From NCBI GenBank assembly GCA_018433595.1, contig JAHDQY010000004.1, positions 1 through 64,000 on the forward strand: a DNA stretch of 64,000 bases. The letters are read 5' to 3'. Below the pieces are notes generated by a model. That model saw only the letters and a list, made by a program, of their open reading frames with translations. It was not told where the DNA came from and made no database searches. Origin of the DNA: Synergistales bacterium. Its GTDB lineage: Bacteria; Synergistota; Synergistia; Synergistales; Aminithiophilaceae. Made by a program: the position numbers and the translations under genes. Position 1 is the first letter of the stretch; each line of letters starts with the position of its first letter. This document shows, piece after piece, positions 1 to 64,000 of the stretch.

Positions 1-155
1 GGTTTGTGGATATCATGAAGAACCGACAGGCTCTGACGAGGGTGTGAATCCAAATTCAGGCTCGAATCTCACTCAAGATTCATAAAACAGGATTTCGGCT
101 CTCAAGGGGATAGCAGAAATTTGGGAGCCTGCGGATCCGGGGTGAAGGTCCGGGG

Positions 156-184
156 ATGACAGCCTCTGGAGGCTGTGTTATATT
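156..184 (+). promoter_or_regulatory. Promoter of the rpmH-rnpA-yidD-yidC operon
   Basis: A -35 box ATGACA (156-161) is separated by 17 bp from a -10 box TATATT (179-184). A TG at 176-177 makes it an extended -10. Each hexamer matches the sigma-70 consensus at five of six positions. The spacer holds a perfect inverted repeat, AGCCTC (161-166) and GAGGCT (169-174), which could be an operator. The start codon of rpmH lies about 70 bp downstream. This is seen directly; activity is inferred. Confidence 0.55.
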
Positions 185-259
185 ACGAAAGCTGGCTTTT
201 CGACGGAAGAGAGGCCTACTGGGCCTTGACAAGATGAACAGCCAAGGGAGGTGGTTCGC

Positions 260-394
260 GTGAAAATGACTTTCCAGCCCCATAAGACGCGGCGGAAGCG
301 TGCCATGGGTTTTCTCGAACGTTCCCGCAGCGTTGCCGGACGTCGAGTGCTTCGGAACCGGAGGAGGAAGGGCCGCAAAAGCCTCGCCGTCTGA
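260..394 (+). CDS. rpmH: 50S ribosomal protein L34
   Basis: This 44-residue, very basic protein is L34, a structural protein of the large ribosomal subunit. The N-terminus MKMTFQPHKTRRKR and the C-terminal run of Arg, Lys and Gly match the family, whose usual length is 44-46 residues. The GTG start at 260 follows the Shine-Dalgarno stretch AAGGGAGGTG (244-253); an ATG at 266 is in frame but would cut the conserved MK-x-TFQP start. The stop overlaps the rnpA start (TGATG), so the two are probably translationally coupled. L34 next to rnpA is one of the best conserved gene pairs in bacteria and usually lies close to the replication origin. Confidence 0.95.
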   Translation: MKMTFQPHKTRRKRAMGFLERSRSVAGRRVLRNRRRKGRKSLAV

Positions 395-795
395 TGGCTC
401 TTCGCTTCGGTTTCCCGAGAACGTCGCGCCTGATCCAGGGGTGGCAGTTTGACCTCGCGTTCCGCACCGGCCGTCGCGTCCAGGGTGAGCTGGTGCGGTT
501 GCTGTTTTTGGAGGCTCCAGACGGAACGACCCGTATCGGGGTGGCCGTCGGCAAGAGACAGGGCAAGGCCGCCTTGCGCAGCCGGGGACGACGAGTTCTC
601 CGGGAGGCGATGCGTCGCCTTCTCCCCTGGTTGCGGCCCGGGGTTTGGATCGTCGTCACCTTGCGCACGTCCGGTCTCGCCGCGAGTGCCGTCTCTCTTT
701 ACGGCGAGCTGGCCTGCCTGCTTGAGGGAAGAGGTCTGCTGACTGATGATTTCCCCGGTGCTTCCTGGGCTCCCTGGGAGGGAAAGGACTCATGA
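394..795 (+). CDS. rnpA: Ribonuclease P protein component
   Basis: RnpA is the protein cofactor of RNase P, which removes 5' leaders from tRNA precursors. The 133-residue protein has the family hallmark, a basic helix of the RN-x-x-(K/R)-R-x-x-R-E type, seen here as [13 protein letters not shown] around residues 67-79. The preceding segment [13 protein letters not shown] fits the conserved beta strand. The N-terminal part, [22 protein letters not shown], resembles the usual RLR...F..v...G start. The gene overlaps the rpmH stop by one base and the yidD start by four bases, so it is inside a tight operon. Length is slightly above the 110-125 typical for the family. Confidence 0.93.
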
Positions 796-1049
796 CTTTC
801 GCCTCAAGAGCCTGTATCACTCTTATTCGAGGATATCAACGATTTATTTCCCCTCTTCTTGGGAAGAACTGCCGCTTTTACCCCACTTGTTCCCAGTACA
901 CTCTGGAAGCGGTGGAGCGCTTCGGTTTCATGCGTGGCGCCTGGTTGGGCGCCAGAAGGATCGTCCGTTGTGGTCCCTGGCACCCGGGTGGATTCGACCC
1001 GGTGCCTGACAGCCCCCGTGACGATGTCAATCTGCTTCAAGGACGGTGA
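792..1049 (+). CDS. yidD: Membrane protein insertion efficiency factor YidD
   Basis: YidD is a small membrane-associated protein that helps insertion of inner-membrane proteins together with YidC. The 85-residue protein shows the whole family signature: an [12 protein letters not shown] stretch near residue 13, the [14 protein letters not shown] motif with its two cysteines near residues 27-41, and a C-terminal [14 protein letters not shown] block. Its ATG overlaps the last codons of rnpA (ATGA) and its TGA overlaps the GTG of yidC, so coupling along the operon is likely. Usual family length is 70-90 residues. Confidence 0.95.
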
Positions 1050-1849
1050 GTGTCTTGGGTGCTCTCTGGAAGGCCGGCGGTGACATGATGCTGGCGATCC
1101 TCAACTTTTTCTATGGCCTGACCCATTCCTACGGGTTGGCAATCATTCTTCTGACCCTTGTCATCAGAATTTTGCTTCACCCTCTCAATCACAAGCAGAT
1201 GGTGAGCATGCAGCGCATGCAGAAGTTGCAGCCCCGGATGAAGGTGATTCAGGAAAAGTATGCCCACGATAAGGAAAAGCTGAATCAGGAGATCATGAAG
1301 CTCTACAAGGAGAACAAGGTCAATCCCGCAGCAGGCTGTCTGCCGCTCCTCGTTCAGCTTCCCATCCTGATTCTCCTTTTCCGAGCCCTGATGAATTATG
1401 ATTTCGGCTCGATCCGCTTCCTCGGCATCGAGCTCATGGGGTCCGTTTTATCCACCCTGGCCCATGCAGTCGGTATGGCTCCCGATGCTTCCGTCGGAGT
1501 CATGTCCGTGCTGTCAGGCATCGCGGCCAACCCTGCCGGTCTTGTCAACGTCGGCGCTTATGGTGGAAACTTGGTTCTCCTTGTCGTTATCGCTTTTTTG
1601 ACCTGGTTTCAACAGCAGCTCTCCTCGGCCGGGAATCCGCAGATGGCCATGATGAACTGGTTCATGCCTCTTTTTTTGGCCTTTATCTGCCTCAGCCTTC
1701 CCGGTGGCGTTCTTCTCTATTGGGGCGTCTCTTCTTTGGCCGGAGTGGGGCAGCAGTGGTGGCTGCACCGCAGGACGGCGCTGGAGATGCAGGAGAAGCC
1801 TTCTCTTTTCCGCAACAAACCGCCTAAAGAGGGCGACGACGAGGAGTAG
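1046..1849 (+). CDS. yidC: Membrane protein insertase YidC (short form)
   Basis: YidC/Oxa1-type insertase places proteins in the cytoplasmic membrane, alone or with SecYEG. The 267-residue protein has the conserved helix [15 protein letters not shown] with its intramembrane arginine (Arg41), a charged coiled-coil hairpin (residues 60-95), the motif [15 protein letters not shown] near residues 94-108, and later membrane helices. It lacks the large periplasmic P1 domain of proteobacterial YidC (about 540 residues) and is the size of the Gram-positive or SpoIIIJ type. The GTG start at 1046 overlaps the yidD stop; ATG codons at 1085 and 1088 are possible alternatives, since neither start has a strong ribosome-binding site. 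Confidence 0.93.
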
Positions 1850-1884
1850 GCTCGATCCGAATCCGGATGGGAGGGTCTCTCGAC

Positions 1885-2514
1885 ATGAACGACCAGGAAA
1901 AGATCGTCATAGAAGCCGGTTCTCTTGAAGAAGCCAAGGCCCAGGCAGCGGAGGAATGGGGTTTAAACCCGGAAGAGGTCTCGATCAGCCTTGTCGAAGA
2001 GGAGAAACGGCTCTTCGGGCTCCTGGGCAAGAAGGTCAAAGTCGAGGCACGGCCTCTTTTCCCGCCCCTTCTCCTTCGAGCCAAGCGTCTGGCTGGAGAG
2101 CTGCTGGTGCTGATGGGGCTTGATGTGGCGGCCGAGGTCGAAGAGGGCAGGGTCGATCTGTCCGGCCCTGATGCGGGGATCGTCATCGGACGCTATGGAG
2201 AGTCGCTGAAGTCGATGGAGTATCTTCTGAACCTCATTCTCAGAGATGTCAACGAGGGGGAGCGTATCCACCTTGACAGCGAAGGCTATCGGCAACGTCG
2301 GATTGACAACCTGGAGAAACTGGCTCTCAATGCCGCCGATGATGCCATGAGGCGCCATCGGCCCGTGAGGCTGGAGCCGATGACGAGCTGGGAACGCCGC
2401 ATTGTCCATTTGGCTTTGAAGGACAGAACCGACGTTGAAACCCGATCGGCAGGGGAAGATCCCTACCGGAAGGTTATCGTCTGGCCTCGAGGTGAAGGCC
2501 GAAGCCGCCGCTGA
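1885..2514 (+). CDS. khpB: RNA-binding protein KhpB (Jag/SpoIIIJ-associated)
   Basis: KhpB (formerly Jag) is a cytoplasmic RNA-binding protein that follows yidC in many genomes. Domains in order: an N-terminal Jag_N domain (up to about residue 50, with the motif KRLFGLLGKK), a KH domain with the GIVIGRYGESLKSMEYL loop (about residues 105-120), and a C-terminal R3H domain (SWERRIVHLALKDR). The ATG at 1885 is preferred because GGGAGGG (1869-1875) sits nine bases before it. An in-frame ATG at 1867 would add six residues but has no ribosome-binding site. The 35-bp gap to yidC suggests the same transcript. Confidence 0.9.
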   Translation: MNDQEKIVIEAGSLEEAKAQAAEEWGLNPEEVSISLVEEEKRLFGLLGKKVKVEARPLFPPLLLRAKRLAGELLVLMGLDVAAEVEEGRVDLSGPDAGIVIGRYGESLKSMEYLLNLILRDVNEGERIHLDSEGYRQRRIDNLEKLALNAADDAMRRHRPVRLEPMTSWERRIVHLALKDRTDVETRSAGEDPYRKVIVWPRGEGRSRR

Positions 2515-2528
2515 AGGCCTATTCGGCA

Positions 2529-3311
2529 ATGTGTCCTATTCTCTTCCGTATCGGGACGGTTCCCGTACACACCTATTACGTCATCTGGACTGCGGCGCTC
2601 TGCTTCACGCTGGAATGGACGCGCCGCAGAGCGGAGGGGCTCTACGGCATGCCGTCCCGCCTGGTTTCAGGGGTTCTTTTCTGGAGCTTCCTGGGAATGT
2701 TTGTCGGAGCGAGGCTGGGAGGTTACGTCGACTTCTGGCGGGTCTACGCCGAGGACCCCATGCGTCTGCTGCGTTTTTGGGAAGGGGCCCTCTCGTCGAC
2801 GACGGGATTTCTCGGTGCCGGTTTGACGGCTATTCTCCTCCTTCGAAAGGAGGGATGGCCGGTCTGGCCTCTTGCCGAGGCGGCGAGCCTTCCAGCGGCG
2901 GGCCTTCTTGTCCTGGGGCGGTGGGGCTGTTTTTTTAATGGATGCTGCTACGGCATCGTCACGGATCACCCCTTCGGTCTTCATTTTCCCTTCGACGCAG
3001 CAGGCGTTTTGCGACATCCGACGCAGCTCTATTACAGCTTTGGAGCGGCCTTGATCTTCGTCATCCTCTTCGCGGGCGAGCGAGTCTGGCCGCCGGTGGA
3101 ACGTCGTGCCCGAAGCGGTGCCATCCTATGGCCTCTTTTCATGATCCTCTATGGAGGGATGCGTTTTTTCGTCGATTTCCTCCGCCACGGAGATCGTATT
3201 ATGGGGCTTCGGGTGGGGCAGATTGTCGGCGTCGCCGTCGCCGTTGCCGGTCTCATCTGGCTTATTGCCGTTGACGTCGCCTTCAGGCGTCGGGCCCGTC
3301 TCGTCGACTGA
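2529..3311 (+). CDS. Prolipoprotein diacylglyceryl transferase family protein (divergent Lgt)
   Basis: The protein belongs to the Lgt family, polytopic membrane enzymes that move a diacylglyceryl group from phosphatidylglycerol to the lipobox cysteine. Around seven hydrophobic helices are visible in 260 residues. The family motif appears as GRWGCFFNGCCYG (residues 130-142, with the key Arg131), then RHPTQLYY and a VDFLRHGD block. Two residues that are important in E. coli Lgt are changed: His103 falls on Thr91 (the S-x-HGG motif reads SSTTG) and Asn146 falls on Cys134. It could still be the lipoprotein enzyme of this organism or a paralogue with another role. It follows khpB by 14 bp and ends at a 66-bp palindrome. 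Confidence 0.82.
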   Translation: MCPILFRIGTVPVHTYYVIWTAALCFTLEWTRRRAEGLYGMPSRLVSGVLFWSFLGMFVGARLGGYVDFWRVYAEDPMRLLRFWEGALSSTTGFLGAGLTAILLLRKEGWPVWPLAEAASLPAAGLLVLGRWGCFFNGCCYGIVTDHPFGLHFPFDAAGVLRHPTQLYYSFGAALIFVILFAGERVWPPVERRARSGAILWPLFMILYGGMRFFVDFLRHGDRIMGLRVGQIVGVAVAVAGLIWLIAVDVAFRRRARLVD

Positions 3312-3316
3312 AAGGC

Positions 3317-3382
3317 AATGGACCTGAAGACAGCGGGGGAGCGCCTCGGCCGAGGCGCTCCCCCGCTGTCTTCAGGTCCATT
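3317..3382. terminator. 66-bp perfect palindrome between convergent lgt-like gene and ftsH
   Basis: Two 33-base arms (3317-3349 and 3350-3382) are exact reverse complements with no loop bases; the centre is CTCGG/CCGAG. It lies between the convergent lgt-like gene (stop at 3311) and ftsH (stop 3372-3374), so it is placed to end transcription from both sides. There is no T-tract on either side, unlike a classical intrinsic terminator. The right arm contains the last codons and stop of ftsH, so the left arm is an inverted copy of the ftsH 3' end. Confidence 0.75.
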
Positions 3383-5237
3383 TGAGCAGAACGAGAGGAG
3401 GAGAGGGATTTTCGATGATCCGAAGAAACTCTGACCGGTCGAGGACCTCCCGATTGAGGAGCGAAAGCGCGGTTGCCTCCAGGAGCTCCCTTTTCCCTTG
3501 AAGGAGACTTAGTGCCTCCTTGAAGCGATCTTCGATAAGACGGTCGACTTCACGATCCAGAGCCTGAGCCGTCTCGGGACCGATGGCTCGAGCGCCTTCA
3601 CGGGGCAGACCGAGAAAGTTGGAGCTCAGGTGTTCCCGAAAGGTCACCGGTCCCAGGCGGGACATGCCGTACTCCCGGACCATCCGATCGGCCAGATCTG
3701 TCGCTCGGATCAGGTCGTTCTGGGCGCCCGTGGTGATTTCGCCGAAGACAAGCCTCTCGGCGGCCCTGCCCCCGAGAAGGACGCGTATACGGCTTTTCAG
3801 CTCCTTTTCGGTGAGCAGGTAGCGATCCTCTTCGGGCATCTGCTGAGTGTAGCCTAAGGCTCCGATGCCCGTGGGGATGATGCTGATTTTATGCACCGGT
3901 TCGGCGCCTTCAGAGAAATGGGCGACCAGGGCGTGTCCCGACTCATGATAGGCGACGATACGCTTTTCTTTATCGGAGATGCGGCGGCTCTTTTTCTGAA
4001 GCCCCGTCGTGACGCGATCGATGGCTTCCTCGAAATCGGCGAGGGTTACGGCGTCCTTGTCATGCCTTGCCGCGAGGAGGGCGGCCTCATTGACGACGTT
4101 GGCCAGATCGGCGCCGACGAAACCCGGGGTGCGGGCGGCAATGAGATGAAGATCGACGTCGGGGCCGATCTGGACGTTGCGCACATGGGTCTTGAGAATG
4201 GCCTCTCGACCTACGATGTCGGGCCTGTCGACGACGACGTGGCGATCGAATCGCCCGGGGCGGAGCAGGGCCGGGTCAAGAACTTCCGGTCTGTTTGTCG
4301 CTCCGAGAATAACGACGCCTTTCGAGGAGTCGAAACCGTCCATTTCGACAAGGAGCTGATTGAGAGTCTGCTCCCGCTCTTCGTGCCCTCCGCTCTGACC
4401 GATGCCTCGAACCTTGCCCAGGGCGTCGAGTTCGTCGATGAAGATGATGCAGGAACCGGTCTTCTTGGCCTGGTCGAAAAGGTCCCGGACCCTGGCGGCG
4501 CCGACCCCCACGTAGACTTCAACAAATTCGCTTCCTGAGATGGAAAAGAAGGGAACGTTGGCCTCTCCTGCGACGGCCTTGGCCAACAGGGTTTTTCCTG
4601 TTCCCGGCGGCCCGACGAGAAGCATTCCCTTGGGCATTTTGCCTCCAAGGCGAGTGAAACGGTCGGGGTCCCGAAGGAAGGTGATGATCTCCTGAAGCTC
4701 TTCTTTCGCTTCGTCGACGCCGGCCACGTCGGCAAAGGAGACGCCGACATCGGTCTGAACCGAGATGCGTGCCCGGCTCTTGCCCATGACGCCGGGGACT
4801 CCTCCTCCGTTGGAGCTCGTCCTGCGGCTGAGAAAGCTGAAAAAAAAGAGGAGCAGGACAAGAGGGGCGATCCAGGAAATAAAAGCGAGGGCGGTGTTGT
4901 CAACGGAGCGCCCTTGGAAGGAGACGCCTTGCTCTTCCATAAGGGGGATCAGTCCGGGATCGTCGACGAAGCCCGTCGAGAAGCGTCCGTTGAGTCGTTC
5001 CAGCTGCTGGCTCACGTGAACAGAGACCACTCCCTGAGGAAGGGGGGATCGTATCACTCCGCTGATGGTCTTCGGTGTCAAAATGACCTCTTCGATGCCG
5101 CCGGTCCTCAAGAGGGATTTGAACTGGTCATAGCTCAGCGGGACCGTCCCTGTCGTGGCGGAGCGGCTTGAAGAAAGAAGGCCTATCAGGAGAAACAGGA
5201 GAATCACGACGAGAAAGGTTCGACTTTTCGCGTCCAT
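3372..5237 (-). CDS. ftsH: ATP-dependent zinc metalloprotease FtsH
   Basis: FtsH is a membrane-anchored AAA+ protease that degrades misfolded membrane proteins and short-lived regulators. Visible parts: a first membrane helix near residues 9-25, a periplasmic segment, a second helix near residues 105-125, Walker A GPPGTGKT, Walker [11 protein letters not shown], the arginine-finger region ([17 protein letters not shown]), and the zinc site YHESGHALV (HExxH). The ATG at 5237 is chosen because AAGGAG (complement of 5247-5252) lies nine bases upstream; the ATG at 5246 directly abuts that site. At 621 residues it is of normal length. It has no tilS or hpt neighbour here. Its last codons lie within the long palindrome. 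Confidence 0.95.
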
Positions 5238-5291
5238 TCGACCCATCTCCTTCCCTGAGGAGAGCGACGGGATCGGTGGCGAAGATCCCTC

Positions 5292-6303
5292 CTAATTCTC
5301 CGTCGGACGGAGAGCATTGCTTGGAATGAGCCGCCGCGCCTCCTCTTCGAGGGCAAGTATCTGCTCCAGGGCTTTCTTGGAAAGGCGGCCGTGAAGTCCC
5401 CTGCGGAGGTACGCGATAAGCTCCGATCGTGTGGAAAGGCTCCCCTTGCCCTTGAAGTCGGATCAGTTGAGGCGAACTCCGTTCTCGAAAACGTCAATAT
5501 CGGCCAGGCGGGTCCCGTCAGGGTGAAACTCGAGCCCCATGGCCAGACGCTTGATCTCCCCTTTGGAAAAGGGGGTGAAAAGATGCAGCTTGTATAGGGA
5601 TCGCCATCATCGCCAGGGGATAATCCTTGCCCCAGCCTTCTTCTATGACGATGCCCAGTTCAAGATCGCGGAAAGCGATGAGAAAACGGTTGACCTGGAC
5701 ATCGTAATGGGCGTAGACATCGTAGATGCGGAGCTCGGCTTCGGTCCACTGCTGTCCGTCCAGGGTCTCTTCCAGGTACCTTGGAGCCCCTTCTCTCAAG
5801 AGAGGGAAGAGGACGTCGCGTTCGCTGGGGAGCATGAGCCCCAGCGGGTAGAGTTCATCAAACCCGAGGGATTGGTTCAGGGGGCGTCGGGTTAAGAAAA
5901 GAGCCGTCTCTTATCTCTCTGAAGGCGGCAGAAGAAAATGGGGGATGATCTCTCTGGCTTTGAACTCCTCTTTGATTCGCTTGAGTGCCATTTCAATCTT
6001 TCCTGTAAGCCGCATGAGAAGTGTGCCGGGAGCCAAGTCGATTCGGCAGATGAGAGGGGCCATCCCACCGTTAACGAGTTCCGCCAAAATCTCGTCGGGA
6101 GCTCCCTGAATCACGACCAACCGCTCTCGGAGTTTTTTGCGTTCCAGGAAGATAAGAGTGCTCGTCTCGTCAAAGCCTCGTTGGTCGAAGCCAGGACTAA
6201 AGGAGCGGGCGGCGACGCGGGACTGGAGGAATGCCTCGACGGGGTGGACATCGGCGCACTTGAGATAGATCACGCGAGCCGTAGTGCGTACGAGCGAGAG
6301 CAG
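5292..6303 (-). pseudogene. Decayed gene of unknown function
   Basis: Reading down the minus strand, coding-like sequence runs from about 6303 (CTG after GGGGAG) or GTG 6273, through a TAA at 5911-5913, and on in the same frame (residues such as GFDELYPLGLMLP and AELRIYDVYAHYD). Near 5590-5610 the sense jumps frame and continues as LHLFTPFSKGEIKRLAMG and GTRLADIDVFENGVRLN. It then meets a TGA (5463-5465) and continues in frame as SDFKGKGSLSTRSELIAYL up to a TAG at 5292-5294. So there are two in-frame stops and one frameshift across roughly 330 codons. The first part (5911-6303, about 130 codons) could instead be a separate intact gene. Sequencing error is an alternative. I do not recognise the family. 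Confidence 0.6.
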
Positions 6304-6342
6304 ATCCGATCTCCCCTTTCGTTTTCACTTTTCAGCGTTTTT

Positions 6343-6960
6343 TCAGGGCCTGCATCGTCTTCGGGCAAGGCGGCTCTCGTCAGTGCCGATGGGGTAGCGA
6401 AGGCGTCGGAACATTCCTGTCTCCGGGCAGATCGGGTGGATCCCTTCGATTCCGTTCAGGTAAAGCTTTTCTTCTCTCAACCCGCTGCGGATGCTGAGGT
6501 CGTGGCCGAAGAGATTGAGCGGCTGAGGATCGGAGGCGATCTCTTTTTGGTTGCGTCCGACGCGGAGTTTCAGCTCGCCTATCTTCAGATTTGCCGGTTC
6601 CGTCAGGACGTGGCTGATGGCGGCTTTTTCTCGTACGCTGTCGACGATGTCGTGATTGCCCATGATGAGAGGAATCTGGGCGGAGTGTTCCTCCAGGATG
6701 GAGAGAAGACGTTCAACGTGCTCGACGTAGAGATTTTTCAGCTGAGGGTAGAGACCGATTTTGATGTCGTCGGCCAGATCCCCGGTGTGAATGACCCAGT
6801 CGGGTCGGAGGTGCCGGAGCATCCTCCCCAGGTAACCGTAGCTGCGGCTTGGGGTGTCGGTAAGGTGGACGATCAATCCCCCAAGGCGGGCGTTCCGGTG
6901 GGATCTGAAAAAGATTCTGTAGAAAAGACATCCGTGGCTCTTCCCCCCTCCCTGGTTCAT
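6343..6960 (-). CDS. Calcineurin-like metallophosphoesterase
   Basis: The 205-residue protein has the core of a binuclear metallophosphoesterase: a first motif LIVHLTDTPS (normally D-x-H), HTGDLADD (GDxxD), and IMGNHDI (GNHD). The first motif has Pro where the metal-binding His normally sits, and the C-terminal GHxH motif is not clear (FGHDLS), so activity is uncertain. The ATG at 6960 follows GTAAGG with no spacing, so the true start is doubtful. Near the end an alternative frame (MQALKKR then stop) looks as good as the annotated tail, hinting at a frameshift. It lies just upstream of the decayed gene at 5292-6303 and may share its fate. Confidence 0.6.
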   Translation of the reverse strand: MNQGGGKSHGCLFYRIFFRSHRNARLGGLIVHLTDTPSRSYGYLGRMLRHLRPDWVIHTGDLADDIKIGLYPQLKNLYVEHVERLLSILEEHSAQIPLIMGNHDIVDSVREKAAISHVLTEPANLKIGELKLRVGRNQKEIASDPQPLNLFGHDLSIRSGLREEKLYLNGIEGIHPICPETGMFRRLRYPIGTDESRLARRRCRP

Positions 6961-7259
6961 CCTTACTTCAGAAAAATCATATCAGAAAAGAGTTGATCCT
7001 GTACGATTTTCCGTCAATTCTCCTGAAGAGATTTTGTAAAAAGATGGCTGTGCCGGAATTCCATCTCTCAGGCGCCTCACATGAGCCGGCATTTATGGCT
7101 TGTGGCGCTTGGTCCGGGGATACGTTGACATTCCTCGCTCCCAGGGGTCGAGCAGTCTTCACCTGCTTGCGGCAACGGTGGCTTGTCGCAGGTCGGGAAG
7201 ATTGAAGAAAAACAGAGATCTCTTTTCACGGGGTTCTGCCTAAAGTCCCGAGGGCGTAG
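6961..7259. other. Non-coding stretch before the small gene at 7331
   Basis: This 299-bp stretch separates the minus-strand metallophosphoesterase from the plus-strand small gene. The open frames on both strands here are short and carry no ribosome-binding site. I see no RNA gene or repeat in it. Confidence 0.4.
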
Positions 7260-7281
7260 TATAATCATCGCAATAATTGCG
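7260..7281 (+). promoter_or_regulatory. -10 box with overlapping operator-like palindrome
   Basis: A perfect TATAAT (7260-7265) is followed by the palindrome CGCAAT-A-ATTGCG (7269-7281), which would cover the transcription start. The best -35 matches upstream are weak (for example TGCCTA at 7237-7242, 17-bp spacing). This suggests a promoter for the small gene at 7331 that depends on, or is blocked by, a DNA-binding protein. Confidence 0.4.
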
Positions 7282-7330
7282 CGCTTCTCGCTCTCCAAGA
7301 GAGGCCTTCTTTTAGGAGGTGGGACGGAGA

Positions 7331-7516
7331 ATGGTCGGCACCTTCGAAACGGTTGGTGGGGCGGATAGGGGTGCTGAGTTGCAGGTTCTGGCGCTTGATC
7401 TGTTCTGTCGTTTGGCGGAAATGTCGCCGAAGCTGGAGCGGACTTGGAAACCTGCTCTCCTAAGGATCAGAAGCGAGGCTTACGATCTCCCCGGCCCCTT
7501 TCGGCTGGACGGTTGA
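7331..7516 (+). CDS. Small protein of unknown function (61 residues)
   Basis: The ATG at 7331 is preceded by AGGAGGT (7314-7320) at ten bases, and the frame ends at 7516 just before a strong hairpin. The predicted protein has a central amphipathic stretch (LQVLALDLFCRLAEMSPKL) and no membrane segment or recognisable domain. I do not recognise it. It is supported by its own TATAAT box, a good ribosome-binding site and a following terminator, so it looks like an independent one-gene unit. A GTG at 7319 is in frame but overlaps the ribosome-binding site. Confidence 0.5.
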   Translation: MVGTFETVGGADRGAELQVLALDLFCRLAEMSPKLERTWKPALLRIRSEAYDLPGPFRLDG

Positions 7517-7551
7517 AGCCGGTTCCCTGGGAAGTTCTTAAAGAATATCGG

Positions 7552-7594
7552 AAACGGAGCGAGCCGAACGTCAGTTCGGCTCGCTCCGTTTTTC
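7552..7594. terminator. Bidirectional intrinsic terminator
   Basis: Perfect 18-base arms (7552-7569 and 7574-7591) enclose the loop GTCA and are followed by T residues on the plus strand; the arms start with AAA, giving a short T-run on the other strand too. It lies between the convergent small gene (stop 7516) and the AI-2E-type gene, whose stop codon (7571-7573) is inside the hairpin loop. Confidence 0.85.
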
Positions 7595-8677
7595 CGAAGG
7601 AATGCTCCTTTTTTCGAACTCTCGCCGGAAAGTGCGCCCCGACCCCATGAGGGCGCTGACGGGATTCAAGACAGTGACGTTCTCGCAGACGATTTTGATG
7701 ACGGAGGCGATGGGAACGGAGAGAAGGGCGCCGGCGATCCCCCAGAGCCATCCCCAGAGGAGCAGAGAAAGAAGAACGACGACAGGGCTGATGTTGAGAC
7801 GATCGCCCATCAGCTTGGGCGTAAGGAAATTGCCCATGATCATCTGGATCAGAAGAAGACCGAGGGTTGCAGTGGTGAAGGGGCCGAGGTCCGGATAGAA
7901 CTGGACAAGGGCGAAAAGAATCGGCGGTACCGAGGCGACGATGGAGCCGATGGTGGGAATGAAATTGAGGAAGAAGGCAAGAATGCCCCAGGTGATGGGG
8001 AAGTCGACGCCCACGAAGAAGGCGAGGAAAAGCCAGACCATGATGCCTGTCGCCGCACTGATAAGCGTCTGGGTAACGAGATAGCGGCCGACTTGGGAGG
8101 AGATTTTCTCGAGAATGGACTGCACCCTATCGACGCTGTTGACGGAGAATGCCTTGCGGAGCTTGTACTCGAAGTGGGGTGCTCCTAGAAGGATAAAAAC
8201 CATGAAAATGATGATCAAGACCAGATTTGAAAGAAGGGAGACGAGGGATCCCGAGAGGTTGAAGAGATGGGCAGCCACCTTGTCTCCCAGGTTGAACCCC
8301 TCCCAGAAGTTGACGGGCAGGTCATAATCGTTGGCCAGCGATTGGGCCAGCGTGAGGAGGCTGGCGTAGTAGCGGGGGAAAGCCTGCGCCAGGGTGACGA
8401 TGCGGGCATGGATGGCAACGAGAGCGATCAGGCAGATGCCGACGAAAAAGCACAAGACGACAGAGACCGAGAGGAAGGGGTGGATGCCTTTCTGGGCCGC
8501 CTTTCGCACGAAGGGGATGAAAATATTGGACACAAGCATGGCGACAATCAGGGGGAGCACGACGCTTCGCCCCGCCCGCAGGACGGTTCCGAGAGCGATG
8601 AGAGTCAAGATGGCCAGGAAGAGGACGCTCATCCTCTGGGAAGCCATTTCGATCCGTCGCAGACGACGATCTTCCAT
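7571..8677 (-). CDS. AI-2E family transporter (UPF0118/PF01594)
   Basis: This 368-residue polytopic membrane protein has the layout of the AI-2E transporter family: paired N-terminal helices (residues 18-60), a third helix near 70-90, a long soluble segment, then a cluster of C-terminal helices with the signature PTIGSIVASVPPILFAL and GNFLTPKLMGDRLNISPVVVLLSL. Family members have been linked to autoinducer-2 export or to sodium/proton exchange; substrate cannot be read from sequence. The ATG at 8677 has AGGAGG nearby upstream. It is divergent from the YkuK-like gene at 8811, and its 3' end lies within the terminator shared with the small gene. Confidence 0.85.
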   Translation of the reverse strand: MEDRRLRRIEMASQRMSVLFLAILTLIALGTVLRAGRSVVLPLIVAMLVSNIFIPFVRKAAQKGIHPFLSVSVVLCFFVGICLIALVAIHARIVTLAQAFPRYYASLLTLAQSLANDYDLPVNFWEGFNLGDKVAAHLFNLSGSLVSLLSNLVLIIIFMVFILLGAPHFEYKLRKAFSVNSVDRVQSILEKISSQVGRYLVTQTLISAATGIMVWLFLAFFVGVDFPITWGILAFFLNFIPTIGSIVASVPPILFALVQFYPDLGPFTTATLGLLLIQMIMGNFLTPKLMGDRLNISPVVVLLSLLLWGWLWGIAGALLSVPIASVIKIVCENVTVLNPVSALMGSGRTFRREFEKRSIPSEKRSEPN

Positions 8678-8810
8678 GCAAACGCCTCCTGAAACAGGGT
8701 GGTTCCATTGTACTACGCCTTCGGTTCGAGTCCTTCTTTTGGGAACAGATGATTTGTGCGATCCTTCGGTGGGGGAAAGGCGTACAATTGGAGTTCAAGG
8801 AGGTGTGACC

Positions 8811-9290
8811 ATGTGGCAGTCGCCGACATACGGTTCGATCCCCCTCGGTGAAGTCGTCTCGATCATCAGTCGCTTCACGGCCGAGGCGGGATGGCCTTAT
8901 CGTTTCATCATCGGTACCGACAGCCAGAGACATGGCGAGGAGACAACTTATGTTTCGACCCTCGTTGTCCACCGCGTCGGCTGTCATGCCATCTATTTCT
9001 ATCAGGTGGATCGAAAGCGGGGTTGCCTCTCCTTCCAGGAACGCATGTTCGAAGAGGCCCACCGTTCCCTCAAAGTCGCCGAACTCTTTCTCCACGAAGT
9101 CGATCGCCGCAAGGCTTATCCCGGCCGTTTCCGCGGAGAGATTGAGATCCATCTCGACGTGGGCATGGGAGGGCGGACGCGGGAGGTCGTCGCTGCCATC
9201 GCGGGGATGGTCGTCGGATCGGGGTACCGCTGCCGCTGGAAGCCCTACGCTTTCGGCGCCTCTTCCGTAGCGGATCGCTACACCCGCTGA
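8811..9290 (+). CDS. YkuK-like ribonuclease H-fold protein (DUF458)
   Basis: The 159-residue protein matches the YkuK/DUF458 family of predicted RNase H-like nucleases. The diagnostic strand FIIGTDSQRHGEETTYVSTLVVHR places the first acidic residue in the IGTDSQ motif (near residue 37), and a later acidic segment IEIHLDVGMGG (near residues 104-114) fits the second. The C-terminal GYRCRWKPYAFGASSVADRYTR block is typical. The start at 8811 follows AAGGAGGTG with good spacing; longer upstream frames lack a site. In Bacillus the homologue has no firmly established role. It is monocistronic here. Confidence 0.82.
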   Translation: MWQSPTYGSIPLGEVVSIISRFTAEAGWPYRFIIGTDSQRHGEETTYVSTLVVHRVGCHAIYFYQVDRKRGCLSFQERMFEEAHRSLKVAELFLHEVDRRKAYPGRFRGEIEIHLDVGMGGRTREVVAAIAGMVVGSGYRCRWKPYAFGASSVADRYTR

Positions 9291-9436
9291 ATGCGCCTTG
9301 ACGGCATCCCCTGGCCCGGTAGACTCTTTTGAGAGCACGGCGGGGTCGTCTCTCGCGTGTCCCGTGCGTTTCGTCCATTCTTTCCGGAGTGGGTGGGGGA
9401 GGAGAAAGTCATTTTGAAAAGAAGCGGGATTAGCTC

Positions 9437-10132
9437 ATGACGGCCTACTTTGTCTCTCTTGCCTTTGTCGTGTTGGCCGAGATGGGAGACAAGACTCAGC
9501 TCCTGGCGATGGCCTTTGCCTGCCGTTATTCCTGGAAGACGGTTCTCTGGGCGATTTTCTGGGGCAGTCTCTCCAACCATCTCCTCGCCGTCCTTGCCGG
9601 AGGTCTTCTGACACACGTCGTGCCGGAGCGCGTGCTTCAGGGAGGAGCCGCAGGAGCCTTCATCCTTTTCGGCCTCTGGGCTCTTGTGGGCGATGGCTTC
9701 GAAAAGAGCGAGAAAAGCTCGTCTTTCGGACCTTTCCTGACCGTGTACATCGCTTTTTTTCTCGCGGAGATGGGTGACAAGACCCAGCTGACCTCGATGA
9801 CTCTTGCGGCAAGGTTCGGGAGCCTCCTTCCGGTTTGGCTCGGGGCGACGACGGGAATGATGATAGCTAACGGACTGGCCGTTCTCGCCGGAGCGACCGT
9901 TTGTCGGCGCCTTCCTGAAAAGGCCCTCCGGCTGACGGCAGCGGCGCTCTTCATCGGCTTTGGCCTTTTCGGCCTCCGCTCCGTTGCGGGGGAGCGCTAT
10001 CGTGCGGTCCCCTTAATTGCGGCGTTTTTGTCGCTTGCCCTCGCCGCCGCTGTTTTCCGCTGGAAGGGGAAAGCAGCGCTTCATCATAAAGATTGCTGTC
10101 CCGGCGAAAAGGATGAATCCGGCCGTCTTTGA
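9437..10132 (+). CDS. TMEM165/GDT1 family cation exporter (probable Mn2+ exporter)
   Basis: GDT1/UPF0016 proteins are membrane cation exchangers; bacterial members export manganese. The 231-residue protein is made of two homologous halves, each with the hallmark EMGDKTQ motif (AEMGDKTQLLAMAF near residue 15 and AEMGDKTQLTSMTL near residue 111) and three membrane helices. A Lys/Glu-rich cytoplasmic linker (GFEKSEKSSS) separates the halves. The C-terminal tail is soluble and rich in Lys, Asp and Glu. The ribosome-binding site is weak. I looked for a yybP-ykoY manganese riboswitch upstream and did not find one. Confidence 0.85.
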   Translation: MTAYFVSLAFVVLAEMGDKTQLLAMAFACRYSWKTVLWAIFWGSLSNHLLAVLAGGLLTHVVPERVLQGGAAGAFILFGLWALVGDGFEKSEKSSSFGPFLTVYIAFFLAEMGDKTQLTSMTLAARFGSLLPVWLGATTGMMIANGLAVLAGATVCRRLPEKALRLTAAALFIGFGLFGLRSVAGERYRAVPLIAAFLSLALAAAVFRWKGKAALHHKDCCPGEKDESGRL

Positions 10133-10192
10133 AGGAAGGTCCTTCCCAAGACGGCGGGTTTCGATAAAATCGTTGAGAAAGGCGGTGTTTTC

Positions 10193-11653
10193 GTGAAAAA
10201 GGCACCTTTTTGGGGACTGCTCCTCTGCGTCTTTCTCATCGGAGCCGGACTCTGGTTTGCCGGAGTCCGAGTCTCCCGGCTCGATGTCAATCCCCCCGTT
10301 CCTCCGCCTGACGAAATCGGCGAGATGGCTTCTTCTCCGTCTCTTCTCTCGCTTTCTCTGGTGATGACGGCTGACGAGGTGGCCGCTCTCCTTGAAAAGG
10401 AGCTGGAATTCGGTCGCTACGAAGAGCGTGATCGCCCTCTGGAAGTCCCGGTCGGCGAGGCGCGGGGCGATTTTGTCGTTTCACGTGACGGGCCGGTAAC
10501 GGTTCGCCTTGAGGAGGGAACGATTGCCGTCAACCTTCCTCTCTCCTTCGCTTCTTCGGTACGGTGGAGAGGCGAGGTGCTGGGACTGCGGCCCAGCTTT
10601 ACCCAGGAACCGTCAGGTTCTCTTGTCGCTACGGTCTTCCTTTTGCCCCGGCTCGACGGGGACGGGACGCTCCATCTCGCGCCGTCGGTGAAAATCGCCT
10701 GGATAGGGGAACCTCAGCTGGAAATCCTGGGCCATTCCGTCTCCATCGGCGGCGTCGCATCGCGTTTCCTTGAAAAACAGATCGAGAGCCGCTCCGTAGA
10801 GATCGAGGCCCGTCTCGACGAAGCTCTCCGGACGCGCGAGAGACTGAACGATCTCTGGAAGCGGCTTCATCGCCCCGTCGAGCTCTCCTCCGAGCCTCCC
10901 CTCTGGCTTGACGTCAAACCGGAAAGACTCTACCTTGAACCCCTGCGCGTCGATGCCGGACGGCTTGAGCTGACGGCAGGATTGCGCTGTCTCCTTGCGA
11001 TACGTCCCGAGAGGCCTGAACCCGTCGATCCAGAGAGCCTTCCGGTCGACGTGCTGGGACAGCCGCCTCTGGATGGCCTTGATTTTCACGTTCCCTTGCA
11101 CCTTTCTTATGAGGGGCTTCGAGATCTCATTTCGGGAAGCCTCGTTGACAACACGTTCGAACTGGGCGGCGGGGTGCGGCTGGATGTGCGCGATCTCGCT
11201 CTTTCCGGCGGAGGCGGATTCCTTTTCGCCGCCCTCGATGTGAAGGGACGGCAGAGCCTCTGGGGGCTTGAGGGAACCCTTCATCTCAGGGGACGTCCTC
11301 TGTGGCAGGCCGACGACCGGACGCTGATTCTGGCGGATTTCGACTATGACGCGAACACCACCAGCGGACTGGCGCGAATGGCAAGCTGGCTTGCCCAGGG
11401 GGTCCTTCGGGAAAAGATCGCCGAACGGCTTGTCTTTCCCCTGGGCGGTGAGCTTGACCGTCAGCGAGAGAAGCTCGCCGAGATGCTGCGGCGTTCCCCG
11501 CTGGGTGACGGCTTCATTCTCGAGGCGGAGCTTGAGAATCTGGCTATCGAGGATATCTATGCGGCAAGCGCGGGGCTTATCGTCGAAGCCCGTTTAGGCG
11601 GAAAGGCCCGTATCGTTTTGGAGGGGCCTCTCTCGGAGGACGTCTCCCGGTGA
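10193..11653 (+). CDS. DUF4403 family envelope protein
   Basis: A 486-residue protein with one N-terminal signal or anchor helix (residues 5-24), then a large beta-rich exported part. The general pattern, with alternating amphipathic strands, GDGTLHLAPSVKI, a central RLNDLWKRL helix and repeated domain halves, matches DUF4403, a lipid-binding-like (TULIP-type) family of Gram-negative envelopes. No catalytic motif is visible. GTG at 10193 is the likely start. It stands alone and ends before a 50-bp palindrome shared with the convergent peptidase gene. Family assignment is from overall pattern, hence moderate confidence. Confidence 0.6.
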   Translation: MKKAPFWGLLLCVFLIGAGLWFAGVRVSRLDVNPPVPPPDEIGEMASSPSLLSLSLVMTADEVAALLEKELEFGRYEERDRPLEVPVGEARGDFVVSRDGPVTVRLEEGTIAVNLPLSFASSVRWRGEVLGLRPSFTQEPSGSLVATVFLLPRLDGDGTLHLAPSVKIAWIGEPQLEILGHSVSIGGVASRFLEKQIESRSVEIEARLDEALRTRERLNDLWKRLHRPVELSSEPPLWLDVKPERLYLEPLRVDAGRLELTAGLRCLLAIRPERPEPVDPESLPVDVLGQPPLDGLDFHVPLHLSYEGLRDLISGSLVDNTFELGGGVRLDVRDLALSGGGGFLFAALDVKGRQSLWGLEGTLHLRGRPLWQADDRTLILADFDYDANTTSGLARMASWLAQGVLREKIAERLVFPLGGELDRQREKLAEMLRRSPLGDGFILEAELENLAIEDIYAASAGLIVEARLGGKARIVLEGPLSEDVSR

Positions 11654-11669
11654 GTTGTGGAAATCATGA

Positions 11670-11719
11670 AAGACGAAGGGAGGCCGCCTCTTTCGAAAGA
11701 GGCGGCCTCCCTTCGTCTT
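11670..11719. terminator. 50-bp perfect palindrome between convergent genes
   Basis: Arms of 25 bases (11670-11694 and 11695-11719) are exact reverse complements around TTTC/GAAA. It lies between the DUF4403 gene and the minus-strand M24 peptidase gene and is placed to stop both. There is no T-tract after the stem on either strand. Confidence 0.75.
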
Positions 11720-11743
11720 CCCGCCGGGATCTTCAGACAGTGA

Positions 11744-12856
11744 CTATTTGAAGTCGAGGACGTTGACGACCTCCCGAGGGAAGCTGCTCATGGACTGACA
11801 GCCTTCGGCGGTGACGAGAACGATGTTTTCGATGCGGATGCCGATCTTCTCCGGAATGTAAATGCCTGGCTCGATGCTGAAAGTCATCCCTTTTTCAAGA
11901 GGTTCTTCGTTGCCCTCCATGATATAGGGTGTTTCATGGACGGCCAGACCGATGCCGTGACCGAGGCGATTGTTGAAGTAGGCGCCGTAACCCGCCTCTT
12001 CGATGACCTTGCGGGCGATTCGGTCCACGTCTTGGGCGGCTCTTCCGGGGCGGACGGCCGCTTCTCCCGCCTTCTGCGACTGGAGAACGATCTCATAGAG
12101 ATGGCCTTCCTCTCCCGTGGGTTCGCCGACGAAAAGGGTCCGTGTCGTGTCGGAACAGTATCCCCTGTAGCGACAGCCGAAATCGATGAGAACGGTGTCA
12201 TGGTCTTTCACGACACCGTCTTCACGGTTGTAGTGAGGCATTGCGGCGTTGGCCCCCCGGGCGACGATGGGTGAAAAGGAAACGCCATCGGCTCCGTGGG
12301 CTTCCATGAGATCGAGAAGGCGACGTTTGATCTCCCGTTCTGTCCGTCCCGGACGAATGAAAGAAAGGAGTTCCGCCAGGGCTTCGTCTGCGATCTGGCC
12401 CGCACGACGCATACAATCGACTTCATGGGGGTCTTTCCGGGCCCTCATGGCATCAAGGAAATGCCAGCCGTTGACGAGTGTCACCTTCTGGCGTTCTGCG
12501 ATCTCAATGGCATCGACGGCTCTGATGCTGTCGTTGACGGCCAGCTTGGCGCCAGGGCCGATTCCCTGTTCCTTGAAAGCTTTCGCAAGGGAGGAGAAGA
12601 ACCAGTCTTGATCTTCCCAGACGTAAAGGGGAGTGTTTTCCGGCATGCCCGCCTTGAATTCCTGGAGATAGAGGTGCGGGACGATGCAAAAGGTCTGACC
12701 GGTGGATGTGACGAAAAGCCCCTTGAACCGCTCGCACTCGTGCAAAGCCAGTCCGCTGACGTACTCCAGATCCGACGATGTGCCGATAAGAAAGACATCG
12801 ACACCTTGTTCCCTGATGGAGGCGGCGAGCGCCTCGATTTTTACCGCATTCAGCAT
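11744..12856 (-). CDS. M24 family aminopeptidase (Xaa-Pro peptidase-like)
   Basis: The 370-residue protein has the two-domain layout of Xaa-Pro aminopeptidases: an N-terminal creatinase-like domain (residues 1-125) and a C-terminal pita-bread metallopeptidase domain. Metal-ligand segments are visible: IDFGCRYRGYCSDTTRT (two Asp), GHGIGLAVHE (His), FSIEPGIY (Glu) and GIRIENIVLV (Glu). It probably trims proline-containing peptides in the cytoplasm, in line with a peptide-fermenting lifestyle. The ATG at 12856 is chosen over the GTG nine codons upstream because AAAGGA lies ten bases before it. It is divergent from the GntR-type regulator at 13092. Confidence 0.88.
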   Translation of the reverse strand: MLNAVKIEALAASIREQGVDVFLIGTSSDLEYVSGLALHECERFKGLFVTSTGQTFCIVPHLYLQEFKAGMPENTPLYVWEDQDWFFSSLAKAFKEQGIGPGAKLAVNDSIRAVDAIEIAERQKVTLVNGWHFLDAMRARKDPHEVDCMRRAGQIADEALAELLSFIRPGRTEREIKRRLLDLMEAHGADGVSFSPIVARGANAAMPHYNREDGVVKDHDTVLIDFGCRYRGYCSDTTRTLFVGEPTGEEGHLYEIVLQSQKAGEAAVRPGRAAQDVDRIARKVIEEAGYGAYFNNRLGHGIGLAVHETPYIMEGNEEPLEKGMTFSIEPGIYIPEKIGIRIENIVLVTAEGCQSMSSFPREVVNVLDFK

Positions 12857-13044
12857 GCTGTGACCGTCCTTTCCGCTCCACACTGTTGGTGCTCATTGGC
12901 GCTCATGACGCCATGTCGTGAGAAGAAGAGTCTCCATAACATACAAAATATCACATGGAAAATCTTAGCACAAGAGAGAGTGCTTTGCCCTGTGCCAAAT
13001 GTTTCGATCGCCCTGTGATATGGTACTCTTATCTTCGAAAGAAG

Positions 13045-13063
13045 GCACTTTCTCAGAAAGTGC
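13045..13063. promoter_or_regulatory. Operator-like palindrome upstream of the GntR gene
   Basis: GCACTTTCT-C-AGAAAGTGC is a perfect 9-base inverted repeat with a one-base centre, about 30 bp before the start codon of the GntR-family regulator and within the divergent region shared with the M24 peptidase. Size and symmetry fit a dimeric winged-helix regulator. Which protein binds is an inference. Confidence 0.45.
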
Positions 13064-13091
13064 TGCAAATTGCTTCGATGGAGGGCGAAAC

Positions 13092-13832
13092 ATGTTGTCC
13101 AGGATCACTCCGCCCATCAGGTCACTGAGAGAGATCGTCTATGAGTATTTGCGGCGACAGATGAATGAGGGGCAACTTCTTCCCGGCTCCTTTTTCAACC
13201 TTAAGGAGGTCAGCCAGGCTCTCAAAATCAGCACGACCCCTTTGAGAGAAGCGTTGGTTCAGCTGGAATCGGAGGGGTTCGTCACCATATTCCCCCGCCG
13301 AGGGGCTGTGGTGAACGCCCTCAGCCTCAAGCAGATTCGCAACATTTATCAGCTCATCGGGGCTCTTGAAGGATCGGTGCTTCTGGAAGTGGCCGAACGC
13401 CTCTCTCCGGAGAGAATCGAGATGATGGCGGTTATCAACGATCGCATGATGGAGCGTCTCAAAGGGGGAGAGATCTCCGAATATCTGGAGCTCAATCTCC
13501 AGTTCCACGGTGGGTTTTTGGACCTTTCCGAGAATGAAGAGCTTCTTCATCAGCTCGCTATCTACAAACAGCGTCTCTACGAATTCCCCCGCAACGAACA
13601 TTTGGTGATGGCCTGGGAGGAGAAGAACCACCAGGAACATGAAGATCTGGTTGAAGCGCTCCGCAGAGGTGATTTTCAAGGGGGAGCCCATGTCATCCGT
13701 GATGTCCATTGGTCTTTTCAGGTTCAGGAACCCTATGTCCGTTCCTATTATGCCCTTCATCTGGAGGTCCTTGAGAAACTCAGGTCCGAGGGAGAAGGGG
13801 CCCTGGTCGGTGAGATCCCAGGATGGCCGTGA
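13092..13832 (+). CDS. GntR family transcriptional regulator (FadR/FCD type)
   Basis: The 246-residue protein has an N-terminal winged helix-turn-helix (residues 1-75: SLREIVYEYLRRQM, LKEVSQALKISTTPLREALVQLESEG, PRRGAVVN) and a C-terminal all-helical FCD-type ligand domain with candidate metal ligands (Asn/His in LNLQFHGGFL, and His in EHEDLVEAL and VIRDVHWSF). Such regulators sense small organic acids. The ATG at 13092 has GGAGGG (13080-13085) six bases upstream; a start at 12999 would add a segment that does not look coding. It is divergent from the M24 peptidase and may control it or itself through the palindrome at 13045. Confidence 0.88.
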   Translation: MLSRITPPIRSLREIVYEYLRRQMNEGQLLPGSFFNLKEVSQALKISTTPLREALVQLESEGFVTIFPRRGAVVNALSLKQIRNIYQLIGALEGSVLLEVAERLSPERIEMMAVINDRMMERLKGGEISEYLELNLQFHGGFLDLSENEELLHQLAIYKQRLYEFPRNEHLVMAWEEKNHQEHEDLVEALRRGDFQGGAHVIRDVHWSFQVQEPYVRSYYALHLEVLEKLRSEGEGALVGEIPGWP

Positions 13833-13891
13833 GGCCTTTCTCCTGTTCCAGAGGGGTGATCCCACGCTGCCGCTACCATCAGGGAGGGCTT

Positions 13892-14419
13892 GTGACGGAA
13901 CGGCTTCGTCTTATCCCTCTCGGAAAACTTCCCGAAACGGTCGATCCTCGTGACGGAGCTCTTCTGGCCGCTCATTTGAGAGTCGAGGCGCCTCCTGCAT
14001 GGCCGCCCCTTTCGCTGGACGAACATCTGGAAACCCATCGGCGCCTTAGGGAAACCGGAGAGGGCGGCAGCGGTTTTCTGTTATGGTTCCTGATTCTCAA
14101 GGGGAGAGGGCGCCGTTCTCCCTCACTTGTCGGCATCTGCGGTTTTCGCGAGCTTCCCGACGAAGAGGGCGGTGTCGAGCTGCGCTACGAAGTACTCCCT
14201 TCCTTTCAGAGGCGAGGTCTGGCCACAGAGGGAGCCGAGGCTCTTGTCGCCTGGGCTTTTGAAAGCCATTGGGCTCGCTTGATCCGTGCCCGAACGACAC
14301 GGGAAGAGCTTGGAGCCATGCAGGTCCTGGCCAAGCTTGGCTTTACCTTGATTGGGACAGCCGATGGCGGGCGTGCCTATCTTTTTGAGCTGGAGCAGCG
14401 GGGGGAGGGGAAAAACTAA
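13892..14419 (+). CDS. GNAT family N-acetyltransferase (RimJ/RimL-like)
   Basis: The 175-residue protein matches the Acetyltransf_3 branch of the GNAT fold: an N-terminal TERLRLIPLG strand, LVGICGFRELPDEEGGVELRYEV, and the acetyl-CoA loop EVLPSFQRRGLATEGAEALVAWAF, followed by IRARTTREELGAMQVLAKLGF. RimJ/L-type members acetylate ribosomal proteins or small amines; the substrate cannot be told. The GTG at 13892 is preceded by GGGAGGG (13882-13888). It follows the GntR gene by 59 bp. Confidence 0.8.
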   Translation: MTERLRLIPLGKLPETVDPRDGALLAAHLRVEAPPAWPPLSLDEHLETHRRLRETGEGGSGFLLWFLILKGRGRRSPSLVGICGFRELPDEEGGVELRYEVLPSFQRRGLATEGAEALVAWAFESHWARLIRARTTREELGAMQVLAKLGFTLIGTADGGRAYLFELEQRGEGKN

Positions 14420-14486
14420 GACATTCCTCCTTGTCGTAGGGGAAGAGCGAACACTTTCCTGAGGATGTACGAGGGAAGGAGCGAAA

Positions 14487-15341
14487 ATGGAGATGCTTTG
14501 GGAGATCATCAAGGGCAGGATGGACCGCTTGCCTGCAGGGCAGCAGGTTGTGGCGCGCTTTTTATTGACCCTGCCTCGAGAAGCTGCCTTCCTGACGGCG
14601 GCGCAACTCGGAGAACAGGTCGGAGTTAGCGAGTCTACGGTGATTCGTCTTGCCGCATCTCTCGGCTTCCCGGGTTTTCCCGAGTTACGTAGCGCCCTCC
14701 AGGAAGCACTGCGGGATCAGCTTTCCGCTCTTGAAAGACTGCAGATTTATCAGGCGACGGGAGAAGGCTCCAATCTCGTCCAGCGCGTCTTGCGCCAGGA
14801 CCTCCAGCGGGGACTGAGTGCCCTGGCCTCTCTTGATGACGGTCCTATTGAGGTCTTGGCCGAGGTTCTCTGTAATGCTCCGTCAATCTATCTCATCGGG
14901 TTGCGAAGCGCCAGGGCGCTTGTGGCCTATTTGGGGACCTATCTCTCCTGGTTTTTACCGGAGGTTCACTACCTTGAAGGTGATCTTTTTCGGGAGCAGG
15001 CTGTCGCGGCCCGCCAAGGAAGCCTTTTCGTGGGCATCAGCTTTCCCCGCTACACGCGTCAAACTGTCGAGTGTCTGACCCTCGCACGTAGCCAGGGATT
15101 CGCTACAGCGGCCATTACCGATTCCCTTTCAAGCCCTCTGGCCGAGGTAGCCGATTACACTGTTACCGTTCCCTCATCTCAAATCTCCTACATAGACTCT
15201 TTTGTGATTCCCGTCGGTCTTCTCAACGCTCTGCTTCTGCGGGTGACGGATCGTCTCGGTTCCCGTGCTTCGGAGCGGCTGGAACGGCTTGAAGCGGTCT
15301 GGGCCGAGGCGAAGATTTACCAGGAAACAACACGACGCTGA
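14487..15341 (+). CDS. MurR/RpiR family transcriptional regulator
   Basis: The 284-residue protein has an N-terminal HTH_6 domain (residues 1-75, with LTAAQLGEQVGVSESTVIRLAASLGFPGFPEL) and a C-terminal SIS domain (about residues 125-255, with IYLIGLRSARALVAYLGTYLSW and LFVGISFPRYTRQTVECLTLARSQG). Family members bind sugar phosphates or other small ligands. It is followed by a terminator and then by the aminotransferase/TRAP/CoA-transferase operon on the same strand, whose promoter overlaps a long palindrome. It is therefore the best local candidate for that operon's regulator, which is an inference. Confidence 0.87.
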   Translation: MEMLWEIIKGRMDRLPAGQQVVARFLLTLPREAAFLTAAQLGEQVGVSESTVIRLAASLGFPGFPELRSALQEALRDQLSALERLQIYQATGEGSNLVQRVLRQDLQRGLSALASLDDGPIEVLAEVLCNAPSIYLIGLRSARALVAYLGTYLSWFLPEVHYLEGDLFREQAVAARQGSLFVGISFPRYTRQTVECLTLARSQGFATAAITDSLSSPLAEVADYTVTVPSSQISYIDSFVIPVGLLNALLLRVTDRLGSRASERLERLEAVWAEAKIYQETTRR

Positions 15342-15378
15342 TCGTTTTCTTGCGGTAAGTTTCTTTTTTTTAATTCAA

Positions 15379-15421
15379 GAGGGGGATCCCGCCATGAAGA
15401 GGCGGGATCCCCCTCCTTTTT
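15379..15421 (+). terminator. Intrinsic terminator of the RpiR-type gene
   Basis: Perfect 15-base arms (15379-15393 and 15401-15415) with the loop ATGAAGA, followed by CCTTTTTC, form a classical intrinsic terminator that separates the regulator from the operon at 15587. Confidence 0.88.
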
Positions 15422-15471
15422 CGAGAAAAATCAAATCCAAACAGGTCAAAAATAGTCAGCAAATATTTTCT

Positions 15472-15500
15472 TTGACAAATCTTGCATTATAGTCTATATA
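15472..15500 (+). promoter_or_regulatory. Strong promoter of the aminotransferase-TRAP-CoA operon
   Basis: A perfect TTGACA (15472-15477) is spaced by exactly 17 bp from TATATA (15495-15500), in a locally AT-rich stretch. The -10 box is inside the left arm of the palindrome at 15494-15533. The start codon of the first gene is 86 bp further on. Confidence 0.65.
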
Positions 15501-15533
15501 GTTGTTGCAGGAAATCCTGCAACAACTATATAG
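15494..15533. promoter_or_regulatory. 40-bp palindrome overlapping the -10 box
   Basis: Perfect 19-base arms (15494-15512 and 15515-15533) with a two-base AA centre. The core reads TTGCAGGA-AA-TCCTGCAA. It begins at the -10 box and covers the transcription start, so it is well placed as a repressor operator; if transcribed it would also form a very stable 5' hairpin in the leader. The RpiR-type gene at 14487 is the nearest candidate binder. Confidence 0.65.
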
Positions 15534-15586
15534 TGATGGTGTTAATGCTTCTCGGTATGCATAACCTGTGAGCAAGGAGCTGATTC

Positions 15587-16930
15587 ATGTTGGACGGAAA
15601 AGTTCTTCCACGCAGCTTCAAAACAGTGGCGCCTCTTATTGTGAAAGGCAAGGGCCTCTATCTCTACGATGAAAATGGCAAATGCTACATCGATGGTTGC
15701 AGCGGGGCTCTGATCTCCAATCTGGGGCACGGTGTGCCTCAGATTACCGAGGCCATTATGGAGCAGTTGAGGAAAATAGAGTTTGCTCACCCGTCACGGT
15801 GGCGTACTGAAGCTACTGAAGATGCTGCCCGCGAGGTGGCTTCCATGGCGCCTGAAGGGCTGGACTATGTTTGGTTTGTCAGCGGCGGCAGTGAGGCTGT
15901 CGAGTCGGCCGTGAAACTCGCACGGCAGTATTATGTCGAGCGCGACGGCTTGGCGACGATCAAGTCTCAGGTTGTCGCCCGGTGGAACTCTTACCATGGC
16001 AGCACCATCGGCACCATGGCCCTTGCCGGAAGCATGGCCCGTCGCCGCCTCTTCACCCCGCTTTTTCAGGAGTTCCCCAAAATTTCCGCCCACTACTGCT
16101 ACCGCTGTCCCTTCGGGGCCCAATATCCCTCCTGTGGCCTTCTCTGCGCCAAGGAGCTGGAGGCAACGATCCGCAGGATCGGCCCCCAGTATCTTTCGGC
16201 CTTCATCGCCGAACCCATCGTCGGCTCCACCGTCGGTGCCCTGACGCCTCCCGACGAGTATTGGCCCATGATCCGGGAGATCTGCGACCGTTACGACATC
16301 CTCCTCATCGCCGACGAGGTCATGACGGGCTGCGGCCGAACGGGAGCCAATTTCTGCGTCGATCACTGGAACGTCAAACCCGACATCATCGCCACGGCCA
16401 AGGGCATGGCTGCCGGCTATGTCCCCACGGGCGGGATCATCGTCCGCAACGAGATCGCCGAGACGCTTCGCGACGGCAGTGGCGCCTTCCTCCACGGCCA
16501 CACCTACAACGGCAATCCCCTGAGTGGGGCCGCGACGGCAGCCGTTTTCCGCTACCTCAAGGAACACAAGGTCGTCGAGAATGCCAGGATTCAAGGAGAG
16601 CGGCTCGAGGCCGGTCTCAGGAAGATCGAAGCTTCCAATCCCATGGTGGGTGAGGTTCGCGGCAAAGGGCTTATGTGGGGCTTCGAGTTTGTGGCCGACA
16701 AGGAGACCCGCATGCCCTTCGCCAAGGCCAAGGGCGCCTCGGCCCTGGCGATGCGGGAATGCCTCGACCGGGGGCTCGTCATCTATCCCGGCGGCGGCAT
16801 GATCGATGGCGTGGAGGGAGACAATTTCCTTCTCGGTCCTCCTCTGGTCGTGACGGCCCAAGAGGTCGACATGATCCTCGAAAAGCTGGAAGAGGGGCTT
16901 GCCGCTGCGGTGAAGAAGCTCCTTCCTTGA
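15587..16930 (+). CDS. Class III pyridoxal-phosphate aminotransferase
   Basis: The 447-residue protein is a class III (omega or beta) aminotransferase. Visible motifs are VSGGSEAVESAVKLAR, the Asp of LLIADEVMTGCGRTG that holds the pyridine nitrogen, and the PLP lysine in ATAKGMAAGY (Lys272). Four cysteines (171, 174, 183, 187; C-x2-C-x8-C-x3-C) form an insert that looks metal-binding. It leads an operon with a TAXI-TRAP transporter, CoA-transferase and thiolase, so the amino donor is probably an imported beta-amino acid whose keto product is activated and cleaved. Beta-alanine, taurine or 4-aminobutyrate cannot be excluded from sequence alone. Its ATG has AAGGAG 14 bases upstream. Confidence 0.85.
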   Translation: MLDGKVLPRSFKTVAPLIVKGKGLYLYDENGKCYIDGCSGALISNLGHGVPQITEAIMEQLRKIEFAHPSRWRTEATEDAAREVASMAPEGLDYVWFVSGGSEAVESAVKLARQYYVERDGLATIKSQVVARWNSYHGSTIGTMALAGSMARRRLFTPLFQEFPKISAHYCYRCPFGAQYPSCGLLCAKELEATIRRIGPQYLSAFIAEPIVGSTVGALTPPDEYWPMIREICDRYDILLIADEVMTGCGRTGANFCVDHWNVKPDIIATAKGMAAGYVPTGGIIVRNEIAETLRDGSGAFLHGHTYNGNPLSGAATAAVFRYLKEHKVVENARIQGERLEAGLRKIEASNPMVGEVRGKGLMWGFEFVADKETRMPFAKAKGASALAMRECLDRGLVIYPGGGMIDGVEGDNFLLGPPLVVTAQEVDMILEKLEEGLAAAVKKLLP

Positions 16931-17031
16931 TAGCCCCGGAAGGGTCTAGGGGCTCTTATCCCGGCAACATGCGTCGGTCGTTCGGAGAAGCAGGAAACTG
17001 GCACCATCATTTGGAAGGAGGAAGCAGCGTA

Positions 17032-17991
17032 ATGAAGAAGAGTTTCGTTGCAGCCCTGGTTATTGCAAGTCTTTTTGCCTTCGCAGGTTCCGCCTTTGCA
17101 GTGACCTTCGTCACCATCGGTTCCGGCGGTGTCGGAGGAACCTATTACCCCCTCGGTGGTGCTATGGCTGAGGTCCTGACCAAGGCTGACATCGGTGTCA
17201 AGGCCACATCCCGCTCCACGTCCGCCTCCCGCGAGAACTGTCGTCTCTTGGCCTCGGGCCGGGCACAGATCGGCATGACCATGGGCTCCACCCTCTATCA
17301 GGCCTATCATGGCCTGGACGCTTTTGAGCAGGACGGCAAGCTTCCCTTGCGGATCCTCATGCACATGTACCCCGCTCCCCATCATCTCGTGACGACGACC
17401 CGTACGGGCATCACCTCCTTTGAGGATATCAGGGGCAAGAAGGTCTCTCTCGGCGCTCCCGGCGGCGGTGACCAGGTCCTGACCCAGATGATCCTTGCCG
17501 CCGCCGGCATAGATCCCGAAAAGGACCTTCAGAAGCAGCAGTTGACTCAGCCCGAGGGCGTCATGGCCCTTAAGGACGGCAACGTCGATGCCGTCTTCTG
17601 GAACTTCGCCACGCCCGGATCGGCTATCCTCGAAGTCTCCGCCGTCCGCGACGTTGTCCTCATCCCCCTTCCCGAGGATCTCGTGGCCAAGGTGACGGAG
17701 CAGCACCCCTTCCTCTTCGCCTACAAGATCCCCAAGGACACCTACCCGGGCATGGCCGACGATGTCCTCACCGTCGCCGACGGTAACTTCCTGGCCGTTA
17801 ATGCCGATATGGACGAGAAGCTGGGCTATGACCTGGTGAAGACCCTCATCGACAACCGCGAGGAGTTCGTCAAGGTGACCCAACAGGCCGCTCACTTCGT
17901 TCCAGAAGAGGCCAGCGTCGGCATCATTGCCTTCACGGCTGGAGCCGGAAAGTTCTTTGCCGAGCACGGCATCGAGGTTCCGGTGGAATAG
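17032..17991 (+). CDS. TAXI family TRAP transporter solute-binding subunit
   Basis: This is the periplasmic binding protein of a TAXI-type TRAP transporter, which uses an ion gradient to import organic acids or amino acids. Of 319 residues the first 23 form a signal peptide (MKKSFVAALVIASLFAF, cut after AFA). Family signatures are FVTIGSGGVGGTYYPLGGAMAEVL, the RSTSASRENCRLLASGRAQIGM block, and GKKVSLGAPGGGDQVL. The start at 17032 has AAGGAGGAAG before it. It lies 101 bp after the aminotransferase and 85 bp before the permease, each gap holding a hairpin, an arrangement often seen where the binding protein is made in excess. Confidence 0.93.
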   Translation: MKKSFVAALVIASLFAFAGSAFAVTFVTIGSGGVGGTYYPLGGAMAEVLTKADIGVKATSRSTSASRENCRLLASGRAQIGMTMGSTLYQAYHGLDAFEQDGKLPLRILMHMYPAPHHLVTTTRTGITSFEDIRGKKVSLGAPGGGDQVLTQMILAAAGIDPEKDLQKQQLTQPEGVMALKDGNVDAVFWNFATPGSAILEVSAVRDVVLIPLPEDLVAKVTEQHPFLFAYKIPKDTYPGMADDVLTVADGNFLAVNADMDEKLGYDLVKTLIDNREEFVKVTQQAAHFVPEEASVGIIAFTAGAGKFFAEHGIEVPVE

Positions 17992-18007
17992 GAAGCTCCC
18001 TTCCATT

Positions 18008-18030
18008 GGGGGGAGGCGCTGTCTCCCCCC
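18008..18030 (+). other. Intercistronic hairpin between binding protein and permease
   Basis: GGGGGGAG (18008-18015) and CTCCCCCC (18023-18030) enclose a 7-base loop. There is no T-tract, so it more likely protects the upstream mRNA or tunes permease level than ends the transcript. A weaker hairpin, AGCCCC/GGGGCT (16932-16954), lies after the aminotransferase gene. Confidence 0.55.
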
Positions 18031-18076
18031 GATTTCCATAGGACATCAACGAAATTGACAGGGAGGTTTTCCCACA

Positions 18077-20041
18077 ATGACAGACAGCGAACACGCCGTG
18101 AACAAGAAAGAACCCCTTCCCCTTGCGGATTGTGTTGCCGTTCCCGTCGAAGACGTCGAGGGCGGCAAGCGTCGGACCCTTTCGGGCTGGCAGTGGTGGA
18201 TCGTTGCAGGCCTGGCTCTTGCAGCCTCTATCTTCCACCTCTATACGGCCGCTTTCGGTCTTCTGCCGGCCATGCACCAAAGGGGCATTCACTGGTTTTT
18301 TATGGGTGTTCTTCTTTTCCTCCTTTATCCCGTGAGCCGGAAGCGACCCCAAGATCGTATCGACATCTGGGACTGGGTTTGTGCCGCAGTGATGGCGGCG
18401 GGATGTCTCAATATTGTCATCAACTGGGATGCCATCGCCATGCGGGAAGGCCTCCCCATCGTCTCGGACATCTATCTGGGGCTGGCCATGATTGTTCTCG
18501 TCCTTGAGGGGGCACGGCGTTCAATGGGTTGGCCTCTGCCCATTATGGCCATCATCGCTATCGTCTACGCCCTTTTCGGGCCCTATTTCCCGGGCCTTTT
18601 GGCTCACGGCGGCTTTCCCATCGAGGAGATCGCGCCCTTCCAGTACCTTAGAACCGATGGTATCTTCGGCGTCCCTCTCGGTGTTTCGGCTTCTTTCATC
18701 TTCCTCTTCGTCCTTTTTGGAGCTTTTTTGAGCTCCTCTGGGGCGGGCCAGTTCTTCATCGATCTCGCCGTGGCTCTTACCGGCAGGAGTCAGGGCGGTC
18801 CGGGCAAGGCGGCCGTTGTCGCCAGCGCTCTCATGGGAACCGTATCGGGCAGCTCCTGCGCCAACGCGGTGACGACGGGTGCCTTTACTATCCCTCTGAT
18901 GAAGCAGGCGGGCTACAGGAGCGAATTTGCAGGAGCCATCGTCGCCGCCGCCTCGACCGGGGGGCAGGTCATGCCGCCCGTCATGGGTGCCGCCGCCTTC
19001 ATCATGGCCCAGTTCCTGGGGATCTCCTATTGGGAGATTGTCGTGGCGGCCGCTATCCCTGCGACGCTCTACTTTATTTCAATCATGGCCATGGTTCACT
19101 TCCGATCAGGCAAGAGGCGCATGGAAAAGCTGGATGCAGACAACTTGCCCAAGGCGAAGGTCATTTTGAAGGAAGGGTGGCACCTTCTTTTTCCGATTGT
19201 GACTCTTGTCGTTTTTCTGGCCCTTGGTTACTCGCCCGTCAAGGCCGTTTTCTGGTCCATCGTTCTCCTCGTTGGGGTCTCCTGGCTGGGCAAAAGAGAG
19301 TACCGCATGACACCTCAGCGCGTTCTCGACGCTCTCATCAACGGCGCCATCGGTGCCATCGAAGTCGCCGCGGCCTGTGCCTGTTCCGGCATCGTTATCG
19401 GTGTCATCGGCATCACCGGTGTCGGCCTTGCTTTTTCCTCTTTCGTTCTGAGTCTCTCCCACGGTATTCTGCCGCTGGCCCTCATGCTGACCATGGTGGG
19501 ATCCATCATCCTCGGTATGGGTGTCCCGACGACGGCCCAGTACATCATCACTTCCACGCTGGCTGCTCCCGCCTTGGCTCAGATGGGCGTTCCCATGCTG
19601 TCGGCTCATCTCTTCTGTCTCTACTTCGGTGTTCTGGCCGACGTGACGCCTCCCGTGGCTCTGGCCACCTACGCCGCTTCGGGCATCGCCAAGTCGAACC
19701 CCCTCAAGACGGGATTCACGGCTCTCGTGACGGCCGTTGCAGGGTTTCTGGTCCCTTATATGTTCGTCTACAATCCCTATCTACTTCTCCGGGGAAATCC
19801 GGTGATGATCATTCTGGGCTGCGTTACGGCTCTGATCGCCATCATCGCCCTTTCTGCGGGAGTTCAGGGTTTCTTCGTGAGTGATCTGAACTTCCTCGAG
19901 AGGCTGGCTTTCCTCGCTGTCCCCTTTCTCATCATCTACCCGTCGCTTATGGCCAATGGCACTGCCGTTGCCGTTGTCGCCATTGTTTTTGCTTTTCAAA
20001 AGACCCGGCTTCCAAGAAAAACAGCCACTCTGGGGAGCTAG
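18077..20041 (+). CDS. TRAP transporter fused permease (4TM/12TM)
   Basis: The 654-residue membrane protein is the fused DctQM permease that partners TAXI binding proteins. The N-terminal part (to about residue 170) is the small Q-type module; the rest is the large M-type module with the signature GTVSGSSCANAVTTGAFTIP, the STGGQVMPPVMGAAAF segment and, in the second half, MGVPTTAQYIITSTLAAPAL. About sixteen hydrophobic helices can be counted. It presumably imports the substrate of the aminotransferase encoded first in this operon. The next gene begins 29 bp downstream. Confidence 0.92.
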   Translation: MTDSEHAVNKKEPLPLADCVAVPVEDVEGGKRRTLSGWQWWIVAGLALAASIFHLYTAAFGLLPAMHQRGIHWFFMGVLLFLLYPVSRKRPQDRIDIWDWVCAAVMAAGCLNIVINWDAIAMREGLPIVSDIYLGLAMIVLVLEGARRSMGWPLPIMAIIAIVYALFGPYFPGLLAHGGFPIEEIAPFQYLRTDGIFGVPLGVSASFIFLFVLFGAFLSSSGAGQFFIDLAVALTGRSQGGPGKAAVVASALMGTVSGSSCANAVTTGAFTIPLMKQAGYRSEFAGAIVAAASTGGQVMPPVMGAAAFIMAQFLGISYWEIVVAAAIPATLYFISIMAMVHFRSGKRRMEKLDADNLPKAKVILKEGWHLLFPIVTLVVFLALGYSPVKAVFWSIVLLVGVSWLGKREYRMTPQRVLDALINGAIGAIEVAAACACSGIVIGVIGITGVGLAFSSFVLSLSHGILPLALMLTMVGSIILGMGVPTTAQYIITSTLAAPALAQMGVPMLSAHLFCLYFGVLADVTPPVALATYAASGIAKSNPLKTGFTALVTAVAGFLVPYMFVYNPYLLLRGNPVMIILGCVTALIAIIALSAGVQGFFVSDLNFLERLAFLAVPFLIIYPSLMANGTAVAVVAIVFAFQKTRLPRKTATLGS

Positions 20042-20070
20042 GTCCGCATGATCAGGAGGTGTGCCAGATT

Positions 20071-20760
20071 ATGTCTCGCAAGGTGATCAAGCCGGTTTTT
20101 TCGGCCGCAGAGGCCGTCGGGCGAGTCAGGCCCGGTTCAAGCGTCATGGTTGGGGGGTTCAACTACGGTGGAATTCCCTATTCTCTCGTCGAAGCCCTCG
20201 TGGCGTCAGGTGTCGGTGATCTGACGCTGATTTCCAACGACACGGCCTATGAGAACGTGGGCCACGGCAGACTTGTCGCCAACGGCCAGGTGAAAAAGGT
20301 CATCGCTTCTCATGTAGGGCTCAACAGAAAGACGGGCCAGCTCTTTCATGACGGCGAGATGGAACTTGAACTCTGCCCCCAGGGGACGTTCGTTGAACGA
20401 ATTCGCGCCGGTGGTTTCGGGCTGGGGGGGGTTCTGACCCCCACCGGCGTGGGTACCGTCGTGGAGGAGGGCAAGCAGGTCCTTGAGGTCGGGGGGAAGA
20501 AATATATTCTCGAACTGCCGCTCCGGGCTGATGTGGCCTTTATCAGGGCACATAAGTCCGATCGTCGCGGTAACCTGACCTATTTCGGGACAAACAGAAA
20601 CTTCAACCCCGTCATGGCTGCAGCCGCCGATTATGTCATAGCCGAGGTTGATTCCGTCATCGAAGCCGGGGAGATCAATCCCAACGATGTCGTCACTCCG
20701 GGAATTCTTGTCGACGCGCTTGTTATGAAGGGAGACCATTACTATGCTGCCAGAACTTAA
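20071..20760 (+). CDS. 3-oxoacid CoA-transferase subunit A (AtoD/ScoA type)
   Basis: Subunit A of a two-subunit class I CoA-transferase, which moves CoA from an acyl-CoA donor to a short 3-oxo or fatty acid. The 229-residue protein shows GSSVMVGGFNYGGIPYSLVEAL near the N-terminus, ELCPQGTFVERIRAGGFGLGG, and the LRADVAFIRAHKSDRRGNLTY segment, all typical of alpha subunits. The ATG at 20071 is preferred because CAGGAGGTG (20053-20061) is about ten bases upstream; the GTG at 20059 overlaps that site. It overlaps subunit B by 17 bases. Context favours a beta-keto acid such as acetoacetate. Confidence 0.9.
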   Translation: MSRKVIKPVFSAAEAVGRVRPGSSVMVGGFNYGGIPYSLVEALVASGVGDLTLISNDTAYENVGHGRLVANGQVKKVIASHVGLNRKTGQLFHDGEMELELCPQGTFVERIRAGGFGLGGVLTPTGVGTVVEEGKQVLEVGGKKYILELPLRADVAFIRAHKSDRRGNLTYFGTNRNFNPVMAAAADYVIAEVDSVIEAGEINPNDVVTPGILVDALVMKGDHYYAART

Positions 20761-21424
20761 CGAAGACCTTGTCCGCAGTCGCGTTGCACGCCGTGTCGCA
20801 AAAGAGTTCGGAGACGGTGACGTCGTCAACCTGGGAATCGGCATCCCGACTCTTGTTTCCGATTACATTCCCGAAAATATCCGTGTCATCTTTCAGACCG
20901 AAAACGGAGTCATCGGCGCCGGTCCGGCGCCGGAGAAACCAGATCTCCGTTTTATCGGAGCGGGGGGGCGCCATCTCACGCTTCTTCCCGGAAGCGCTCT
21001 TATTTCGAGTGATCTCAGCTTCGGTCTCATCCGGGGCGGACATGTCGATGCCACCGTTCTCGGAGCTCTTGAAGTAAACCAGGAAGGAGACCTCGCCAAC
21101 TGGATGGTTCCGGGAAAGATGGTGCCTGGAATGGGGGGTGCCATGGATCTTGTCACCGGAGCCCGCCACGTCATTATTGCCATGACTCATACGACGAAGA
21201 AGGGCGGTGCCAAGATTTTGAAAAAATGTACCCTTCCCTTGACTGCCAAGGGCGTCGTCGGGCTCATCGTTACGGAGTATGCCGTCTTTCGCATCCGCGA
21301 AGGGAAGATGGAACTCGTCGAGATCGCTCCCGATGTGACCCTTGAAGACCTCAAGGCCGTCACCGAGGCCGAGTACACTGTGGCCGATCCCCTGCCGATC
21401 ATGCAGGGCACGGAGGAGGAATAG
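20744..21424 (+). CDS. 3-oxoacid CoA-transferase subunit B (AtoA/ScoB type)
   Basis: Catalytic subunit of the same CoA-transferase. The active-site glutamate is in FQTENGVIGAGP (Glu53), and the family motifs VNLGIGIPTLVSDYIP, SSDLSFGLIRGGHVDATVLGAL and the late GGAMDLVTGARHVIIAM are present. Length 226 is normal. Its start lies inside the subunit A gene, which supports coupled synthesis of the complex. The thiolase follows after a few bases, so the product CoA ester is probably a 3-ketoacyl-CoA. Confidence 0.9.
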   Translation: MLPELNEDLVRSRVARRVAKEFGDGDVVNLGIGIPTLVSDYIPENIRVIFQTENGVIGAGPAPEKPDLRFIGAGGRHLTLLPGSALISSDLSFGLIRGGHVDATVLGALEVNQEGDLANWMVPGKMVPGMGGAMDLVTGARHVIIAMTHTTKKGGAKILKKCTLPLTAKGVVGLIVTEYAVFRIREGKMELVEIAPDVTLEDLKAVTEAEYTVADPLPIMQGTEEE

Positions 21425-21426
21425 TG

Positions 21427-22611
21427 ATGGCACGGGTCGTTATTCTCAGCGCCTGCCGGACGGCGGGAGGGAAATTCGGCGGAGGGCTTTCCCGCTTCGA
21501 GGCCTCCGATCTGGGTGGCATGGCCGTGACTGAGGCGATGAAGCGCAGCGGACTGTCCGGTGAGGTCATCGACGAGGTGATTCTCGGCAACGGCTGGCAG
21601 GCCGGCGTCGGGGCCAATCCTGCCCGGATTGCCCTTTACAAGGGCGGTCTGCCTCAGGCCATTCCAGCTTTTACCGTCAATATCCGCTGCGGCTCCGGTA
21701 TCCGCACAGTCATGCTCGGCAGCGACAGGATCCGCCTCGGTGACGCCAAGGCCATGGTTGTCGGCGGCATGGAGAGCGCCTCCAACGTGCCCTACCTCCT
21801 CCCTGACGCGCGCTGGGGTCACCGGATGGGCGAGAAGAAGGCCCTTGATGTTCTCCATAAGGACGGCTTCCTCTGCCCCGTCGCCGGCAAGCTGATGGGT
21901 GAGGCCACGGAAGACCTCGTCAAGGAGCTCTCCATCACCCGGGAGGAGCAGGACCGCTTTGCCCTTGACAGCCACAGAAAGGCCAGCAAGGCGATAGAAA
22001 GGGGCTATTTCAAGAAGGAGATCTTCCCCGTCTCCTACAGGGACCGCAAGAAGGGCGAGATCGTCATCGACAAAGATGAGATCCCCCGGGCCGACACGAC
22101 GATGGAGGCCCTCGCTAAGCTGCCGGTGATCTTCAAGAAAAACGGCACCATCACGGCCGGTTCCAGTTCGGCTCTCTGCGATGCGGGCAGCGTTCTGGTC
22201 ATCGCCGACGGCGACTGGGCCGAGTCTCAGGGGCTCAAACCCATGGCCGAAATCGTCGGCTATGCCGCCGGTGCCCTCAAGGCGGAGCGTTTCGGCCTGG
22301 GTCCTACCATCGCCATGCCCAAAGCTCTTGCCAAGGCAGGCCTCGCTCTGGAGGACATGGACCTCATTGAGATCAACGAGGCCTTTGCCTCTCAGGTCAT
22401 CGCCTGTCACCGTGTGATGCCCTTCGATATGGATCGCCTCAATGTCCACGGCGGGGCCATCGCCCTGGGACATCCCATCGGCGCTTCTGGGGCCAAGATT
22501 CTGACGACTCTCCTTTATGCGCTTAAGAACCGCGACAAGAATTTGGGGATAGCCAGTGCTTGCATCGGTGGAGGACAGGGCGTGGCTTTAGTGGTTAAAC
22601 GCCTCAGTTGA
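21427..22611 (+). CDS. Acetyl-CoA acetyltransferase (thiolase)
   Basis: Thiolase II-type enzyme that cleaves acetoacetyl-CoA, or another 3-ketoacyl-CoA, with CoA. The catalytic residues fall at the canonical places in this 394-residue protein: nucleophile Cys88 in NIRCGSGIRTV, His349 in LGHPIGASGA and Cys379 in SACIGGGQG. The usual CASG around the nucleophile reads CGSG, a mild change. The ATG at 21427 is chosen over the GTG at 21424 for spacing to GGAGGAGGA (21412-21420). It ends the operon just before the hairpin at 22633. Confidence 0.92.
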   Translation: MARVVILSACRTAGGKFGGGLSRFEASDLGGMAVTEAMKRSGLSGEVIDEVILGNGWQAGVGANPARIALYKGGLPQAIPAFTVNIRCGSGIRTVMLGSDRIRLGDAKAMVVGGMESASNVPYLLPDARWGHRMGEKKALDVLHKDGFLCPVAGKLMGEATEDLVKELSITREEQDRFALDSHRKASKAIERGYFKKEIFPVSYRDRKKGEIVIDKDEIPRADTTMEALAKLPVIFKKNGTITAGSSSALCDAGSVLVIADGDWAESQGLKPMAEIVGYAAGALKAERFGLGPTIAMPKALAKAGLALEDMDLIEINEAFASQVIACHRVMPFDMDRLNVHGGAIALGHPIGASGAKILTTLLYALKNRDKNLGIASACIGGGQGVALVVKRLS

Positions 22612-22632
22612 TGTGCGCAAAATACACGAAAG

Positions 22633-22670
22633 AGAAGAGGGTCCGCTCGTTGAGATGCGGGCCCTCTTCT
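22633..22670 (+). terminator. Terminator-like hairpin at the end of the CoA operon
   Basis: AGAAGAGGG-TCCGC (22633-22646) pairs with GCGGGCCCTCTTCT (22657-22670) with one G-U pair and a 10-base loop. It lacks a T-tract. It lies between the thiolase gene and the convergent CheX-like gene. Confidence 0.6.
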
Positions 22671-22743
22671 ATCGATTCAGCCTTTCCGATGGGCTAAAAT
22701 GGAAACGATGCGGTCAGATGACAGTCCTCTCCTTGCCGGTTGT

Positions 22744-23289
22744 TCATGTCTCGGTGCTGTCACTGTGACGTAGCGCCATGACGGCGAAGAACAACTTCCC
22801 TTCCGCTCCGACGATTCGATAGGGGAGGATGAAGTGACGGTTTGCCGAGATCGAAACCGGGCGGATCGTATCGCCCAGGAAGATCTGAGGCGGCGTCAGG
22901 TCCAGAGAGTATCCCTTCTCCGCAAGCTGCATGATCATCTGTCCGCCGATCATGTTGAGCATTTCGCCAGAGGCGCTGATAACGACAGGGTCGTCAAGAG
23001 AAGGTTCCATAAGGCCTCCCGATAGGGCTCGAAAAAGGACCTCGAAGGAGGCCTCGTCCATGACGAGAGAGAGTCCTCCCTGGATGTGGCCGACATAGCC
23101 CAGCATGGTCACGATGCGCCCTTCCGGCATCTGGTACGCGAGCCGGACGTCGCTTCTGTCGAAGGAGAGTCCGTGGCCGAGGGAGGCGACGAACTGTTTC
23201 AGCCCTATCTGGGCGCTCTGGACGAGATCTGTCAGGATGTCGAGGCGGATATTGGCTGGCGGAATGGTGCAGGATACGGTCAACGTCAT
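22744..23289 (-). CDS. CheX/CheC-like chemotaxis phosphatase family protein
   Basis: The 181-residue protein resembles CheX-type CheY-P phosphatases. The active-site pattern E-x2-N is present in SASGEMLNMIGGQMIMQLAEKG, preceded by the typical GYVGHIQGGLSLVMDEASFEVLFRALSGG segment. It would dephosphorylate a response regulator in chemotaxis or a related pathway; no other chemotaxis gene is in the window. The ATG at 23289 has GGGGAGC directly upstream and is preferred over the start at 23325. It is divergent from the methyltransferase gene. Confidence 0.75.
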   Translation of the reverse strand: MTLTVSCTIPPANIRLDILTDLVQSAQIGLKQFVASLGHGLSFDRSDVRLAYQMPEGRIVTMLGYVGHIQGGLSLVMDEASFEVLFRALSGGLMEPSLDDPVVISASGEMLNMIGGQMIMQLAEKGYSLDLTPPQIFLGDTIRPVSISANRHFILPYRIVGAEGKLFFAVMALRHSDSTET

Positions 23290-23358
23290 TTGCTCCCCTT
23301 GTGTTGTGAAGATAGACAACAGCATAGCAGTTTTTCTTCAAAACGACAGGGGGTAAAG

Positions 23359-24177
23359 GTGTCTTTGCCCGTAGCGACGAAAGGCGAGGAGGGGAACCCC
23401 ATCGACAGAGGATCGCTTTTTCTTATTCACAGTGGCCTGTCACAGGAGGCTCCCGGATCGGAGCGATCAACGTTGCGGGCTCTGGCTTTTGCCTGTCCCC
23501 TTGAGGAAGAACCCTGGGTTCTCGACGTCGGCTGCGGTCCGGGCCGTCAGACCCTGACGCTGCTCCGGTCCCTGAAGGGACGTGTCTTCGCTCTGGACGC
23601 CCATCGCCCTTACCTGGATCGGCTCGCGCAGTCCGCCTTCGACGAGGGACTGGCTCATCGTCTGACGGTTGTCGAAGGCGATATGGCCTGCATGCCTTTC
23701 CCCGAGGAAAGCTTCGACCTGATCTGGTCCGAAGGAGCCATCTACCTCGTCGGTTTCCAGAGGGGGCTCGGTCTCTGGCGCCCTCTGCTGAAACAGGGCG
23801 GCGTTGTCGCCGTTACCGATGCGGTCTACTTGACCGAGACGCCCTGTGCCGAGATTCGTGCCTTCTGGGAAGAGGCCTACCCGTTGATGGGGACAGTGAG
23901 CGAAAATTTGGCCTGTGCAGAGGGAGTGGGTTATGAGCCCCTGGGACATTTCATTCTGCCCCGGGAGGACTGGCTCGATTACTACAAGCCCCTTGAGGCG
24001 CGGCTGGACCTCCTTGCCGAAGAGTACAAGGGCGAGGCCTCACTGGAAGCCCTCATTGAGATCGAGAGGCAGGAGATCTCCCTCTGGAAGCGTCATGGCG
24101 ACCAGTACGGTTACGCCTTCTTTGTTTTTCGCAAAGGTCCGTCGGCAGTTTTACGAAAGGAGGTCGCTTCCCGATGA
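23359..24177 (+). CDS. Class I SAM-dependent methyltransferase
   Basis: The SAM-binding motif I is clear in WVLDVGCGPGRQTLTLL; motif II follows (VFALDAHRPYLDRL), then VVEGDMACMPFPEESFDLIWSEGAIYLVGF, a methyltransferase-11 type core. Length 272 from the GTG at 23359, which follows a G-rich stretch; upstream in-frame codons overlap the divergent CheX-like gene and are rejected. The substrate is unknown. Its last codons overlap the ogt start (ATGA), so the two are co-translated, which may mean a shared role in repair or modification. Confidence 0.8.
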   Translation: MSLPVATKGEEGNPIDRGSLFLIHSGLSQEAPGSERSTLRALAFACPLEEEPWVLDVGCGPGRQTLTLLRSLKGRVFALDAHRPYLDRLAQSAFDEGLAHRLTVVEGDMACMPFPEESFDLIWSEGAIYLVGFQRGLGLWRPLLKQGGVVAVTDAVYLTETPCAEIRAFWEEAYPLMGTVSENLACAEGVGYEPLGHFILPREDWLDYYKPLEARLDLLAEEYKGEASLEALIEIERQEISLWKRHGDQYGYAFFVFRKGPSAVLRKEVASR

Positions 24178-24647
24178 AAACTCTCTTTTTCCCCAGCTCC
24201 TTCGGGACGCTTCGTCTTCGGGCATCGGAAAAGGGGCTTTGTGAGCTCCATATCCTGGTCTCGGGCGAGAAGGCATCAGGGATATCTGAATCATCGGTGC
24301 TGCTTGAGAAAGCTCGAAAACAGCTGGAGGACTATTTCAAGGGAGTTCTCCATGTTTTTGATATCCCTCTGGATCTTGGAGGTACGCCCTTTCAGCAGGC
24401 TGTCTGGGCTGAACTTTGCCGAATCCCTTACGGTGAGACGGTCAGTTACGGCGAGATCGCGCGACGCATCGGCAGGCCCAAGGCAGTCAGAGCTGTGGGT
24501 GGAGCCAATCACCGCAACCCTGTGGCCATCATTGTACCTTGCCATCGCGTTATCGGCAGCGACGGACGTCTTGTCGGCTACGGAGGAGGACTGGAGTTGA
24601 AGGAGAGGCTTCTGGAGCACGAAAGACGCTACTCGCGGCTGCTCTGA
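24174..24647 (+). CDS. ogt: Methylated-DNA-[protein]-cysteine S-methyltransferase
   Basis: This is a suicide DNA repair enzyme that takes the alkyl group from O6-alkylguanine onto its own cysteine. The C-terminal domain of this 157-residue protein has all the family marks: TPFQQAVWAELCRIPYGETVSYGEIARRIGRPKAVRAVGGA, the DNA-binding helix, and the active-site IIVPCHRVIGSDG. The N-terminal domain is short, as in Ogt rather than Ada. It overlaps the preceding methyltransferase by four bases. Confidence 0.93.
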   Translation: MKTLFFPSSFGTLRLRASEKGLCELHILVSGEKASGISESSVLLEKARKQLEDYFKGVLHVFDIPLDLGGTPFQQAVWAELCRIPYGETVSYGEIARRIGRPKAVRAVGGANHRNPVAIIVPCHRVIGSDGRLVGYGGGLELKERLLEHERRYSRLL

Positions 24648-24703
24648 AACCGTCTTGTCTCAGGACAGGAGAGCCTCCTATCAGGGAAGGACGATGGAAC
24701 GCC

Positions 24704-26563
24704 ATGATCGACACATCTTTTCTCCCGCTGTCACCGGAGGACATCAGGGACAGAGGGTGGGAGAGCTACGATTTTCTTCTCGTCACGGGGGATGCCTATG
24801 TGGATCACCCCAGTTTCGGACATGCCCTGATCGGCCGTTATCTCGAAAGCCTGGGCTATCGTGTGGCTCTTCTGGCTCAGCCGGACTGGCACGGCCCCGC
24901 GGATTTTCTCGCTTATGAGCGGCCCCGGCTGGCTGTGCTCGTTACGGCTGGGAACCTCGATTCCATGCTCAACCGCTACACGGCGGCCAAAAAACGGCGC
25001 CGCCGTGACGCCTATTCTCCGGGAGGGCAGGGAGACCTGCGCCCCGAGAGGGCGACTTTGGCCTACTGTCAGAGGGCCCGGCAGGCCTGGCCCGACGTGC
25101 CGCTTGTCATCGGGGGTATCGAAGCCAGTCTCAGACGTTTCGCCCACTACGATTACTGGTCCGACGCTGTGCGCCGATCGATTCTCGTCGACAGCGGTGC
25201 CGACCTCCTCGTCTACGGCATGGGCGAGCTTCAGATCGGCGAGATCGCCCGTATGCTTGCCATGGGCGTTCCCGTCGATGCGATCACCGGCATCGACGGG
25301 ACCTGTCTCCTCGCAGCCTCTCTCGACGGCCTCTGGGATTACGTGGAGTCGCCCTCTTTCGAAGAGGTATCGGGAAGCAGGGAGGCCTTTGCGCGGGCCT
25401 TCCGTATTCAGTACGAACAGCAGGATCCGCGGCGGGGAAAGACGGTGGTCCAGCGCCACGGTTCGCGATGGCTTGTGCAGCATCGCCCGGCCCGCCCTCT
25501 GGAGCTAGAGGAGCTCGACGGGATCTACGAGCTGCCCTATGCCGGGACCTGGCATCCTCGGTACGACGAGGCCGGAGGCGTTCCCGCCATCGAGGAGGTG
25601 CGCTTCAGTCTCGTCACCCATCGCGGCTGTTACGGCGGCTGCTCTTTCTGTGCGCTCACGAACCATCAGGGGCGGATCATCCAGAGCCGCAGCGAGGGCT
25701 CTCTGCTGGAGGAGGCCCGAAGGCTCACGGAGCGTTCCGACTTCAAAGGCTACATTCACGATGTCGGCGGTCCGACGGCCAACTTTCTGGCTCCGGCCTG
25801 CCCGGACCAGACCAAGAGGGGGGCCTGCAAGGGGAAAAACTGTATCGGATGGAAGGCCTGTCCCCGTCTTGTCGTCGATCATAGCGCCTTTCTGGAGCTT
25901 TTGAGAAAGCTTCGAAACCTGCCGAAGGTGAAGAAGGTCTTCATCCGTTCAGGAATTCGCTTCGATTACCTCATGGCCGACAGAGCCCCGGCGTTCCTGG
26001 AGGAGCTCTGTCGGCATCACATCAGCGGTCAGCTCAAAGTTGCCCCCGAGCACGTCTCGTCTCGGGTTCTCAGGACCATGAACAAACCTCCCCGCAACGT
26101 CTTCGATGCTTTCCGCGAAGCCTACGCTTCCGTTAACGAGGCTCTCGGCAAGAGACAGTTTCTTGTCCCCTATTTCCTCTCAAGCCATCCCGGAAGCACC
26201 CTGGAAGATGCTGTTGAACTGGCCGAATACCTCCGCGACGTCGGCTTTACTCCCGAGCAGGTCCAGGATTTCATCCCCACACCGGGGAGTCTGGCCACGG
26301 CGATGTACCACACGGGGCTGGACCCCATGACGATGAAGCCCGTTCATGTGCCCCGGGACTCCAGGGAAAAAGCGATGCAGCGGGCTCTTTTACAGTACCG
26401 GAATCCCAAAAACTATGAGCTTGTTCGTGAGGCTCTGGAGAGAACGGGCAGAAAAGACCTCATCGGTTTCGGCCCTCGCTGTCTTATCCATCCTCGCCGC
26501 GGAGAAAGCCCCGGGACTTCGTCGGATCGAAGGAGGAACGGAGAATCTCGAAAGAGGCGTTGA
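24704..26563 (+). CDS. YgiQ family radical SAM protein
   Basis: The 619-residue protein matches YgiQ/UPF0313 radical SAM proteins. Order: an N-terminal B12-binding-like domain (PLSPEDIRDRGWESYDFLLVTGDAYVDHPSFG, up to about residue 190), then the radical SAM domain with the [4Fe-4S] motif C-x3-C-x2-C in HRGCYGGCSFCALTNHQGR near residue 310. Further blocks include KRGACKGKNCIGWKACP, KVKKVFIRSGIRFDYLM, LKVAPEHVS and FTPEQVQDFIPTPGSLATAMY. The reaction is not established for the family. The ATG at 24704 is 13 bases after GGAAGG, slightly far. The C-terminal tail is rich in Arg and Gly. Confidence 0.88.
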   Translation: MIDTSFLPLSPEDIRDRGWESYDFLLVTGDAYVDHPSFGHALIGRYLESLGYRVALLAQPDWHGPADFLAYERPRLAVLVTAGNLDSMLNRYTAAKKRRRRDAYSPGGQGDLRPERATLAYCQRARQAWPDVPLVIGGIEASLRRFAHYDYWSDAVRRSILVDSGADLLVYGMGELQIGEIARMLAMGVPVDAITGIDGTCLLAASLDGLWDYVESPSFEEVSGSREAFARAFRIQYEQQDPRRGKTVVQRHGSRWLVQHRPARPLELEELDGIYELPYAGTWHPRYDEAGGVPAIEEVRFSLVTHRGCYGGCSFCALTNHQGRIIQSRSEGSLLEEARRLTERSDFKGYIHDVGGPTANFLAPACPDQTKRGACKGKNCIGWKACPRLVVDHSAFLELLRKLRNLPKVKKVFIRSGIRFDYLMADRAPAFLEELCRHHISGQLKVAPEHVSSRVLRTMNKPPRNVFDAFREAYASVNEALGKRQFLVPYFLSSHPGSTLEDAVELAEYLRDVGFTPEQVQDFIPTPGSLATAMYHTGLDPMTMKPVHVPRDSREKAMQRALLQYRNPKNYELVREALERTGRKDLIGFGPRCLIHPRRGESPGTSSDRRRNGESRKRR

Positions 26564-26595
26564 CGGAAAGGCCTCGGCGCGGGCGGGTTCGTTCC

Positions 26596-27483
26596 TTACT
26601 CCTGGAATATTTTGAAGAGGGCCTGAGTCCCCTCATCGCCCTTGCCGGCATCGACGAGGCGCTGATAGAGCTTCAGGGCCAGCTCAAGACCCGGCACGTC
26701 GAGCCCCATCTCGCGAGCCGAATCCAGGGCGATGGACATGTCCTTGACGAAGTGTTTGACGTAGAAGCCGGGCTTAAAGTCGCCCTGGAGGATGCGTGGA
26801 CCGTAGTTGGAGAGGGACCAGCTTCCGGCGGCGCCTCCGGAGATGGAATCGAGCACCCGAAGAGGATCGAGGCCGGCCCGGCCGGCATAGGCCAGAGCCT
26901 CGCAGACGCCGATCATCCCCGAGGCGATGGCGATCTGGTTGACCATCTTCGTGTGCTGGCCTGCTCCGGGACCTCCCTGGAGGATGACGTTCTTCCCCAA
27001 GGCATGGAAGAGGGGGAGGGCTGCATGAAAGGCGCTTTCATCGCCGCCGGCCATGATGGAGAGGGTCGCTTCCCGGGCCCCTCTGTCGCCTCCTGATACG
27101 GGGGCGTCAAGCACGGGAAGATTCCGGGCATGCCCCTCTTCGTAGAGTCTTTTGGCCAGAAGAGGGCTGGACGTCGTCATGTCGATGAGGAGCGTCCCCG
27201 GCCTGGCGGCAGAGAAGAGTCCCTTTTCGCCGATGTAGACTTCTTCGACGTCTTTGGGGAAACCGACAATGGTGATGACGGCGTCCGCTTCGCGGGCAGC
27301 CTTGGCTGGGCTGGCGGCCCAGCGGGCTCCCTCCTCCAGAAGAGGAAGAGCCCTCTGGCGGGTGCGATTGAAGACGATAAGGCCGTATCCGGCCTTCATC
27401 AGATTCCGCGCCATCGAAAGCCCCATGACTCCCGTTCCGATGAAACCGATTGTGCTCTTGCCCGGCTGGATTGCTATGACCAT
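26596..27483 (-). CDS. NAD(P)-dependent beta-hydroxyacid dehydrogenase (HIBADH/GarR type)
   Basis: A 295-residue beta-hydroxyacid dehydrogenase. The N-terminal Rossmann motif is GFIGTGVMGLSMARNLMKAG, the substrate-binding signature is LDAPVSGGDRGAREATLSIMAGG, and the catalytic lysine is in HTKMVNQIAIA. Family members include 3-hydroxyisobutyrate dehydrogenase, tartronate semialdehyde reductase and 2-(hydroxymethyl)glutarate dehydrogenase; the exact substrate cannot be told. The motif NRTRQ after the second strand suggests NADP preference, an inference. AAAGGAGGAACC precedes the ATG. It is a single-gene unit. Confidence 0.88.
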   Translation of the reverse strand: MVIAIQPGKSTIGFIGTGVMGLSMARNLMKAGYGLIVFNRTRQRALPLLEEGARWAASPAKAAREADAVITIVGFPKDVEEVYIGEKGLFSAARPGTLLIDMTTSSPLLAKRLYEEGHARNLPVLDAPVSGGDRGAREATLSIMAGGDESAFHAALPLFHALGKNVILQGGPGAGQHTKMVNQIAIASGMIGVCEALAYAGRAGLDPLRVLDSISGGAAGSWSLSNYGPRILQGDFKPGFYVKHFVKDMSIALDSAREMGLDVPGLELALKLYQRLVDAGKGDEGTQALFKIFQE

Positions 27484-27604
27484 GATGGTTCCTCCTTTTG
27501 AGTACTGCCGTTGTTTTTCAAGGCGTTTCTTTTTGAGATGCCTTCCTGGGAAAGCTTCGCCATGCTAGACTCAGGCCATTTCGATGGAAGAGGTGATCTG
27601 CACC

Positions 27605-28522
27605 GTGAATGAAAAGGTGAATCAGCAAATAGAAGATCTTCTTGATAAGGCCTACGGGTCTGAAGAGGTTGAAGAGGTTCATCGGCTGGCCCAACAGGTT
27701 CTCGAGCTTGACGGAGACAACGTTGACGGCCTTGTCCTCCTGGCGGATACGACGGAAGACGACGAGGAAAGGCTCCGCTGTCTGCGTCGTGCCCGCGAAC
27801 TGGCGGCTCCTGCGCCGGGAGAGTCTTTTGATCTCGCGGAAGGAGAGGAACCCTTCTATGTCGGCATCCTCCATCGACTCGGCGGGGCTCTGCTGTTTGA
27901 GATTCCTCGCGAGGCGGCCGATGTGGCCAGGGAACTCCTGTCCTTTGACGGCGAGGAAGTCGTCACCTTGGGACGTCCCCTTCTTTACGCCTCTCTTCTG
28001 CGCCTTGGCGAATTCGACCACGTCCTTGAGATGGTCGACAAGGAAGAGGAACTGCAGGATGGAGAGCTTTCCGTGGAAGGCGCCTATGCCCGGGCTCTGG
28101 CTCTCTTCAGGAGCAAGGGGAACGGCGAAGAGAGCTTGGAGGCTCTTCTGGAAGCTCTTGGCATTGCTCCCGATCTTCCTTTCTACCTTCTCGACTTCTG
28201 GGTTGAGCCTGATGAGGAAGAAGAGGATGAGTTGTACCATATCGCCTGGTTCCTGGGCGTAGCCTGGCTTGACGACGAAGAGGCCTTGGCCTGGCTGACC
28301 GGCGCCGCTCTTGCCCTGGGTTACCTGACCGATCGCCTCCCGGAGGAAATCCTGTCGGAAATGAAGCCTCTGCTGGAGGAAGCGGAGCTGATGGAGCTCC
28401 TTGACGGAGAGAAAAGGGCTATAGAAATGTCCCTTGCTGAAACTCCCGATCTCTCTCTCGATGAAATCGACTTTCGGGTTCTTGATTTCCTGGCGGCTCA
28501 TCCCTCGTTTTTGGGGCTTTAG
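27605..28522 (+). CDS. Acidic helical-repeat (TPR-like) protein
   Basis: The 305-residue protein is very acidic and almost wholly helical, with TPR-like repeats (for example VEEVHRLAQQVLELDGDNVDG near residues 19-38). I do not recognise a named family. It has no signal peptide or membrane helix, so it is cytoplasmic, perhaps a scaffold. The GTG at 27605 is chosen because GAGGTGATC (27590-27598), a near-perfect anti-16S match, sits six bases upstream; an in-frame ATG at 27584 lies before this site. It ends just before a good terminator. Confidence 0.7.
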   Translation: MNEKVNQQIEDLLDKAYGSEEVEEVHRLAQQVLELDGDNVDGLVLLADTTEDDEERLRCLRRARELAAPAPGESFDLAEGEEPFYVGILHRLGGALLFEIPREAADVARELLSFDGEEVVTLGRPLLYASLLRLGEFDHVLEMVDKEEELQDGELSVEGAYARALALFRSKGNGEESLEALLEALGIAPDLPFYLLDFWVEPDEEEEDELYHIAWFLGVAWLDDEEALAWLTGAALALGYLTDRLPEEILSEMKPLLEEAELMELLDGEKRAIEMSLAETPDLSLDEIDFRVLDFLAAHPSFLGL

Positions 28523-28535
28523 AAAAAAGAGCGGA

Positions 28536-28570
28536 GGCGGGGCCCCTGTAAGGTGCCCCGCCGCCTTTTT
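28536..28570 (+). terminator. Intrinsic terminator
   Basis: GGCGGGGC (28536-28543) pairs with GCCCCGCC (28555-28562), with further CCT/AGG pairing inside, followed by GCCTTTTTC. It ends the acidic repeat gene and reaches the 3' end of the convergent small winged-helix gene at 28571. Confidence 0.85.
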
Positions 28571-28750
28571 CTAGGTTTTGGGCTGCCAGAAACAACGCCT
28601 AGGGGATTCAATCAATCCATCCTTCTTCAGAGCAGCCATAACCTTGTCTACTGTTTTTCGATCAAGTCCCGTAATCTCAGCTATTTTGCCGGCATTGATA
28701 GGTTCTCCGGCCTCTTTCATCGCTTGCAATATCTGGTCGACGGCTTCCAT
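28571..28750 (-). CDS. Small winged helix-turn-helix protein (59 residues)
   Basis: The protein starts MEAVDQILQAMKEAG, then GKIAEITGLDRKTVDKVMAALKKDGLIESP, which is a complete small winged-helix DNA-binding domain, and ends in CFWQPKT. The ATG at 28750 has AGGAGGT close upstream; earlier codons in frame are poorly coding. It could be a regulator of its own short operon, with the 85-residue coiled-coil gene just upstream. No ligand domain is present. Confidence 0.72.
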   Translation of the reverse strand: MEAVDQILQAMKEAGEPINAGKIAEITGLDRKTVDKVMAALKKDGLIESPRRCFWQPKT

Positions 28751-28833
28751 GACAATACCTCCTCGTTCAGACGAGACGGGAAACCCCCTGGCTCCTGAAC
28801 GACCAGATCTTCTACCCCGCCGCACGGGTGGAG

Positions 28834-29091
28834 TTATCGTTTTACGTAGGCCTCACAGACCTCGAAAATGAGTTTTTCCCGCTCTTCTTCAGTCTCCGCC
28901 TTGCCGTAGATTTCCATGAACCCATTAAGATCATGGCCTACTTCAGAAAGAATATCAGCCATGATGCCTGCGAGGGCTACGGAGTTCTTCCTAACGAGAC
29001 GTTCTCTCAGTTTCTCAATCTTCTCTTCGTATTCGGCGATCAGTTCCAGTTCGCTTCTCCTTCTACTGCGGATACCCTTAGGTCTAGGCAT
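28834..29091 (-). CDS. Small coiled-coil protein of unknown function (85 residues)
   Basis: After a basic N-terminus (MPRPKGIRSRRR) the protein forms a coiled coil (ELELIAEYEEKIEKLRERL) and then a helical region ending in YVKR. I do not recognise it. GGGGGAGG lies before the ATG at 29091 and a good promoter lies upstream at 29128-29155. The winged-helix gene follows 83 bp downstream on the same strand, so the two probably form one transcript. A DNA- or RNA-binding accessory role is possible. Confidence 0.6.
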   Translation of the reverse strand: MPRPKGIRSRRRSELELIAEYEEKIEKLRERLVRKNSVALAGIMADILSEVGHDLNGFMEIYGKAETEEEREKLIFEVCEAYVKR

Positions 29092-29127
29092 TTTTTCCTC
29101 CCCCTAACTGATGATGGTGTAATTGGT

Positions 29128-29155
29128 ATTATATCTGTTTTGTCGATAATTTCAA
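29128..29155 (-). promoter_or_regulatory. Promoter of the small coiled-coil/winged-helix operon
   Basis: On the minus strand TTGAAA (complement of 29150-29155) is separated by 16 bp from a perfect TATAAT (complement of 29128-29133). It lies 37 bp upstream of the 85-residue gene. Confidence 0.6.
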
Positions 29156-29857
29156 CCTGGAATGGAGGCGTATCGAGAGTTTTTCCTTTGGTTTTCCAAG
29201 GGATGATGTTGTAGAAAGCGAAAGGGCCTTCAGTTAATGGATGAAGAATTCCCTCTAGCAATAGATTGTGTATTTTTGTCTGTTCATGGCTGCTTGCTGT
29301 CATTTGGATGGAGCATTCTAATCTATTCGGAAGTCATTGAGAGATGGCTGATGCCTTGGGGATTGGGGATTGTCGTTTCAATGTGTTTTATTTTGGAGCG
29401 GAAGCCCTTCTTCTCTTTCTAGGGGGAGAGTTACGGGGTGCTGCTGGAATCAGCGCGGATGCGTTGTCGTCGAAGAAGCTGTTCGGTATTTCCCCTCGGG
29501 TCGGGTCGGGTTGGGTGGAAGGGTCGAACAATGATTCCGGCTTTAGGGGAGACATGCCTCCGCCTGGCGAAGCGGCCTTCTCTCCATAAGTTCGGTGTTG
29601 TTGTGTGCAAAAATTATTGTTTTTTAGTTGACAAAACGCTAAAATAAATGATGTTTTTATTAAAAAGTGGAGGTGTGCGGGGGAAGGGCATTGGATGCGG
29701 TCGCTCCTTATGGTTTGCGCACTCATGGCCTTTGGCGTGAGGGGAAAGAGAATGCAGCAGCACCATTGCCATCAGGGCAGTTGGTTGCTTCGATCCCAGG
29801 TGTGCTGCATTTTTCAGGGTAACCGGGGCCTCCCCGTTCCGAACGATTTGTTTGATC
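29156..29857. other. Gene-poor stretch of about 700 bp
   Basis: Base composition shifts here: 29160-29420 and 29600-29690 are AT-rich compared with the neighbours. Open frames exist on both strands (for example 29237-29422 plus, 29388-29726 minus), but none combines a ribosome-binding site with a recognisable protein. The stretch holds a TTGACA at 29629-29634 without a matching -10. It may be degraded or recently acquired DNA. I see no repeat ends or transposase. Confidence 0.4.
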
Positions 29858-30655
29858 CTAGAAGACTGCGTAGTCCGAGTCTTTCCGTGACGTGATGAAC
29901 ATGTGGCCCGGGGCGTGTGTGATGGCGAAGGGAGGACGACTGGCCATGAGAATTGCCTGGGGAGTGACGCCGCAGGCCCAGAAGACGGGGATTTCGCCGT
30001 CTTCGATGGGAACGGCGTCGCCGAAATCGGGGCGCGTGATGTCGGTGATGCCGATGCGGGCCGGGTCCCCGACATGAACGGGAGCGCCGTGGACGGCGGG
30101 GAAGCGCCCCGTGGCGAGAACGGCCTTGGAGATAAGAGGGGCCGGAATGGGGCGCATGCTGACGACCATGGGGCCCGATAGGCGGCCGGCGGAGTGACAG
30201 GCGATATTCGTCCTGTACATGGGGACGTTGCATCCGCACTCGATATGACGCACGGGAACGGAAACCTCCAGAAGGGCTCTTTCGAAGCTGAAGGAACAGC
30301 CGAGGAGGAAACCGACGAGGTCGTCGCGCCAGTGGACCGTGATGTCCGTCGGTTCGTCGACGAGATTTCCGCCACGCCAGATCCTGTAGCGGGGGAGGTC
30401 GGTCCTCAGGTCGGTCCCCGGGGCGACAAGGCGAGGCTCGGGGTCGCCCGGTTCGGTGATGTCAAGAATGGGGCAGGGTTTGGGGTTTCTCTGAGAAAAA
30501 ACGAGAAAGTCGTAAGCCCAGTCCTTGGGGAGGATGACCAGGTTGCCCTGAACGTAGCCTTCGGCCATGCCCGGGGTGGGCCCCGTCCACTCTCCCTTGC
30601 GGATCATGGCTCGGATTTCTGCGGGGGCGACGGCGGCGAAATCTGACGCTTTCAT
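29858..30655 (-). CDS. DUF1445 putative hydro-lyase / D-glutamate cyclase-like protein
   Basis: The 265-residue protein matches the DUF1445 (PF07286) family, named putative hydro-lyase; mammalian members interconvert D-glutamate and 5-oxo-D-proline. Typical segments are [75 protein letters not shown] and [13 protein letters not shown]. Its ATG overlaps the pxpA stop by four bases, so it is the last gene of the 5-oxoprolinase operon. A role in feeding or repairing 5-oxoproline pools is a natural inference from this context. Confidence 0.85.
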
Positions 30656-31419
30656 CGCAAAATCTCCTTCAGGGGACCGATGGTGACGCCGGAGGTCTCA
30701 AGGCCCTTACGGATCTCCCGGGCCATTTCAACGGCCTCGGCGTTGTCGCCGTGAAGGCAGATCGAATGAGGGCGGAAAGAGATGGTAGATCCGTCGACGG
30801 CCTCGACGACGCCTTCAGTGGCCATCCGAACGACGCGGTTCACGGCCTCATTGACGTCGTGGATGACGGCTCCGGGTTCCCTGCGAGGTAGCAGGGTGCC
30901 GTCGGCCCGGTAGGCACGGTCGGCAAAGGCCTCTGCGGCAAAGGGGATTCCCGCCTCGGCGGCAGCCGCTGCCATGCAGGAACCGGCCAGCCCCATGAGG
31001 ATCAGTCCTCCGATATCGCGGACAGCCCGAGCGATGGCACGAGCCAGAGCGGGATCCTTGGCGGCCTGGTTGTAGAGGGCGCCGTGTGGCTTGACGTGCT
31101 GGAGAGCGAGTCCCAGAGAGTGGCAGACGGCGTCCATGGCGCCGATCTGATAGAGGGTGAAAGCGTAGGCTTCGTCGGGAGAAACGGTGAGATTCCGGCG
31201 ACCGAAACCCACTAGGTCGGGGTAGCCGGGGTGAGCGCCGACGGCCACCCCGGCAGCTTTGGCGGACCGGGCTGTGGCAAGCATCACTTGAGGATCGCCG
31301 GCGTGGAAGCCGCAGGCGACGTTGGCCGAGCTGACGTAGCGAAGAACTGCGCTGTCGTTGCCCATGGTCCAGGCGCCGAAACTCTCGCCCAGATCGCTGT
31401 TGAGGTCGATGACGTTCAT
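30652..31419 (-). CDS. pxpA: 5-oxoprolinase subunit A (LamB/YcsF family)
   Basis: PxpA is one of three subunits of the bacterial ATP-dependent 5-oxoprolinase, which opens 5-oxoproline to glutamate. The 255-residue protein has the family start [19 protein letters not shown], then [47 protein letters not shown] and [24 protein letters not shown] lies before the ATG at 31419. It follows pxpC by 34 bp and overlaps the DUF1445 gene. Confidence 0.93.
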
Positions 31420-31453
31420 GAACGACTCCCTCCTTTATTTAAAGAAGCAAGAA

Positions 31454-32509
31454 CTAACCGTTGAGAAGCTCCCAGCTGACGTCGTAGGGCTTGCCGTCGA
31501 CATGGATTCTCCAGGTCCCCGATTTCGAGGTCTGAAGAGGCCGAGATCGGGAGCGGTAGGAAGAGCGTAGGGCCAGAAGGGTTTCGACGGCCTTCCCTTC
31601 GACTCGCGCGGCGTCGATGGCCTTATTGAAAGCGATGGCTTCGAAGCGGACGGTCTCTCCAGGCAGACGCTGGGCCAGGGCGCCGATATCAGGAGAGGCG
31701 AGAACGGCGATCTTCGTATAGCCTCCCGTTGTTTGGCGGTCAGCAAGCATGCAGATCGGCCTGCCCTGTCCCGGGATCTGGATGGAGCCGAGGGGGATGG
31801 CGTCGGAGATGATGTCCGCTTCCGAGGTGTGCTCAATGGCGGGACCTTCGAGACGGTAGCCCATCCGGTCCGCCTCGTTGCTGATGACATAGGAGGCGCT
31901 CAGGAAGGTCTCGACTCCTGAAGCCGTGAAAGCCTTGTCTTGAGGGCCGAGGACGACATGCAGCGGCGTTGAGGGAGCGAAGAGGGGACGAAGGGGTTCG
32001 GGGCAGGCAAATCCGATGCCGGCCTGAACCAGGGAGGCGGCATTCGTCCGCAGGCAGTCTCCCGTCTTGAGGGCCCGTCCCCGGTATCCGCCGATTTTGC
32101 CCCTCAGATAGGTGGAGCGGCTTCCCATGACGAGGGGGACGTCGAGCCCCCCCGAGAGGCAGAGGTAGGCCCGGCACCCCTTCCCTTTGGGGCCCGTGAA
32201 GGTGATGACATCGCCGGCGGTGACGAAAAGGGCTTCCCACATGGGAACGGATCGGTTGTTGATGGTGAGGCCGAGATCGGCGCCTGTAACGGCCAAAAGC
32301 CCCTCCCCGTCGGTGACGGTCAGTTTGGGCCCCAGGACGGTGATTTCCAGCGCGGCGGCTCCGATGGCATTGCCGACGAGAACGTTGCCCAGGCGGAGAC
32401 TCTGGCGGTCCATGGCTCCGGCCACAGGCATTCCCTTCCCCTGGAAGCCCCACCGCCCCAGATCCTGGACGGTTGTAAGGAGACCGCCGCTGTCGATGGC
32501 GAGTTTCAT
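31454..32509 (-). CDS. pxpC: 5-oxoprolinase subunit C (biotin-dependent carboxyltransferase fold)
   Basis: PxpC (KipA/YbgK type) is the partner of PxpB. The 351-residue protein starts with SGGLLTTVQDLGRWGFQGKGMPVAGAMD, the family signature, and continues with LEITVLGPKL, YLCLSGGLDVPLVMGSRSTYLRG, GYRLEGPAIEH and SIQIPGQGRPICMLADRQTTGGYTKIA. Its ATG overlaps the pxpB stop by four bases. In the operon order B-C-A it is central, as in many genomes. Confidence 0.93.
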   Translation of the reverse strand: MKLAIDSGGLLTTVQDLGRWGFQGKGMPVAGAMDRQSLRLGNVLVGNAIGAAALEITVLGPKLTVTDGEGLLAVTGADLGLTINNRSVPMWEALFVTAGDVITFTGPKGKGCRAYLCLSGGLDVPLVMGSRSTYLRGKIGGYRGRALKTGDCLRTNAASLVQAGIGFACPEPLRPLFAPSTPLHVVLGPQDKAFTASGVETFLSASYVISNEADRMGYRLEGPAIEHTSEADIISDAIPLGSIQIPGQGRPICMLADRQTTGGYTKIAVLASPDIGALAQRLPGETVRFEAIAFNKAIDAARVEGKAVETLLALRSSYRSRSRPLQTSKSGTWRIHVDGKPYDVSWELLNG

Positions 32510-33252
32510 CGTTTATCCTCCTTGCACGGGCTGATCTGAGGGCGATATTTCCCCGAGGCGACGGCTTCGGTTACGGCGTGGTATTCCCCCCTGTCGATGG
32601 GCTGAAAGCGTACCCAAAGGCCTGCGTCAATGAGAATCGGCGGTTCGCCGTCGGGGTCGAAAAGGCGGAGGGGGGTCCGTCCTATGAGCTGCCAGCCTCC
32701 GGGACTGTCGATGGGGTAGATCCCGGTCTGCCTGCCGGCGATGCCGACGCTGCCGGCGGGGATCAGAGTTCTCGGATTTTGAAGGCGAGGGGTGGCGATC
32801 GTCTCGTCCATGCCTCCCAGATAGGGAAAGCCTGGCGTGAAGCCCAGCATGTAGCAGTAATAATCGCGCTCCGAGTGACGTTTGATGACGTCTTCCACCG
32901 TCAGGCCGTTGTGGCTGGCGACCGTTTGGAGGTCAGGTCCTTCTGCACCGCCGTAGAGCACGGGGACGATCATGACGGTGCCTCCTCCGGAAGGGAAATC
33001 TTCCGTCGCAAGGGCCAGCTCCCGCACCGTTTGAAGGAGCCGATCCGTATCGGTGGCGATCGGGTCGAAGTAGAGGGCCAGCGAGCGGTAGGTGGGGACC
33101 ATTTCAAGCATCCCCGGCAGCGGGTGCTTTTCGAGAGACCGCCGGAGTTGCTGGACCTTGCCGTTGACGGTCAGATCGATCGTGTCGCCGAATTCGATGA
33201 CGAGACAGCTGTCGCCGGCGTGGAGCAGTTCGGGTGTGCTGGGCCTTGTCAA
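32506..33252 (-). CDS. pxpB: 5-oxoprolinase subunit B (KipI family)
   Basis: PxpB (KipI/YbgJ type) carries the ATP-linked part of 5-oxoprolinase. The 248-residue protein has LLHAGDSCLVIEFGDTIDL at the start, VPVLYGGAEGPDL, the signature MLGFTPGFPYLGGMDETIATPRLQNPRTLIPAGSVGIAG and the SPGGWQLIGRTPLRLFDP end. The start is a TTG at 33252 preceded by GGAGGTG with normal spacing, which decides the start. It is the first gene of the operon. Confidence 0.92.
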   Translation of the reverse strand: MTRPSTPELLHAGDSCLVIEFGDTIDLTVNGKVQQLRRSLEKHPLPGMLEMVPTYRSLALYFDPIATDTDRLLQTVRELALATEDFPSGGGTVMIVPVLYGGAEGPDLQTVASHNGLTVEDVIKRHSERDYYCYMLGFTPGFPYLGGMDETIATPRLQNPRTLIPAGSVGIAGRQTGIYPIDSPGGWQLIGRTPLRLFDPDGEPPILIDAGLWVRFQPIDRGEYHAVTEAVASGKYRPQISPCKEDKR

Positions 33253-33479
33253 GGTGATCCACCTCCAGATTGCTTCAAATTATCGCCCAACGGGGAGAAG
33301 TTGAGAAGGGTAAAGAGGGCCCAACAGGGAGGTATTATTGTACCAGGGTAACTCCTTCCCGAGGGTTTCGGCCGTGATGAACAGAAACGCGGCTGAGGTG
33401 AAAAGGCAAATAATCTTTTTCACAAAAGAGGGATCGGTTAAGATAGTCGATGACAGATCGATGTTGGGGGTAGATCTCA

Positions 33480-34184
33480 ATGGAGGGCATTAGAGTAAGG
33501 CCAATCCGCTGGAAGGCGATCCTCATGGATCTGGAGGGGACTCTTCTTTCCGTTTCCTACGTGCGAGAGACTCTTTTCCCCTATGCCAAGGCTCACATGG
33601 CCCGTTTTTTGGCTGAACGAGGAGACCGAGAGGAAGTATGGCCTCTTCTCAAGGAGGCCCGTCGTCTTCTCGGAGATCCCCGCATGTCCAAAGAGAACCT
33701 TATTGAGGGCCTCCTCAGGTGGATTGACGAGGATCGAAAGTATGCTCCCTTGAAGTTGATCCAGACGCTTATCTGGGAAGAAGGCTATTTCAGCGGTGAA
33801 TTGAGGGCTCCCTTCTATGCTGATGTCAAGGGGTGCCTCGAAGTCTGGAAAGAGGCGGGGCTGGCCCTGTACATCTTTTCCGCCTGTGCCGTCCGAGCCC
33901 AGAAACTGCATCTGACTTTCAGCACCGATGGAGATCTGGGGGAGCTCATTTCGGGCCATTTCGACGTCCGATTCGGATCGAAGAAAGAGCCTCTTTCCTA
34001 TGCCAAGATCGCCCAGGCCACAGGACATCAGGTCGGAGATTTCCTTTTCCTCTCCGACGACGCGGGCGAAGTCGAGGCTGCCCTGGCCGCGGGCTTTGCC
34101 GTGCTTCGCGTTGATCGGTGCGGTGAGCCTCGATCGGGTGTCATTGCCGATCTCTGCGGAATCTCCGGGCAGGCCACGCTTTAA
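33480..34184 (+). CDS. MtnC-like HAD phosphatase (enolase-phosphatase E1 family)
   Basis: The 234-residue protein is closest in pattern to the acireductone synthase (MtnC) branch of HAD phosphatases: AILMDLEGTLLSVSYVRETLFPYA carries the nucleophile Asp in a DLEGT motif, then LYIFSACAVRAQKLHLTFS and FLFLSDDAGEVEAALAAGF. MtnC acts in methionine salvage. No other salvage gene is in the window, so a different phosphatase role is possible. It is convergent with rpoN and overlaps its 3' end by four bases. Confidence 0.78.
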   Translation: MEGIRVRPIRWKAILMDLEGTLLSVSYVRETLFPYAKAHMARFLAERGDREEVWPLLKEARRLLGDPRMSKENLIEGLLRWIDEDRKYAPLKLIQTLIWEEGYFSGELRAPFYADVKGCLEVWKEAGLALYIFSACAVRAQKLHLTFSTDGDLGELISGHFDVRFGSKKEPLSYAKIAQATGHQVGDFLFLSDDAGEVEAALAAGFAVLRVDRCGEPRSGVIADLCGISGQATL

Positions 34185-35404
34185 AAGGGCTTTTTGCTCT
34201 TTTTGCCTTTCAACGCTTTCCCGTGCCAGGCCGCTGTTCGGCGGGGGATATCCAGCTCTCGTGCGATGGCGGCATAGCTTTTCCCTTCGGCCATCCCCTG
34301 AAGAAGAGTCTTCCGGAGGCTGGCCACGGAGATGTCCGGGCGGGATCGCAGGGGTCTGGAGAAGAGAGCGGCCAGCGGAAGTGTTCCCGATGATGAAAGG
34401 GCCCAGGTGGAAACGCTAGTCCGCTGAATCGTCGAGGAGTGAAGTCCCAGCTCTGAGGCTGCCTCTTCCAGGATCAACGGCGAGGGAGCCTCTTGCCTTT
34501 TCAGGAGATAGCCTTTCTGGTGATTCGCCAGAAAGAGCGCCAGCCGGAGCTTGGTGCGGTAGCGGCGGGCCAGGAGGCCAAGAGTTTCTTGAAAATCCGC
34601 CCAGGCGGGGCGGAGGCTCTCTTCCATCAGCCAGGGCAGCATCTTTTCGTCGAGGACAAGCCGGGGCAGATTCTCTTCGATGAGCCGGACCCGGATGGCT
34701 CCCCCTTCTTCTGCAAAGAGGATTTCCGGGGTGAGGAGCTCTTTGGAGCTGAAAGCACGGCCAGGGTGAGGGTCGAGGCTGCGCAGCTCTCCCAGCGCCG
34801 AAGCCAGATCTGAGCCGGAAAGGCCAAGAATTTTTGCCGCCGCTTGGATTTCCCCTTTTTCCAGCAGGCTTCGTCCTTGGGTAAGGAGGAGCCAGGACAG
34901 TCCTGCGGTCCTGCCCTGACGACGAAGCTGAATGAGAAGACAGTCGAACAGGTCCCGGGCGAAGAAGCCTGGTGGGTCGACCCAGTCTTGGAGAGATTGC
35001 AGCGTCTCTTGGGCTTCGGTTTCGTTTTCCTTGAGGAAACGGGCGAGCTCTTCAAGAGAAACATTGAGGTAGCCCCGATCATCAAGTCTCTCCAGAAGTC
35101 CTTCGACGATTCCTGCCGGTTGTCGCACCAAGGGGGGGCAGATCTGAAGCTGAGGACGAAGATGATCGTCCATCGTTATCGGCGCCGGGAGCCATTCTTC
35201 CCACCCCTCCTGGAGGGGAGCCGCTCTTGAGGGGGCTGTGGCGATCTGGCAGAAAGGATTGTCCGCCAGGCGGCGGCGAAGCTCCTCTTCCAGGTGATCT
35301 GCCGGCAAGGTGAGGATTTGAAGTCCGGCGATAAGGCGGGGGAGGGGGAGAAGCCTTGTCTCAAGAGAGGAAACGAGACGGTGTCCAAGGTCCTCCCATT
35401 TCAT
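34181..35404 (-). CDS. rpoN: RNA polymerase sigma-54 factor (divergent C-terminus)
   Basis: Sigma-54 directs RNA polymerase to -24/-12 promoters together with enhancer-binding ATPases. The 407-residue protein has an N-terminal Leu-rich activator region (LPRLIAGLQILTLPADHLEEELRRRLADNP), the core-binding region (LKENETEAQETLQSL, DPPGFFARDLFDCLLIQLRRQG), and the helix-turn-helix SELGLHSSTIQRTSVSTW. The RpoN box, normally ARRTVAKYRE, reads PRRTAAWHGK here, an unusual change in the -24 recognition helix. The protein is shorter than E. coli RpoN (477). It is divergent from htrA. Confidence 0.82.
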   Translation of the reverse strand: MKWEDLGHRLVSSLETRLLPLPRLIAGLQILTLPADHLEEELRRRLADNPFCQIATAPSRAAPLQEGWEEWLPAPITMDDHLRPQLQICPPLVRQPAGIVEGLLERLDDRGYLNVSLEELARFLKENETEAQETLQSLQDWVDPPGFFARDLFDCLLIQLRRQGRTAGLSWLLLTQGRSLLEKGEIQAAAKILGLSGSDLASALGELRSLDPHPGRAFSSKELLTPEILFAEEGGAIRVRLIEENLPRLVLDEKMLPWLMEESLRPAWADFQETLGLLARRYRTKLRLALFLANHQKGYLLKRQEAPSPLILEEAASELGLHSSTIQRTSVSTWALSSSGTLPLAALFSRPLRSRPDISVASLRKTLLQGMAEGKSYAAIARELDIPRRTAAWHGKALKGKKSKKPF

Positions 35405-35626
35405 GATGTCGCCTTGTGATGCGGCAAGATATGACGGGTTCCGCCGCCGATGATTTTCTCGAACGGGCCGACCGAGCGGATAGGCGGTCTGTCTGTAAAA
35501 AGAGGCCTGACTTTCATGACGATACCTCCTGGTGGCGGCAACGGTTTTTGGTCGGTAAAAAAACCGATGTTCCCTGTCGCGATCACGATTATGATACCCT
35601 TGACAATCAGATGGAGGTGATCTCTG

Positions 35627-37018
35627 TTGAAAACAAGAAACGTCAATCCCCTTAAAGCGTTGAGTCTGCTCTTCGTGATGGCAGCGTCGAGCCTTGTGTT
35701 ATCAGGAGTTGCGGCAGCCCAGGATCCCTTTACAGGCAACCCGGTGGCTGCGATCGCCGAGAAGGCTTCTCCCGCCGTTGTCAATATCGATACCGAAGCG
35801 ATGGTGAGGCGCTCCTTTTCTCCCTTTGCGGAAGACCCCTTTTTCCGCCGTTTTTTCGGCGAGGAATTCGAAAACTTTTCCCGTATCGTTCCCATGAGGG
35901 GCAAAGGGTCGGGGTTCATCGTTACCGATGACGGCTACATCATCACCAACAACCATGTCGTGCAGGGCGCGGACAAGATCAGCGTTTCCCTCAGCGACGG
36001 GCGGACTTTCGAGGCCAAACCCGTGGGGCGCGACCCGACCTTTGACCTGGCCGTGGTCAAGATCGAGGCCAAAGAGCTGCCGACGCTGGAGCTGGGCGAG
36101 TCCGAGAAGGCCGCCGTAGGGGAGTGGGTCGTCGCCATCGGCAATCCTTACGGTTTCGAACACAGTGTCACCGTCGGCGTCCTATCGGCCAAGAACCGCT
36201 CCGTTCATGCCGGGGACATCAACTTCGACGGCTTCCTCCAGACCGACGCCGCCATCAATCCCGGCAACAGCGGTGGCCCTCTCCTCAACCTCGAAGGGCA
36301 GGTCATCGGCATCAACACGGCGATCGTCCCTTACGCGCAGGGTATCGGTTTTGCTATCCCTGTCGATATGGCCAAGGACGTTCTCAACGATCTGATCCGT
36401 TTCGGCAAGGTCAACCGGGGGTGGCTCGGCGTTTACATCCAGCCGCTGACGAGAGAATTCGCGGAGACCTACCGTTTTGAGGGAGAAAAAGGAGCCGTCG
36501 TCGCCGACGTCGTTCCCGGTTCCCCTGCCGACAGAAGCGGCATCATGCGGGGGGATGTCATCGTTTCCATCAACGGCAAGAAAGTTGAAAACCACCAGGA
36601 TGTCTCTTCGCTTGTCCGCCGTCAGCTGGCCAGCGATACCATAAGAGTGGAAATCGTTCGAGGCGGAACGAAAAAAAACATTGACGTCAAGCTGGATGAG
36701 ATCCCCGGTCAGATCCTCCAGACGGAAAAGGTCACGAAGCTGATCGAGAAGATGGGAATCGAAGTGTCGTCGATTACGAAGGAATTGCAGCAGGAGTTCA
36801 AGTTGCCCGGCGATGAAGGAGCTGTCGTTTCCAAGGTGGTTCCGGGGTTGCCGGCAGACCGGCTGGGCTTGCGTCGAGGTGATTTGATCCTGGAGATTAA
36901 CGGCGTCAAGGTAAAGGGCGCTCAATCCCTGGAGGAAAGTTTTTCAAGCCAGGACAAGGCCGTTGTCCTTCTGATTTGGCGGGAAGGGCGGACGTTCTTC
37001 GTCTCCATGCGCATCTAA
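35627..37018 (+). CDS. htrA: Periplasmic serine protease HtrA/DegP family
   Basis: HtrA proteases degrade or refold damaged envelope proteins. The 463-residue protein has a signal peptide (residues 1-30), a trypsin-like domain with triad His110 (NNHVV), Asp140 (TFDLAVVKI) and Ser215 (NPGNSGGPL), and two PDZ domains (about residues 260-350 and 375-460). The start is a TTG at 35627, fixed by the perfect site GGAGGTGATC (35613-35622) six bases upstream. It ends at a long palindrome shared with the convergent histidine kinase, so it sits beside a two-component system as htrA genes do in CssRS- and CpxAR-type envelope stress systems. Confidence 0.94.
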   Translation: MKTRNVNPLKALSLLFVMAASSLVLSGVAAAQDPFTGNPVAAIAEKASPAVVNIDTEAMVRRSFSPFAEDPFFRRFFGEEFENFSRIVPMRGKGSGFIVTDDGYIITNNHVVQGADKISVSLSDGRTFEAKPVGRDPTFDLAVVKIEAKELPTLELGESEKAAVGEWVVAIGNPYGFEHSVTVGVLSAKNRSVHAGDINFDGFLQTDAAINPGNSGGPLLNLEGQVIGINTAIVPYAQGIGFAIPVDMAKDVLNDLIRFGKVNRGWLGVYIQPLTREFAETYRFEGEKGAVVADVVPGSPADRSGIMRGDVIVSINGKKVENHQDVSSLVRRQLASDTIRVEIVRGGTKKNIDVKLDEIPGQILQTEKVTKLIEKMGIEVSSITKELQQEFKLPGDEGAVVSKVVPGLPADRLGLRRGDLILEINGVKVKGAQSLEESFSSQDKAVVLLIWREGRTFFVSMRI

Positions 37019-37021
37019 GAT

Positions 37022-37072
37022 CGGTCAGCAAAGGAGCGCCTCGAATTTCTCAAGGCGCTCCTTTGCTGACCG
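37022..37072. terminator. Long palindromic terminator between htrA and the histidine kinase gene
   Basis: Perfect 20-base arms (37022-37041 and 37053-37072) with an 11-base loop; a further T-G pair extends the stem. It separates the convergent htrA and histidine kinase genes. No T-tract follows on either side. Confidence 0.75.
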
Positions 37073-37085
37073 GTGCCGCCTCCGG

Positions 37086-38633
37086 TTAGGCAGGGTTCTC
37101 CTCTTCCGCCTGAGGCAATCCCATCCGGTACTCTTCAAGAGTTTTTCTGTCGAGAGGGAAAAGCAACCTGAAGGTCGATCCCTTATCGAGAGCGGAATCG
37201 ATCTCCATTTTGGCCCTGTGAAGCTGGGCTACTCGGTGGACGAGGGTCAAACCCAGACCGTAGCCGGGTGTGGCGCGGGATCGATCGGCACGCCAGAAAC
37301 GATCGAAGCAGCGCTGAACCCCTTCCGCATCCATTCCTGGACCGCTGTCCCAGACTTCCAGGATGGCGTGGTTCTTTTCCTCGTCGGAGTGAGTCCGCAT
37401 GCCCAGGTCCTTTCCTTCAGGAGTGTACTTGCTGGCATTGTCGAGCAGGTTGGTCGCCAAGCGGAGAATAAGGCCCTGTCTCCCCCGGAGAGGTGCCAAG
37501 TCGAGGTTGAGGTGAAGTTTCTGCTTGCGCTTGGCCAAGATGGGGGCCATGTTGTCGGCCACGTCCTCGGCGATGAGGCATAAGTCGACGTCGTCGGGAT
37601 CCTCCACTCCCGAAAGGGCGTCAAGACGGGCCAGCTCCAGGAGTACCTCCACCATATTCTGCATGTTGGCCACCTGTTTGCTGATTTCGCCGAAGCTTTT
37701 CCGGTAATAGTCGGGATCTCGTTCCTTGAGGAGAGAGACTTCAATCTTGCCCCTGATAACGGCGATGGGCGTCCGCAGTTCGTGGCTTACGTCGGAGGTG
37801 AACTGCTTCAGCTGCTGTACTGACCGCTCCAGCTTGTTCAACATCTCATTAAGATGAAGGGCCAGCTCCGAAATCTCCCGATCTTTCCCCTCGAAGGGAA
37901 GGCGGAGGTCCAGGTTGTCGATGCTCACCTGCGAGATGAAGGCATTGATCGTCGTCAGAGGTTCCATGGCTCGAACGGCGGCGCCGTAGCCGAGGAAGAG
38001 GGCCGCCAGCCCTGCGATGGCTGCCGTGATGACCATGACGTAGGCGATTTGGGAGCGGGCTGCGAGGAAGTTGTCGAGGGACATTCCGACGACGACGTAA
38101 TAACTTCGAGTGGGAAGGCGGATCTCTTGCCAGGTGACTCGGATCAGGGAGCGGCCCGGCGGCTGGTACCAGGGCATGAGCCAGAGGTGGCGGGGGGCGA
38201 AATCCTGTTCCAGCAGATTGACTGTCTGCGGCTGCTGACCCTGGCGTAGCAGCCTGCTGACCAGAACGGGCGACAGGGCGAAGCCGGGATGGAGCTTCCC
38301 TGACCCTCCGACATGAGCGTTCAGCCCCTCGTCATAGATCTGAAAGTCGAGATGAAGGAGGCTCCAGGTGCCTCTCAGGAGCAGGTATTCTTCGCTGTCG
38401 ATAAAGAAGATCCCTTGCGTAGCCAGATGGAAGGCAACGCGCGATGAGGACTCTTCCAGAGAGCGGTTCATGCTGTCGATCTGGAAATAGGTGAAAAACG
38501 CCAAAACGGCACCGCCGAAGCCAACGACGAGACCGAGGAGAATGAAGCAGTAGTAGAGAGTCATCTTGAAGCGAAAGGAGCGGAGGTGAAACGGGCCCCA
38601 CCTCCGCCGCCTTGTCAAGGGAACGTTTTTCAT
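37086..38633 (-). CDS. Two-component sensor histidine kinase
   Basis: The 515-residue protein has two membrane helices (about residues 25-50 and 193-215) around a periplasmic sensing domain, a HAMP linker, a HisKA domain with the phospho-acceptor His284 in SDVSHELRTPIAVIRG, and a HATPase domain (LATNLLDNASKYTPEG for the N box, EVWDSGPGMDAEG for G1, and GYGLGLTLVHRVA for G2). The layout is that of CusS/BaeS-like envelope sensors. The response regulator gene lies 36 bp upstream on the same strand. Neighbouring htrA suggests that the signal is envelope stress. Confidence 0.92.
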   Translation of the reverse strand: MKNVPLTRRRRWGPFHLRSFRFKMTLYYCFILLGLVVGFGGAVLAFFTYFQIDSMNRSLEESSSRVAFHLATQGIFFIDSEEYLLLRGTWSLLHLDFQIYDEGLNAHVGGSGKLHPGFALSPVLVSRLLRQGQQPQTVNLLEQDFAPRHLWLMPWYQPPGRSLIRVTWQEIRLPTRSYYVVVGMSLDNFLAARSQIAYVMVITAAIAGLAALFLGYGAAVRAMEPLTTINAFISQVSIDNLDLRLPFEGKDREISELALHLNEMLNKLERSVQQLKQFTSDVSHELRTPIAVIRGKIEVSLLKERDPDYYRKSFGEISKQVANMQNMVEVLLELARLDALSGVEDPDDVDLCLIAEDVADNMAPILAKRKQKLHLNLDLAPLRGRQGLILRLATNLLDNASKYTPEGKDLGMRTHSDEEKNHAILEVWDSGPGMDAEGVQRCFDRFWRADRSRATPGYGLGLTLVHRVAQLHRAKMEIDSALDKGSTFRLLFPLDRKTLEEYRMGLPQAEEENPA

Positions 38634-38669
38634 CAGTGGGGATGAACGACGTCGATCCTTCAGGGTGTC

Positions 38670-39350
38670 TTAGTCGTATTCCGGGCAGGAGACCTTGTAC
38701 CCGACGCCTCGAACGGTGATGACGATCGTATCGAGGTTGAAGGGACGCAGCTTGTCTCTCAGATACTTGACGTGGACGTCGACGACATTGCTTGTTCCGT
38801 CGTACTCTTTCTGCCAGACGTGGGCGATGACCCGGTCCCGGGTGAAGACCTGGTTCTCGTAGCGCATGAGGAGTTCCAGAATGTCGAATTCGCGGCGGCG
38901 CAGGGGGATGATCTCCTCGCCTACGCGACACTCCCGGGCGACGGGGTCCAGGACGAGGGGGCCGCACTTGAGGAGAGGGCGCTTCTGTTCGGAACGCCTG
39001 CGAATGAGGGCGTGTACGCGGGCGATCAGCTCTCTGAAATCGAAAGGCTTGACCAGATAGTCATCGGCGCCCCTGTTGAGGCCTTCGACTCGGTCATCGA
39101 CGGTATCCTTGGCCGTCAGCATGATGACGGGCGTGTCTTTCCCCTCCTCACGCAGCTTCTCGACCGTTTGAAAGCCATCGATGCCGGGCAACATGATGTC
39201 GACGATGAGACAGTCGTAGTCGGTGGCTCTGCCCTTGGCCAAGCCCTCTTCACCGTCGTAGGCGCTGTCGACGGCGAACCCGTTTTCGCTGAAGCCTTCG
39301 GCGAGAACCTCGACGAGGTCCTTGTTATCCTCGATGATCAAAATTTTCAT
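38670..39350 (-). CDS. OmpR/PhoB family response regulator
   Basis: The 226-residue protein has a receiver domain with acidic pocket Glu7/Asp8, phospho-acceptor Asp51 (LIVDIMLPGIDG) and Lys in DDYLVKPFDFRELIARV, then a winged-helix DNA-binding domain (RREFDILELLMRYENQVFTRD, NVVDVHVKYLRDKL, TVRGVGYKV). The ATG at 39350 follows AAGGAG at nine bases; the frame is open further upstream but not coding. It is transcribed with the histidine kinase from the promoter at 39411-39439. Confidence 0.94.
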   Translation of the reverse strand: MKILIIEDNKDLVEVLAEGFSENGFAVDSAYDGEEGLAKGRATDYDCLIVDIMLPGIDGFQTVEKLREEGKDTPVIMLTAKDTVDDRVEGLNRGADDYLVKPFDFRELIARVHALIRRRSEQKRPLLKCGPLVLDPVARECRVGEEIIPLRRREFDILELLMRYENQVFTRDRVIAHVWQKEYDGTSNVVDVHVKYLRDKLRPFNLDTIVITVRGVGYKVSCPEYD

Positions 39351-39410
39351 CGTCAATCGCTCCTTCTTGACATCTTTTAAGGGTAAAGCCGTCAGGGTTG
39401 TGCTATTCCA

Positions 39411-39439
39411 ATTAAACCACACTGATGAGGCAATGTCGA
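39411..39439 (-). promoter_or_regulatory. Promoter of the two-component operon
   Basis: On the minus strand TCGACA (complement of 39434-39439) is separated by 17 bp from TTTAAT (complement of 39411-39416). Five of six bases match the consensus in each box. The start codon of the response regulator lies about 60 bp downstream. Confidence 0.5.
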
Positions 39440-39466
39440 GCACAACATTAGCTCTGATTCTCTCCG

Positions 39467-39496
39467 TTGCCTCATGTCGCCTTTTGGTGCTAAAAT
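39467..39496 (+). promoter_or_regulatory. Promoter of rpsO
   Basis: TTGCCT (39467-39472) is separated by 18 bp from TAAAAT (39491-39496). This places the transcript start near 39503 and gives rpsO a leader of about 70 nt, long enough for S15 autoregulation, though I see no specific S15 target. Confidence 0.5.
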
Positions 39497-39575
39497 GCAT
39501 CTGACCCAAGACTCGGTGGCTCGCTTTTGTGCGCTCCACTTGGTTTCGGGATCTGAGGACATGAGGTGAAAGATG

Positions 39576-39848
39576 ATGTTGAATGCCGATAAGGAGACCA
39601 AGCAGAACCTGATCTCCGAGTATAAGACCCATGAGACCGACACGGGGTCGCCGGAGGTTCAGGTGGCCCTGTTGACGTACCGGATTCGGGAGCTGACGGA
39701 GCATCTCAAGATCCACAAAAAGGACTTCCACTCCCGGAGGGGACTCCTGAAAATGGTCGGTCGTCGTCGCAAGCTGCTCAATTACCTGAAGGAAAACGAT
39801 TTCGGCCGTTACCAGAACCTGATCCAGCGGCTGGGACTTCGTCACTAA
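39576..39848 (+). CDS. rpsO: 30S ribosomal protein S15
   Basis: S15 binds 16S rRNA early in small-subunit assembly. The 90-residue protein shows the family signature [54 protein letters not shown]. Two ATG codons in tandem (39573 and 39576) follow GAGGTGA (39563-39569); the second has better spacing. An intrinsic terminator follows, then pnp. The rpsO-pnp order is conserved widely. Confidence 0.96.
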
Positions 39849-39861
39849 GGAGTAATGAAGA

Positions 39862-39892
39862 AACCGGGCTCGTCATTGAGCCCGGTTTTTTT
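39862..39892 (+). terminator. Intrinsic terminator after rpsO
   Basis: AACCGGGCTC (39862-39871) pairs perfectly with GAGCCCGGTT (39878-39887) around a 6-base loop, followed by a run of T. It may allow partial read-through into pnp. Confidence 0.9.
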
Positions 39893-39993
39893 GATGGCGC
39901 GGCGAAGAAAAGAAGCATCTGGCGGCCTCTCTGTGCTATCCTTAGAAACGTGCAAAGAAGGAAGAGATGAAACCGAGGAGGAGCGAAAAGACA

Positions 39994-42285
39994 ATGATTC
40001 ATAACTACTCGCTGGACGTCAGCGGCCTCGACATGAATATCGAGACCGGCTATCTGGCCAAGCAGGCGAACGGTGCCGTCCGCATCAGCTATGGAGAGAC
40101 GGTCATCCTCGTTACGGCCTGCGTGACGGAAAAGCCCCGGGAGGGGCTGGACTTCTTCCCGCTTCTTGTCGATTACGAGGAGCGGTATTACTCGGCCGGC
40201 AAGATTCCCGGGGGGTTCATCAAACGCGAAGGGCGCCCTGCCGAGACGGCTATTATCGGTGCCCGTGTCATCGACCGTTCCATCCGCTCCCTTTTCGATG
40301 AGAGAATGCGCAACGATGTCCATGTCGTTGCGACGGTTCTTTCAGTGGATCAGATCAATACGCCCAGCGTTCTGGCGATCAACGGTGCTTCGACGGCCCT
40401 GATGATTTCCGATATCCCCTGGGGAGGCCCTGTCGGCGCCGTTCGGGTCGGGTGCATCGATGGGGCCTTGGTCATCAACCCGGCGGAGCAGGCCATGGCC
40501 GACAGCACCTTGGATCTTACCGTATCGGGCCATCTTGAAGGGATCACCATGGTGGAAGCGGGAGCGCGGGAGGTCTCTGAATCGCTTCTTGCCGATGCCC
40601 TTGAGCTGGCCCACGAAGAGATCAAAAAAATCTGCCGGCTTCAGCTTAAGATTCGCGAGGAGATCGGCAAGCCGAAGTTCGAGTTTATTCCGCCCGCGAC
40701 GATGCCCGAGATCGACCGTTGGATTGAGGCACACCTGGCCTCCGCCATCCGTGAGGCTGTACTGATTCACGCAAAACAGGCTCGGGGCGCCGCCGTTGAG
40801 GCCGTCAAGCTTGAGGCCGTCGAGCATTTTGCCGACGCCTACCCTGATTCGAAGCGTTACATCAGTGATGTCGTCGATGGGCTTGTCAAAAAGATCATGC
40901 GCAGGGTCGTCGTCGAGGAGCATCTCCGCGCCGATGGCAGGGCCATGGATGAGGTCCGTCCCATCTCCTGCGAGGTCGGCGTTTTACCCCGGACTCACGG
41001 TTCGGCCGTCTTTACTCGTGGAGAGACCCAAGCTCTTGTGACGGCCACGTTGGGCATGATGGGCAACGACGATCAGATCCTTGACGGCATCAAGCTTGAT
41101 GAGCCGCCGAAAAAATTCATGCTTCACTATAACTTCCCGCCCTATTCCGTCGGGGAGGTTCGCCCCATGAGAGGGCCGGGGCGCCGCGAGATCGGCCACG
41201 GAGCCTTGGCCGAGCGCGCCGTTCGGGCCATGATGCCTTCGGATGACGCCTATCCCTACGTTGTTCGCGTCGTCTCCGACATTCTCGAATCGAACGGCTC
41301 CAGCTCCATGGCTTCCGTCTGCGGCGCTTCCCTCGCCATCATGGATGCCGGGGTCCCCCTGGCCAAACCCGTCGCCGGGATCGCCATGGGGCTCATCAAG
41401 GAAGGAGATGCCGTCGAGATCCTTACCGACATCCAGGGGTTGGAGGATCATTACGGTGACATGGATTTCAAGGTGACCGGAACTCGTGACGGCGTTACGG
41501 CTCTCCAGATGGACAACAAGGCGGGAGGCATCACTCGGGCGATTCTCGAACGGGCGCTGAATCAGGCGCGCGATGCGCGCTTCCACATCCTTGACTGTAT
41601 GGAAAACACCTTAAAGGAGCCTCGCGAGGAGATGTCGCCCCACGCACCGCGGATCTACACGATGCAGATCAGCGTTGACCGCATTCGTGACGTCATCGGT
41701 CCTGGCGGCAAGATCATCCGCAAGATCATCCAGGACACGGGGTGCAAGATCGACGTTGAGGACGACGGTCGCATCTTTATCGCCTCGCCCTGTTCGGACA
41801 AGGCTCAGGAGGCGATCAGTCAGATTCATGACCTGACTCGCGATGTCGAGCCCGGTGAAGTCTTTTACGGCAAGGTGACGCGGCTCATGAACTTCGGGGC
41901 CTTTGTCGAGGTTCTGCCCGGCAAGGAGGGGCTGCTTCACGTCAGTGAAGTCAGCACTCATCACGTTCCCAAGCTGGATGAGATCCTTCAGCCCGGAGAC
42001 CAGGTGCTCGTCGTCGTCAAGGAGATCGATGAACTGTCGCGGGTCAATCTCTCGCGGCGGCGCGTCTACGTCGACCGCCGGGCCGAACTGGAGGCTGACG
42101 AGGCCTGGAAGGAGATCTTCGCCGCCGAAGATGCGCGCGAGGCCATCATTGCGGAGAAGTCTGCCGCCGGCGGCGGTCGACCTGCTCCGCGGCGTGACGG
42201 GGATCGCCCCAGTCGTGACGGTGATCGTCCCCATCGCGGCGGAGATCGAGGCCGTTCCGGCGGCGGTCGGCGCCCTCGGGAGTAG
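39994..42285 (+). CDS. pnp: Polyribonucleotide nucleotidyltransferase (PNPase)
   Basis: PNPase degrades RNA from the 3' end using phosphate. The 763-residue protein has two RNase PH domains (residues about 10-215 and 310-540; [15 protein letters not shown] and [18 protein letters not shown] mark the second) joined by a helical domain, then a KH domain ([26 protein letters not shown]), an S1 domain ([32 protein letters not shown]), and an Arg/Gly/Asp-rich tail with RDGDRP repeats. The ATG at 39994 follows GAGGAGGAG; the ATG at 39967 lacks a site. The dut gene follows after four bases. Confidence 0.96.
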
Positions 42286-42289
42286 TCTC

Positions 42290-42730
42290 TTGGATAAGGT
42301 CCTCGTCAAAATGCGCCGCACGGAGGCGGCCCAAAAACTGCCGTCTCCGTCTTATGCCACGGCCGAGTCGGCCGGAGCCGATTTGGCGGCGGCGGAGTCC
42401 TGTCTGGTCCTTCCCGGCGAGCGCCGTCTCGTCGGGACGGGCGTCTTCCTTGAGATCCCCCGTGGCTGTGAAATCCAGGTGCGCCCCAGGAGCGGTCTGG
42501 CCTTGCGCCACGGCGTGACGGTTCTCAATTCGCCGGGCACCATCGATAGCGATTATCGGGGTGAGATCAAGGTCATCATCGTCAATCACGGATCGGAGCC
42601 CTTCCGGATCGAGCCTGGTGACAGAATCGCCCAGATGGTTCTCCAGCCTGTCCTGACCATGGACTTCCTGGAAGAGGGGGAACTTTCCGAGACGGAACGA
42701 GGGGCCGGCGGTTTCGGAAGCACCGGCTGA
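42290..42730 (+). CDS. dut: Deoxyuridine 5'-triphosphate nucleotidohydrolase
   Basis: dUTPase splits dUTP to dUMP and keeps uracil out of DNA. The 146-residue protein has the conserved motifs in order: SAGADLAA (1), RSGLALRHG (2), [18 protein letters not shown] (3), [10 protein letters not shown] (4) and [10 protein letters not shown] (5). The start is a TTG at 42290 with CGGGAG before it; the resulting N-terminus aligns with family members, whereas an ATG at 42311 would remove the first strand. It lies four bases after pnp and ends at a long palindrome. Confidence 0.93.
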
Positions 42731-42745
42731 CAGGTCCGACCCTTG

Positions 42746-42797
42746 CAGGACAAAAAGGGGAGAGGGGGCGACAGCCCCCTCTCCCCTTTTTGTCCTG
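42746..42797. terminator. 52-bp palindromic terminator after dut
   Basis: Perfect 24-base arms (42746-42769 and 42774-42797) with the loop GACA. Runs of A and T are built into the stem, so a T-tract forms part of the right arm. It lies between dut and the convergent metS gene and can act in both directions. Confidence 0.85.
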
Positions 42798-42825
42798 TCT
42801 CGTCGTAGGCTCTAAAAATACTCCG

Positions 42826-42930
42826 CTATTCCTTTTGCTTGGCTTCCTGGGCCTGCATCGTTCTCCAGACGCACCAGCCGAAACCGCCGAAGGCGGTAAG
42901 CAAGATGATAACCATGTTGAGCTTCCACAT
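42826..42930 (-). CDS. MetS family NSS transporter small subunit (34 residues)
   Basis: On the minus strand the ATG at 42930, preceded by AAGGAGG at seven bases, opens a 34-codon gene: MWKLNMVIILLTAFGGFGW, then CVWRTMQAQEAKQKE. One membrane helix with a GGFGWC centre and a charged tail is the pattern of MetS-type small subunits, which accompany NSS-family sodium/amino-acid symporters (MetP in Corynebacterium). It is intact, although the large NSS gene just upstream (42962-43663) is a pseudogene. Confidence 0.75.
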   Translation of the reverse strand: MWKLNMVIILLTAFGGFGWCVWRTMQAQEAKQKE

Positions 42931-42961
42931 GAGTCATTCCTCCTTCAGGATGGCGATCAGC

Positions 42962-43663
42962 CTAGTCGAAATCGACCTTGGCGGGAAAGCGCGTCTTTTC
43001 GGCGAGCCAGTTGTTGAGCAAGAAGATGATCCCGAAGCAGATGGCCCACTGTGGCAGTACATGGTGCCAACGGAGAAGGTGTACTTGGAGATGAGGAGCC
43101 ACTTGTACCACTCGCCGGGATACCAGGAAGCGGCCTGCCAGGTCCGCCAGGAGAAGATGAGGACGAACCAGAGAGGGAAGTGGATGAAGGCCAAGCCGGT
43201 GTTGCCTGAGGCGACGGCCGCCTCGGGGGCGGGAGCGAGGGCGAAGATGGTGGGAATGACGGCTAGCCCGGCCAACATGGCCGCTGTTGTGTCAGCCAGG
43301 CTGCCTGCGTGAAGGCCTCAAGCCAGACCTTGCCTTTGAGCATCTCGCCCCACCGGGGCATGAAGAGGATTCGGCTCCGTCAAGTGTGACGGCACGGAAG
43401 ACGAGGACGACCAAAAGGGCGAACAGGGTGGGGATAAGGACCTTGTTGGCCCTTTCGATGCCTGCAATGGTCCCTCGGTAGACGATGGCCGTGGTGATGA
43501 TCATGGCGATGATACGCCAGGGGACCATAAGACGATGGCCAGAACGATCCAGCCGCCGCCCAGCCAGGTGTATTTCTTTCCCATTCCCCACGGCCATACC
43601 GATGGCCGAAATGACCAAACCCCAACGACTACCCCAGCGTTCGCTTCCGGGTTTTCCAGACAT
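42962..43663 (-). pseudogene. Broken NSS family sodium:amino-acid symporter
   Basis: The ATG at 43663 has GGGAGGGAAAG upstream and begins with the NSS signature RWGSRWGLVISAIGMAVG. After Gly-Asn-Gly the frame is lost; the other frame gives KKYTWLGGGWIVLAIVLW, then sense returns with WRIIAMIITTAIVYRGTI and GIERANKVLIPTLFALLV. Another shift leads to MLAGLAVIPTIFALAPAPE (43278 onward), and a last one near 43060 to LPQWAICFGIIFLLNNW, ending at the TAG 42962-42964. Only about 700 of an expected 1,500 bases remain, so large internal deletions and at least three frameshifts have occurred. Confidence 0.82.
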
Positions 43664-43945
43664 GTCTTTCCCTCCCCGTGCAGTTTGGTGGTCTCACAGC
43701 CTTCTCTGACCGCCGTTTCCTCCTCGACTCCCCCTTCTCCTTAAGGCAAAACAATTGTCATTTTTCCGTCGAATGATGACCATCTATCGATCGAGGCGAC
43801 AATTGAACACTATGGGGTATTATATTCAAGATCGATGTCGAAACCCAGTTTTTCATCATCAAAAAAGTAGGGATATAAATCACTTTTGTTCGGCTAGTCA
43901 ATATCGAGAACGCCCAAAAGGTTCGTCACGGGCAAGGGCGGGCTG
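43664..43945. other. Non-coding region between the NSS remnant and thrS
   Basis: This 282-bp region is AT-rich between 43750 and 43880. It should contain the promoter of the former NSS transporter on the minus strand. Candidate boxes are weak (TATTAT near 43821). I see no gene in it. Confidence 0.35.
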
Positions 43946-43954
43946 TGTTAGAAT
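43946..43954 (+). promoter_or_regulatory. Extended -10 promoter of thrS
   Basis: TG-T-TAGAAT (43946-43954) is an extended -10 element with no clear -35. It would start the thrS transcript near 43961 and give a leader of about 65 nt that contains the anticodon-like hairpin. Confidence 0.45.
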
Positions 43955-43981
43955 GCTTTTTAAAGGCAATCACAATTGATT

Positions 43982-44013
43982 CCGCGTACGGGGGGCGGTA
44001 TCCTCCGACGCGG
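43982..44013 (+). promoter_or_regulatory. Anticodon-arm-like hairpin directly before the thrS ribosome-binding site
   Basis: Bases 43982-43987 pair with 44008-44013 (CCGCGT/ACGCGG), and after a single bulged A, 43989-43994 pair with 44002-44007 with one G-U pair. The loop is the 7-base GCGGTAT (43995-44001). In tRNA numbering its middle bases are GGU, the anticodon of a threonine tRNA, followed by A. The stem ends one base before AGGAGG (44015-44020). This mirrors the thrS operator of E. coli, in which ThrRS binds an anticodon-like loop and blocks ribosome entry. Structure is seen by eye; function is inferred. Confidence 0.55.
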
Positions 44014-44025
44014 CAGGAGGCGATC

Positions 44026-45960
44026 ATGATGTCTGTTTTTTCCGCTCCCGACGGCCGCTCTTTCGAGGGAGAGTCGATTGTCGTCCAGGAAGCTCTCGAG
44101 CGCTGGAAGCTTAGGAAGGGTGCCGTTGCGGCCCGTGTCGACGGCCGCCTCGTCGATCTGACGGCGACGGTGACGGAGTCGTCCCGGATTGAGCCCGTCG
44201 AGGCTGCGTCCGAAGAGGGGCTCGAAATACTGCGTCACTCCACCTCGCATCTCATGGCTCAGGCCGTCCGTCGCCTTTTCCCGGGCACGAAGGTGGCTAT
44301 CGGCCCCGCTATTAAAGAGGGATTCTATTACGATCTTGAAATGGCAGGGACTCTGACGGAGAGTGATTTGAAGCGGATCGAGGACGAGATGCGCCGCATC
44401 GTCAAGGAGGCTCATCCCGTCGAGCGTTTTTTTCTTCCTCGGGAAGAAGCTCTCCGGCGCTTTCGCGACGAGGGGGAAACCTATAAAGTTGAGCTTCTTG
44501 AGGAGATCGAAGACGACACGATCTCTCTTTACCGCCAGGGCGAATATGTCGATCTCTGCCGGGGGCCTCACGTTCCGAACACGTCAATGATCAAGCACTT
44601 CAAGCTCCTTTCTCTGGCCGGTGCCTATTGGCGGGGTGACGAAAAGAACGTTATGCTGACCCGCGTTTACGGAACGGCTTTCGCGGACAAGGAGGCTCTC
44701 GAGGTCTATCTGAAACGTATCGAAGAAGCCAAGCGCCGTGACCACCGCAAGCTCGGAAGAGAGCTTGATCTCTTCAGCATCCAGGAGGAAGGCCCCGGCT
44801 TTCCTTTCTTTCACCCCAAGGGGATGGTCATCAGAAATCGACTCATCGATTTCTGGAGAAGCGAGCACCGTCGTGCGGGTTACCAGGAGATCATGACTCC
44901 GCTGATTCTCGATCGTGACCTTTGGATACGTTCGGGCCACTGGGATCATTACCGGGAGAACATGTACTTTACCGAGATTGACGAAGCTCCGTTTGCCATC
45001 AAGCCGATGAACTGCCCCGGGGGCATTCTCGTCTACAAGAGCCAGATTCGGAGTTACCGTGATCTTCCTCTCCGCATGGCCGAGTTGGGAACGGTTCATC
45101 GTCACGAGCGTTCCGGAGTTCTTCACGGCCTGATGCGGGTTCGATGCTTCACTCAGGATGATGCTCACCTCTACGTGACGCCCGATCAGATCAAAGAGGA
45201 AATACAGGGGATTATGGCTTTGGTTCATCATGTTTACAGCGACGTTTTTGGCTTCAGTTATCATGTAGAGCTTTCGACGCGACCGGAGAGGGCCATGGGA
45301 GATCGGGCCCTCTGGGATCGGGCCGAACAATCGCTCCAGGAGGCTTTGGAGGAAAAGGGCGCCGACTACCGGCTGAATCCGGGCGATGGGGCCTTCTATG
45401 GGCCGAAGATCGACTTCCATCTCGAGGACTGCATCGGCCGGACCTGGCAGTGCGGGACGATACAGCTCGACTTCCAGATGCCTGAGAAGTTTGACATGAC
45501 CTATATTGGTCCCGATGGCGCCCAGCACCGCCCTGTGATGCTTCACCGCACCGTTTTGGGCAGTCTGGAGCGTTTCATGGGGATCCTCATTGAGCACTAC
45601 GCCGGAGCTTTCCCTTTCTGGCTGGCTCCCGTGCAGGTGCGGCTGTTGCCCGTCAAGGAGGAGCACTTACGATGGGCCGGCTCCGTCGAGGGGATTCTCA
45701 AGGGTTGGGGGCTTCGCGTCGAGGTTGACCGGCGGGATGAGAAGCTGGGCAAGAAGATTCGAGATGCCCAGTTGCAGAAAGTCCCTTATATGCTCGTTAT
45801 CGGTGAGCGCGAAGTCGAGTCGGGTCAGGTCTCCGTTCGGGAACGGTCGAAGGGGGATCTCGGTGTCCTTCCCATTGAAGGGTTGCAGGATCTTTTCTCC
45901 GGCGAGTTCGATCCCCTCGGTGACGAACCCTCTCTTCATCGGAGGATCTCGATCCCTTGA
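44026..45960 (+). CDS. thrS: Threonine-tRNA ligase
   Basis: ThrRS charges tRNA-Thr. Domains of this 644-residue protein: an N-terminal TGS domain (residues 1-60), an editing domain (STSHLMAQAVRRLFPG, GFYYDLEM, DLCRGPHVPNT), a class II catalytic core with the zinc ligands Cys in MNCPGGILVY, His in TQDDAHLYV and His in MLHRTVLGSLERF, and an anticodon-binding C-terminal domain (PVQVRLLPV, VPYMLVIGEREVESG). The ATG at 44026 and the one at 44029 both fit AGGAGG at 44015-44020. The -35 box of the infC promoter overlaps its stop codon. Confidence 0.97.
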   Translation: MMSVFSAPDGRSFEGESIVVQEALERWKLRKGAVAARVDGRLVDLTATVTESSRIEPVEAASEEGLEILRHSTSHLMAQAVRRLFPGTKVAIGPAIKEGFYYDLEMAGTLTESDLKRIEDEMRRIVKEAHPVERFFLPREEALRRFRDEGETYKVELLEEIEDDTISLYRQGEYVDLCRGPHVPNTSMIKHFKLLSLAGAYWRGDEKNVMLTRVYGTAFADKEALEVYLKRIEEAKRRDHRKLGRELDLFSIQEEGPGFPFFHPKGMVIRNRLIDFWRSEHRRAGYQEIMTPLILDRDLWIRSGHWDHYRENMYFTEIDEAPFAIKPMNCPGGILVYKSQIRSYRDLPLRMAELGTVHRHERSGVLHGLMRVRCFTQDDAHLYVTPDQIKEEIQGIMALVHHVYSDVFGFSYHVELSTRPERAMGDRALWDRAEQSLQEALEEKGADYRLNPGDGAFYGPKIDFHLEDCIGRTWQCGTIQLDFQMPEKFDMTYIGPDGAQHRPVMLHRTVLGSLERFMGILIEHYAGAFPFWLAPVQVRLLPVKEEHLRWAGSVEGILKGWGLRVEVDRRDEKLGKKIRDAQLQKVPYMLVIGEREVESGQVSVRERSKGDLGVLPIEGLQDLFSGEFDPLGDEPSLHRRISIP

Positions 45961-45986
45961 AATCGGCCCTTGTGACGTGATATAAT
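45957..45986 (+). promoter_or_regulatory. Promoter of infC-rpmI-rplT
   Basis: TTGAAA (45957-45962) overlaps the thrS stop codon and is separated by 18 bp from a perfect TATAAT (45981-45986). It would give infC a leader of about 185 nt. Confidence 0.7.
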
Positions 45987-46100
45987 CGCCATCGCTGTTG
46001 TTAGGGTTTCAAGAAGAGGTTTTCTCCTCTCACCCGGCGACGCCGAAGCGAAAACTCATCCCTTCTTCCGGAGGGGCGGTATTCGATTCAGCATGCGTTG

Positions 46101-46136
46101 GGCCGGAGGACTTGCCTTCCGGCCTTTGTGTTTTTC
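46101..46136 (+). promoter_or_regulatory. Attenuator-like terminator in the infC leader
   Basis: GGCCGGA-GG (46101-46109) pairs with CC-T-TCCGGCC (46115-46124), followed by TTTGTGTTTTT. It is an intrinsic terminator located after the promoter but before infC, so it must be passed to express the operon. In Firmicutes the infC-rpmI-rplT leader is controlled by L20 through such a terminator. The same logic is inferred here. Confidence 0.55.
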
Positions 46137-46175
46137 AAAAGGTATGTTCTGACCGTTTTATGGAGGTGACCTGCT

Positions 46176-46769
46176 ATAGTCGCAAAGCCCGATTCGGAAC
46201 CTCGCATCAACGAAGAGATCAGGGTACAGGAAGTCCTTCTAATCGACGACCAGGGAGTCAAGGTCGGCGTGGTTCCTGCCCGTGAGGCCCTTGCCCTTGC
46301 CGAAGAGAGAGAGTTGGACCTTGTCGAGGTGGCCCCTCAGGCCACTCCCCCCGTCTGCCGCATCATGGATTATGGGAAGTATCGATTCATGCAGCAGAAA
46401 CGGGATAAGGACACTCGAAAGAAACAGAAGACTCAGAGCGTGAAGGAAATGAAGATGAGGCCGAAAATTGACGTTCATGACTACGACTTCAAGGTCAAGG
46501 CCATCAGGAATTTTCTTCAGGCGGGGCATCGGGTCAAGGTTTCCATTTTTTTCCGCGGACGGGAAATGGCCTTTCAGGACAAAGGTCGCGAGGTTCTTGA
46601 TCGCGTTGTTGCCGACTGCAACGATTTGGGTAAAATCGACGCCTATCCTCGCATGGAGGGTCGTTATATGCGCATGATGCTGGCTCCCGCACTGGTGGTG
46701 CCGCCTAAGAAGAACGGTGCCAACGTGTCATCCGAGCCTGCTGCCGAATCGATAACGGATGAGGCCTAG
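46176..46769 (+). CDS. infC: Translation initiation factor IF-3 (AUA start)
   Basis: IF-3 checks the start codon and initiator tRNA on the 30S subunit. Coding sequence with the family start EPRINEEIRVQEVLLIDD begins after GGAGGTGAC (46162-46170) at an ATA codon (46176-46178); no ATG, GTG or TTG exists before residue 32. N-domain: GVVPAREALALAEERELDLVEVAP, VCRIMDYGKYRF. C-domain: KEMKMRPKIDVHDYDFKVKAI, FLQAGHRVKVSIFFRGREMAF. A rare start codon here fits autogenous control, as the AUU start does in E. coli. At 197 residues it has an extra C-terminal tail (PPKKNGANVSSEPAAES). Confidence 0.93.
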   Translation: MVAKPDSEPRINEEIRVQEVLLIDDQGVKVGVVPAREALALAEERELDLVEVAPQATPPVCRIMDYGKYRFMQQKRDKDTRKKQKTQSVKEMKMRPKIDVHDYDFKVKAIRNFLQAGHRVKVSIFFRGREMAFQDKGREVLDRVVADCNDLGKIDAYPRMEGRYMRMMLAPALVVPPKKNGANVSSEPAAESITDEA

Positions 46770-46886
46770 CTTTCCAGCGGTTGTCGGAACGGATTCCAAA
46801 GACCGGTAAGGGACAGAACCGGTGAGGCCGATGCCATAAAGGTCGAAGATCGGTGTTGCCGTCGTTCACAAGGAGGTACTTGTACG

Positions 46887-47084
46887 ATGCCGAAGATGAA
46901 GACTCACTCTGCGACGAAAAAGCGTTTCCGTCTGACCGGAGGCGGTAAGGTGGTTTACAAGAAGAGCGGCCGTGGTCACCTCACTGGCCATAAGGCGGAG
47001 AGCCGTATCCGCCGCCTTCGGCGGAAGGGAATTCTCCCTGACGCGCAGGCAAGGGCCGTCAAGGTCCTTTTGCCTTACGCCTAG
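46887..47084 (+). CDS. rpmI: 50S ribosomal protein L35
   Basis: The 65-residue basic protein has the L35 pattern MPKMKTHSATKKRFRLTGGGKV, then HLTGHKAESRIRRLRRKGIL. AAGGAGGT precedes the ATG. It lies 117 bp after infC and 23 bp before rplT in the conserved infC-rpmI-rplT order. Confidence 0.97.
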   Translation: MPKMKTHSATKKRFRLTGGGKVVYKKSGRGHLTGHKAESRIRRLRRKGILPDAQARAVKVLLPYA

Positions 47085-47107
47085 TTTCAGGAAAGAGGTG
47101 ACCTTCG

Positions 47108-47467
47108 ATGCCGCGTGTCAAGAACGGTTCTCAAAGTAATGCCAAGCGGAAGAAGCTTTTTTCCATCACAAAAGGCTACTGGGGTAGAAAGAAGAACGTC
47201 TATCGCAGAGCGCGGGAGGCTTTTCTCAAATCTCTGAGCAACGCCTTCCGTGATCGCCGCGCCAAGAAACGTCAGTTCCGCCGGCTTTGGATCGTAAGAA
47301 TCAATGCGGCTGCCAGGCTCAACGGGATGAGCTACAGCACCCTGATGAACGGTCTAAGGAAGGCGGGAATCAACGTCAACCGGAAAATGCTGGCTGACCT
47401 GGCTGTTCATGATCAGGTCGTTTTTGCCGGAATCGCCGAAAAGGCGCGGGAGGCGCTGGGACGATAA
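47108..47467 (+). CDS. rplT: 50S ribosomal protein L20
   Basis: L20 is an assembly protein of the large subunit and, in several bacteria, the repressor of this operon. The 119-residue protein shows MPRVKNGSQSNAKRKKLFSITKGYWGRKKNVYRRAREA, then FRDRRAKKRQFRRLWIVRINAAARLNGMSYSTLMNGLRKAGI. The ribosome-binding site GAAAGAGGTG lies upstream. The Trk gene begins 56 bp after its stop. Confidence 0.97.
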   Translation: MPRVKNGSQSNAKRKKLFSITKGYWGRKKNVYRRAREAFLKSLSNAFRDRRAKKRQFRRLWIVRINAAARLNGMSYSTLMNGLRKAGINVNRKMLADLAVHDQVVFAGIAEKAREALGR

Positions 47468-47523
47468 GACTCAGAACCTACAGTTCCATTCCCATCGAAC
47501 GGACTATTGCAGGAGGGTTCCTG

Positions 47524-48789
47524 TTGCTTATCGGCACAGGAACCTTCCTTATATGGTTGTTTAATCTTTCTTTGCGGCCCATTGCTCTCGTTGACGCTCT
47601 CTTTACGGCCACTTCAGCTGTCTGCGTAACGGGACTCGTTGTCGTGGATACGGGGGACTTCCTGACCGTTCCTTCTCAGGTCGTCGTCCTCCTCTTGATC
47701 CAATTGGGAGGACTCGGCGTGATGACGGCGAGTACGGCTCTTCCCCTTCTCTTGGGGCAGAAGATCGATCTCAGACGGCGGCTGCTCTTTGCCGGGGGGT
47801 TGGGGCTGGACACTCCGTCGGGGGCGGTCCGTCTCCTTCTCCAGATTCTCAAGATGACTCTTCTTTGCGAGAGCGTGGGGGCTCTTTGGCTTTTTTTCGG
47901 CTTCATTCGTGAGACGACGTTGCTGCGAGCTCTTTATCTGGCTGTTTTCCACAGCGTTTCCGCCTTCTGTAACGCCGGATTTTCCCTTTTTCCCTCCAAT
48001 CTTCATGGTTATTCCCAGGCCGTTGTCATTCCCTTGACCATAATGGTTCTCATCGTGGCAGGCGGCTTGGGGTCTCCCGTCCTGATCGAACTCTACCACC
48101 GTCTTCGCTATGGAGGAGGGCTCTCGTCTTACTGCAAGCTCGTTCTCGTCATGACGGCCTCTCTTGTCGCTGGAGGTTCCCTGCTCCTTCTCCTCACGGA
48201 GTGGCAAGGAGCCTTCGGGGATCTTCCTGTGCGATGGAAGTTCTGGAATGCCCTTTTTCACAGCATTACACCGAGGACGGCGGGCTTTGACACGATCTCG
48301 CTGAGCCGCTTCTCTTCTTCCGGGGTGGCGCTGACGGTTCTCCTCATGCTTATCGGGGCTTCCCCCGCCTCGACGGGAGGCGGAATGAAAACGACGACGG
48401 TCGGCCTCATCCTGGTTTCGACCTGGACGGACCTGAGAGGTAAGGGGGAAGTCGTCCTCTGGGGACGTCGCGTTCCTCACTGGACGTTGACGCGGGCGAC
48501 GTCGCTTTTTTCTCTCTACTTGGGGACGCTCTTTCTCAGTTCCTTCCTCCTGGCTCTCATGGAGCCCTTTTCCTTTGGACTCCTTTTCTTCGAGGCGGTA
48601 TCGGCCCTTGGAACAGTGGGGCTCTCGCTGGGAGTGACGGGAGAGCTGGGTACCTTGGCGAAGCTGGTCCTGGTACTGCTCATGTTCTGGGGGAGAGTCG
48701 GACTCATGACGTTTCTCTACGGGCTTTTGCTGGAAGGACCTGGGGGAGGTAAGGTATCATATGCTGATACTCATATTCCCGTCGGGTAG
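47524..48789 (+). CDS. TrkH/KtrB family potassium uptake membrane protein
   Basis: Membrane subunit of a Trk/Ktr potassium system. Selectivity-loop segments are visible in ALFTATSAVCVTGLVVVDTG, FHSVSAFCNAGFSLFPSNL, FHSITPRTAGFDTISL, and EAVSALGTVGLSLGVTGEL, giving the usual four pore repeats. Length is 421 from the TTG at 47524, which has GGAGGG (47512-47517) six bases upstream. The frame is open back to the rplT stop with plausible residues (SSIPIERTIAGGFLL), so a longer start is possible, although only rare codons are available. The regulatory TrkA-type subunit follows 57 bp downstream. Confidence 0.9.
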   Translation: MLIGTGTFLIWLFNLSLRPIALVDALFTATSAVCVTGLVVVDTGDFLTVPSQVVVLLLIQLGGLGVMTASTALPLLLGQKIDLRRRLLFAGGLGLDTPSGAVRLLLQILKMTLLCESVGALWLFFGFIRETTLLRALYLAVFHSVSAFCNAGFSLFPSNLHGYSQAVVIPLTIMVLIVAGGLGSPVLIELYHRLRYGGGLSSYCKLVLVMTASLVAGGSLLLLLTEWQGAFGDLPVRWKFWNALFHSITPRTAGFDTISLSRFSSSGVALTVLLMLIGASPASTGGGMKTTTVGLILVSTWTDLRGKGEVVLWGRRVPHWTLTRATSLFSLYLGTLFLSSFLLALMEPFSFGLLFFEAVSALGTVGLSLGVTGELGTLAKLVLVLLMFWGRVGLMTFLYGLLLEGPGGGKVSYADTHIPVG

Positions 48790-48846
48790 GGGCGTCCTTT
48801 TCGGCTGCTTTGCCTGAGGTACCGAATCACAAGGGAGGAGGACCCG

Positions 48847-49530
48847 ATGGCCGAGAAAAAAATGGTTCTCGTCGTTGGCCTGGGGCGATTCGGCTCGGCG
48901 CTCTGTGAACGGCTGATGAACCTGAAACAATATGTCGTGGCCGTCGACAAAGTGCGTGCCCGCGTCGAGGCCTTGGCTGACGTGGCCGATCTGACGGCGC
49001 AGCTTGATGCCACCGACGAGGAAGCTCTGGTCAAAATCGGAGCCCGGGAGGCTGATGTCGCCGTTGTCGCCATCGGAGAAAATACGGAGGCTTCGATCTT
49101 GGCCTCGGCGATCCTGAGAGAGCTTGGTGTTCCCTATGTGATGGCTCGTGCTCAGACGGCTCTTCACGCCCGTGTTCTCGCCCGGGTCGGAGCTCATCGA
49201 GTGATTTTCCCCGAGCGCGACATGGGAATGCGCGTGGCCGATCACTTCGTTTTTCCCTGGCTTTCCCACTTTTCCCAAATCCCGGGGAGCGAACTCCTCG
49301 TAGGCAAGACGACCCCCCGTCGTGAAATGGTGGGCAGAAGCCTGGCCGATCTGAACTTCCGCAACGCCTATAACGCTGTCGTGCTCCTTGTAGACCGCAG
49401 AGGAGAACAGTTTATCCCCCGTGCCGATACGGTCATCGAGGCGACGGATCAGCTTTTTATTTCCGGCAGAAGCGACGAGATCAACGAATGGATTGATAGT
49501 TTCAAGGAAAATAAGGAGGAAAAACGGTGA
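48847..49530 (+). CDS. TrkA/KtrA family potassium uptake regulatory protein
   Basis: Cytoplasmic gating subunit of the potassium system. The 227-residue protein has an RCK_N (Rossmann) domain with VLVVGLGRFGSALCERL and later ADVAVVAIGENTEASILASAIL, which bind NAD(H) or ATP, then an RCK_C domain (about residues 140-220, with DRRGEQFIPRADTVIEATDQLFISG). A good site (AGGGAGGAGG) precedes the ATG. Its stop overlaps the GTG of pheS by four bases, so potassium uptake and pheST share a transcript. Confidence 0.92.
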   Translation: MAEKKMVLVVGLGRFGSALCERLMNLKQYVVAVDKVRARVEALADVADLTAQLDATDEEALVKIGAREADVAVVAIGENTEASILASAILRELGVPYVMARAQTALHARVLARVGAHRVIFPERDMGMRVADHFVFPWLSHFSQIPGSELLVGKTTPRREMVGRSLADLNFRNAYNAVVLLVDRRGEQFIPRADTVIEATDQLFISGRSDEINEWIDSFKENKEEKR

Positions 49531-50570
49531 GCGATCATCGAAGCGATGTTCAACGCATGAGGACGGTCTTTGTCGAGGCCCTTTCCCTTGCAGGAAAGAG
49601 CGGTGAGGTGGAGGCACTTCGCATCCGTTTCTTGGGCAAGAAAGGGGAACTCACAGCGGCTCTCAAATCGCTCGGCAAATTGCCGTCTGAGGAGCGCCCT
49701 TCGGCGGGAGCGGCCTGGAACGCTCTTCGTGTCGAGATGGAGGAAGCCCTCGACAAGGCGATGACCTCCACCCTCCTCGTCGAAGCGGAGGAGGCTGAAC
49801 GGCGCCAGAGTGTCGATGTCACCCAGCCTGGCTGTGGAAGACCTTACGGAGCTTTCCATCCTGTAGTTCAGGTGATGCACGACGTCGTCGACATCTTCGT
49901 GGGGCTCGGTTTTTCCGTGGCTTCGGGGCCGGAGATCGAGGACGATTTCCACAACTTCGAGGCTCTCAATATTCCCCCTCACCACCCGGCCAGAGATATG
50001 CAGGATACCTTCTACCTTCGACAGGGGGGACTGCTCCTGCGGACCCACACCTCGCCGGTCCAGGTCCGCTCCATGTTGCGTTACGGGGCTCCTCTGCGCG
50101 TCGTCTGTCCCGGACGGGTCTATCGCCGTGACAGTGACCCCACCCATTCCCCCATGTTTCATCAGCTCGAAGGGCTTCTCGTGGAAGAGAACGTCTCGAT
50201 CGCCGACATCAAAGGATGCCTTGAGGTCTTTGTCAATCGTATCTTCGGACGGCCGCTGAAGGCTCGTTACCGCTCCAGCTTTTTCCCCTTCACCGAGCCG
50301 TCGATGGAGATGGACGTTGAATGTGTCGCCTGTTCGGGCGACGATCCGAACTGCCGCATCTGCAAGGGGACCGGTTGGCTTGAGGTTATGGGGTTGGGAA
50401 TGATCCATCCCAACGTGCTCCGCAGCGGCCGTATCGATCCCGAAAGGTATAACGGCTTTGCCTGGGGGATGGGCCTGGACCGCATTGCCATGCTCAAATA
50501 CGGGCTTGACGATCTGCGGGTTCTCTTTCAGGGAGATGCCGCTTTTCTCTCCTCCGGAGGTGTTCGTTGA
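49527..50570 (+). CDS. pheS: Phenylalanine-tRNA ligase alpha subunit
   Basis: PheS is the catalytic subunit of the heterotetrameric enzyme. The 347-residue protein has an N-terminal coiled coil (residues 1-85), class II motif 1 (HPVVQVMHDVVDIFVGLGF), motif 2 (LRVVCPGRVYRRDSDPTHSPMFHQLEGLLVEENVS) and motif 3 (GFAWGMGLDRIAMLKYG). A GTG start at 49527 overlaps the trkA-type stop, and the stop overlaps the pheT start (TGATG). Confidence 0.97.
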   Translation: MSDHRSDVQRMRTVFVEALSLAGKSGEVEALRIRFLGKKGELTAALKSLGKLPSEERPSAGAAWNALRVEMEEALDKAMTSTLLVEAEEAERRQSVDVTQPGCGRPYGAFHPVVQVMHDVVDIFVGLGFSVASGPEIEDDFHNFEALNIPPHHPARDMQDTFYLRQGGLLLRTHTSPVQVRSMLRYGAPLRVVCPGRVYRRDSDPTHSPMFHQLEGLLVEENVSIADIKGCLEVFVNRIFGRPLKARYRSSFFPFTEPSMEMDVECVACSGDDPNCRICKGTGWLEVMGLGMIHPNVLRSGRIDPERYNGFAWGMGLDRIAMLKYGLDDLRVLFQGDAAFLSSGGVR

Positions 50571-52972
50571 TGCTTCTTTCTCTTCGCTGGCTTCGGGAAC
50601 TGATCGATGTGCCTCTCGATACGGCGGCTCTTGCCGATCGCCTGACCTTTACGGGAACGGAAGTGGAGTCCCTCTCCCGGCCCTGCGGGCGGCTGAAGAA
50701 TGTCGTCATCGCCCGCGTCGAGAGACTTGATCCCCATCCCGAGGCAGACAATCTCCTTTTGGTTCGCCTTGACCGCGGCATGGGAAAATCGCTATGCGTC
50801 ACCGCTGCCCGTAACCTCTCTGTCGGAGATCTTGTGTGCTACGCACCGCCGGGAGCGAGGCTGGTTGACGGTGCCGTCCTGGGTGAACGGGAGTTTTCCG
50901 GCGTCGTCAGCGAGGGAATGCTTCTTTCTGCAGCCGAGCTGGGTGTCGCCGATGTAAAGACGGAGGAGGGCATCCTTCGTCTGCCCGCTCGTTACCGCAT
51001 CGGAGACGATGCGGCCGCAGTACTCGGCCTTGATGACGAGATCCTCGAACTCTCCATCACTCCCAACAGGGGGGATCTCCTCTCCCTTCTGGGAGTGGCA
51101 CGAGAGGTTCACGCCCTTGTCCCGGGAAGCCAGCTGAAGGAATTTGAGATCGAGGTTCCTCAGGGCGATGGTTCATGGCCTGTCGATTTCAGGGGAATCT
51201 CCCTGGCTGATGAGGGGTGCCCTCTTTACGGGCTGGGATTCGTCGATGATGTCACCATCGCCCCCTCTCCCGTCGAGACCCGTATCCGTCTGGCCCTTTT
51301 GGGGCAGAGACCTGTCAGTAACGTTGTCGACGCCACGAATCTGACGATGCTCTTCCTCGGACAACCGCTTCATGCCTTTGACTTCGACCGCCTCTTTGCC
51401 CCGGAGATTACCGTCCGGGCCGCCAAAACGGGGGAGGCCTTGCGCACTCTTGACGGCAGAGAGCGACTCCTTGATGAAGGGGATCTTCTCATTACCAGCG
51501 GGCATTGTCCCATCGCTCTCGCAGGCGTCATGGGGGGTGAGGAGAGTGAGATCTTCGAGGGAACGAAACGGGTTCTTATGGAGACGGCCTGGTTCGACCC
51601 TGTACGGGTGAGTCGCACTTCCCGTCGTTTGGGGCTGACTTCGGAAGCGGCCTATCGTTTTTCGCGAGCCGTCGATCCGGCGCGAAGCCTTGTCTCCCTC
51701 AATTACGCCCTCTCTCTCATCGCTTGCTGGGGGGCGGGCCGACCGGAACCTTCCATCTCGGTAAAACGAAACCGGGAGTGGCAGATTCATGAGGTCACTC
51801 TCACTCGGAGCAAGTTGGAGCGTTACCTTCTCCATGGTGACATGGACGAGGCCGAAACGATTCTTGCCCGGTTGGGCTTTGAGGTTCAGGAGAAGCAGAA
51901 GGATCGTATCACCTTCTTTGTGCCGAGCTTCCGCCCCGATGTCGGCATTGAAGAGGATCTTATCGAAGAGGTGGCCCGCATCCGAGGTTACTCCGATGCC
52001 GTCCTCCCCGCCAGGCTTCCGGGGCGCCCGAAAGACACAGGTGATATCGGGGGTGATTTCCGTCTCTGGAGAAAGCTTCGTGAAACGGCGATGGCCCGGG
52101 GTTATATGGAAAGCGTTCAGTACAGTTTCGTCTCACCGGATTCCATTGAGCGTCTCTTTCTTGTCGAATCTCTCGAAACGAAGCTGGAGTTGGCGAACCC
52201 CCTGAGCCGGGAACAATCGGTCATGCGCCCTCTCCTTTTGCCGGGTTTTATCGAGGCCCTTTCAGGCAATCTGCGTAAGGGGTGGCGCCAGCCTCTGCGC
52301 CTTTTTGAGATCGGAGACATTTTTGTTGCCGATGACGCTGAGCCCCTAGGTTTCAGGGAAAAACGCCGTTTCGGGGCCATCCTCTTCGGGGGGCGGGAGA
52401 AACAGGGTCTCTACGGCGCTCGCAGGGAGGAGGATTATTTCTCCGTTAAGCCCGACGTGGAGGCTCTTTTTCAGGCTGTCCGTATTGTTCCATTTTTCCG
52501 CTCCGGGCGGCTTCCCTTCGGCCATGCCGGGCAGACGGCGACCCTTTGGATCGATGGAAAGCCCGTCGGCTATCTGGCGCGCCTCAAGCCGATCCTCGAG
52601 AAGGAACTCGATCTCGGCGGGCCTCTTTATGCTTTCGAGTTTGACATGGAAAGCCTTGCCGACAGAGTTCTGCCGACGTTTGCCACGGAGGTCGCTTTTC
52701 CTGCCGTCTTTCGTGACGTCTCCCTTCTGGCGCCTCGTGATGTTACCGTCTTCGAGATGGGGGACTTCATTCGCAGCCGTGGCGGTGCTATGCTCGAAAA
52801 AGTGGAGCTCTTTGATGTTTATGAAGGCGATGCTCTGCCAGAGGGATACCGAAGCCTGGCTTTCAGCCTCACCTACCGACACCCGGAGCGGACGCTCGTC
52901 GAGTCCGAGGTCGAGGCGGATCATCAGGCTCTTCGCGAGGTCCTCGAAGCGGCCGGTTACCGTCTCCGTTAG
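50570..52972 (+). CDS. pheT: Phenylalanine-tRNA ligase beta subunit
   Basis: PheT carries editing and tRNA-binding functions. The 800-residue protein has an N-terminal EMAP-like tRNA-binding domain (about residues 40-150, VVIARVERLDPHPEADNLLLVRLD), B3/B4 editing domain (DFRGISLADEGCPLYGLGF), B5 domain, a catalytic-like core (ETAMARGYMESVQYSFVSPD, LANPLSREQSVMRPLLLPG), and a C-terminal FDX-ACB domain (TEVAFPAVFRDVSLLAP, LTYRHPERTLVESEV). CCGGAGGTG precedes the ATG at 50570 by seven bases. Confidence 0.97.
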   Translation: MLLSLRWLRELIDVPLDTAALADRLTFTGTEVESLSRPCGRLKNVVIARVERLDPHPEADNLLLVRLDRGMGKSLCVTAARNLSVGDLVCYAPPGARLVDGAVLGEREFSGVVSEGMLLSAAELGVADVKTEEGILRLPARYRIGDDAAAVLGLDDEILELSITPNRGDLLSLLGVAREVHALVPGSQLKEFEIEVPQGDGSWPVDFRGISLADEGCPLYGLGFVDDVTIAPSPVETRIRLALLGQRPVSNVVDATNLTMLFLGQPLHAFDFDRLFAPEITVRAAKTGEALRTLDGRERLLDEGDLLITSGHCPIALAGVMGGEESEIFEGTKRVLMETAWFDPVRVSRTSRRLGLTSEAAYRFSRAVDPARSLVSLNYALSLIACWGAGRPEPSISVKRNREWQIHEVTLTRSKLERYLLHGDMDEAETILARLGFEVQEKQKDRITFFVPSFRPDVGIEEDLIEEVARIRGYSDAVLPARLPGRPKDTGDIGGDFRLWRKLRETAMARGYMESVQYSFVSPDSIERLFLVESLETKLELANPLSREQSVMRPLLLPGFIEALSGNLRKGWRQPLRLFEIGDIFVADDAEPLGFREKRRFGAILFGGREKQGLYGARREEDYFSVKPDVEALFQAVRIVPFFRSGRLPFGHAGQTATLWIDGKPVGYLARLKPILEKELDLGGPLYAFEFDMESLADRVLPTFATEVAFPAVFRDVSLLAPRDVTVFEMGDFIRSRGGAMLEKVELFDVYEGDALPEGYRSLAFSLTYRHPERTLVESEVEADHQALREVLEAAGYRLR

Positions 52973-52995
52973 TCCTGTCAGAAGGAGGGTTTTTC

Positions 52996-53316
52996 ATGCT
53001 TGAGCGTCTGGAGCAGTTCGAGAAGGTCCTCGACAAGGTGGCTGAAAAGATACAGAATCTCGAGACCGAGAGGGGGCAACTGTCCGACCAACTCCAGGAG
53101 GTCCGTCGCTCTCTCCAGGAAAAAGACCTGGAGCTGATCCGCATCCGCAAGGAGAATCAGCGCATCGTCGAGCAGTCAGAGAGGGAGCGAATGAGCCTTC
53201 AGAAGGAGCGGGACCAGCTGGAACAGTGCATGAGTTCACTCTCTCAGAAGCTGGACAGGCTCTACGGCACGGAGCGTTCCATGCCCTCCGGTGGAGCGAC
53301 GGCTACGCCGAGGTGA
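52996..53316 (+). CDS. Coiled-coil protein upstream of zapA (ZapB-like)
   Basis: The 106-residue protein is one long coiled coil from residue 1 to about 95 (LEQFEKVLDKVAEKIQNLE, then IRKENQRIVEQSERERM) with a short Ser/Gly tail. AGGAGGG precedes the ATG. It sits between pheT and a zapA-like gene and overlaps the latter by four bases. By position and form it could be a division-ring partner such as ZapB, but coiled coils alone are not diagnostic. Confidence 0.7.
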   Translation: MLERLEQFEKVLDKVAEKIQNLETERGQLSDQLQEVRRSLQEKDLELIRIRKENQRIVEQSERERMSLQKERDQLEQCMSSLSQKLDRLYGTERSMPSGGATATPR

Positions 53317-53567
53317 TCGGGGTGCCCGGCGCCGAAATGCGCCGCGTTCGGCTTCGCGTCGGGAAAAAGACCTATCCCATCAAGACACCCCTTACCGATG
53401 AGGAGCTTGATCGCCTGGCCCTTCCCCTTAATGCCGTCATGGAGGAATCCGGCGGCGCCTCTGTCGGCCAGGAAGAGCGGCTTTTGCTGACTCTGTTGCG
53501 CTATGCCTGGCAACTTGAAGGCATTCGGCTGAGGTTGGAAGGATTCATCGAGGAGGAGCGCCCTTGA
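53313..53567 (+). CDS. Cell division protein ZapA-like
   Basis: ZapA binds FtsZ and bundles filaments. The 84-residue product has the ZapA pattern: RVRLRVGKKTYPIKTPLTDEELDRLALPLNAVMEE followed by a C-terminal coiled coil (LLTLLRYAWQLEGIRLRLEGFIEE). The GTG at 53313 overlaps the upstream stop (GTGA); the frame is open back to an ATG at 53226, which would make 113 residues but overlap the upstream gene by 91 bases. The gene order pheT-zapA-cvpA-mutS2 is known from many Gram-positive and related genomes. Confidence 0.75.
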   Translation: MIGVPGAEMRRVRLRVGKKTYPIKTPLTDEELDRLALPLNAVMEESGGASVGQEERLLLTLLRYAWQLEGIRLRLEGFIEEERP

Positions 53568-54115
53568 ATCCAGGCACGGTCATCGACGTTCTTTTCCTTC
53601 TCCTGACCGTTTCCCTGGCGCTTCGGGGGCTTTTCAGAGGCTTTTCCGGGGAGGTCCTCTCCTTGGCTGGAACGCTGGGAGGGCTTTATCTGGCCTTCTC
53701 TTACGCTGGCGATGCGGGAGGTCTTCTTGCAGGAGCCTTCGGCCTTTCCGAAGGGCTTGCCTACGGGATTGGCCTTGTCACTATCTTTGTCGTCGTCAAC
53801 CTTGCTGCCGCTCTCCTCTGTCGCCTTGTCGGCGTTTTCCTGCGTGTGACCCGTCTTTCCCTTGTCGATCGCGTTTTCGGCCTTGCCGCCGGCATCGCCA
53901 AGGGATTTCTCCTTCTTCTTGTCTTTTATGGCGGCACGTTGCTGATTGCACCTTTTCTCCCGGTCGACTGGGATCGGGGAAGTCATTCTCTTGAACTGGC
54001 TGCCGAAATCTGGCCGAAACTGGAACCCTTTTGGGGCGGGTCTTTCGATCCAGGAATGCCTGGAGTCGACGTCCCCTTGAGGCTTGAGGTGCCGCTTTAC
54101 GATGAGACTTCCTGA
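53564..54115 (+). CDS. CvpA family membrane protein
   Basis: The 183-residue protein has four membrane helices (about residues 6-23, 30-50, 66-88 and 105-128) and the CvpA motifs IDVLFLLLTVSLALRGLFRGFSGEVLSLAG and VDRVFGLAAGIAKGFLLLL. CvpA was first linked to colicin V production and is important for envelope integrity. The start is a TTG at 53564 overlapping the zapA-like stop, with GGAGGAG upstream. mutS2 begins inside its last codons. Confidence 0.85.
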   Translation: MNPGTVIDVLFLLLTVSLALRGLFRGFSGEVLSLAGTLGGLYLAFSYAGDAGGLLAGAFGLSEGLAYGIGLVTIFVVVNLAAALLCRLVGVFLRVTRLSLVDRVFGLAAGIAKGFLLLLVFYGGTLLIAPFLPVDWDRGSHSLELAAEIWPKLEPFWGGSFDPGMPGVDVPLRLEVPLYDETS

Positions 54116-56462
54116 GTCGATTTACTCCCTTCTCGAGCTGGACAGAATTCTCGGTCTTTTTGCCAACCGCTGTCGAAGTGACCTTGGTCTGCTTGCTATC
54201 GCCCGCTTGGAACCGGCCTCGGAAATGAGCCGGCTTGAGGGGCGTTATGATCTGCTTCGAGATTACCTCGCCTTTCGGGATCGAAAAGGTGAGCTGCCCT
54301 GGTCCGATGCTCTCCGGACCATCGGTGAGTTCCTCGAAGAGGCGAAAAGTTCCTCTCACCTGACGGGAGAGGAACTTCTTCATGTGAGGAATCTGCTTTT
54401 CGTCGCTTCAAAAGTCAGGTCCATGCTTGCCGGGGAAAAGGAGACGTTCCCTTGGCTGTGGCGTTTCTCCCGAAAGATCCGCGAGTTCGACGAGGAGCTG
54501 AAGGCGCTTTCCGTCCTCGCCGACGACGGAAGACTCTACGACAGCGCCTCGCCGAAACTCTCGAAAATAAGACGTTCCCTTGAACAGGTCCGTTCCCGCA
54601 TCCGTCGTGACGGCCAGAGCCTCCTGAATGCCCCCTCTTTTCAGGGGATGCTTCAGGACCGCCTCCTTTCCCTGAGAAACGGACGTTTCGTCGTCCTCGT
54701 CAAGCAGGAGCACATCGGCGCCTTCCCCGGAATCGTCGTGGATCGTTCCGTATCGGGCAACAGCCTCTATATGGAGCCTAACGGTCTTATCCCCCTCAAC
54801 AACTCCCTGGCTCTCCTCCTCCAGGAAGAGCGTGAAGAAGAGCGGCGAATCCTCAAAGAATTGACGGAAGCCATGGTCCGTCGAGAGAGAGCCCTCCTCG
54901 ATTCGGAGGCCGTCCTGGGCTGGTTCGATGTCGCCTATGGAGCCGGTGAGGTAATGGACCGGGAAAAGTGGACGTTGCCGGAACTCGCCCCCCGCCCCTT
55001 CTTCGACTTCAAGTCCGTCAGCCATCCCCTCCTGGGGGAACAGGCGGTTCCCATCGACGTTCACTGCGGTCGCCGTTTCCGCCAGCTCGTGGTGACCGGC
55101 CCTAACACGGGAGGGAAGACGGTGGCGCTCAAAACCGTCGGCGTCGCTGTCTCTCTGGCTTGGTACGGCCTCCCCATTCCGGCGGCGGAAGGCTCCGTCG
55201 TGGGAGACTTGCGATCCATTCTGGCTGACATCGGTGACGAGCAGAGTATCGAACAGAATTTGTCGACCTTCAGCGCTCACATGAAAAAAATCATTGCTAT
55301 CCTTGCAGAAGCCGAAGAGCACTCCCTGATTCTTCTCGATGAACTGGGGGCGGGCACTGACCCCCAGGAAGGAGCTGCCCTGGGGATCGCCATCCTTGAG
55401 AAACTTCTCGAAAGCAAAAGCCTTGTCCTGGCGACGACCCATCACAACCCGATCAAGCGCTTTGCCCTCACCTCCAGCGGCATCGAGACGGCGAGCGTCG
55501 AATTCGATCCCTTCTCCCTTTCCCCGACCTACAGGCTTCTCATGGGTATCCCCGGCCGCAGCAACGCCTTGCTCATCGCTTCAAGGTTGGGGTTGCCCGA
55601 GAACGTTGTCGAAAGGGCCCGTCGGGCCCTCAGCGAAGAGGGAACGGCCATGGAAGATCTTATCGGTCGCCTTCAGGCCAAACAAAGCCACCTTGACCGG
55701 CTTGAGGGGGAACTTGCCCTGGAAAAAGCCGAGGTCGTCCGCCTCAAGGAAAACCTTCAGGAAGAGCTGGCTCTATTGGAAGGCAAGAGAGCGGGGCTCA
55801 TCGAAGAAGCTGACAGGAAAGCCGTCTCCATTCTCGACGCCGCCGAAAGGGAGGCGCGCTCGCTTCTCAAGGAGCTCAGGGGAGCTGCGGCATCGGCTGC
55901 CCACCGACGGATGGCGGTGAGCAAGCGTGATGTGGATCATCTTCGCAATGAGGCGGAAAGGCGGAGCGAGACGCGCAAGAGGCGCCTTGCCGGGTCTCCT
56001 GAGGGGCGGCCTCTCGCTGTCGGCGATTCGGTTTCTCTCTCCGGCTCCGCTCTGAAAGGGATCGTTGCGGAAATAAGAGGGGGCAAGGCCCTCGTGCAGG
56101 CCGGACCGCTTCGTGTCGAGGTGCCGCTGGAACATCTTCATCGAATCGAGGCAGAGGCCATTCCCGTCTCCGGAGAAGGAGCGGTGAGGATCAACGTCTC
56201 GAAACCCCAGAGCGTTCCCAGCTCCATCATGGTCCGAGGGATGACCGTCGATGAAGCCCTTCCTCTTGTGGAGCGCTATCTTGACCAGGCCTACCGGGCC
56301 GGTTACTCGGAAATCACCGTCATTCACGGACGAGGCACGGGTGTTCTGCGCCAGGCCGTCAGGGAGCTCTGCAAAGAAACCCCCTACGTTGAGGAGTATC
56401 GCCTGGGGGAGCCTGGAGAGGGAGGCTATGGTGTCACCGTGGTGCGATTCCGTCGAAAATAA
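54102..56462 (+). CDS. mutS2: Endonuclease MutS2
   Basis: MutS2 acts against recombination and in rescue of collided ribosomes, depending on species. The 786-residue protein has the MutS core (clamp region up to about 290), ATPase domain with Walker A VTGPNTGGKTVALKTVGV, Walker B LILLDELGAGTDPQEGAAL, a long coiled coil (about residues 520-640), a KOW-like segment, and a C-terminal Smr nuclease domain (EITVIHGRGTGVLRQAVREL). It lacks the mismatch-recognition N-domain of MutS1, as expected. The ATG at 54102 is preferred to one at 54084. Confidence 0.95.
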   Translation: MRLPESIYSLLELDRILGLFANRCRSDLGLLAIARLEPASEMSRLEGRYDLLRDYLAFRDRKGELPWSDALRTIGEFLEEAKSSSHLTGEELLHVRNLLFVASKVRSMLAGEKETFPWLWRFSRKIREFDEELKALSVLADDGRLYDSASPKLSKIRRSLEQVRSRIRRDGQSLLNAPSFQGMLQDRLLSLRNGRFVVLVKQEHIGAFPGIVVDRSVSGNSLYMEPNGLIPLNNSLALLLQEEREEERRILKELTEAMVRRERALLDSEAVLGWFDVAYGAGEVMDREKWTLPELAPRPFFDFKSVSHPLLGEQAVPIDVHCGRRFRQLVVTGPNTGGKTVALKTVGVAVSLAWYGLPIPAAEGSVVGDLRSILADIGDEQSIEQNLSTFSAHMKKIIAILAEAEEHSLILLDELGAGTDPQEGAALGIAILEKLLESKSLVLATTHHNPIKRFALTSSGIETASVEFDPFSLSPTYRLLMGIPGRSNALLIASRLGLPENVVERARRALSEEGTAMEDLIGRLQAKQSHLDRLEGELALEKAEVVRLKENLQEELALLEGKRAGLIEEADRKAVSILDAAEREARSLLKELRGAAASAAHRRMAVSKRDVDHLRNEAERRSETRKRRLAGSPEGRPLAVGDSVSLSGSALKGIVAEIRGGKALVQAGPLRVEVPLEHLHRIEAEAIPVSGEGAVRINVSKPQSVPSSIMVRGMTVDEALPLVERYLDQAYRAGYSEITVIHGRGTGVLRQAVRELCKETPYVEEYRLGEPGEGGYGVTVVRFRRK

Positions 56463-56469
56463 TGGTCCG

Positions 56470-56637
56470 ATGGACTCCTTCCTCGCAAGTGAAGGGGCGA
56501 CCTTCGTCGGTCGCCTCAACGGCTGCTTGGCAGGTTTCGACACCTTTGAAGGACTGCTGCGGGAGCTTGGTCACGGTGACATCCCGTTCGACATGCGGGA
56601 GGGCCTTGGAAGCTTCCTGGCGGGTATGGCACGGTAA
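56470..56637 (+). CDS. Small protein of unknown function (55 residues)
   Basis: This frame starts at ATG 56470, seven bases after the mutS2 stop, and reads MDSFLASEGATFVGRLNGCL, then FDTFEGLLRELGHGDIPF, ending GSFLAGMAR. Codon use matches the neighbouring genes (strong G/C in third positions), which argues that it is coding. There is no ribosome-binding site, so it may rely on coupling to mutS2. I do not recognise it. The overlapping frame from ATG 56462 is less coding-like. Confidence 0.45.
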   Translation: MDSFLASEGATFVGRLNGCLAGFDTFEGLLRELGHGDIPFDMREGLGSFLAGMAR

Positions 56638-56651
56638 GGGGAGGGCGGGAG

Positions 56652-57194
56652 ATGAAACGGAGGCTTCGGTGGTTTTGTTTCCTCGTCATGCTCTCCCTCT
56701 TTGCGGGATCTCTTTGGGCTGTCCATCGCAGAGGTGCCCAGTCGCTTCATTCCTCACCGGCGATGATCGAACCGCTTCCGGTTTGTCGCCCTCCTTCCGA
56801 AAAACAATCTCACCAGGAAACTCCGGCGACGAAAGAGAAGCCCGAAAGGACGCTTCTGTTGCCCGATCTTTCGGGGCTTGCCGTCGGATCGGGAAAAGCC
56901 GACCCCCTTCTGCCAGAAGAGAGATCCGGTGAAAGGTCTCTCCTCCGTACCGAAAAACCGGTTGTCATCGATCTCCCTCCCTGCGTGCACGATGCGGCCG
57001 CTCAGCTTGAAGATCTCAAGAAAGAGATAGACACTCAGACCCTGAAAGCGGCAGAAGTCGGCCTCAACGCCCTTCCAGGCGTTTCAGCCTCCCCTGACCG
57101 GGCGAGGTGGTCTCTTGGTGGTCAAGAAGTAAAGCTCGAGATCTCCATCCCGGCCGAAGACGTCAAGATCGATCTCGGCGAACTCTTTCCCTGA
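56652..57194 (+). CDS. Exported protein of unknown function
   Basis: The 180-residue protein begins with a signal peptide or anchor (MKRRLRWFCFLVMLSLFAGSLWAV). A Pro/Glu/Lys-rich linker follows (residues 45-100), then a C-terminal helical part (VHDAAAQLEDLKKEIDTQTLKAAEVG) and a short beta segment. I do not recognise it. GGGAGGGCGGGAG precedes the ATG at 56652. It is probably the last gene of the pheST-mutS2 operon; no terminator is obvious after it. Confidence 0.6.
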   Translation: MKRRLRWFCFLVMLSLFAGSLWAVHRRGAQSLHSSPAMIEPLPVCRPPSEKQSHQETPATKEKPERTLLLPDLSGLAVGSGKADPLLPEERSGERSLLRTEKPVVIDLPPCVHDAAAQLEDLKKEIDTQTLKAAEVGLNALPGVSASPDRARWSLGGQEVKLEISIPAEDVKIDLGELFP

Positions 57195-57256
57195 CTCTCT
57201 AAAGAACGGTGACCTTCGTTTCCGAGTTCCACGACGGGGGGGCGTCACTTAAAAGA

Positions 57257-57285
57257 TTGATTTTTTATTTGAATTTTGTTAGAAT
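57257..57285 (+). promoter_or_regulatory. Promoter of the long-leader transcript
   Basis: TTGATT (57257-57262) is separated by 17 bp from TAGAAT (57280-57285), and TG at 57277-57278 makes it an extended -10. The spacer is almost pure A/T. The predicted start near 57292 is about 260 nt before the next gene. Confidence 0.65.
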
Positions 57286-57550
57286 ATATGCATCGTTTAT
57301 CATGGAGAGAAACAGACGCAGAGGAAGGCAAGGCTCTTTCGGTGTGATGGAAAACCGGCTTGGACAAGTCGGGCGCATAGGGCGGTCTCGGGTGTGATGT
57401 GCCCGCCGGGAGAAAACTGTTGCCGAAGCTCGGTCGGGACAAAAAGGGAGAGGGAAATCTTCCCTTCCGGGAGAGAAGGAGGCCTCTGCCTTGCCGGATC
57501 CGAGACCTGACCAGGAGAGTCATGGAGGTCCGAGAAGGAGGTCAGCAATC
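57286..57550 (+). ncRNA. Candidate structured 5' leader (riboswitch-like)
   Basis: A GC-rich untranslated stretch of about 260 nt lies between a good promoter and the TTG of the secreted-protein gene. Visible structure: GACC-TGAC (57505-57512) can pair with GTCA-tgg-AGGTC (57519-57530), and CTGACC (57507-57512) can alternatively pair with GGTCAG (57540-57545) next to the ribosome-binding site AAGGAGG. That is the geometry of a switch controlling translation. It also has GAGGGAA/TTCCCTTC pairing near 57450-57468. I could not match it to a known riboswitch class. Confidence 0.4.
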
Positions 57551-57913
57551 TTGAATCGACAGAAAAAGAGAATCGGCGTATTCCTGTCGCTGTTTGTTCT
57601 GCTTCTTGCCCTGCCTGTTGCTGGGGGCGCCTGGACACCGCAAGCGGGGTATTATCGGGGTGTTTACATCGGAGGCGATTACGGCGTTCTTCATCTCCAG
57701 CTTTTTGAAGACGGCTCTCTCGGAGGCGAAGGAGTTTCCGCGTCACGTGAGTTCTCTTTTTCCCTTCAGGGTGATTGGACTCTTGAGGGAGAGTGCCGTT
57801 TTGAGGGAGAAGAAGGCCGGCATTTCGAGGGGCGTCTTGATGAGTTCGGGCGGTTGCTCGGGCAGTGGCATTGGGGCGAATTAAAAGGCTCCTTCAGTGC
57901 CCTGGTGCAATAG
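57551..57913 (+). CDS. Small secreted protein of unknown function
   Basis: The 120-residue protein has a signal peptide (MNRQKKRIGVFLSLFVLLLA, cut near AGG-AW) followed by a beta-rich domain with repeated aromatic/Gly segments (GYYRGVYIGGDYGVLHLQLF, GEFSF-like strands, GRLLGQWHWGELKGSF). The pattern resembles small lipocalin-like or anti-stress envelope domains, but I do not recognise a family. The TTG start at 57551 is supported by AAGGAGGTC upstream and by the signal peptide. A strong terminator follows, so it forms its own unit with the long leader. Confidence 0.6.
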   Translation: MNRQKKRIGVFLSLFVLLLALPVAGGAWTPQAGYYRGVYIGGDYGVLHLQLFEDGSLGGEGVSASREFSFSLQGDWTLEGECRFEGEEGRHFEGRLDEFGRLLGQWHWGELKGSFSALVQ

Positions 57914-57959
57914 GTGAAGGAAGCTTTTCAGGACGCCTTCTGAGGTTGTGTCCCTCCCG

Positions 57960-57993
57960 AAAAGAGACGACGCTGAGCGTCGTCTCTTTTTTT
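57960..57993 (+). terminator. Intrinsic terminator after the secreted-protein gene
   Basis: AAAAGAGACGACGC (57960-57973) and GCGTCGTCTCTTTT (57977-57990) are perfect complements around TGA, followed by more T. This is a classical terminator. Confidence 0.92.
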
Positions 57994-58127
57994 CGTTAAG
58001 CCCTTGGTTTTATCGGGAAGGCTAGGCTTGGAGGGGTTTTTGCTGTTATTATCATGGAGTTGGCTTAAAGAAGGTGTGTTTAGTCAAGGCTGAATGATGA
58101 AAAATGCTTGTTCAAGGAGGTCTTCCG

Positions 58128-58565
58128 ATGGCATGGCTCGTTGCCGTCTGTGCAAGTGAGAAGCGCCAGGAGGCGAAAACCGCTTTGCCGAAAGCTGTCG
58201 TTGTGGCTGGCGGCGGTATTGAGAGTGATGCTCACGCCGACCATGATGGGCGTCCTCTCAGTTTGCTCCGTGCCGAAGATATCGAAGAGGTGAGGCGATC
58301 CGTCGATTTCAGCATCCCTCCGGGGGCTCTGGCGGAAAATCTTGTTATTGAGGGGCTTCGAGCCGATTTGGAGCCGGGAATGCGGTTCCGCATCGGGACC
58401 GAGGTGCTTCTCGAGATCGTCGAGAAAGGCAAGAGAGCCGATGAACCTCATAGTTACGATTATCGCGGTCTCTGCCTCCTGCCGACGGCAGGATTCTTTC
58501 TGCGTGCGCTTCAGGGGGGGACCATTCGCCCCGGCGATCCTGTCGTAGAGGAGGAAGACAGCTGA
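58128..58565 (+). CDS. MOSC domain-containing protein
   Basis: MOSC domains are found in molybdenum cofactor sulfurases and in small stand-alone proteins thought to carry sulfur to metal centres. The 145-residue protein has the domain start LVAVCASEKRQEAKTALPKAVV, GGGIESDAHADHDGRPLSLL, the GALAENLVIEGLRADLEPGMRFRIG block, and ends GGTIRPGDPVVEEE. The usual conserved cysteine region after the GK motif reads GKRADEPHSYDYRGLCLLP, so only one cysteine is kept. The ATG at 58128 has AAGGAGGTC upstream. A possible extended -10 (TGTTATTAT, 58044-58052) precedes it. Confidence 0.82.
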   Translation: MAWLVAVCASEKRQEAKTALPKAVVVAGGGIESDAHADHDGRPLSLLRAEDIEEVRRSVDFSIPPGALAENLVIEGLRADLEPGMRFRIGTEVLLEIVEKGKRADEPHSYDYRGLCLLPTAGFFLRALQGGTIRPGDPVVEEEDS

Positions 58566-58736
58566 CGCCGCTGCCGTCATCACAGGCGGACAGGCCGCGC
58601 CTCATCGAGAGTTTGCGGAGCTCTGCATTGCCCTGACGAAGCGTTTCGGAATCATTCCTCCCGCATCCTTCCCGGGCTTGCGTTACTGCCGCGCTTTTAG
58701 GGGGCCTTGCCGGAATCAGAGAGAAAGGAGAGAGAC

Positions 58737-59003
58737 ATGGCGCTTCCTTTGGTTTTGCCTGCAGCGCTTCTGACCGCTTCGGTTCTCTCTGTCGTTGTCG
58801 TCAGACTCCTGGGAGCCCGGACGGCGGTTGAAAGACTTATTGCTTTCGATGCCGTGGTGATGCTTGCCGCCATCGAGGCCCTTCTCCTTGCCGTAGCCTG
58901 GGAGACGGTCCTTGTGGCCGATGTCGCCCTCTCGGGACTCGCCTTCTTTTCTGTCATCGCCTTCTTTCTCCTTCAGGCTGCCGACGAGGAGAGGGCGTTA
59001 TGA
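58737..59003 (+). CDS. MrpF/MnhF-like antiporter subunit of the hydrogenase cluster
   Basis: The 88-residue membrane protein has three helices and the MrpF pattern RLLGARTAVERLIAFDAVVMLAAIEALLLAV. In Mbh-type complexes this subunit belongs to the ion-translocating module. The ATG at 58737 has AAAGGAGAG upstream, which rules out the earlier start at 58707. It is the first gene of an operon of tightly packed genes that runs past the window end. I name it by homology of pattern and by gene order. Confidence 0.75.
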   Translation: MALPLVLPAALLTASVLSVVVVRLLGARTAVERLIAFDAVVMLAAIEALLLAVAWETVLVADVALSGLAFFSVIAFFLLQAADEERAL

Positions 59004-59347
59004 TCCCCGCGGTTGTCGGCATCCTCTTTTGCGGTCTTCTGCTGGTTTGGTTTGGAGTCCTCATGCAGATATTGAGACCGCAGCCTTCGGTCCCGTTCTT
59101 CCGGAGAGATCTCTCCCTGGCCGGAGCTTTGCTGGTCGCCTTCGCCGTTGTCCTTTTCGGCCTTTTGAGATTTTTTAACGGTGGAGACCGGCGCTTTCTG
59201 GTGCTGGCCTTTCACGGAGGTTTCGTCGCGGCTCTTCTTCTGACAACCCACAGTCTCCTGTGGATGTTTCTTGACGCCGAGGGGAGACAGCGCATTGAGG
59301 TCCCCCTTTTTTCAAGAAGAAAAGTGAAGGGGGGAGGAGCAGAATGA
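59000..59347 (+). CDS. Membrane subunit in MrpG/MbhC position
   Basis: The 115-residue protein has three hydrophobic helices (about residues 3-22, 38-58 and 68-92) and a basic C-terminal tail. It occupies the place of MrpG (MbhC) between the MrpF-like and MbhD-like genes, but the typical MrpG segment (Gly-rich helix followed by RxPDxYxRLHA) is not visible. It overlaps both neighbours by four bases. Assignment is by position only. Confidence 0.5.
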   Translation: MIPAVVGILFCGLLLVWFGVLMQILRPQPSVPFFRRDLSLAGALLVAFAVVLFGLLRFFNGGDRRFLVLAFHGGFVAALLLTTHSLLWMFLDAEGRQRIEVPLFSRRKVKGGGAE

Positions 59348-59607
59348 GCTCCGTTCTTTTGGCCGTTTTTTTGATCCTCGTTCTCGCCTGTTCCCTGGGA
59401 GCCCTTATCGCGAGCCGTCCTCTTTTTTCGATCATGGCGATGGCTGCCGCAGGGCTCTGTCTTGCGCTGGCCTTCCTTGTCCTTCAGGCTCCCGATGTCG
59501 CCGTTGCCCAGCTCCTTTTCGGTACGGCCTTCCCGGTGATCCTTCATCTTTTCGCTCTCAGGGCTACGGTTGGCCTTGGGGAGAGGGGGAGAAGCGATGG
59601 TGAGTAG
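59344..59607 (+). CDS. DUF4040/MbhD-like hydrogenase subunit
   Basis: The 87-residue protein has the MbhD/DUF4040 pattern: three helices and the conserved LQAPDVAVAQLLFGTAFPVILHLFAL, where the APDVA motif matches the equivalent segment of MrpA/MbhD proteins. It forms part of the membrane ion path. It starts at the overlap with the previous stop (ATGA). Confidence 0.75.
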   Translation: MSSVLLAVFLILVLACSLGALIASRPLFSIMAMAAAGLCLALAFLVLQAPDVAVAQLLFGTAFPVILHLFALRATVGLGERGRSDGE

Positions 59608-59875
59608 ACGGCTGTTTTTCGTGGCGGCGATTCTCCTCTTCGTGGGCCTTTTGGCTGCTGCCCTGCGGAGCCCTCTCGTTTGCGATCTGCCTCGGGACGT
59701 TGCTGTCGACGGTCATTATCTTGCCGCGGGACAGATGGAGACTCAGGCCAACGACCTTGTCGCCGCCGTCGGTTTCGATTACAGAAGCTTCGACCTTTTT
59801 GCCCTCTCCGGTCTTGTTATCGCTTCTTCGGCCTCCGTGGTCGCCTTGCTTCGGAAGGGGGGCAGGCGGGCGTGA
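59597..59875 (+). CDS. MbhE-like hydrogenase subunit
   Basis: The 92-residue protein has an N-terminal helix, an external loop, and the motif ETQANDLVAAVGFDYRSFDLFALSGLV, which corresponds to the TGA-NVVTAILxDYRxFDTLGE motif of the MrpA C-terminal/MbhE subunit. The ATG at 59597 overlaps the previous gene by eleven bases. It overlaps the next start by four bases. Confidence 0.72.
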   Translation: MVSRRLFFVAAILLFVGLLAAALRSPLVCDLPRDVAVDGHYLAAGQMETQANDLVAAVGFDYRSFDLFALSGLVIASSASVVALLRKGGRRA

Positions 59876-60357
59876 GAAAGGAGCGCCAGGTTCTTGCCAT
59901 CGGGGTCCTTGCTTCTGCTCTGATTTTTCTCGGTCTTTACCAGACTTTTTGGGGGCATCTCTGCCCAGGTGACGGTTTGACGGGAGGAGGTTCCGTCGTA
60001 TTTGCCCTGATTCTGGCTCTCCCCTTCTCTGGGTCATCGTTTTTCGACCGGGAGAATCGATGGAAGCTTCTGGCCGTCGCCGAAACGGCCGGAGCTCTTG
60101 CCTTTCTGGCTCTGGCCCATGTCGATCTCGGATCGACCCTTTTTTACAATGCCCTTGCCGGTCAGGGTGGGCTCTTCGGACAAAGCCTGCCGGAGGGAGG
60201 CAATGTCGGGCCTTTTTTCAGCTCCGGGACGATTGCTCTGATCAACGGGGCTCTCGCTCTTCTTGTTATCGGTGCCTTCGGGCGTTTGGTCACAGCTTTT
60301 TTCGGAGCCTCTTCATCGGAAAAGCACAGAAGAGAGGAGGAGGGTGAAAATGCGTGA
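59872..60357 (+). CDS. MrpB/MbhF-like antiporter subunit
   Basis: The 161-residue membrane protein has several helices and the MrpB-like segments HLCPGDGLTGGGSVVFALILAL and FFSSGTIALINGALALLVIGAF, which resemble PGGGFxGG and SGTxxLxNxxVGLEV of the family. The GTG at 59872 overlaps the previous stop. The C-terminal tail is rich in Glu and Arg. It overlaps the mrpC-like gene by eight bases. Confidence 0.72.
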   Translation: MRKERQVLAIGVLASALIFLGLYQTFWGHLCPGDGLTGGGSVVFALILALPFSGSSFFDRENRWKLLAVAETAGALAFLALAHVDLGSTLFYNALAGQGGLFGQSLPEGGNVGPFFSSGTIALINGALALLVIGAFGRLVTAFFGASSSEKHRREEEGENA

Positions 60358-60691
60358 TTTTGTTGTTTTTTCCGTTTCCGTTCTCTTCCTTCTGGGGCTG
60401 GGAGGCTTGGTGTTCAAGAAAAATCTCCTGAAAAAGACGATGGCTTTCTCTGTTGCCCAGTCATCGGTCGTTCTTTTTTTTGTTGTCCTGGGCTATCGTC
60501 ACGGCAGTCGTCCGCCTCTTTTTACTTTTGCCTCAGAAGGGGATCTCATGGCGTTGCCCTCCGCTCAGGTGATGGCGACGGCGACGTTGATCCTTTCGGT
60601 CGCGGTGACGGCGGTCCTGCTGGCCCTGATCGTTTTGCTTCACCGGCATTACGACACTGTCGACGGCGAAGAGATACGGAGGCTTCTCTAG
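60350..60691 (+). CDS. MrpC/MbhG-like (NuoK-type) subunit
   Basis: The 113-residue protein has three helices and the NuoK/MrpC pattern: FLLGLGGLVFKKNLLKKTMAFSVAQSSVVLFFVVLGY and ALPSAQVMATATLILSVAVTAVLLALIVLLHRHYDTVD. In complex I the equivalent NuoK carries conserved membrane Glu residues; here they are not obvious. GGAGGAGGG precedes the ATG. It abuts mrpD (TAG then ATG). Confidence 0.85.
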   Translation: MRDFVVFSVSVLFLLGLGGLVFKKNLLKKTMAFSVAQSSVVLFFVVLGYRHGSRPPLFTFASEGDLMALPSAQVMATATLILSVAVTAVLLALIVLLHRHYDTVDGEEIRRLL

Positions 60692-62260
60692 ATGGATTGG
60701 CAGACACACCTTCCTGCGCTGATTGTTGCCTTCCCCTTTCTGGGGGCCGTGGTGACGCCTCTTGTCTCCTTGGCGGGTAGAGGCGCCCGCCATCTTTGGT
60801 TTCTCCTTTCTTCATGCGGAACGACGGTTTTGGCTCTTCTTCTTTGGCGGAGAGTGGCCTTGAAGGGGGCGATTCTCTACGTTGTCGGCGGCGAGAGCTG
60901 GGATCTTGCGCTTCCAGCGGGGCTCTCCTTACCGCCTCGGATCGTTCTCGCTGTTGACGCGTTAGGCGCCCTCATCGTGGTTGTCGGCGCTCTTCTCGCT
61001 TTTGCGGGAACCCTTGCGTACCTCCCTTCCGATCGAGGCACCCCGGAGGAAGAGCGTTCTTTTGTCGTTCTGTATTTGCTGGCGATGTCATCCGCTCTTG
61101 CCATGGTCGTTACGAGCGATCTGTTTAATTTTGCCCTTTTCTTCGGGCTTTTTTCCCTTGCCTCGACAAGTATCGTCACTTTCGGCAAAAAAAAGGGCGC
61201 TGCCGTTATTGCGGCGTTTGATGCACTGCTTTTTTCAGGAGTCCTTCTTTTGTTGATCCTCTTTGCCGTTGCCCTTCTTTACGGGAGGTACAATACGGTT
61301 AATATGGCGGCTCTGGCACGGCTCCTTCGGTTCGGCTTCGTTGAAAAGACGGTCCTTGTCCTTTTTGCAGCGGCGTTGCTGGCTCGATATGGCGCTCTCC
61401 CTTTTACCTCCCTTTTCACGGAGTTTCTGGGCGAGGCCTCTCCCGCTGCGGGGTGTATCCTGATCTCCGGTACCCTGGTCGGTTTCTACGCCCTTGTGCG
61501 GGTCGTTTTCTCCCTGTACGGGACGATTTTGGGAGAGGGTGCCCTTGGGTGGGTTTTCGTCGTTTCCGGCCTCCTGTCGATTTCCTTTGGCCTGACTTTT
61601 GGTTTCAGGTCTCGGCGGTTCCCGCTTTTTCCCGGTTTTATCCTCCTCGCTCAGACGGGCCATGTCCTGCTTGGTCTGGGTGTCGCCCTGCGCTCTTCTT
61701 GTCATGTCCGTGCCATGGCCGATTACGGCATGGTGGCCCTGAAAGGTGCCCTTTCCCTGGCCGTCGTCTCCTCTTTGGCCTGCGCCTTGCTCTTCCTTGC
61801 AACAGCTTTTATCAGGCGTTGGACGAGCAGCGAGGATCTTGTCGACGTCGGTGGTTTGGCGAAGGTCTTGCCCAAAACGGCCGTTTCCTTTTTTCTGGCA
61901 TCCTGGGTTGTGGCCGGATTGCCGCCGTTTATCGGGTATGTCCCGAAGCTGCTGCTCCACCAATCGCTTTTCGCCTTTAATCCCCTCCTCGGGGCTGTCT
62001 CGATAGCTGCATCTATCGGTGCGGCGGTGCTTCTGGCCCGATTTTTTCACGGTCTTTTCCTTGGCCCTCTGCGTGTCGAAAGCCTTTCTCAAAAAGAAGC
62101 CTCTCTCTCGGCGGTTCTCGCCATGGGCGGCCTTCTCTGCCTGCTCCTTTTCCTCTCTTTTCTGCCCTCCTGGTCTCTGACTCGCTGGATTGAGCCTTCT
62201 GTGAGCGTTCTTCTCGATCAGGCAGGATACGTCAAGATCGTTTTGGGGGGAGGCCTCTGA
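60692..62260 (+). CDS. MrpD/MbhH-like (NuoN-type) antiporter subunit
   Basis: The 522-residue protein is an antiporter-like subunit with about 14 helices. Typical blocks are GTLAYLPSDRGTPEEERSFVVLYLLAMSSALAMVVTSDLFNFALFFGLFSLAS, in which the middle (MVVTSDLFNFxLFFGLFS) matches the conserved MVxTxDLFxFYVFxEL segment. The key Glu of that motif is replaced (FFGLFSLA). A Lys is seen in GALSLAVV's preceding GMVALKGA. Substitution of the Glu that normally ends the motif is unusual. It should move protons or sodium. Confidence 0.88.
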   Translation: MDWQTHLPALIVAFPFLGAVVTPLVSLAGRGARHLWFLLSSCGTTVLALLLWRRVALKGAILYVVGGESWDLALPAGLSLPPRIVLAVDALGALIVVVGALLAFAGTLAYLPSDRGTPEEERSFVVLYLLAMSSALAMVVTSDLFNFALFFGLFSLASTSIVTFGKKKGAAVIAAFDALLFSGVLLLLILFAVALLYGRYNTVNMAALARLLRFGFVEKTVLVLFAAALLARYGALPFTSLFTEFLGEASPAAGCILISGTLVGFYALVRVVFSLYGTILGEGALGWVFVVSGLLSISFGLTFGFRSRRFPLFPGFILLAQTGHVLLGLGVALRSSCHVRAMADYGMVALKGALSLAVVSSLACALLFLATAFIRRWTSSEDLVDVGGLAKVLPKTAVSFFLASWVVAGLPPFIGYVPKLLLHQSLFAFNPLLGAVSIAASIGAAVLLARFFHGLFLGPLRVESLSQKEASLSAVLAMGGLLCLLLFLSFLPSWSLTRWIEPSVSVLLDQAGYVKIVLGGGL

Positions 62261-62575
62261 ATGGGGACCCAAATTTACACCGGTTTTGGATACTGGAACG
62301 GGGCCAGCTGGACTCTTTCCTTCCTTCTGGCGGTTCTCTTCGTTTCCTGGCTTGCCGGTCTTGGTCGAAAAAACCATGGGAAGGCGTGGATTCGCCGCCT
62401 CCCGCCGGTAAAATCCAGAGATGACGGCTTCCTTGGAGCGCAGCCGCTGCAACTTTCTCCGACCCTCCCGATGGGTGGCAAGTTGCCTGAGAGGCTTTGG
62501 GAAGCGCTTTCCGTCGACGGAATCGGTTGGGTCGTTGTCGCTACGGTTCTGCTCCTCGTCGCTGTGCTGTTGTAA
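62261..62575 (+). CDS. Membrane protein in MbhI position
   Basis: The 104-residue protein has two predicted helices (residues 16-33 and 86-103) joined by a soluble loop. It stands between the mrpD-like gene and the hydrogenase small subunit, the place of MbhI in archaeal Mbh operons, which links the antiporter and hydrogenase modules. No motif is shared that I can see, so the assignment is positional. Confidence 0.5.
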   Translation: MGTQIYTGFGYWNGASWTLSFLLAVLFVSWLAGLGRKNHGKAWIRRLPPVKSRDDGFLGAQPLQLSPTLPMGGKLPERLWEALSVDGIGWVVVATVLLLVAVLL

Positions 62576-62585
62576 GGAGGTTGTC

Positions 62586-63044
62586 ATGGCAACGGAATGG
62601 AATTGGGAGGCTTTGCCCAAGTCCCTGGCGATTTATCTTTGGAACAGCGGCTCCTGTAACGGGTGTGACAGTGAATTTTTTGCTCTGTCGGGACCGCGTT
62701 ACGATTTGGAGCGGCTTGGCATTCAACGTGTCGATAGTCCCTGCCATGCCGATGTTCTCGTCGTTTCCGGCCCCGTCATTGCTTCCGAAGCGGAGATGCT
62801 GCGTCAGATTCACTCTCAGATGGCTGATCCCAAAATAGTTATCGCAATCGGGGCCTGTGCTGTTTCAGGAGGAATTTTCCGTGCTTCCCGGTGTCTTGCG
62901 GGCCCCCTTGATGCGGTCCTGCCTGTCGATGTCTACGTTCAAGGCTGCCCTCCGAGACCGGAGGCTCTTATCGAAGGTCTCACCCGGGCCGTCATCGACC
63001 TTGAAGGGCGGCGCAAGTCCATGGAGGGGAGGTCTCTTTCGTGA
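62586..63044 (+). CDS. [NiFe] hydrogenase small subunit (NuoB/MbhJ type)
   Basis: The 152-residue protein holds the proximal [4Fe-4S] cluster. Four cysteine ligands are at Cys24 and Cys27 (NSGSCNGCDSE), Cys91 (IGACAVSGG) and Cys121 (VQGCPPRPEALIEGL), the pattern of group 4 hydrogenase small subunits and NuoB. The CxxC spacing differs from the CC pair of complex I NuoB and fits hydrogenases. GTAAGGAGG precedes the ATG. It overlaps the next gene by four bases. Confidence 0.9.
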   Translation: MATEWNWEALPKSLAIYLWNSGSCNGCDSEFFALSGPRYDLERLGIQRVDSPCHADVLVVSGPVIASEAEMLRQIHSQMADPKIVIAIGACAVSGGIFRASRCLAGPLDAVLPVDVYVQGCPPRPEALIEGLTRAVIDLEGRRKSMEGRSLS

Positions 63045-63550
63045 TCTACGCTCCCGAATATGTTATTCAGGCTACGGATCACCGGGAGGTGTTGAGCTGC
63101 CTAGAAGGGAGATTCGGCGCCGATTTGGAGATGCCGCAGCTGAAAGAAGGCGAAGCGCAGTCACCGATTTTGACAGCGACCTTGCCGAAGGCGCGTCTCC
63201 TCGAATTCGTTGATTGCTTGGCTGAGTTTGATTTTCCCCATTTTCGGGCTTTGAGCGGCGAAGATCTGGGAGAGGCGATCTTGCTCCACTATGATTTTGC
63301 TCTTTTCCGCTCCGCCGGCCGAGGGAAGCGCCTTGAGATTTCCGCTTCCGTGCGGCTGCCCTCCGGCGATCGCCTCATGCCGTCTCTTGTCGGTCGGTTC
63401 CCTTCGGCCGAATACGGCGAGCGGGAGCTGATTGAGACGCTGGGTCTTGATTTCGAGGGATTGCCCGACAAAAGCCCGCTTTTTACCTTCGATGACCGGG
63501 GGCGGAGGCGGGTTGCTGCGCCCTGTGACCTTGACGGAGGGGTGCATTGA
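63041..63550 (+). CDS. NuoC/MbhK-like hydrogenase subunit
   Basis: The 169-residue soluble subunit has an N-terminal alpha/beta domain (LTATLPKARLLEFVDCLAEFDF, LGEAILLHYDFALF) and a C-terminal part with PSLVGRFPSAEYGERELIETLGLDFEGLPD, which corresponds to the NuoC signature (P-S-x-x-x-x-F-x-x-A-x-W-x-E-R-E-x-x-D-x-x-G-I). The GTG at 63041 overlaps the small subunit stop. The stop overlaps the large subunit start (TGATG). Confidence 0.85.
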   Translation: MIYAPEYVIQATDHREVLSCLEGRFGADLEMPQLKEGEAQSPILTATLPKARLLEFVDCLAEFDFPHFRALSGEDLGEAILLHYDFALFRSAGRGKRLEISASVRLPSGDRLMPSLVGRFPSAEYGERELIETLGLDFEGLPDKSPLFTFDDRGRRRVAAPCDLDGGVH

Positions 63551-64000
63551 TGGATGTCCTGACGCTGCCTTTGAACCCTTCGGGCTCTCTTGAGCCTCTG
63601 GCGATTACCGTGAGCCTCGACGGTGATCGGATTGTCGATGCCAGAATCCGTCATGGGGCCCTTCACCGTGGCATTGAGGAAATGGCTCTCCACTGGAACC
63701 TTTTTCAGGTTCTTCCTTTGGCTGAGAGAATCTGCGGCTTCTGCTCCCTTTCGAACGCCCTCACTTTCGCTCGAGCCGTCGAGACGATTGCCGGGATCGT
63801 CGTCCCCCCTCGTGCCCGGTATCTTCGGACTCTCTTTTTGGAGTTGGAGCGCATCTCTTCACACTTTCTCTGGCTTGCCACGGCTTGTCACATCGCCGGG
63901 CATGAGGCTCTGATGATGGCGGTTTTGTCTCTTCGGGAACGCGTTCTCGACATGTTGGAGGGGTTGACAGGCAAGCGCTCCAATTGTGGCGTGGCCGCTT
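63550..64000 (+). CDS. [NiFe] hydrogenase large subunit (NuoD/MbhL type), truncated by window end
   Basis: The first 150 residues are visible. They include IRHGALHRGIEEMALHWNLFQVLPLAERICGFCS, where Cys62 and Cys65 form the N-terminal CxxC (RxCGxC) ligand pair of the NiFe centre. NuoD of complex I lacks these cysteines, so the protein looks like a true hydrogenase. Then RARYLRTLFLELERISSHFLWLA matches the conserved E-R-x-x-x-H region. The second CxxC pair near the C-terminus lies outside the window. Confidence 0.9.
   Translation, partial: MDVLTLPLNPSGSLEPLAITVSLDGDRIVDARIRHGALHRGIEEMALHWNLFQVLPLAERICGFCSLSNALTFARAVETIAGIVVPPRARYLRTLFLELERISSHFLWLATACHIAGHEALMMAVLSLRERVLDMLEGLTGKRSNCGVAA

Follow-up and report, generated by a model that had tools for sequence, protein, structure and literature searches.

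The window analysed here, a 64,000-nucleotide stretch of DNA from a Synergistales bacterium, contains a run of six genes on one strand (15587-22611, from profile searches and open reading frame positions) which encode a class III aminotransferase, the two components of a TAXI-type TRAP importer, the two subunits of a 3-oxoacid CoA-transferase and a thiolase (Table 1). The first-pass annotation had joined these functions in one transcript, and every gene that it named was found in its place and on the same strand. From the aminotransferase to the thiolase the intergenic gaps are, in order, 101, 85, about 29, -17 and about 2 bp, and the CtfA gene, which begins with the ATG at 20071, has an alternative GTG start at 20059. 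As terminator hairpins close the upstream RpiR gene and follow the thiolase gene, the prediction from these signals and the gaps that the six genes form a single transcription unit is well supported. The hairpin between the binding protein and permease genes may be a transcript-stabilising element.

Table 1. Position of the genes and control signals of the operon and its regulator in the window.
Feature	Position	Strand	Evidence
RpiR/MurR-type regulator (HTH_6 + SIS)	14487..15341	+	PF01418, PF01380
Terminator closing the RpiR gene	15379..15415	+	15-bp stem then CTTTTTC; -35.8 kcal/mol, z -5.8
40-bp perfect palindrome preceding the aminotransferase gene	15494..15533	.	19-bp arms; core TGCAGGAAATCCTGCA at 15506-15521
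Class III aminotransferase, PRK07483-type	15587..16930	+	PF00202, 307.7 bits
TAXI-family TRAP solute-binding protein	17032..17991	+	TIGR02122, 269.6 bits (cut-off 84.35)
Intercistronic hairpin without T-run, binding protein/permease	17990..18050	+	-29.8 kcal/mol, z -3.7
Fused TRAP permease (DctQM)	18077..20041	+	TIGR02123, 706.4 bits (cut-off 320.65); PF06808
3-oxoacid CoA-transferase subunit A (CtfA/AtoD/YodR-like)	20071..20760	+	TIGR02429, 231.3 bits (cut-off 128.5)
3-oxoacid CoA-transferase subunit B (CtfB/AtoA/YodS-like)	20744..21424	+	TIGR02428, 293.2 bits (cut-off 243.55)
Thiolase (acetyl-CoA C-acyltransferase)	21427..22611 (start 21424/21427)	+	TIGR01930, 427.7 bits (cut-off 240.55)
Terminator-like hairpin 3' of thiolase, operon end	about 22633..22670	+	-31.2 kcal/mol, z -6.2

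How often the six genes stay together, a question raised in the first-pass annotation, was answered by a survey of 61 Synergistales genomes. The order aminotransferase, TAXI protein, TRAP permease, CtfA, CtfB and thiolase is identical in 28 genomes besides this one (29 of 61 including the window), and the grouping is therefore not due to chance. A KamA gene is present elsewhere in this genome, outside the operon. The motifs QCD and VDAPGGGGK, common to the Bacillus enzymes, are retained in its homologues, which, given the roles ascribed to these residues, are read as lysine rather than glutamate aminomutases. Presence of the operon was not associated with presence of KamA (14 of 29 genomes with the operon against 13 of 32 without, p 0.61), and a tie between the operon and the genome's own beta-lysine synthesis was rejected on these grounds.

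The RpiR/MurR-type protein is probably the dedicated regulator of the operon, its gene being adjacent in 23 of the 28 other complete operons; RpiR genes also adjoin homologous aminotransferases in Alphaproteobacteria and Desulfobacterota. The palindrome that precedes the aminotransferase gene is in turn a probable dedicated operator for this regulator. Its core, TGNAGGAWWTCCTNCA, has a single site in this genome according to a genome-wide pattern search, and in 15 operon-bearing genomes it lies directly upstream of the aminotransferase or of the RpiR gene, while a reversed control pattern gave two sites, both in one of the 61 genomes. Since the core has only one site here, the search returned no further target genes in this genome from which clues to the substrate might be drawn.

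The aminotransferase scores 490.1 bits against NCBIfam PRK07483 (NF005685), just over the cut-off of 485, and falls below that of the YodT-type family PRK06917 (NF005375; 493.1 against 535 bits), for which the true yod-operon aminotransferases at loci L091 and L107 score 736 and 627 bits. The PLP lysine, K272, is invariant. An AF2 model of the protein (pLDDT 89) matches the class III fold, and a fold search with this model gave generic class III matches that do not discriminate between types. Arg71, an active-site residue in an SRW loop, is present here and absent in the type represented by the paralogue; it is a candidate for binding a second carboxylate and is noted as a lead. YodT has been listed as uncharacterised (PMC6522883), and no substrate for any member of the exact aminotransferase clade was found in the literature searched.

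Evidence for the class of substrate comes from the neighbours of homologous aminotransferases: in separate parts of the aminotransferase tree these enzymes adjoin three different modules for the processing of 3-oxo acids. CoA-transferase and thiolase are found in Spirochaetales (L076), Actinomycetota (L107) and Chloroflexi (L087), the yodTRSQP-kamA acetyl-beta-lysine set at two loci (L091, L100), and the beta-keto-acid cleavage enzyme BKACE in Desulfobacterota (L081/L084/L085, L086) and in Rhizobiales and Rhodobacterales (L193/L197/L198), the BKACE neighbours being confirmed as PF05853 in five of the contig loci. Locus L107 joins the ATPase of an amino acid ABC importer with aminotransferase, CoA-transferase, thiolase and a deacetylase, and is a parallel build of importer, aminotransferase, CoA-transferase and thiolase. 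Of the 12 closest extra-genomic homologues (at least 45% identity), 10 have a 3-oxo-acid module no more than 5 kb away, as against 4 of 38 homologues below 40% identity, with a Fisher p of 5e-6 whose significance is inflated by the shared ancestry of the loci; many of the relatives at 40-44% identity, chiefly from Acidobacteria, have no such module nearby. The pairing arose repeatedly, as the tree requires at least five changes for CoA-transferase with thiolase and at least four for BKACE. Because pairing of this lineage with modules specific for 3-oxo acids recurs independently, the prediction from gene context that the substrate is a beta-amino acid is well supported.

The importer is of the TAXI-TRAP type, with binding protein and fused permease both above their cut-offs, and the nearest solved structure to the binding protein is TtGluBP (1us4/1us5). 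The pocket of characterised TAXI proteins holds a tyrosine conserved in the family and a glutamine that fixes L-glutamate (Y45 and Q93 in VcGluP; PMC12344293). The protein encoded here shares the TAXI fold and the tyrosine (Y38) with the glutamate systems TtGluBP and VcGluP, but the glutamine is replaced by M84, and the glutamate-specific pair is thus incomplete. Among the 33 Synergistota TAXI proteins in which this column is filled it holds methionine in 32, threonine in one and glutamine in none. Against a beta-amino acid as the ligand it counts that the ligands identified to date for TAXI proteins comprise glutamate, 2-oxoglutarate, 2-hydroxyglutarate and phthalate, with no beta-amino acids among them (PMC12344293).

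The CoA-transferase belongs to the pcaIJ/scoAB/atoDA family, both subunits passing their TIGR cut-offs and subunit B retaining the catalytic glutamate motif ENG (TENG is conserved). The nearest solved structures are E. coli AtoD (5dbn/1k6d) for CtfA and 5dbn_B for CtfB, and CtfA scores below the cut-off of PRK09920, the E. coli AtoD-type acetate CoA-transferase alpha subunit (281.7 against 315 bits). In the thiolase the motifs CGSG, GHP and CIGGG, comprising both catalytic cysteine regions and the GHP motif, are conserved across 30 homologues. Its nearest solved structures are acetoacetyl-CoA thiolases, and it scores below the cut-offs for acetoacetyl-CoA-specific PhaA or BktB thiolases (NF042967, 348.7 against 740 bits; NF042999, 355.3 against 725 bits).

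What is observed here is the gene content, the synteny, the control signals and the recurrent pairing of the aminotransferase lineage with 3-oxo-acid modules. From these we infer the reactions, order and substrate of what is probably an RpiR-controlled catabolic operon for the import, transamination, CoA activation and thiolytic cleavage of an external beta-amino acid. The TAXI-TRAP system would import the beta-amino acid with sodium, the aminotransferase would move the 3-amino group onto a 2-oxo acid to leave a 3-oxo acid, and CtfAB would transfer CoA to this from an acyl-CoA. The thiolase, with CoASH, would then split the 3-oxoacyl-CoA into acetyl-CoA and a chain-shortened acyl-CoA that could return its CoA through CtfAB, and in an amino-acid fermenter this would supply acetyl-CoA for substrate-level phosphorylation. 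The first-pass annotation had read the same series from the locus; it gains weight from the three modules beside homologous aminotransferases and from the loss of the glutamine in the TAXI protein, and stays a prediction as to its individual steps. Its choice of 3-aminobutyrate as the simplest candidate gained no support, as nothing favours this compound over acetyl-beta-lysine, beta-lysine or beta-glutamate. The candidates N6-acetyl-beta-lysine or beta-lysine, 3-aminobutyrate and beta-glutamate are each, taken singly, at best a rather unlikely choice.

The gene set also fits an order in which CoA transfer comes first, with CtfAB making a beta-aminoacyl-CoA and the aminotransferase acting on the CoA ester to give 3-oxoacyl-CoA for the thiolase. 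This is the mode of Kat, the 3-aminobutyryl-CoA aminotransferase, which uses only CoA esters, adjoins a thiolase in Cloacamonas and belongs to a pathway that employs AtoDA (PMC3149608). Kat, however, is described as HemL-like, with about 24% identity to another beta-aminotransferase, whereas the enzyme of this operon groups with PRK07483/YodT. Moreover BKACE, a partner of the lineage, takes free 3-oxo acids, which favours transamination before CoA transfer, and we consider the CoA-first order unlikely. It also seems improbable that the true substrate of the aminotransferase is an alpha- or omega-amino acid or a polyamine (for instance GABA, taurine or beta-alanine) while CtfAB and thiolase provide general acetoacetate/acetyl-CoA balancing. 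Class III enzymes are often promiscuous, the nearest solved structures to this one are omega- and polyamine transaminases, and CtfAB and thiolase resemble acetoacetate enzymes; yet the arginine before the GD motif of omega-transaminases (...MR-GD...) is replaced here by a Tyr-Pro stretch and an insertion, the products of GABA, taurine and beta-alanine are not thiolase substrates, and three unrelated 3-oxo-acid modules have paired independently with the lineage.

The same three activities occur in the pathway of Perret (PMC3149608), and aminotransferase, CtfAB and thiolase might then form the lower, Kat-type branch of lysine fermentation, processing intracellular 3-aminobutyryl-CoA and acetoacetate derived from lysine. 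The operon instead encodes a dedicated importer, and both Kce/BKACE (PF05853) and KamD-type PF09043 are absent from this genome, a lack for which lysine fermentation was rejected as the context of the operon; we regard this origin as highly improbable. Among the 29 operon genomes PF05853 was found in only one and PF09043 in only four, as proteins of about 735-784 aa which by length are more like ornithine aminomutase. TRAP systems mostly carry organic acids, and loci with aminotransferase and CtfAB but without TRAP or thiolase exist (L049, L050), as might be seen if importer, CtfAB and thiolase took up and used a 3-oxo or 3-hydroxy acid and the aminotransferase had an unrelated nitrogen function. 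The aminotransferase is, however, the first gene and the part most often kept where transporter or module is swapped, and such a division of the operon is very hard to credit.

Methanogens accumulate beta-amino acids for use as osmolytes, the reason being that these compounds are metabolically inert inside the cell (PMC1224877), and N-epsilon-acetyl-beta-lysine builds up in methanogens of high-ammonia digesters (PMC12776343). An extension of the beta-amino acid reading, tentative and on balance doubtful, is that the operon encodes a dedicated pathway, widespread in Synergistales, for the anaerobic uptake and fermentation of such osmolytes (N6-acetyl-beta-lysine, beta-lysine or beta-glutamate) after their release by methanogens, the RpiR effector being a pathway intermediate and not a sugar phosphate. 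In the literature searched we found no anaerobic route that consumes methanogen beta-amino acid osmolytes, and no pathway description for degradation of beta-glutamate or acetyl-beta-lysine in Synergistetes or for EC 2.6.1.65 intermediates. Were the operon to take a methanogen osmolyte, a return path for carbon and nitrogen in anoxic systems would be named, a type of beta-amino acid transaminase known mainly from biochemistry would gain a gene candidate, TAXI-TRAP systems would gain a new class of ligand, and a regulator with a SIS domain, which normally senses sugar phosphates, would be placed on amino acid catabolism. A testable rule also follows, that an aminotransferase of this lineage beside BKACE or beside CoA-transferase and thiolase indicates beta-amino acid catabolism.

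Barker and co-workers reportedly described beta-lysine degradation in Pseudomonas by way of an N6-acetyl-beta-lysine transaminase (EC 2.6.1.65), a CoA-transferase and a thiolase, in which N6-acetyl-beta-lysine is converted to the 3-oxo acid and its CoA ester before thiolysis. This reaction series is apparently encoded by the yod/abl operons. It has in common with the proposed pathway the beta-amino transamination, the transfer of CoA to a 3-oxo acid and the thiolytic release of acetyl-CoA, but it is aerobic, starts from intracellular beta-lysine and continues through a deacetylase and GABA steps, whereas the operon lacks genes for these and has an importer. The proposed chemistry matches this lysine-breakdown route, reportedly known for decades, and it is the imported, anaerobic version that seems to be undescribed. 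The Bacillus yodT-yodS-yodR-yodQ-yodP-kamA (abl-like) operon, which occurs at L091 in Neobacillus and at L100 in Alkalihalobacillus, has a homologous aminotransferase (45% and 39% identity, respectively) and homologous CoA-transferase subunits, but provides its own beta-lysine (KamA), acetylation (YodP) and deacetylase (YodQ) and has neither a thiolase in the operon nor a TRAP importer. Its aminotransferases fall within PRK06917 while that of the present operon does not, and no kamA, yodP or yodQ was found beside aminotransferase and CoA-transferase in this operon or those of its relatives.

The Kat variant of lysine fermentation in Cloacamonas acidaminovorans likewise leads through beta-transamination, AtoDA and thiolase to acetyl-CoA, but with a HemL-like aminotransferase restricted to CoA esters and a need for Kam, Kdd and Kce enzymes, of which Kce and KamD are absent here (PMC3149608). 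Since this branch and the Pseudomonas route use the same reaction types as the proposed pathway, the remark in the first-pass annotation on the lack of a described pathway with exactly this gene set is not supported at the level of the reactions. Rhodobacterales and Rhizobiales have loci of RpiR, BKACE, aminotransferase and ABC importer (L193, L198; L197 has no adjacent importer), for which no studies were found in the literature. These share with the operon the RpiR gene, a homologous aminotransferase, usually an importer, and 3-oxo-acid cleavage, but use BKACE in place of CoA-transferase and thiolase and an ABC in place of a TRAP system.

The operon comes from a genome of 2.53 Mb, placed in Synergistales through its named Synergistota relatives, and encodes a class III aminotransferase (AT), a TAXI binding protein, a fused TRAP permease, the two 3-oxoacid CoA-transferase subunits (CtfA and CtfB) and a thiolase, all six of which pass broad curated family cut-offs in profile scoring. 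PRK07483 is the sole narrow family whose cut-off is exceeded by the AT (490 bits, cut-off 485), the score for the YodT-type family PRK06917 falling below its threshold (493 bits, cut-off 535). The six genes are likely to form a single transcription unit because strong hairpins close the upstream RpiR gene and follow the thiolase. A cysteine cluster in the AT (CYRCP...YPSCG..CA, residues 171-187), possibly metal-binding, is present in many homologues and lost at loci L045, L066 and L081.

Positions of the features discussed
Feature	Location	Coordinates	Strand
M24 gene (Xaa-Pro dipeptidase-like)	window	11744-12883	-
GntR/FCD regulator gene	window	13095-13832	+
40-bp perfect palindrome, between RpiR-gene hairpin and AT	window	15494-15533
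AT gene	window	15587-16930	+
AT-TAXI-TRAP-CtfA-CtfB-thiolase, consecutive	window	15587-22611	one strand
Second locus, thiolase-CtfA-CtfB-sodium:solute symporter-TAXI-TRAP-AT-RpiR	L031 (G000:C66:91001-111000)	1642-11962
C-terminal fragment of third AT copy	L031 (G000:C66:103228-103506)	12153-12524
Lysine 2,3-aminomutase cluster	L162 (G000:C15:176001-196000)	9644-13445
Split TRAP permease	L038 (G045:C5)	6368-8312
TAXI-TRAP divergent from AT homologue, Pseudosulfitobacter plasmid	L194	4064-9314

The first-pass annotation had raised the question of how often these genes stay together, and the complete order was found in 29 of 61 Synergistales genomes (this one counted in) at protein identities of approximately 59-97%. 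Variant loci place the transporter last (L066), retain AT-CtfAB without TRAP or thiolase (L049, L050), carry a divergent thiolase and CoA-transferase (L061, L031) or have an extra aldehyde ferredoxin oxidoreductase (L067). A gene for the last enzyme adjoins RpiR-AT in some Synergistaceae loci (L065, L067, L080), which suggests an aldehyde or ferredoxin-linked step in this variant; the split permease of L038, with an apparent frameshift, was seen in one draft genome. The AT of the rearranged second locus in this genome (L031) is 52% identical to the operon AT, and the active-site loop reads GSVW there versus SRW in the operon, suggesting that the two probably differ in substrate. The third AT copy that follows is apparently a decayed duplicate.

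AT homologues of other phyla were retrieved and their gene neighbourhoods inspected. The AT is followed by a CoA-transferase and thiolase in Spirochaetales (L076), and in an Actinomycetota genome (L107) is accompanied by both, an amino acid ABC ATPase and a YodQ-like deacetylase. In Neobacillus (L091) and Alkalihalobacillus (L100) the homologue is yodT of the yodR-yodS-yodQ-yodP-kamA set, with genes for lysine 2,3-aminomutase and an acetyltransferase as neighbours; this set is established as one for acetyl-beta-lysine. A beta-keto acid cleavage enzyme (BKACE) adjoins the AT in Desulfobacterota and Alphaproteobacteria, often with an RpiR regulator and ABC importer, and a haloarchaeal plasmid joins it to an importer, a deacylase and two CoA-transferase genes. 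When 80 loci were binned by AT identity, a CoA-transferase, thiolase or BKACE gene lay within 5 kb in 10/12 at >=45%, 7/30 at 40-44% and 4/38 at <40%. Comparing the highest with the lowest bin gives p = 5e-6, a value that is too small because loci share ancestry. Independently of this test, the AT tree can be explained only if the CoA-transferase plus thiolase label changed five times or more and the BKACE label four times or more. As the AT has repeatedly gained different partners, all consumers of 3-oxo acids, it would most simply make a 3-oxo acid and hence act on beta-amino acids.

Intracellular lysine fermentation as the source of the substrate is excluded by the absence of both the Kce (PF05853) and KamD (PF09043) families from this genome, and beta-lysine synthesis by the cell itself showed no link with the operon (14/29 genomes with it, 13/32 without; p 0.61). 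Together these results would leave an external beta-amino acid. Candidates are N6-acetyl-beta-lysine and beta-glutamate, both methanogen osmolytes (PMC1224877, PMC12776343), beta-lysine and 3-aminobutyrate; none is favoured, so that 3-aminobutyrate, proposed earlier as the simplest, is not singled out. Elsewhere in the genome (L162), a lysine 2,3-aminomutase gene clustered with a small GNAT and two putative ATP-grasp-like ORFs could make a beta-lysine derivative.

A glutamate-specific binding protein had been held incompatible with the proposed import, transamination, CoA activation and thiolysis. Characterised glutamate-binding TAXI proteins rely on Tyr and Gln (VcGluP Y45 and Q93; PMC12344293). 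The operon proteins retain the Tyr, and Gln is replaced by Met in 32 of the 33 with this column filled and by Thr in the remaining one, so their sequences give no sign of glutamate specificity; Gln is retained in the three solved TAXI sequences and in the Pseudosulfitobacter relative. The ligand may be a dicarboxylate.

This genome has a single copy of the palindrome core, TGNAGGAWWTCCTNCA. Across the 61 genomes there are 22 core sites, of which 15 belong to genomes with the operon and immediately precede either the AT or its RpiR gene; the reversed control pattern gave two, both in one genome. The pattern suggests that the RpiR regulator is dedicated to this one target, and from co-location we infer that the palindrome is its site. 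The divergent M24 and GntR/FCD genes further upstream are kept there only by members of this genus (L032-L034). In Rhizobium, too, AT homologues have M24 genes nearby (L195, L198).

In how it works the operon resembles the Pseudomonas beta-lysine route, which uses EC 2.6.1.65, and likewise the yod/abl operons. It differs from the yod operon in having no kamA, yodP or yodQ, its AT lies outside the YodT type, and it does not belong to a Kat lysine fermentation either. With substrates and reaction order as predicted here, the operon would carry out known chemistry in anaerobic bacteria, using a different AT subfamily and an importer and regulator of its own.
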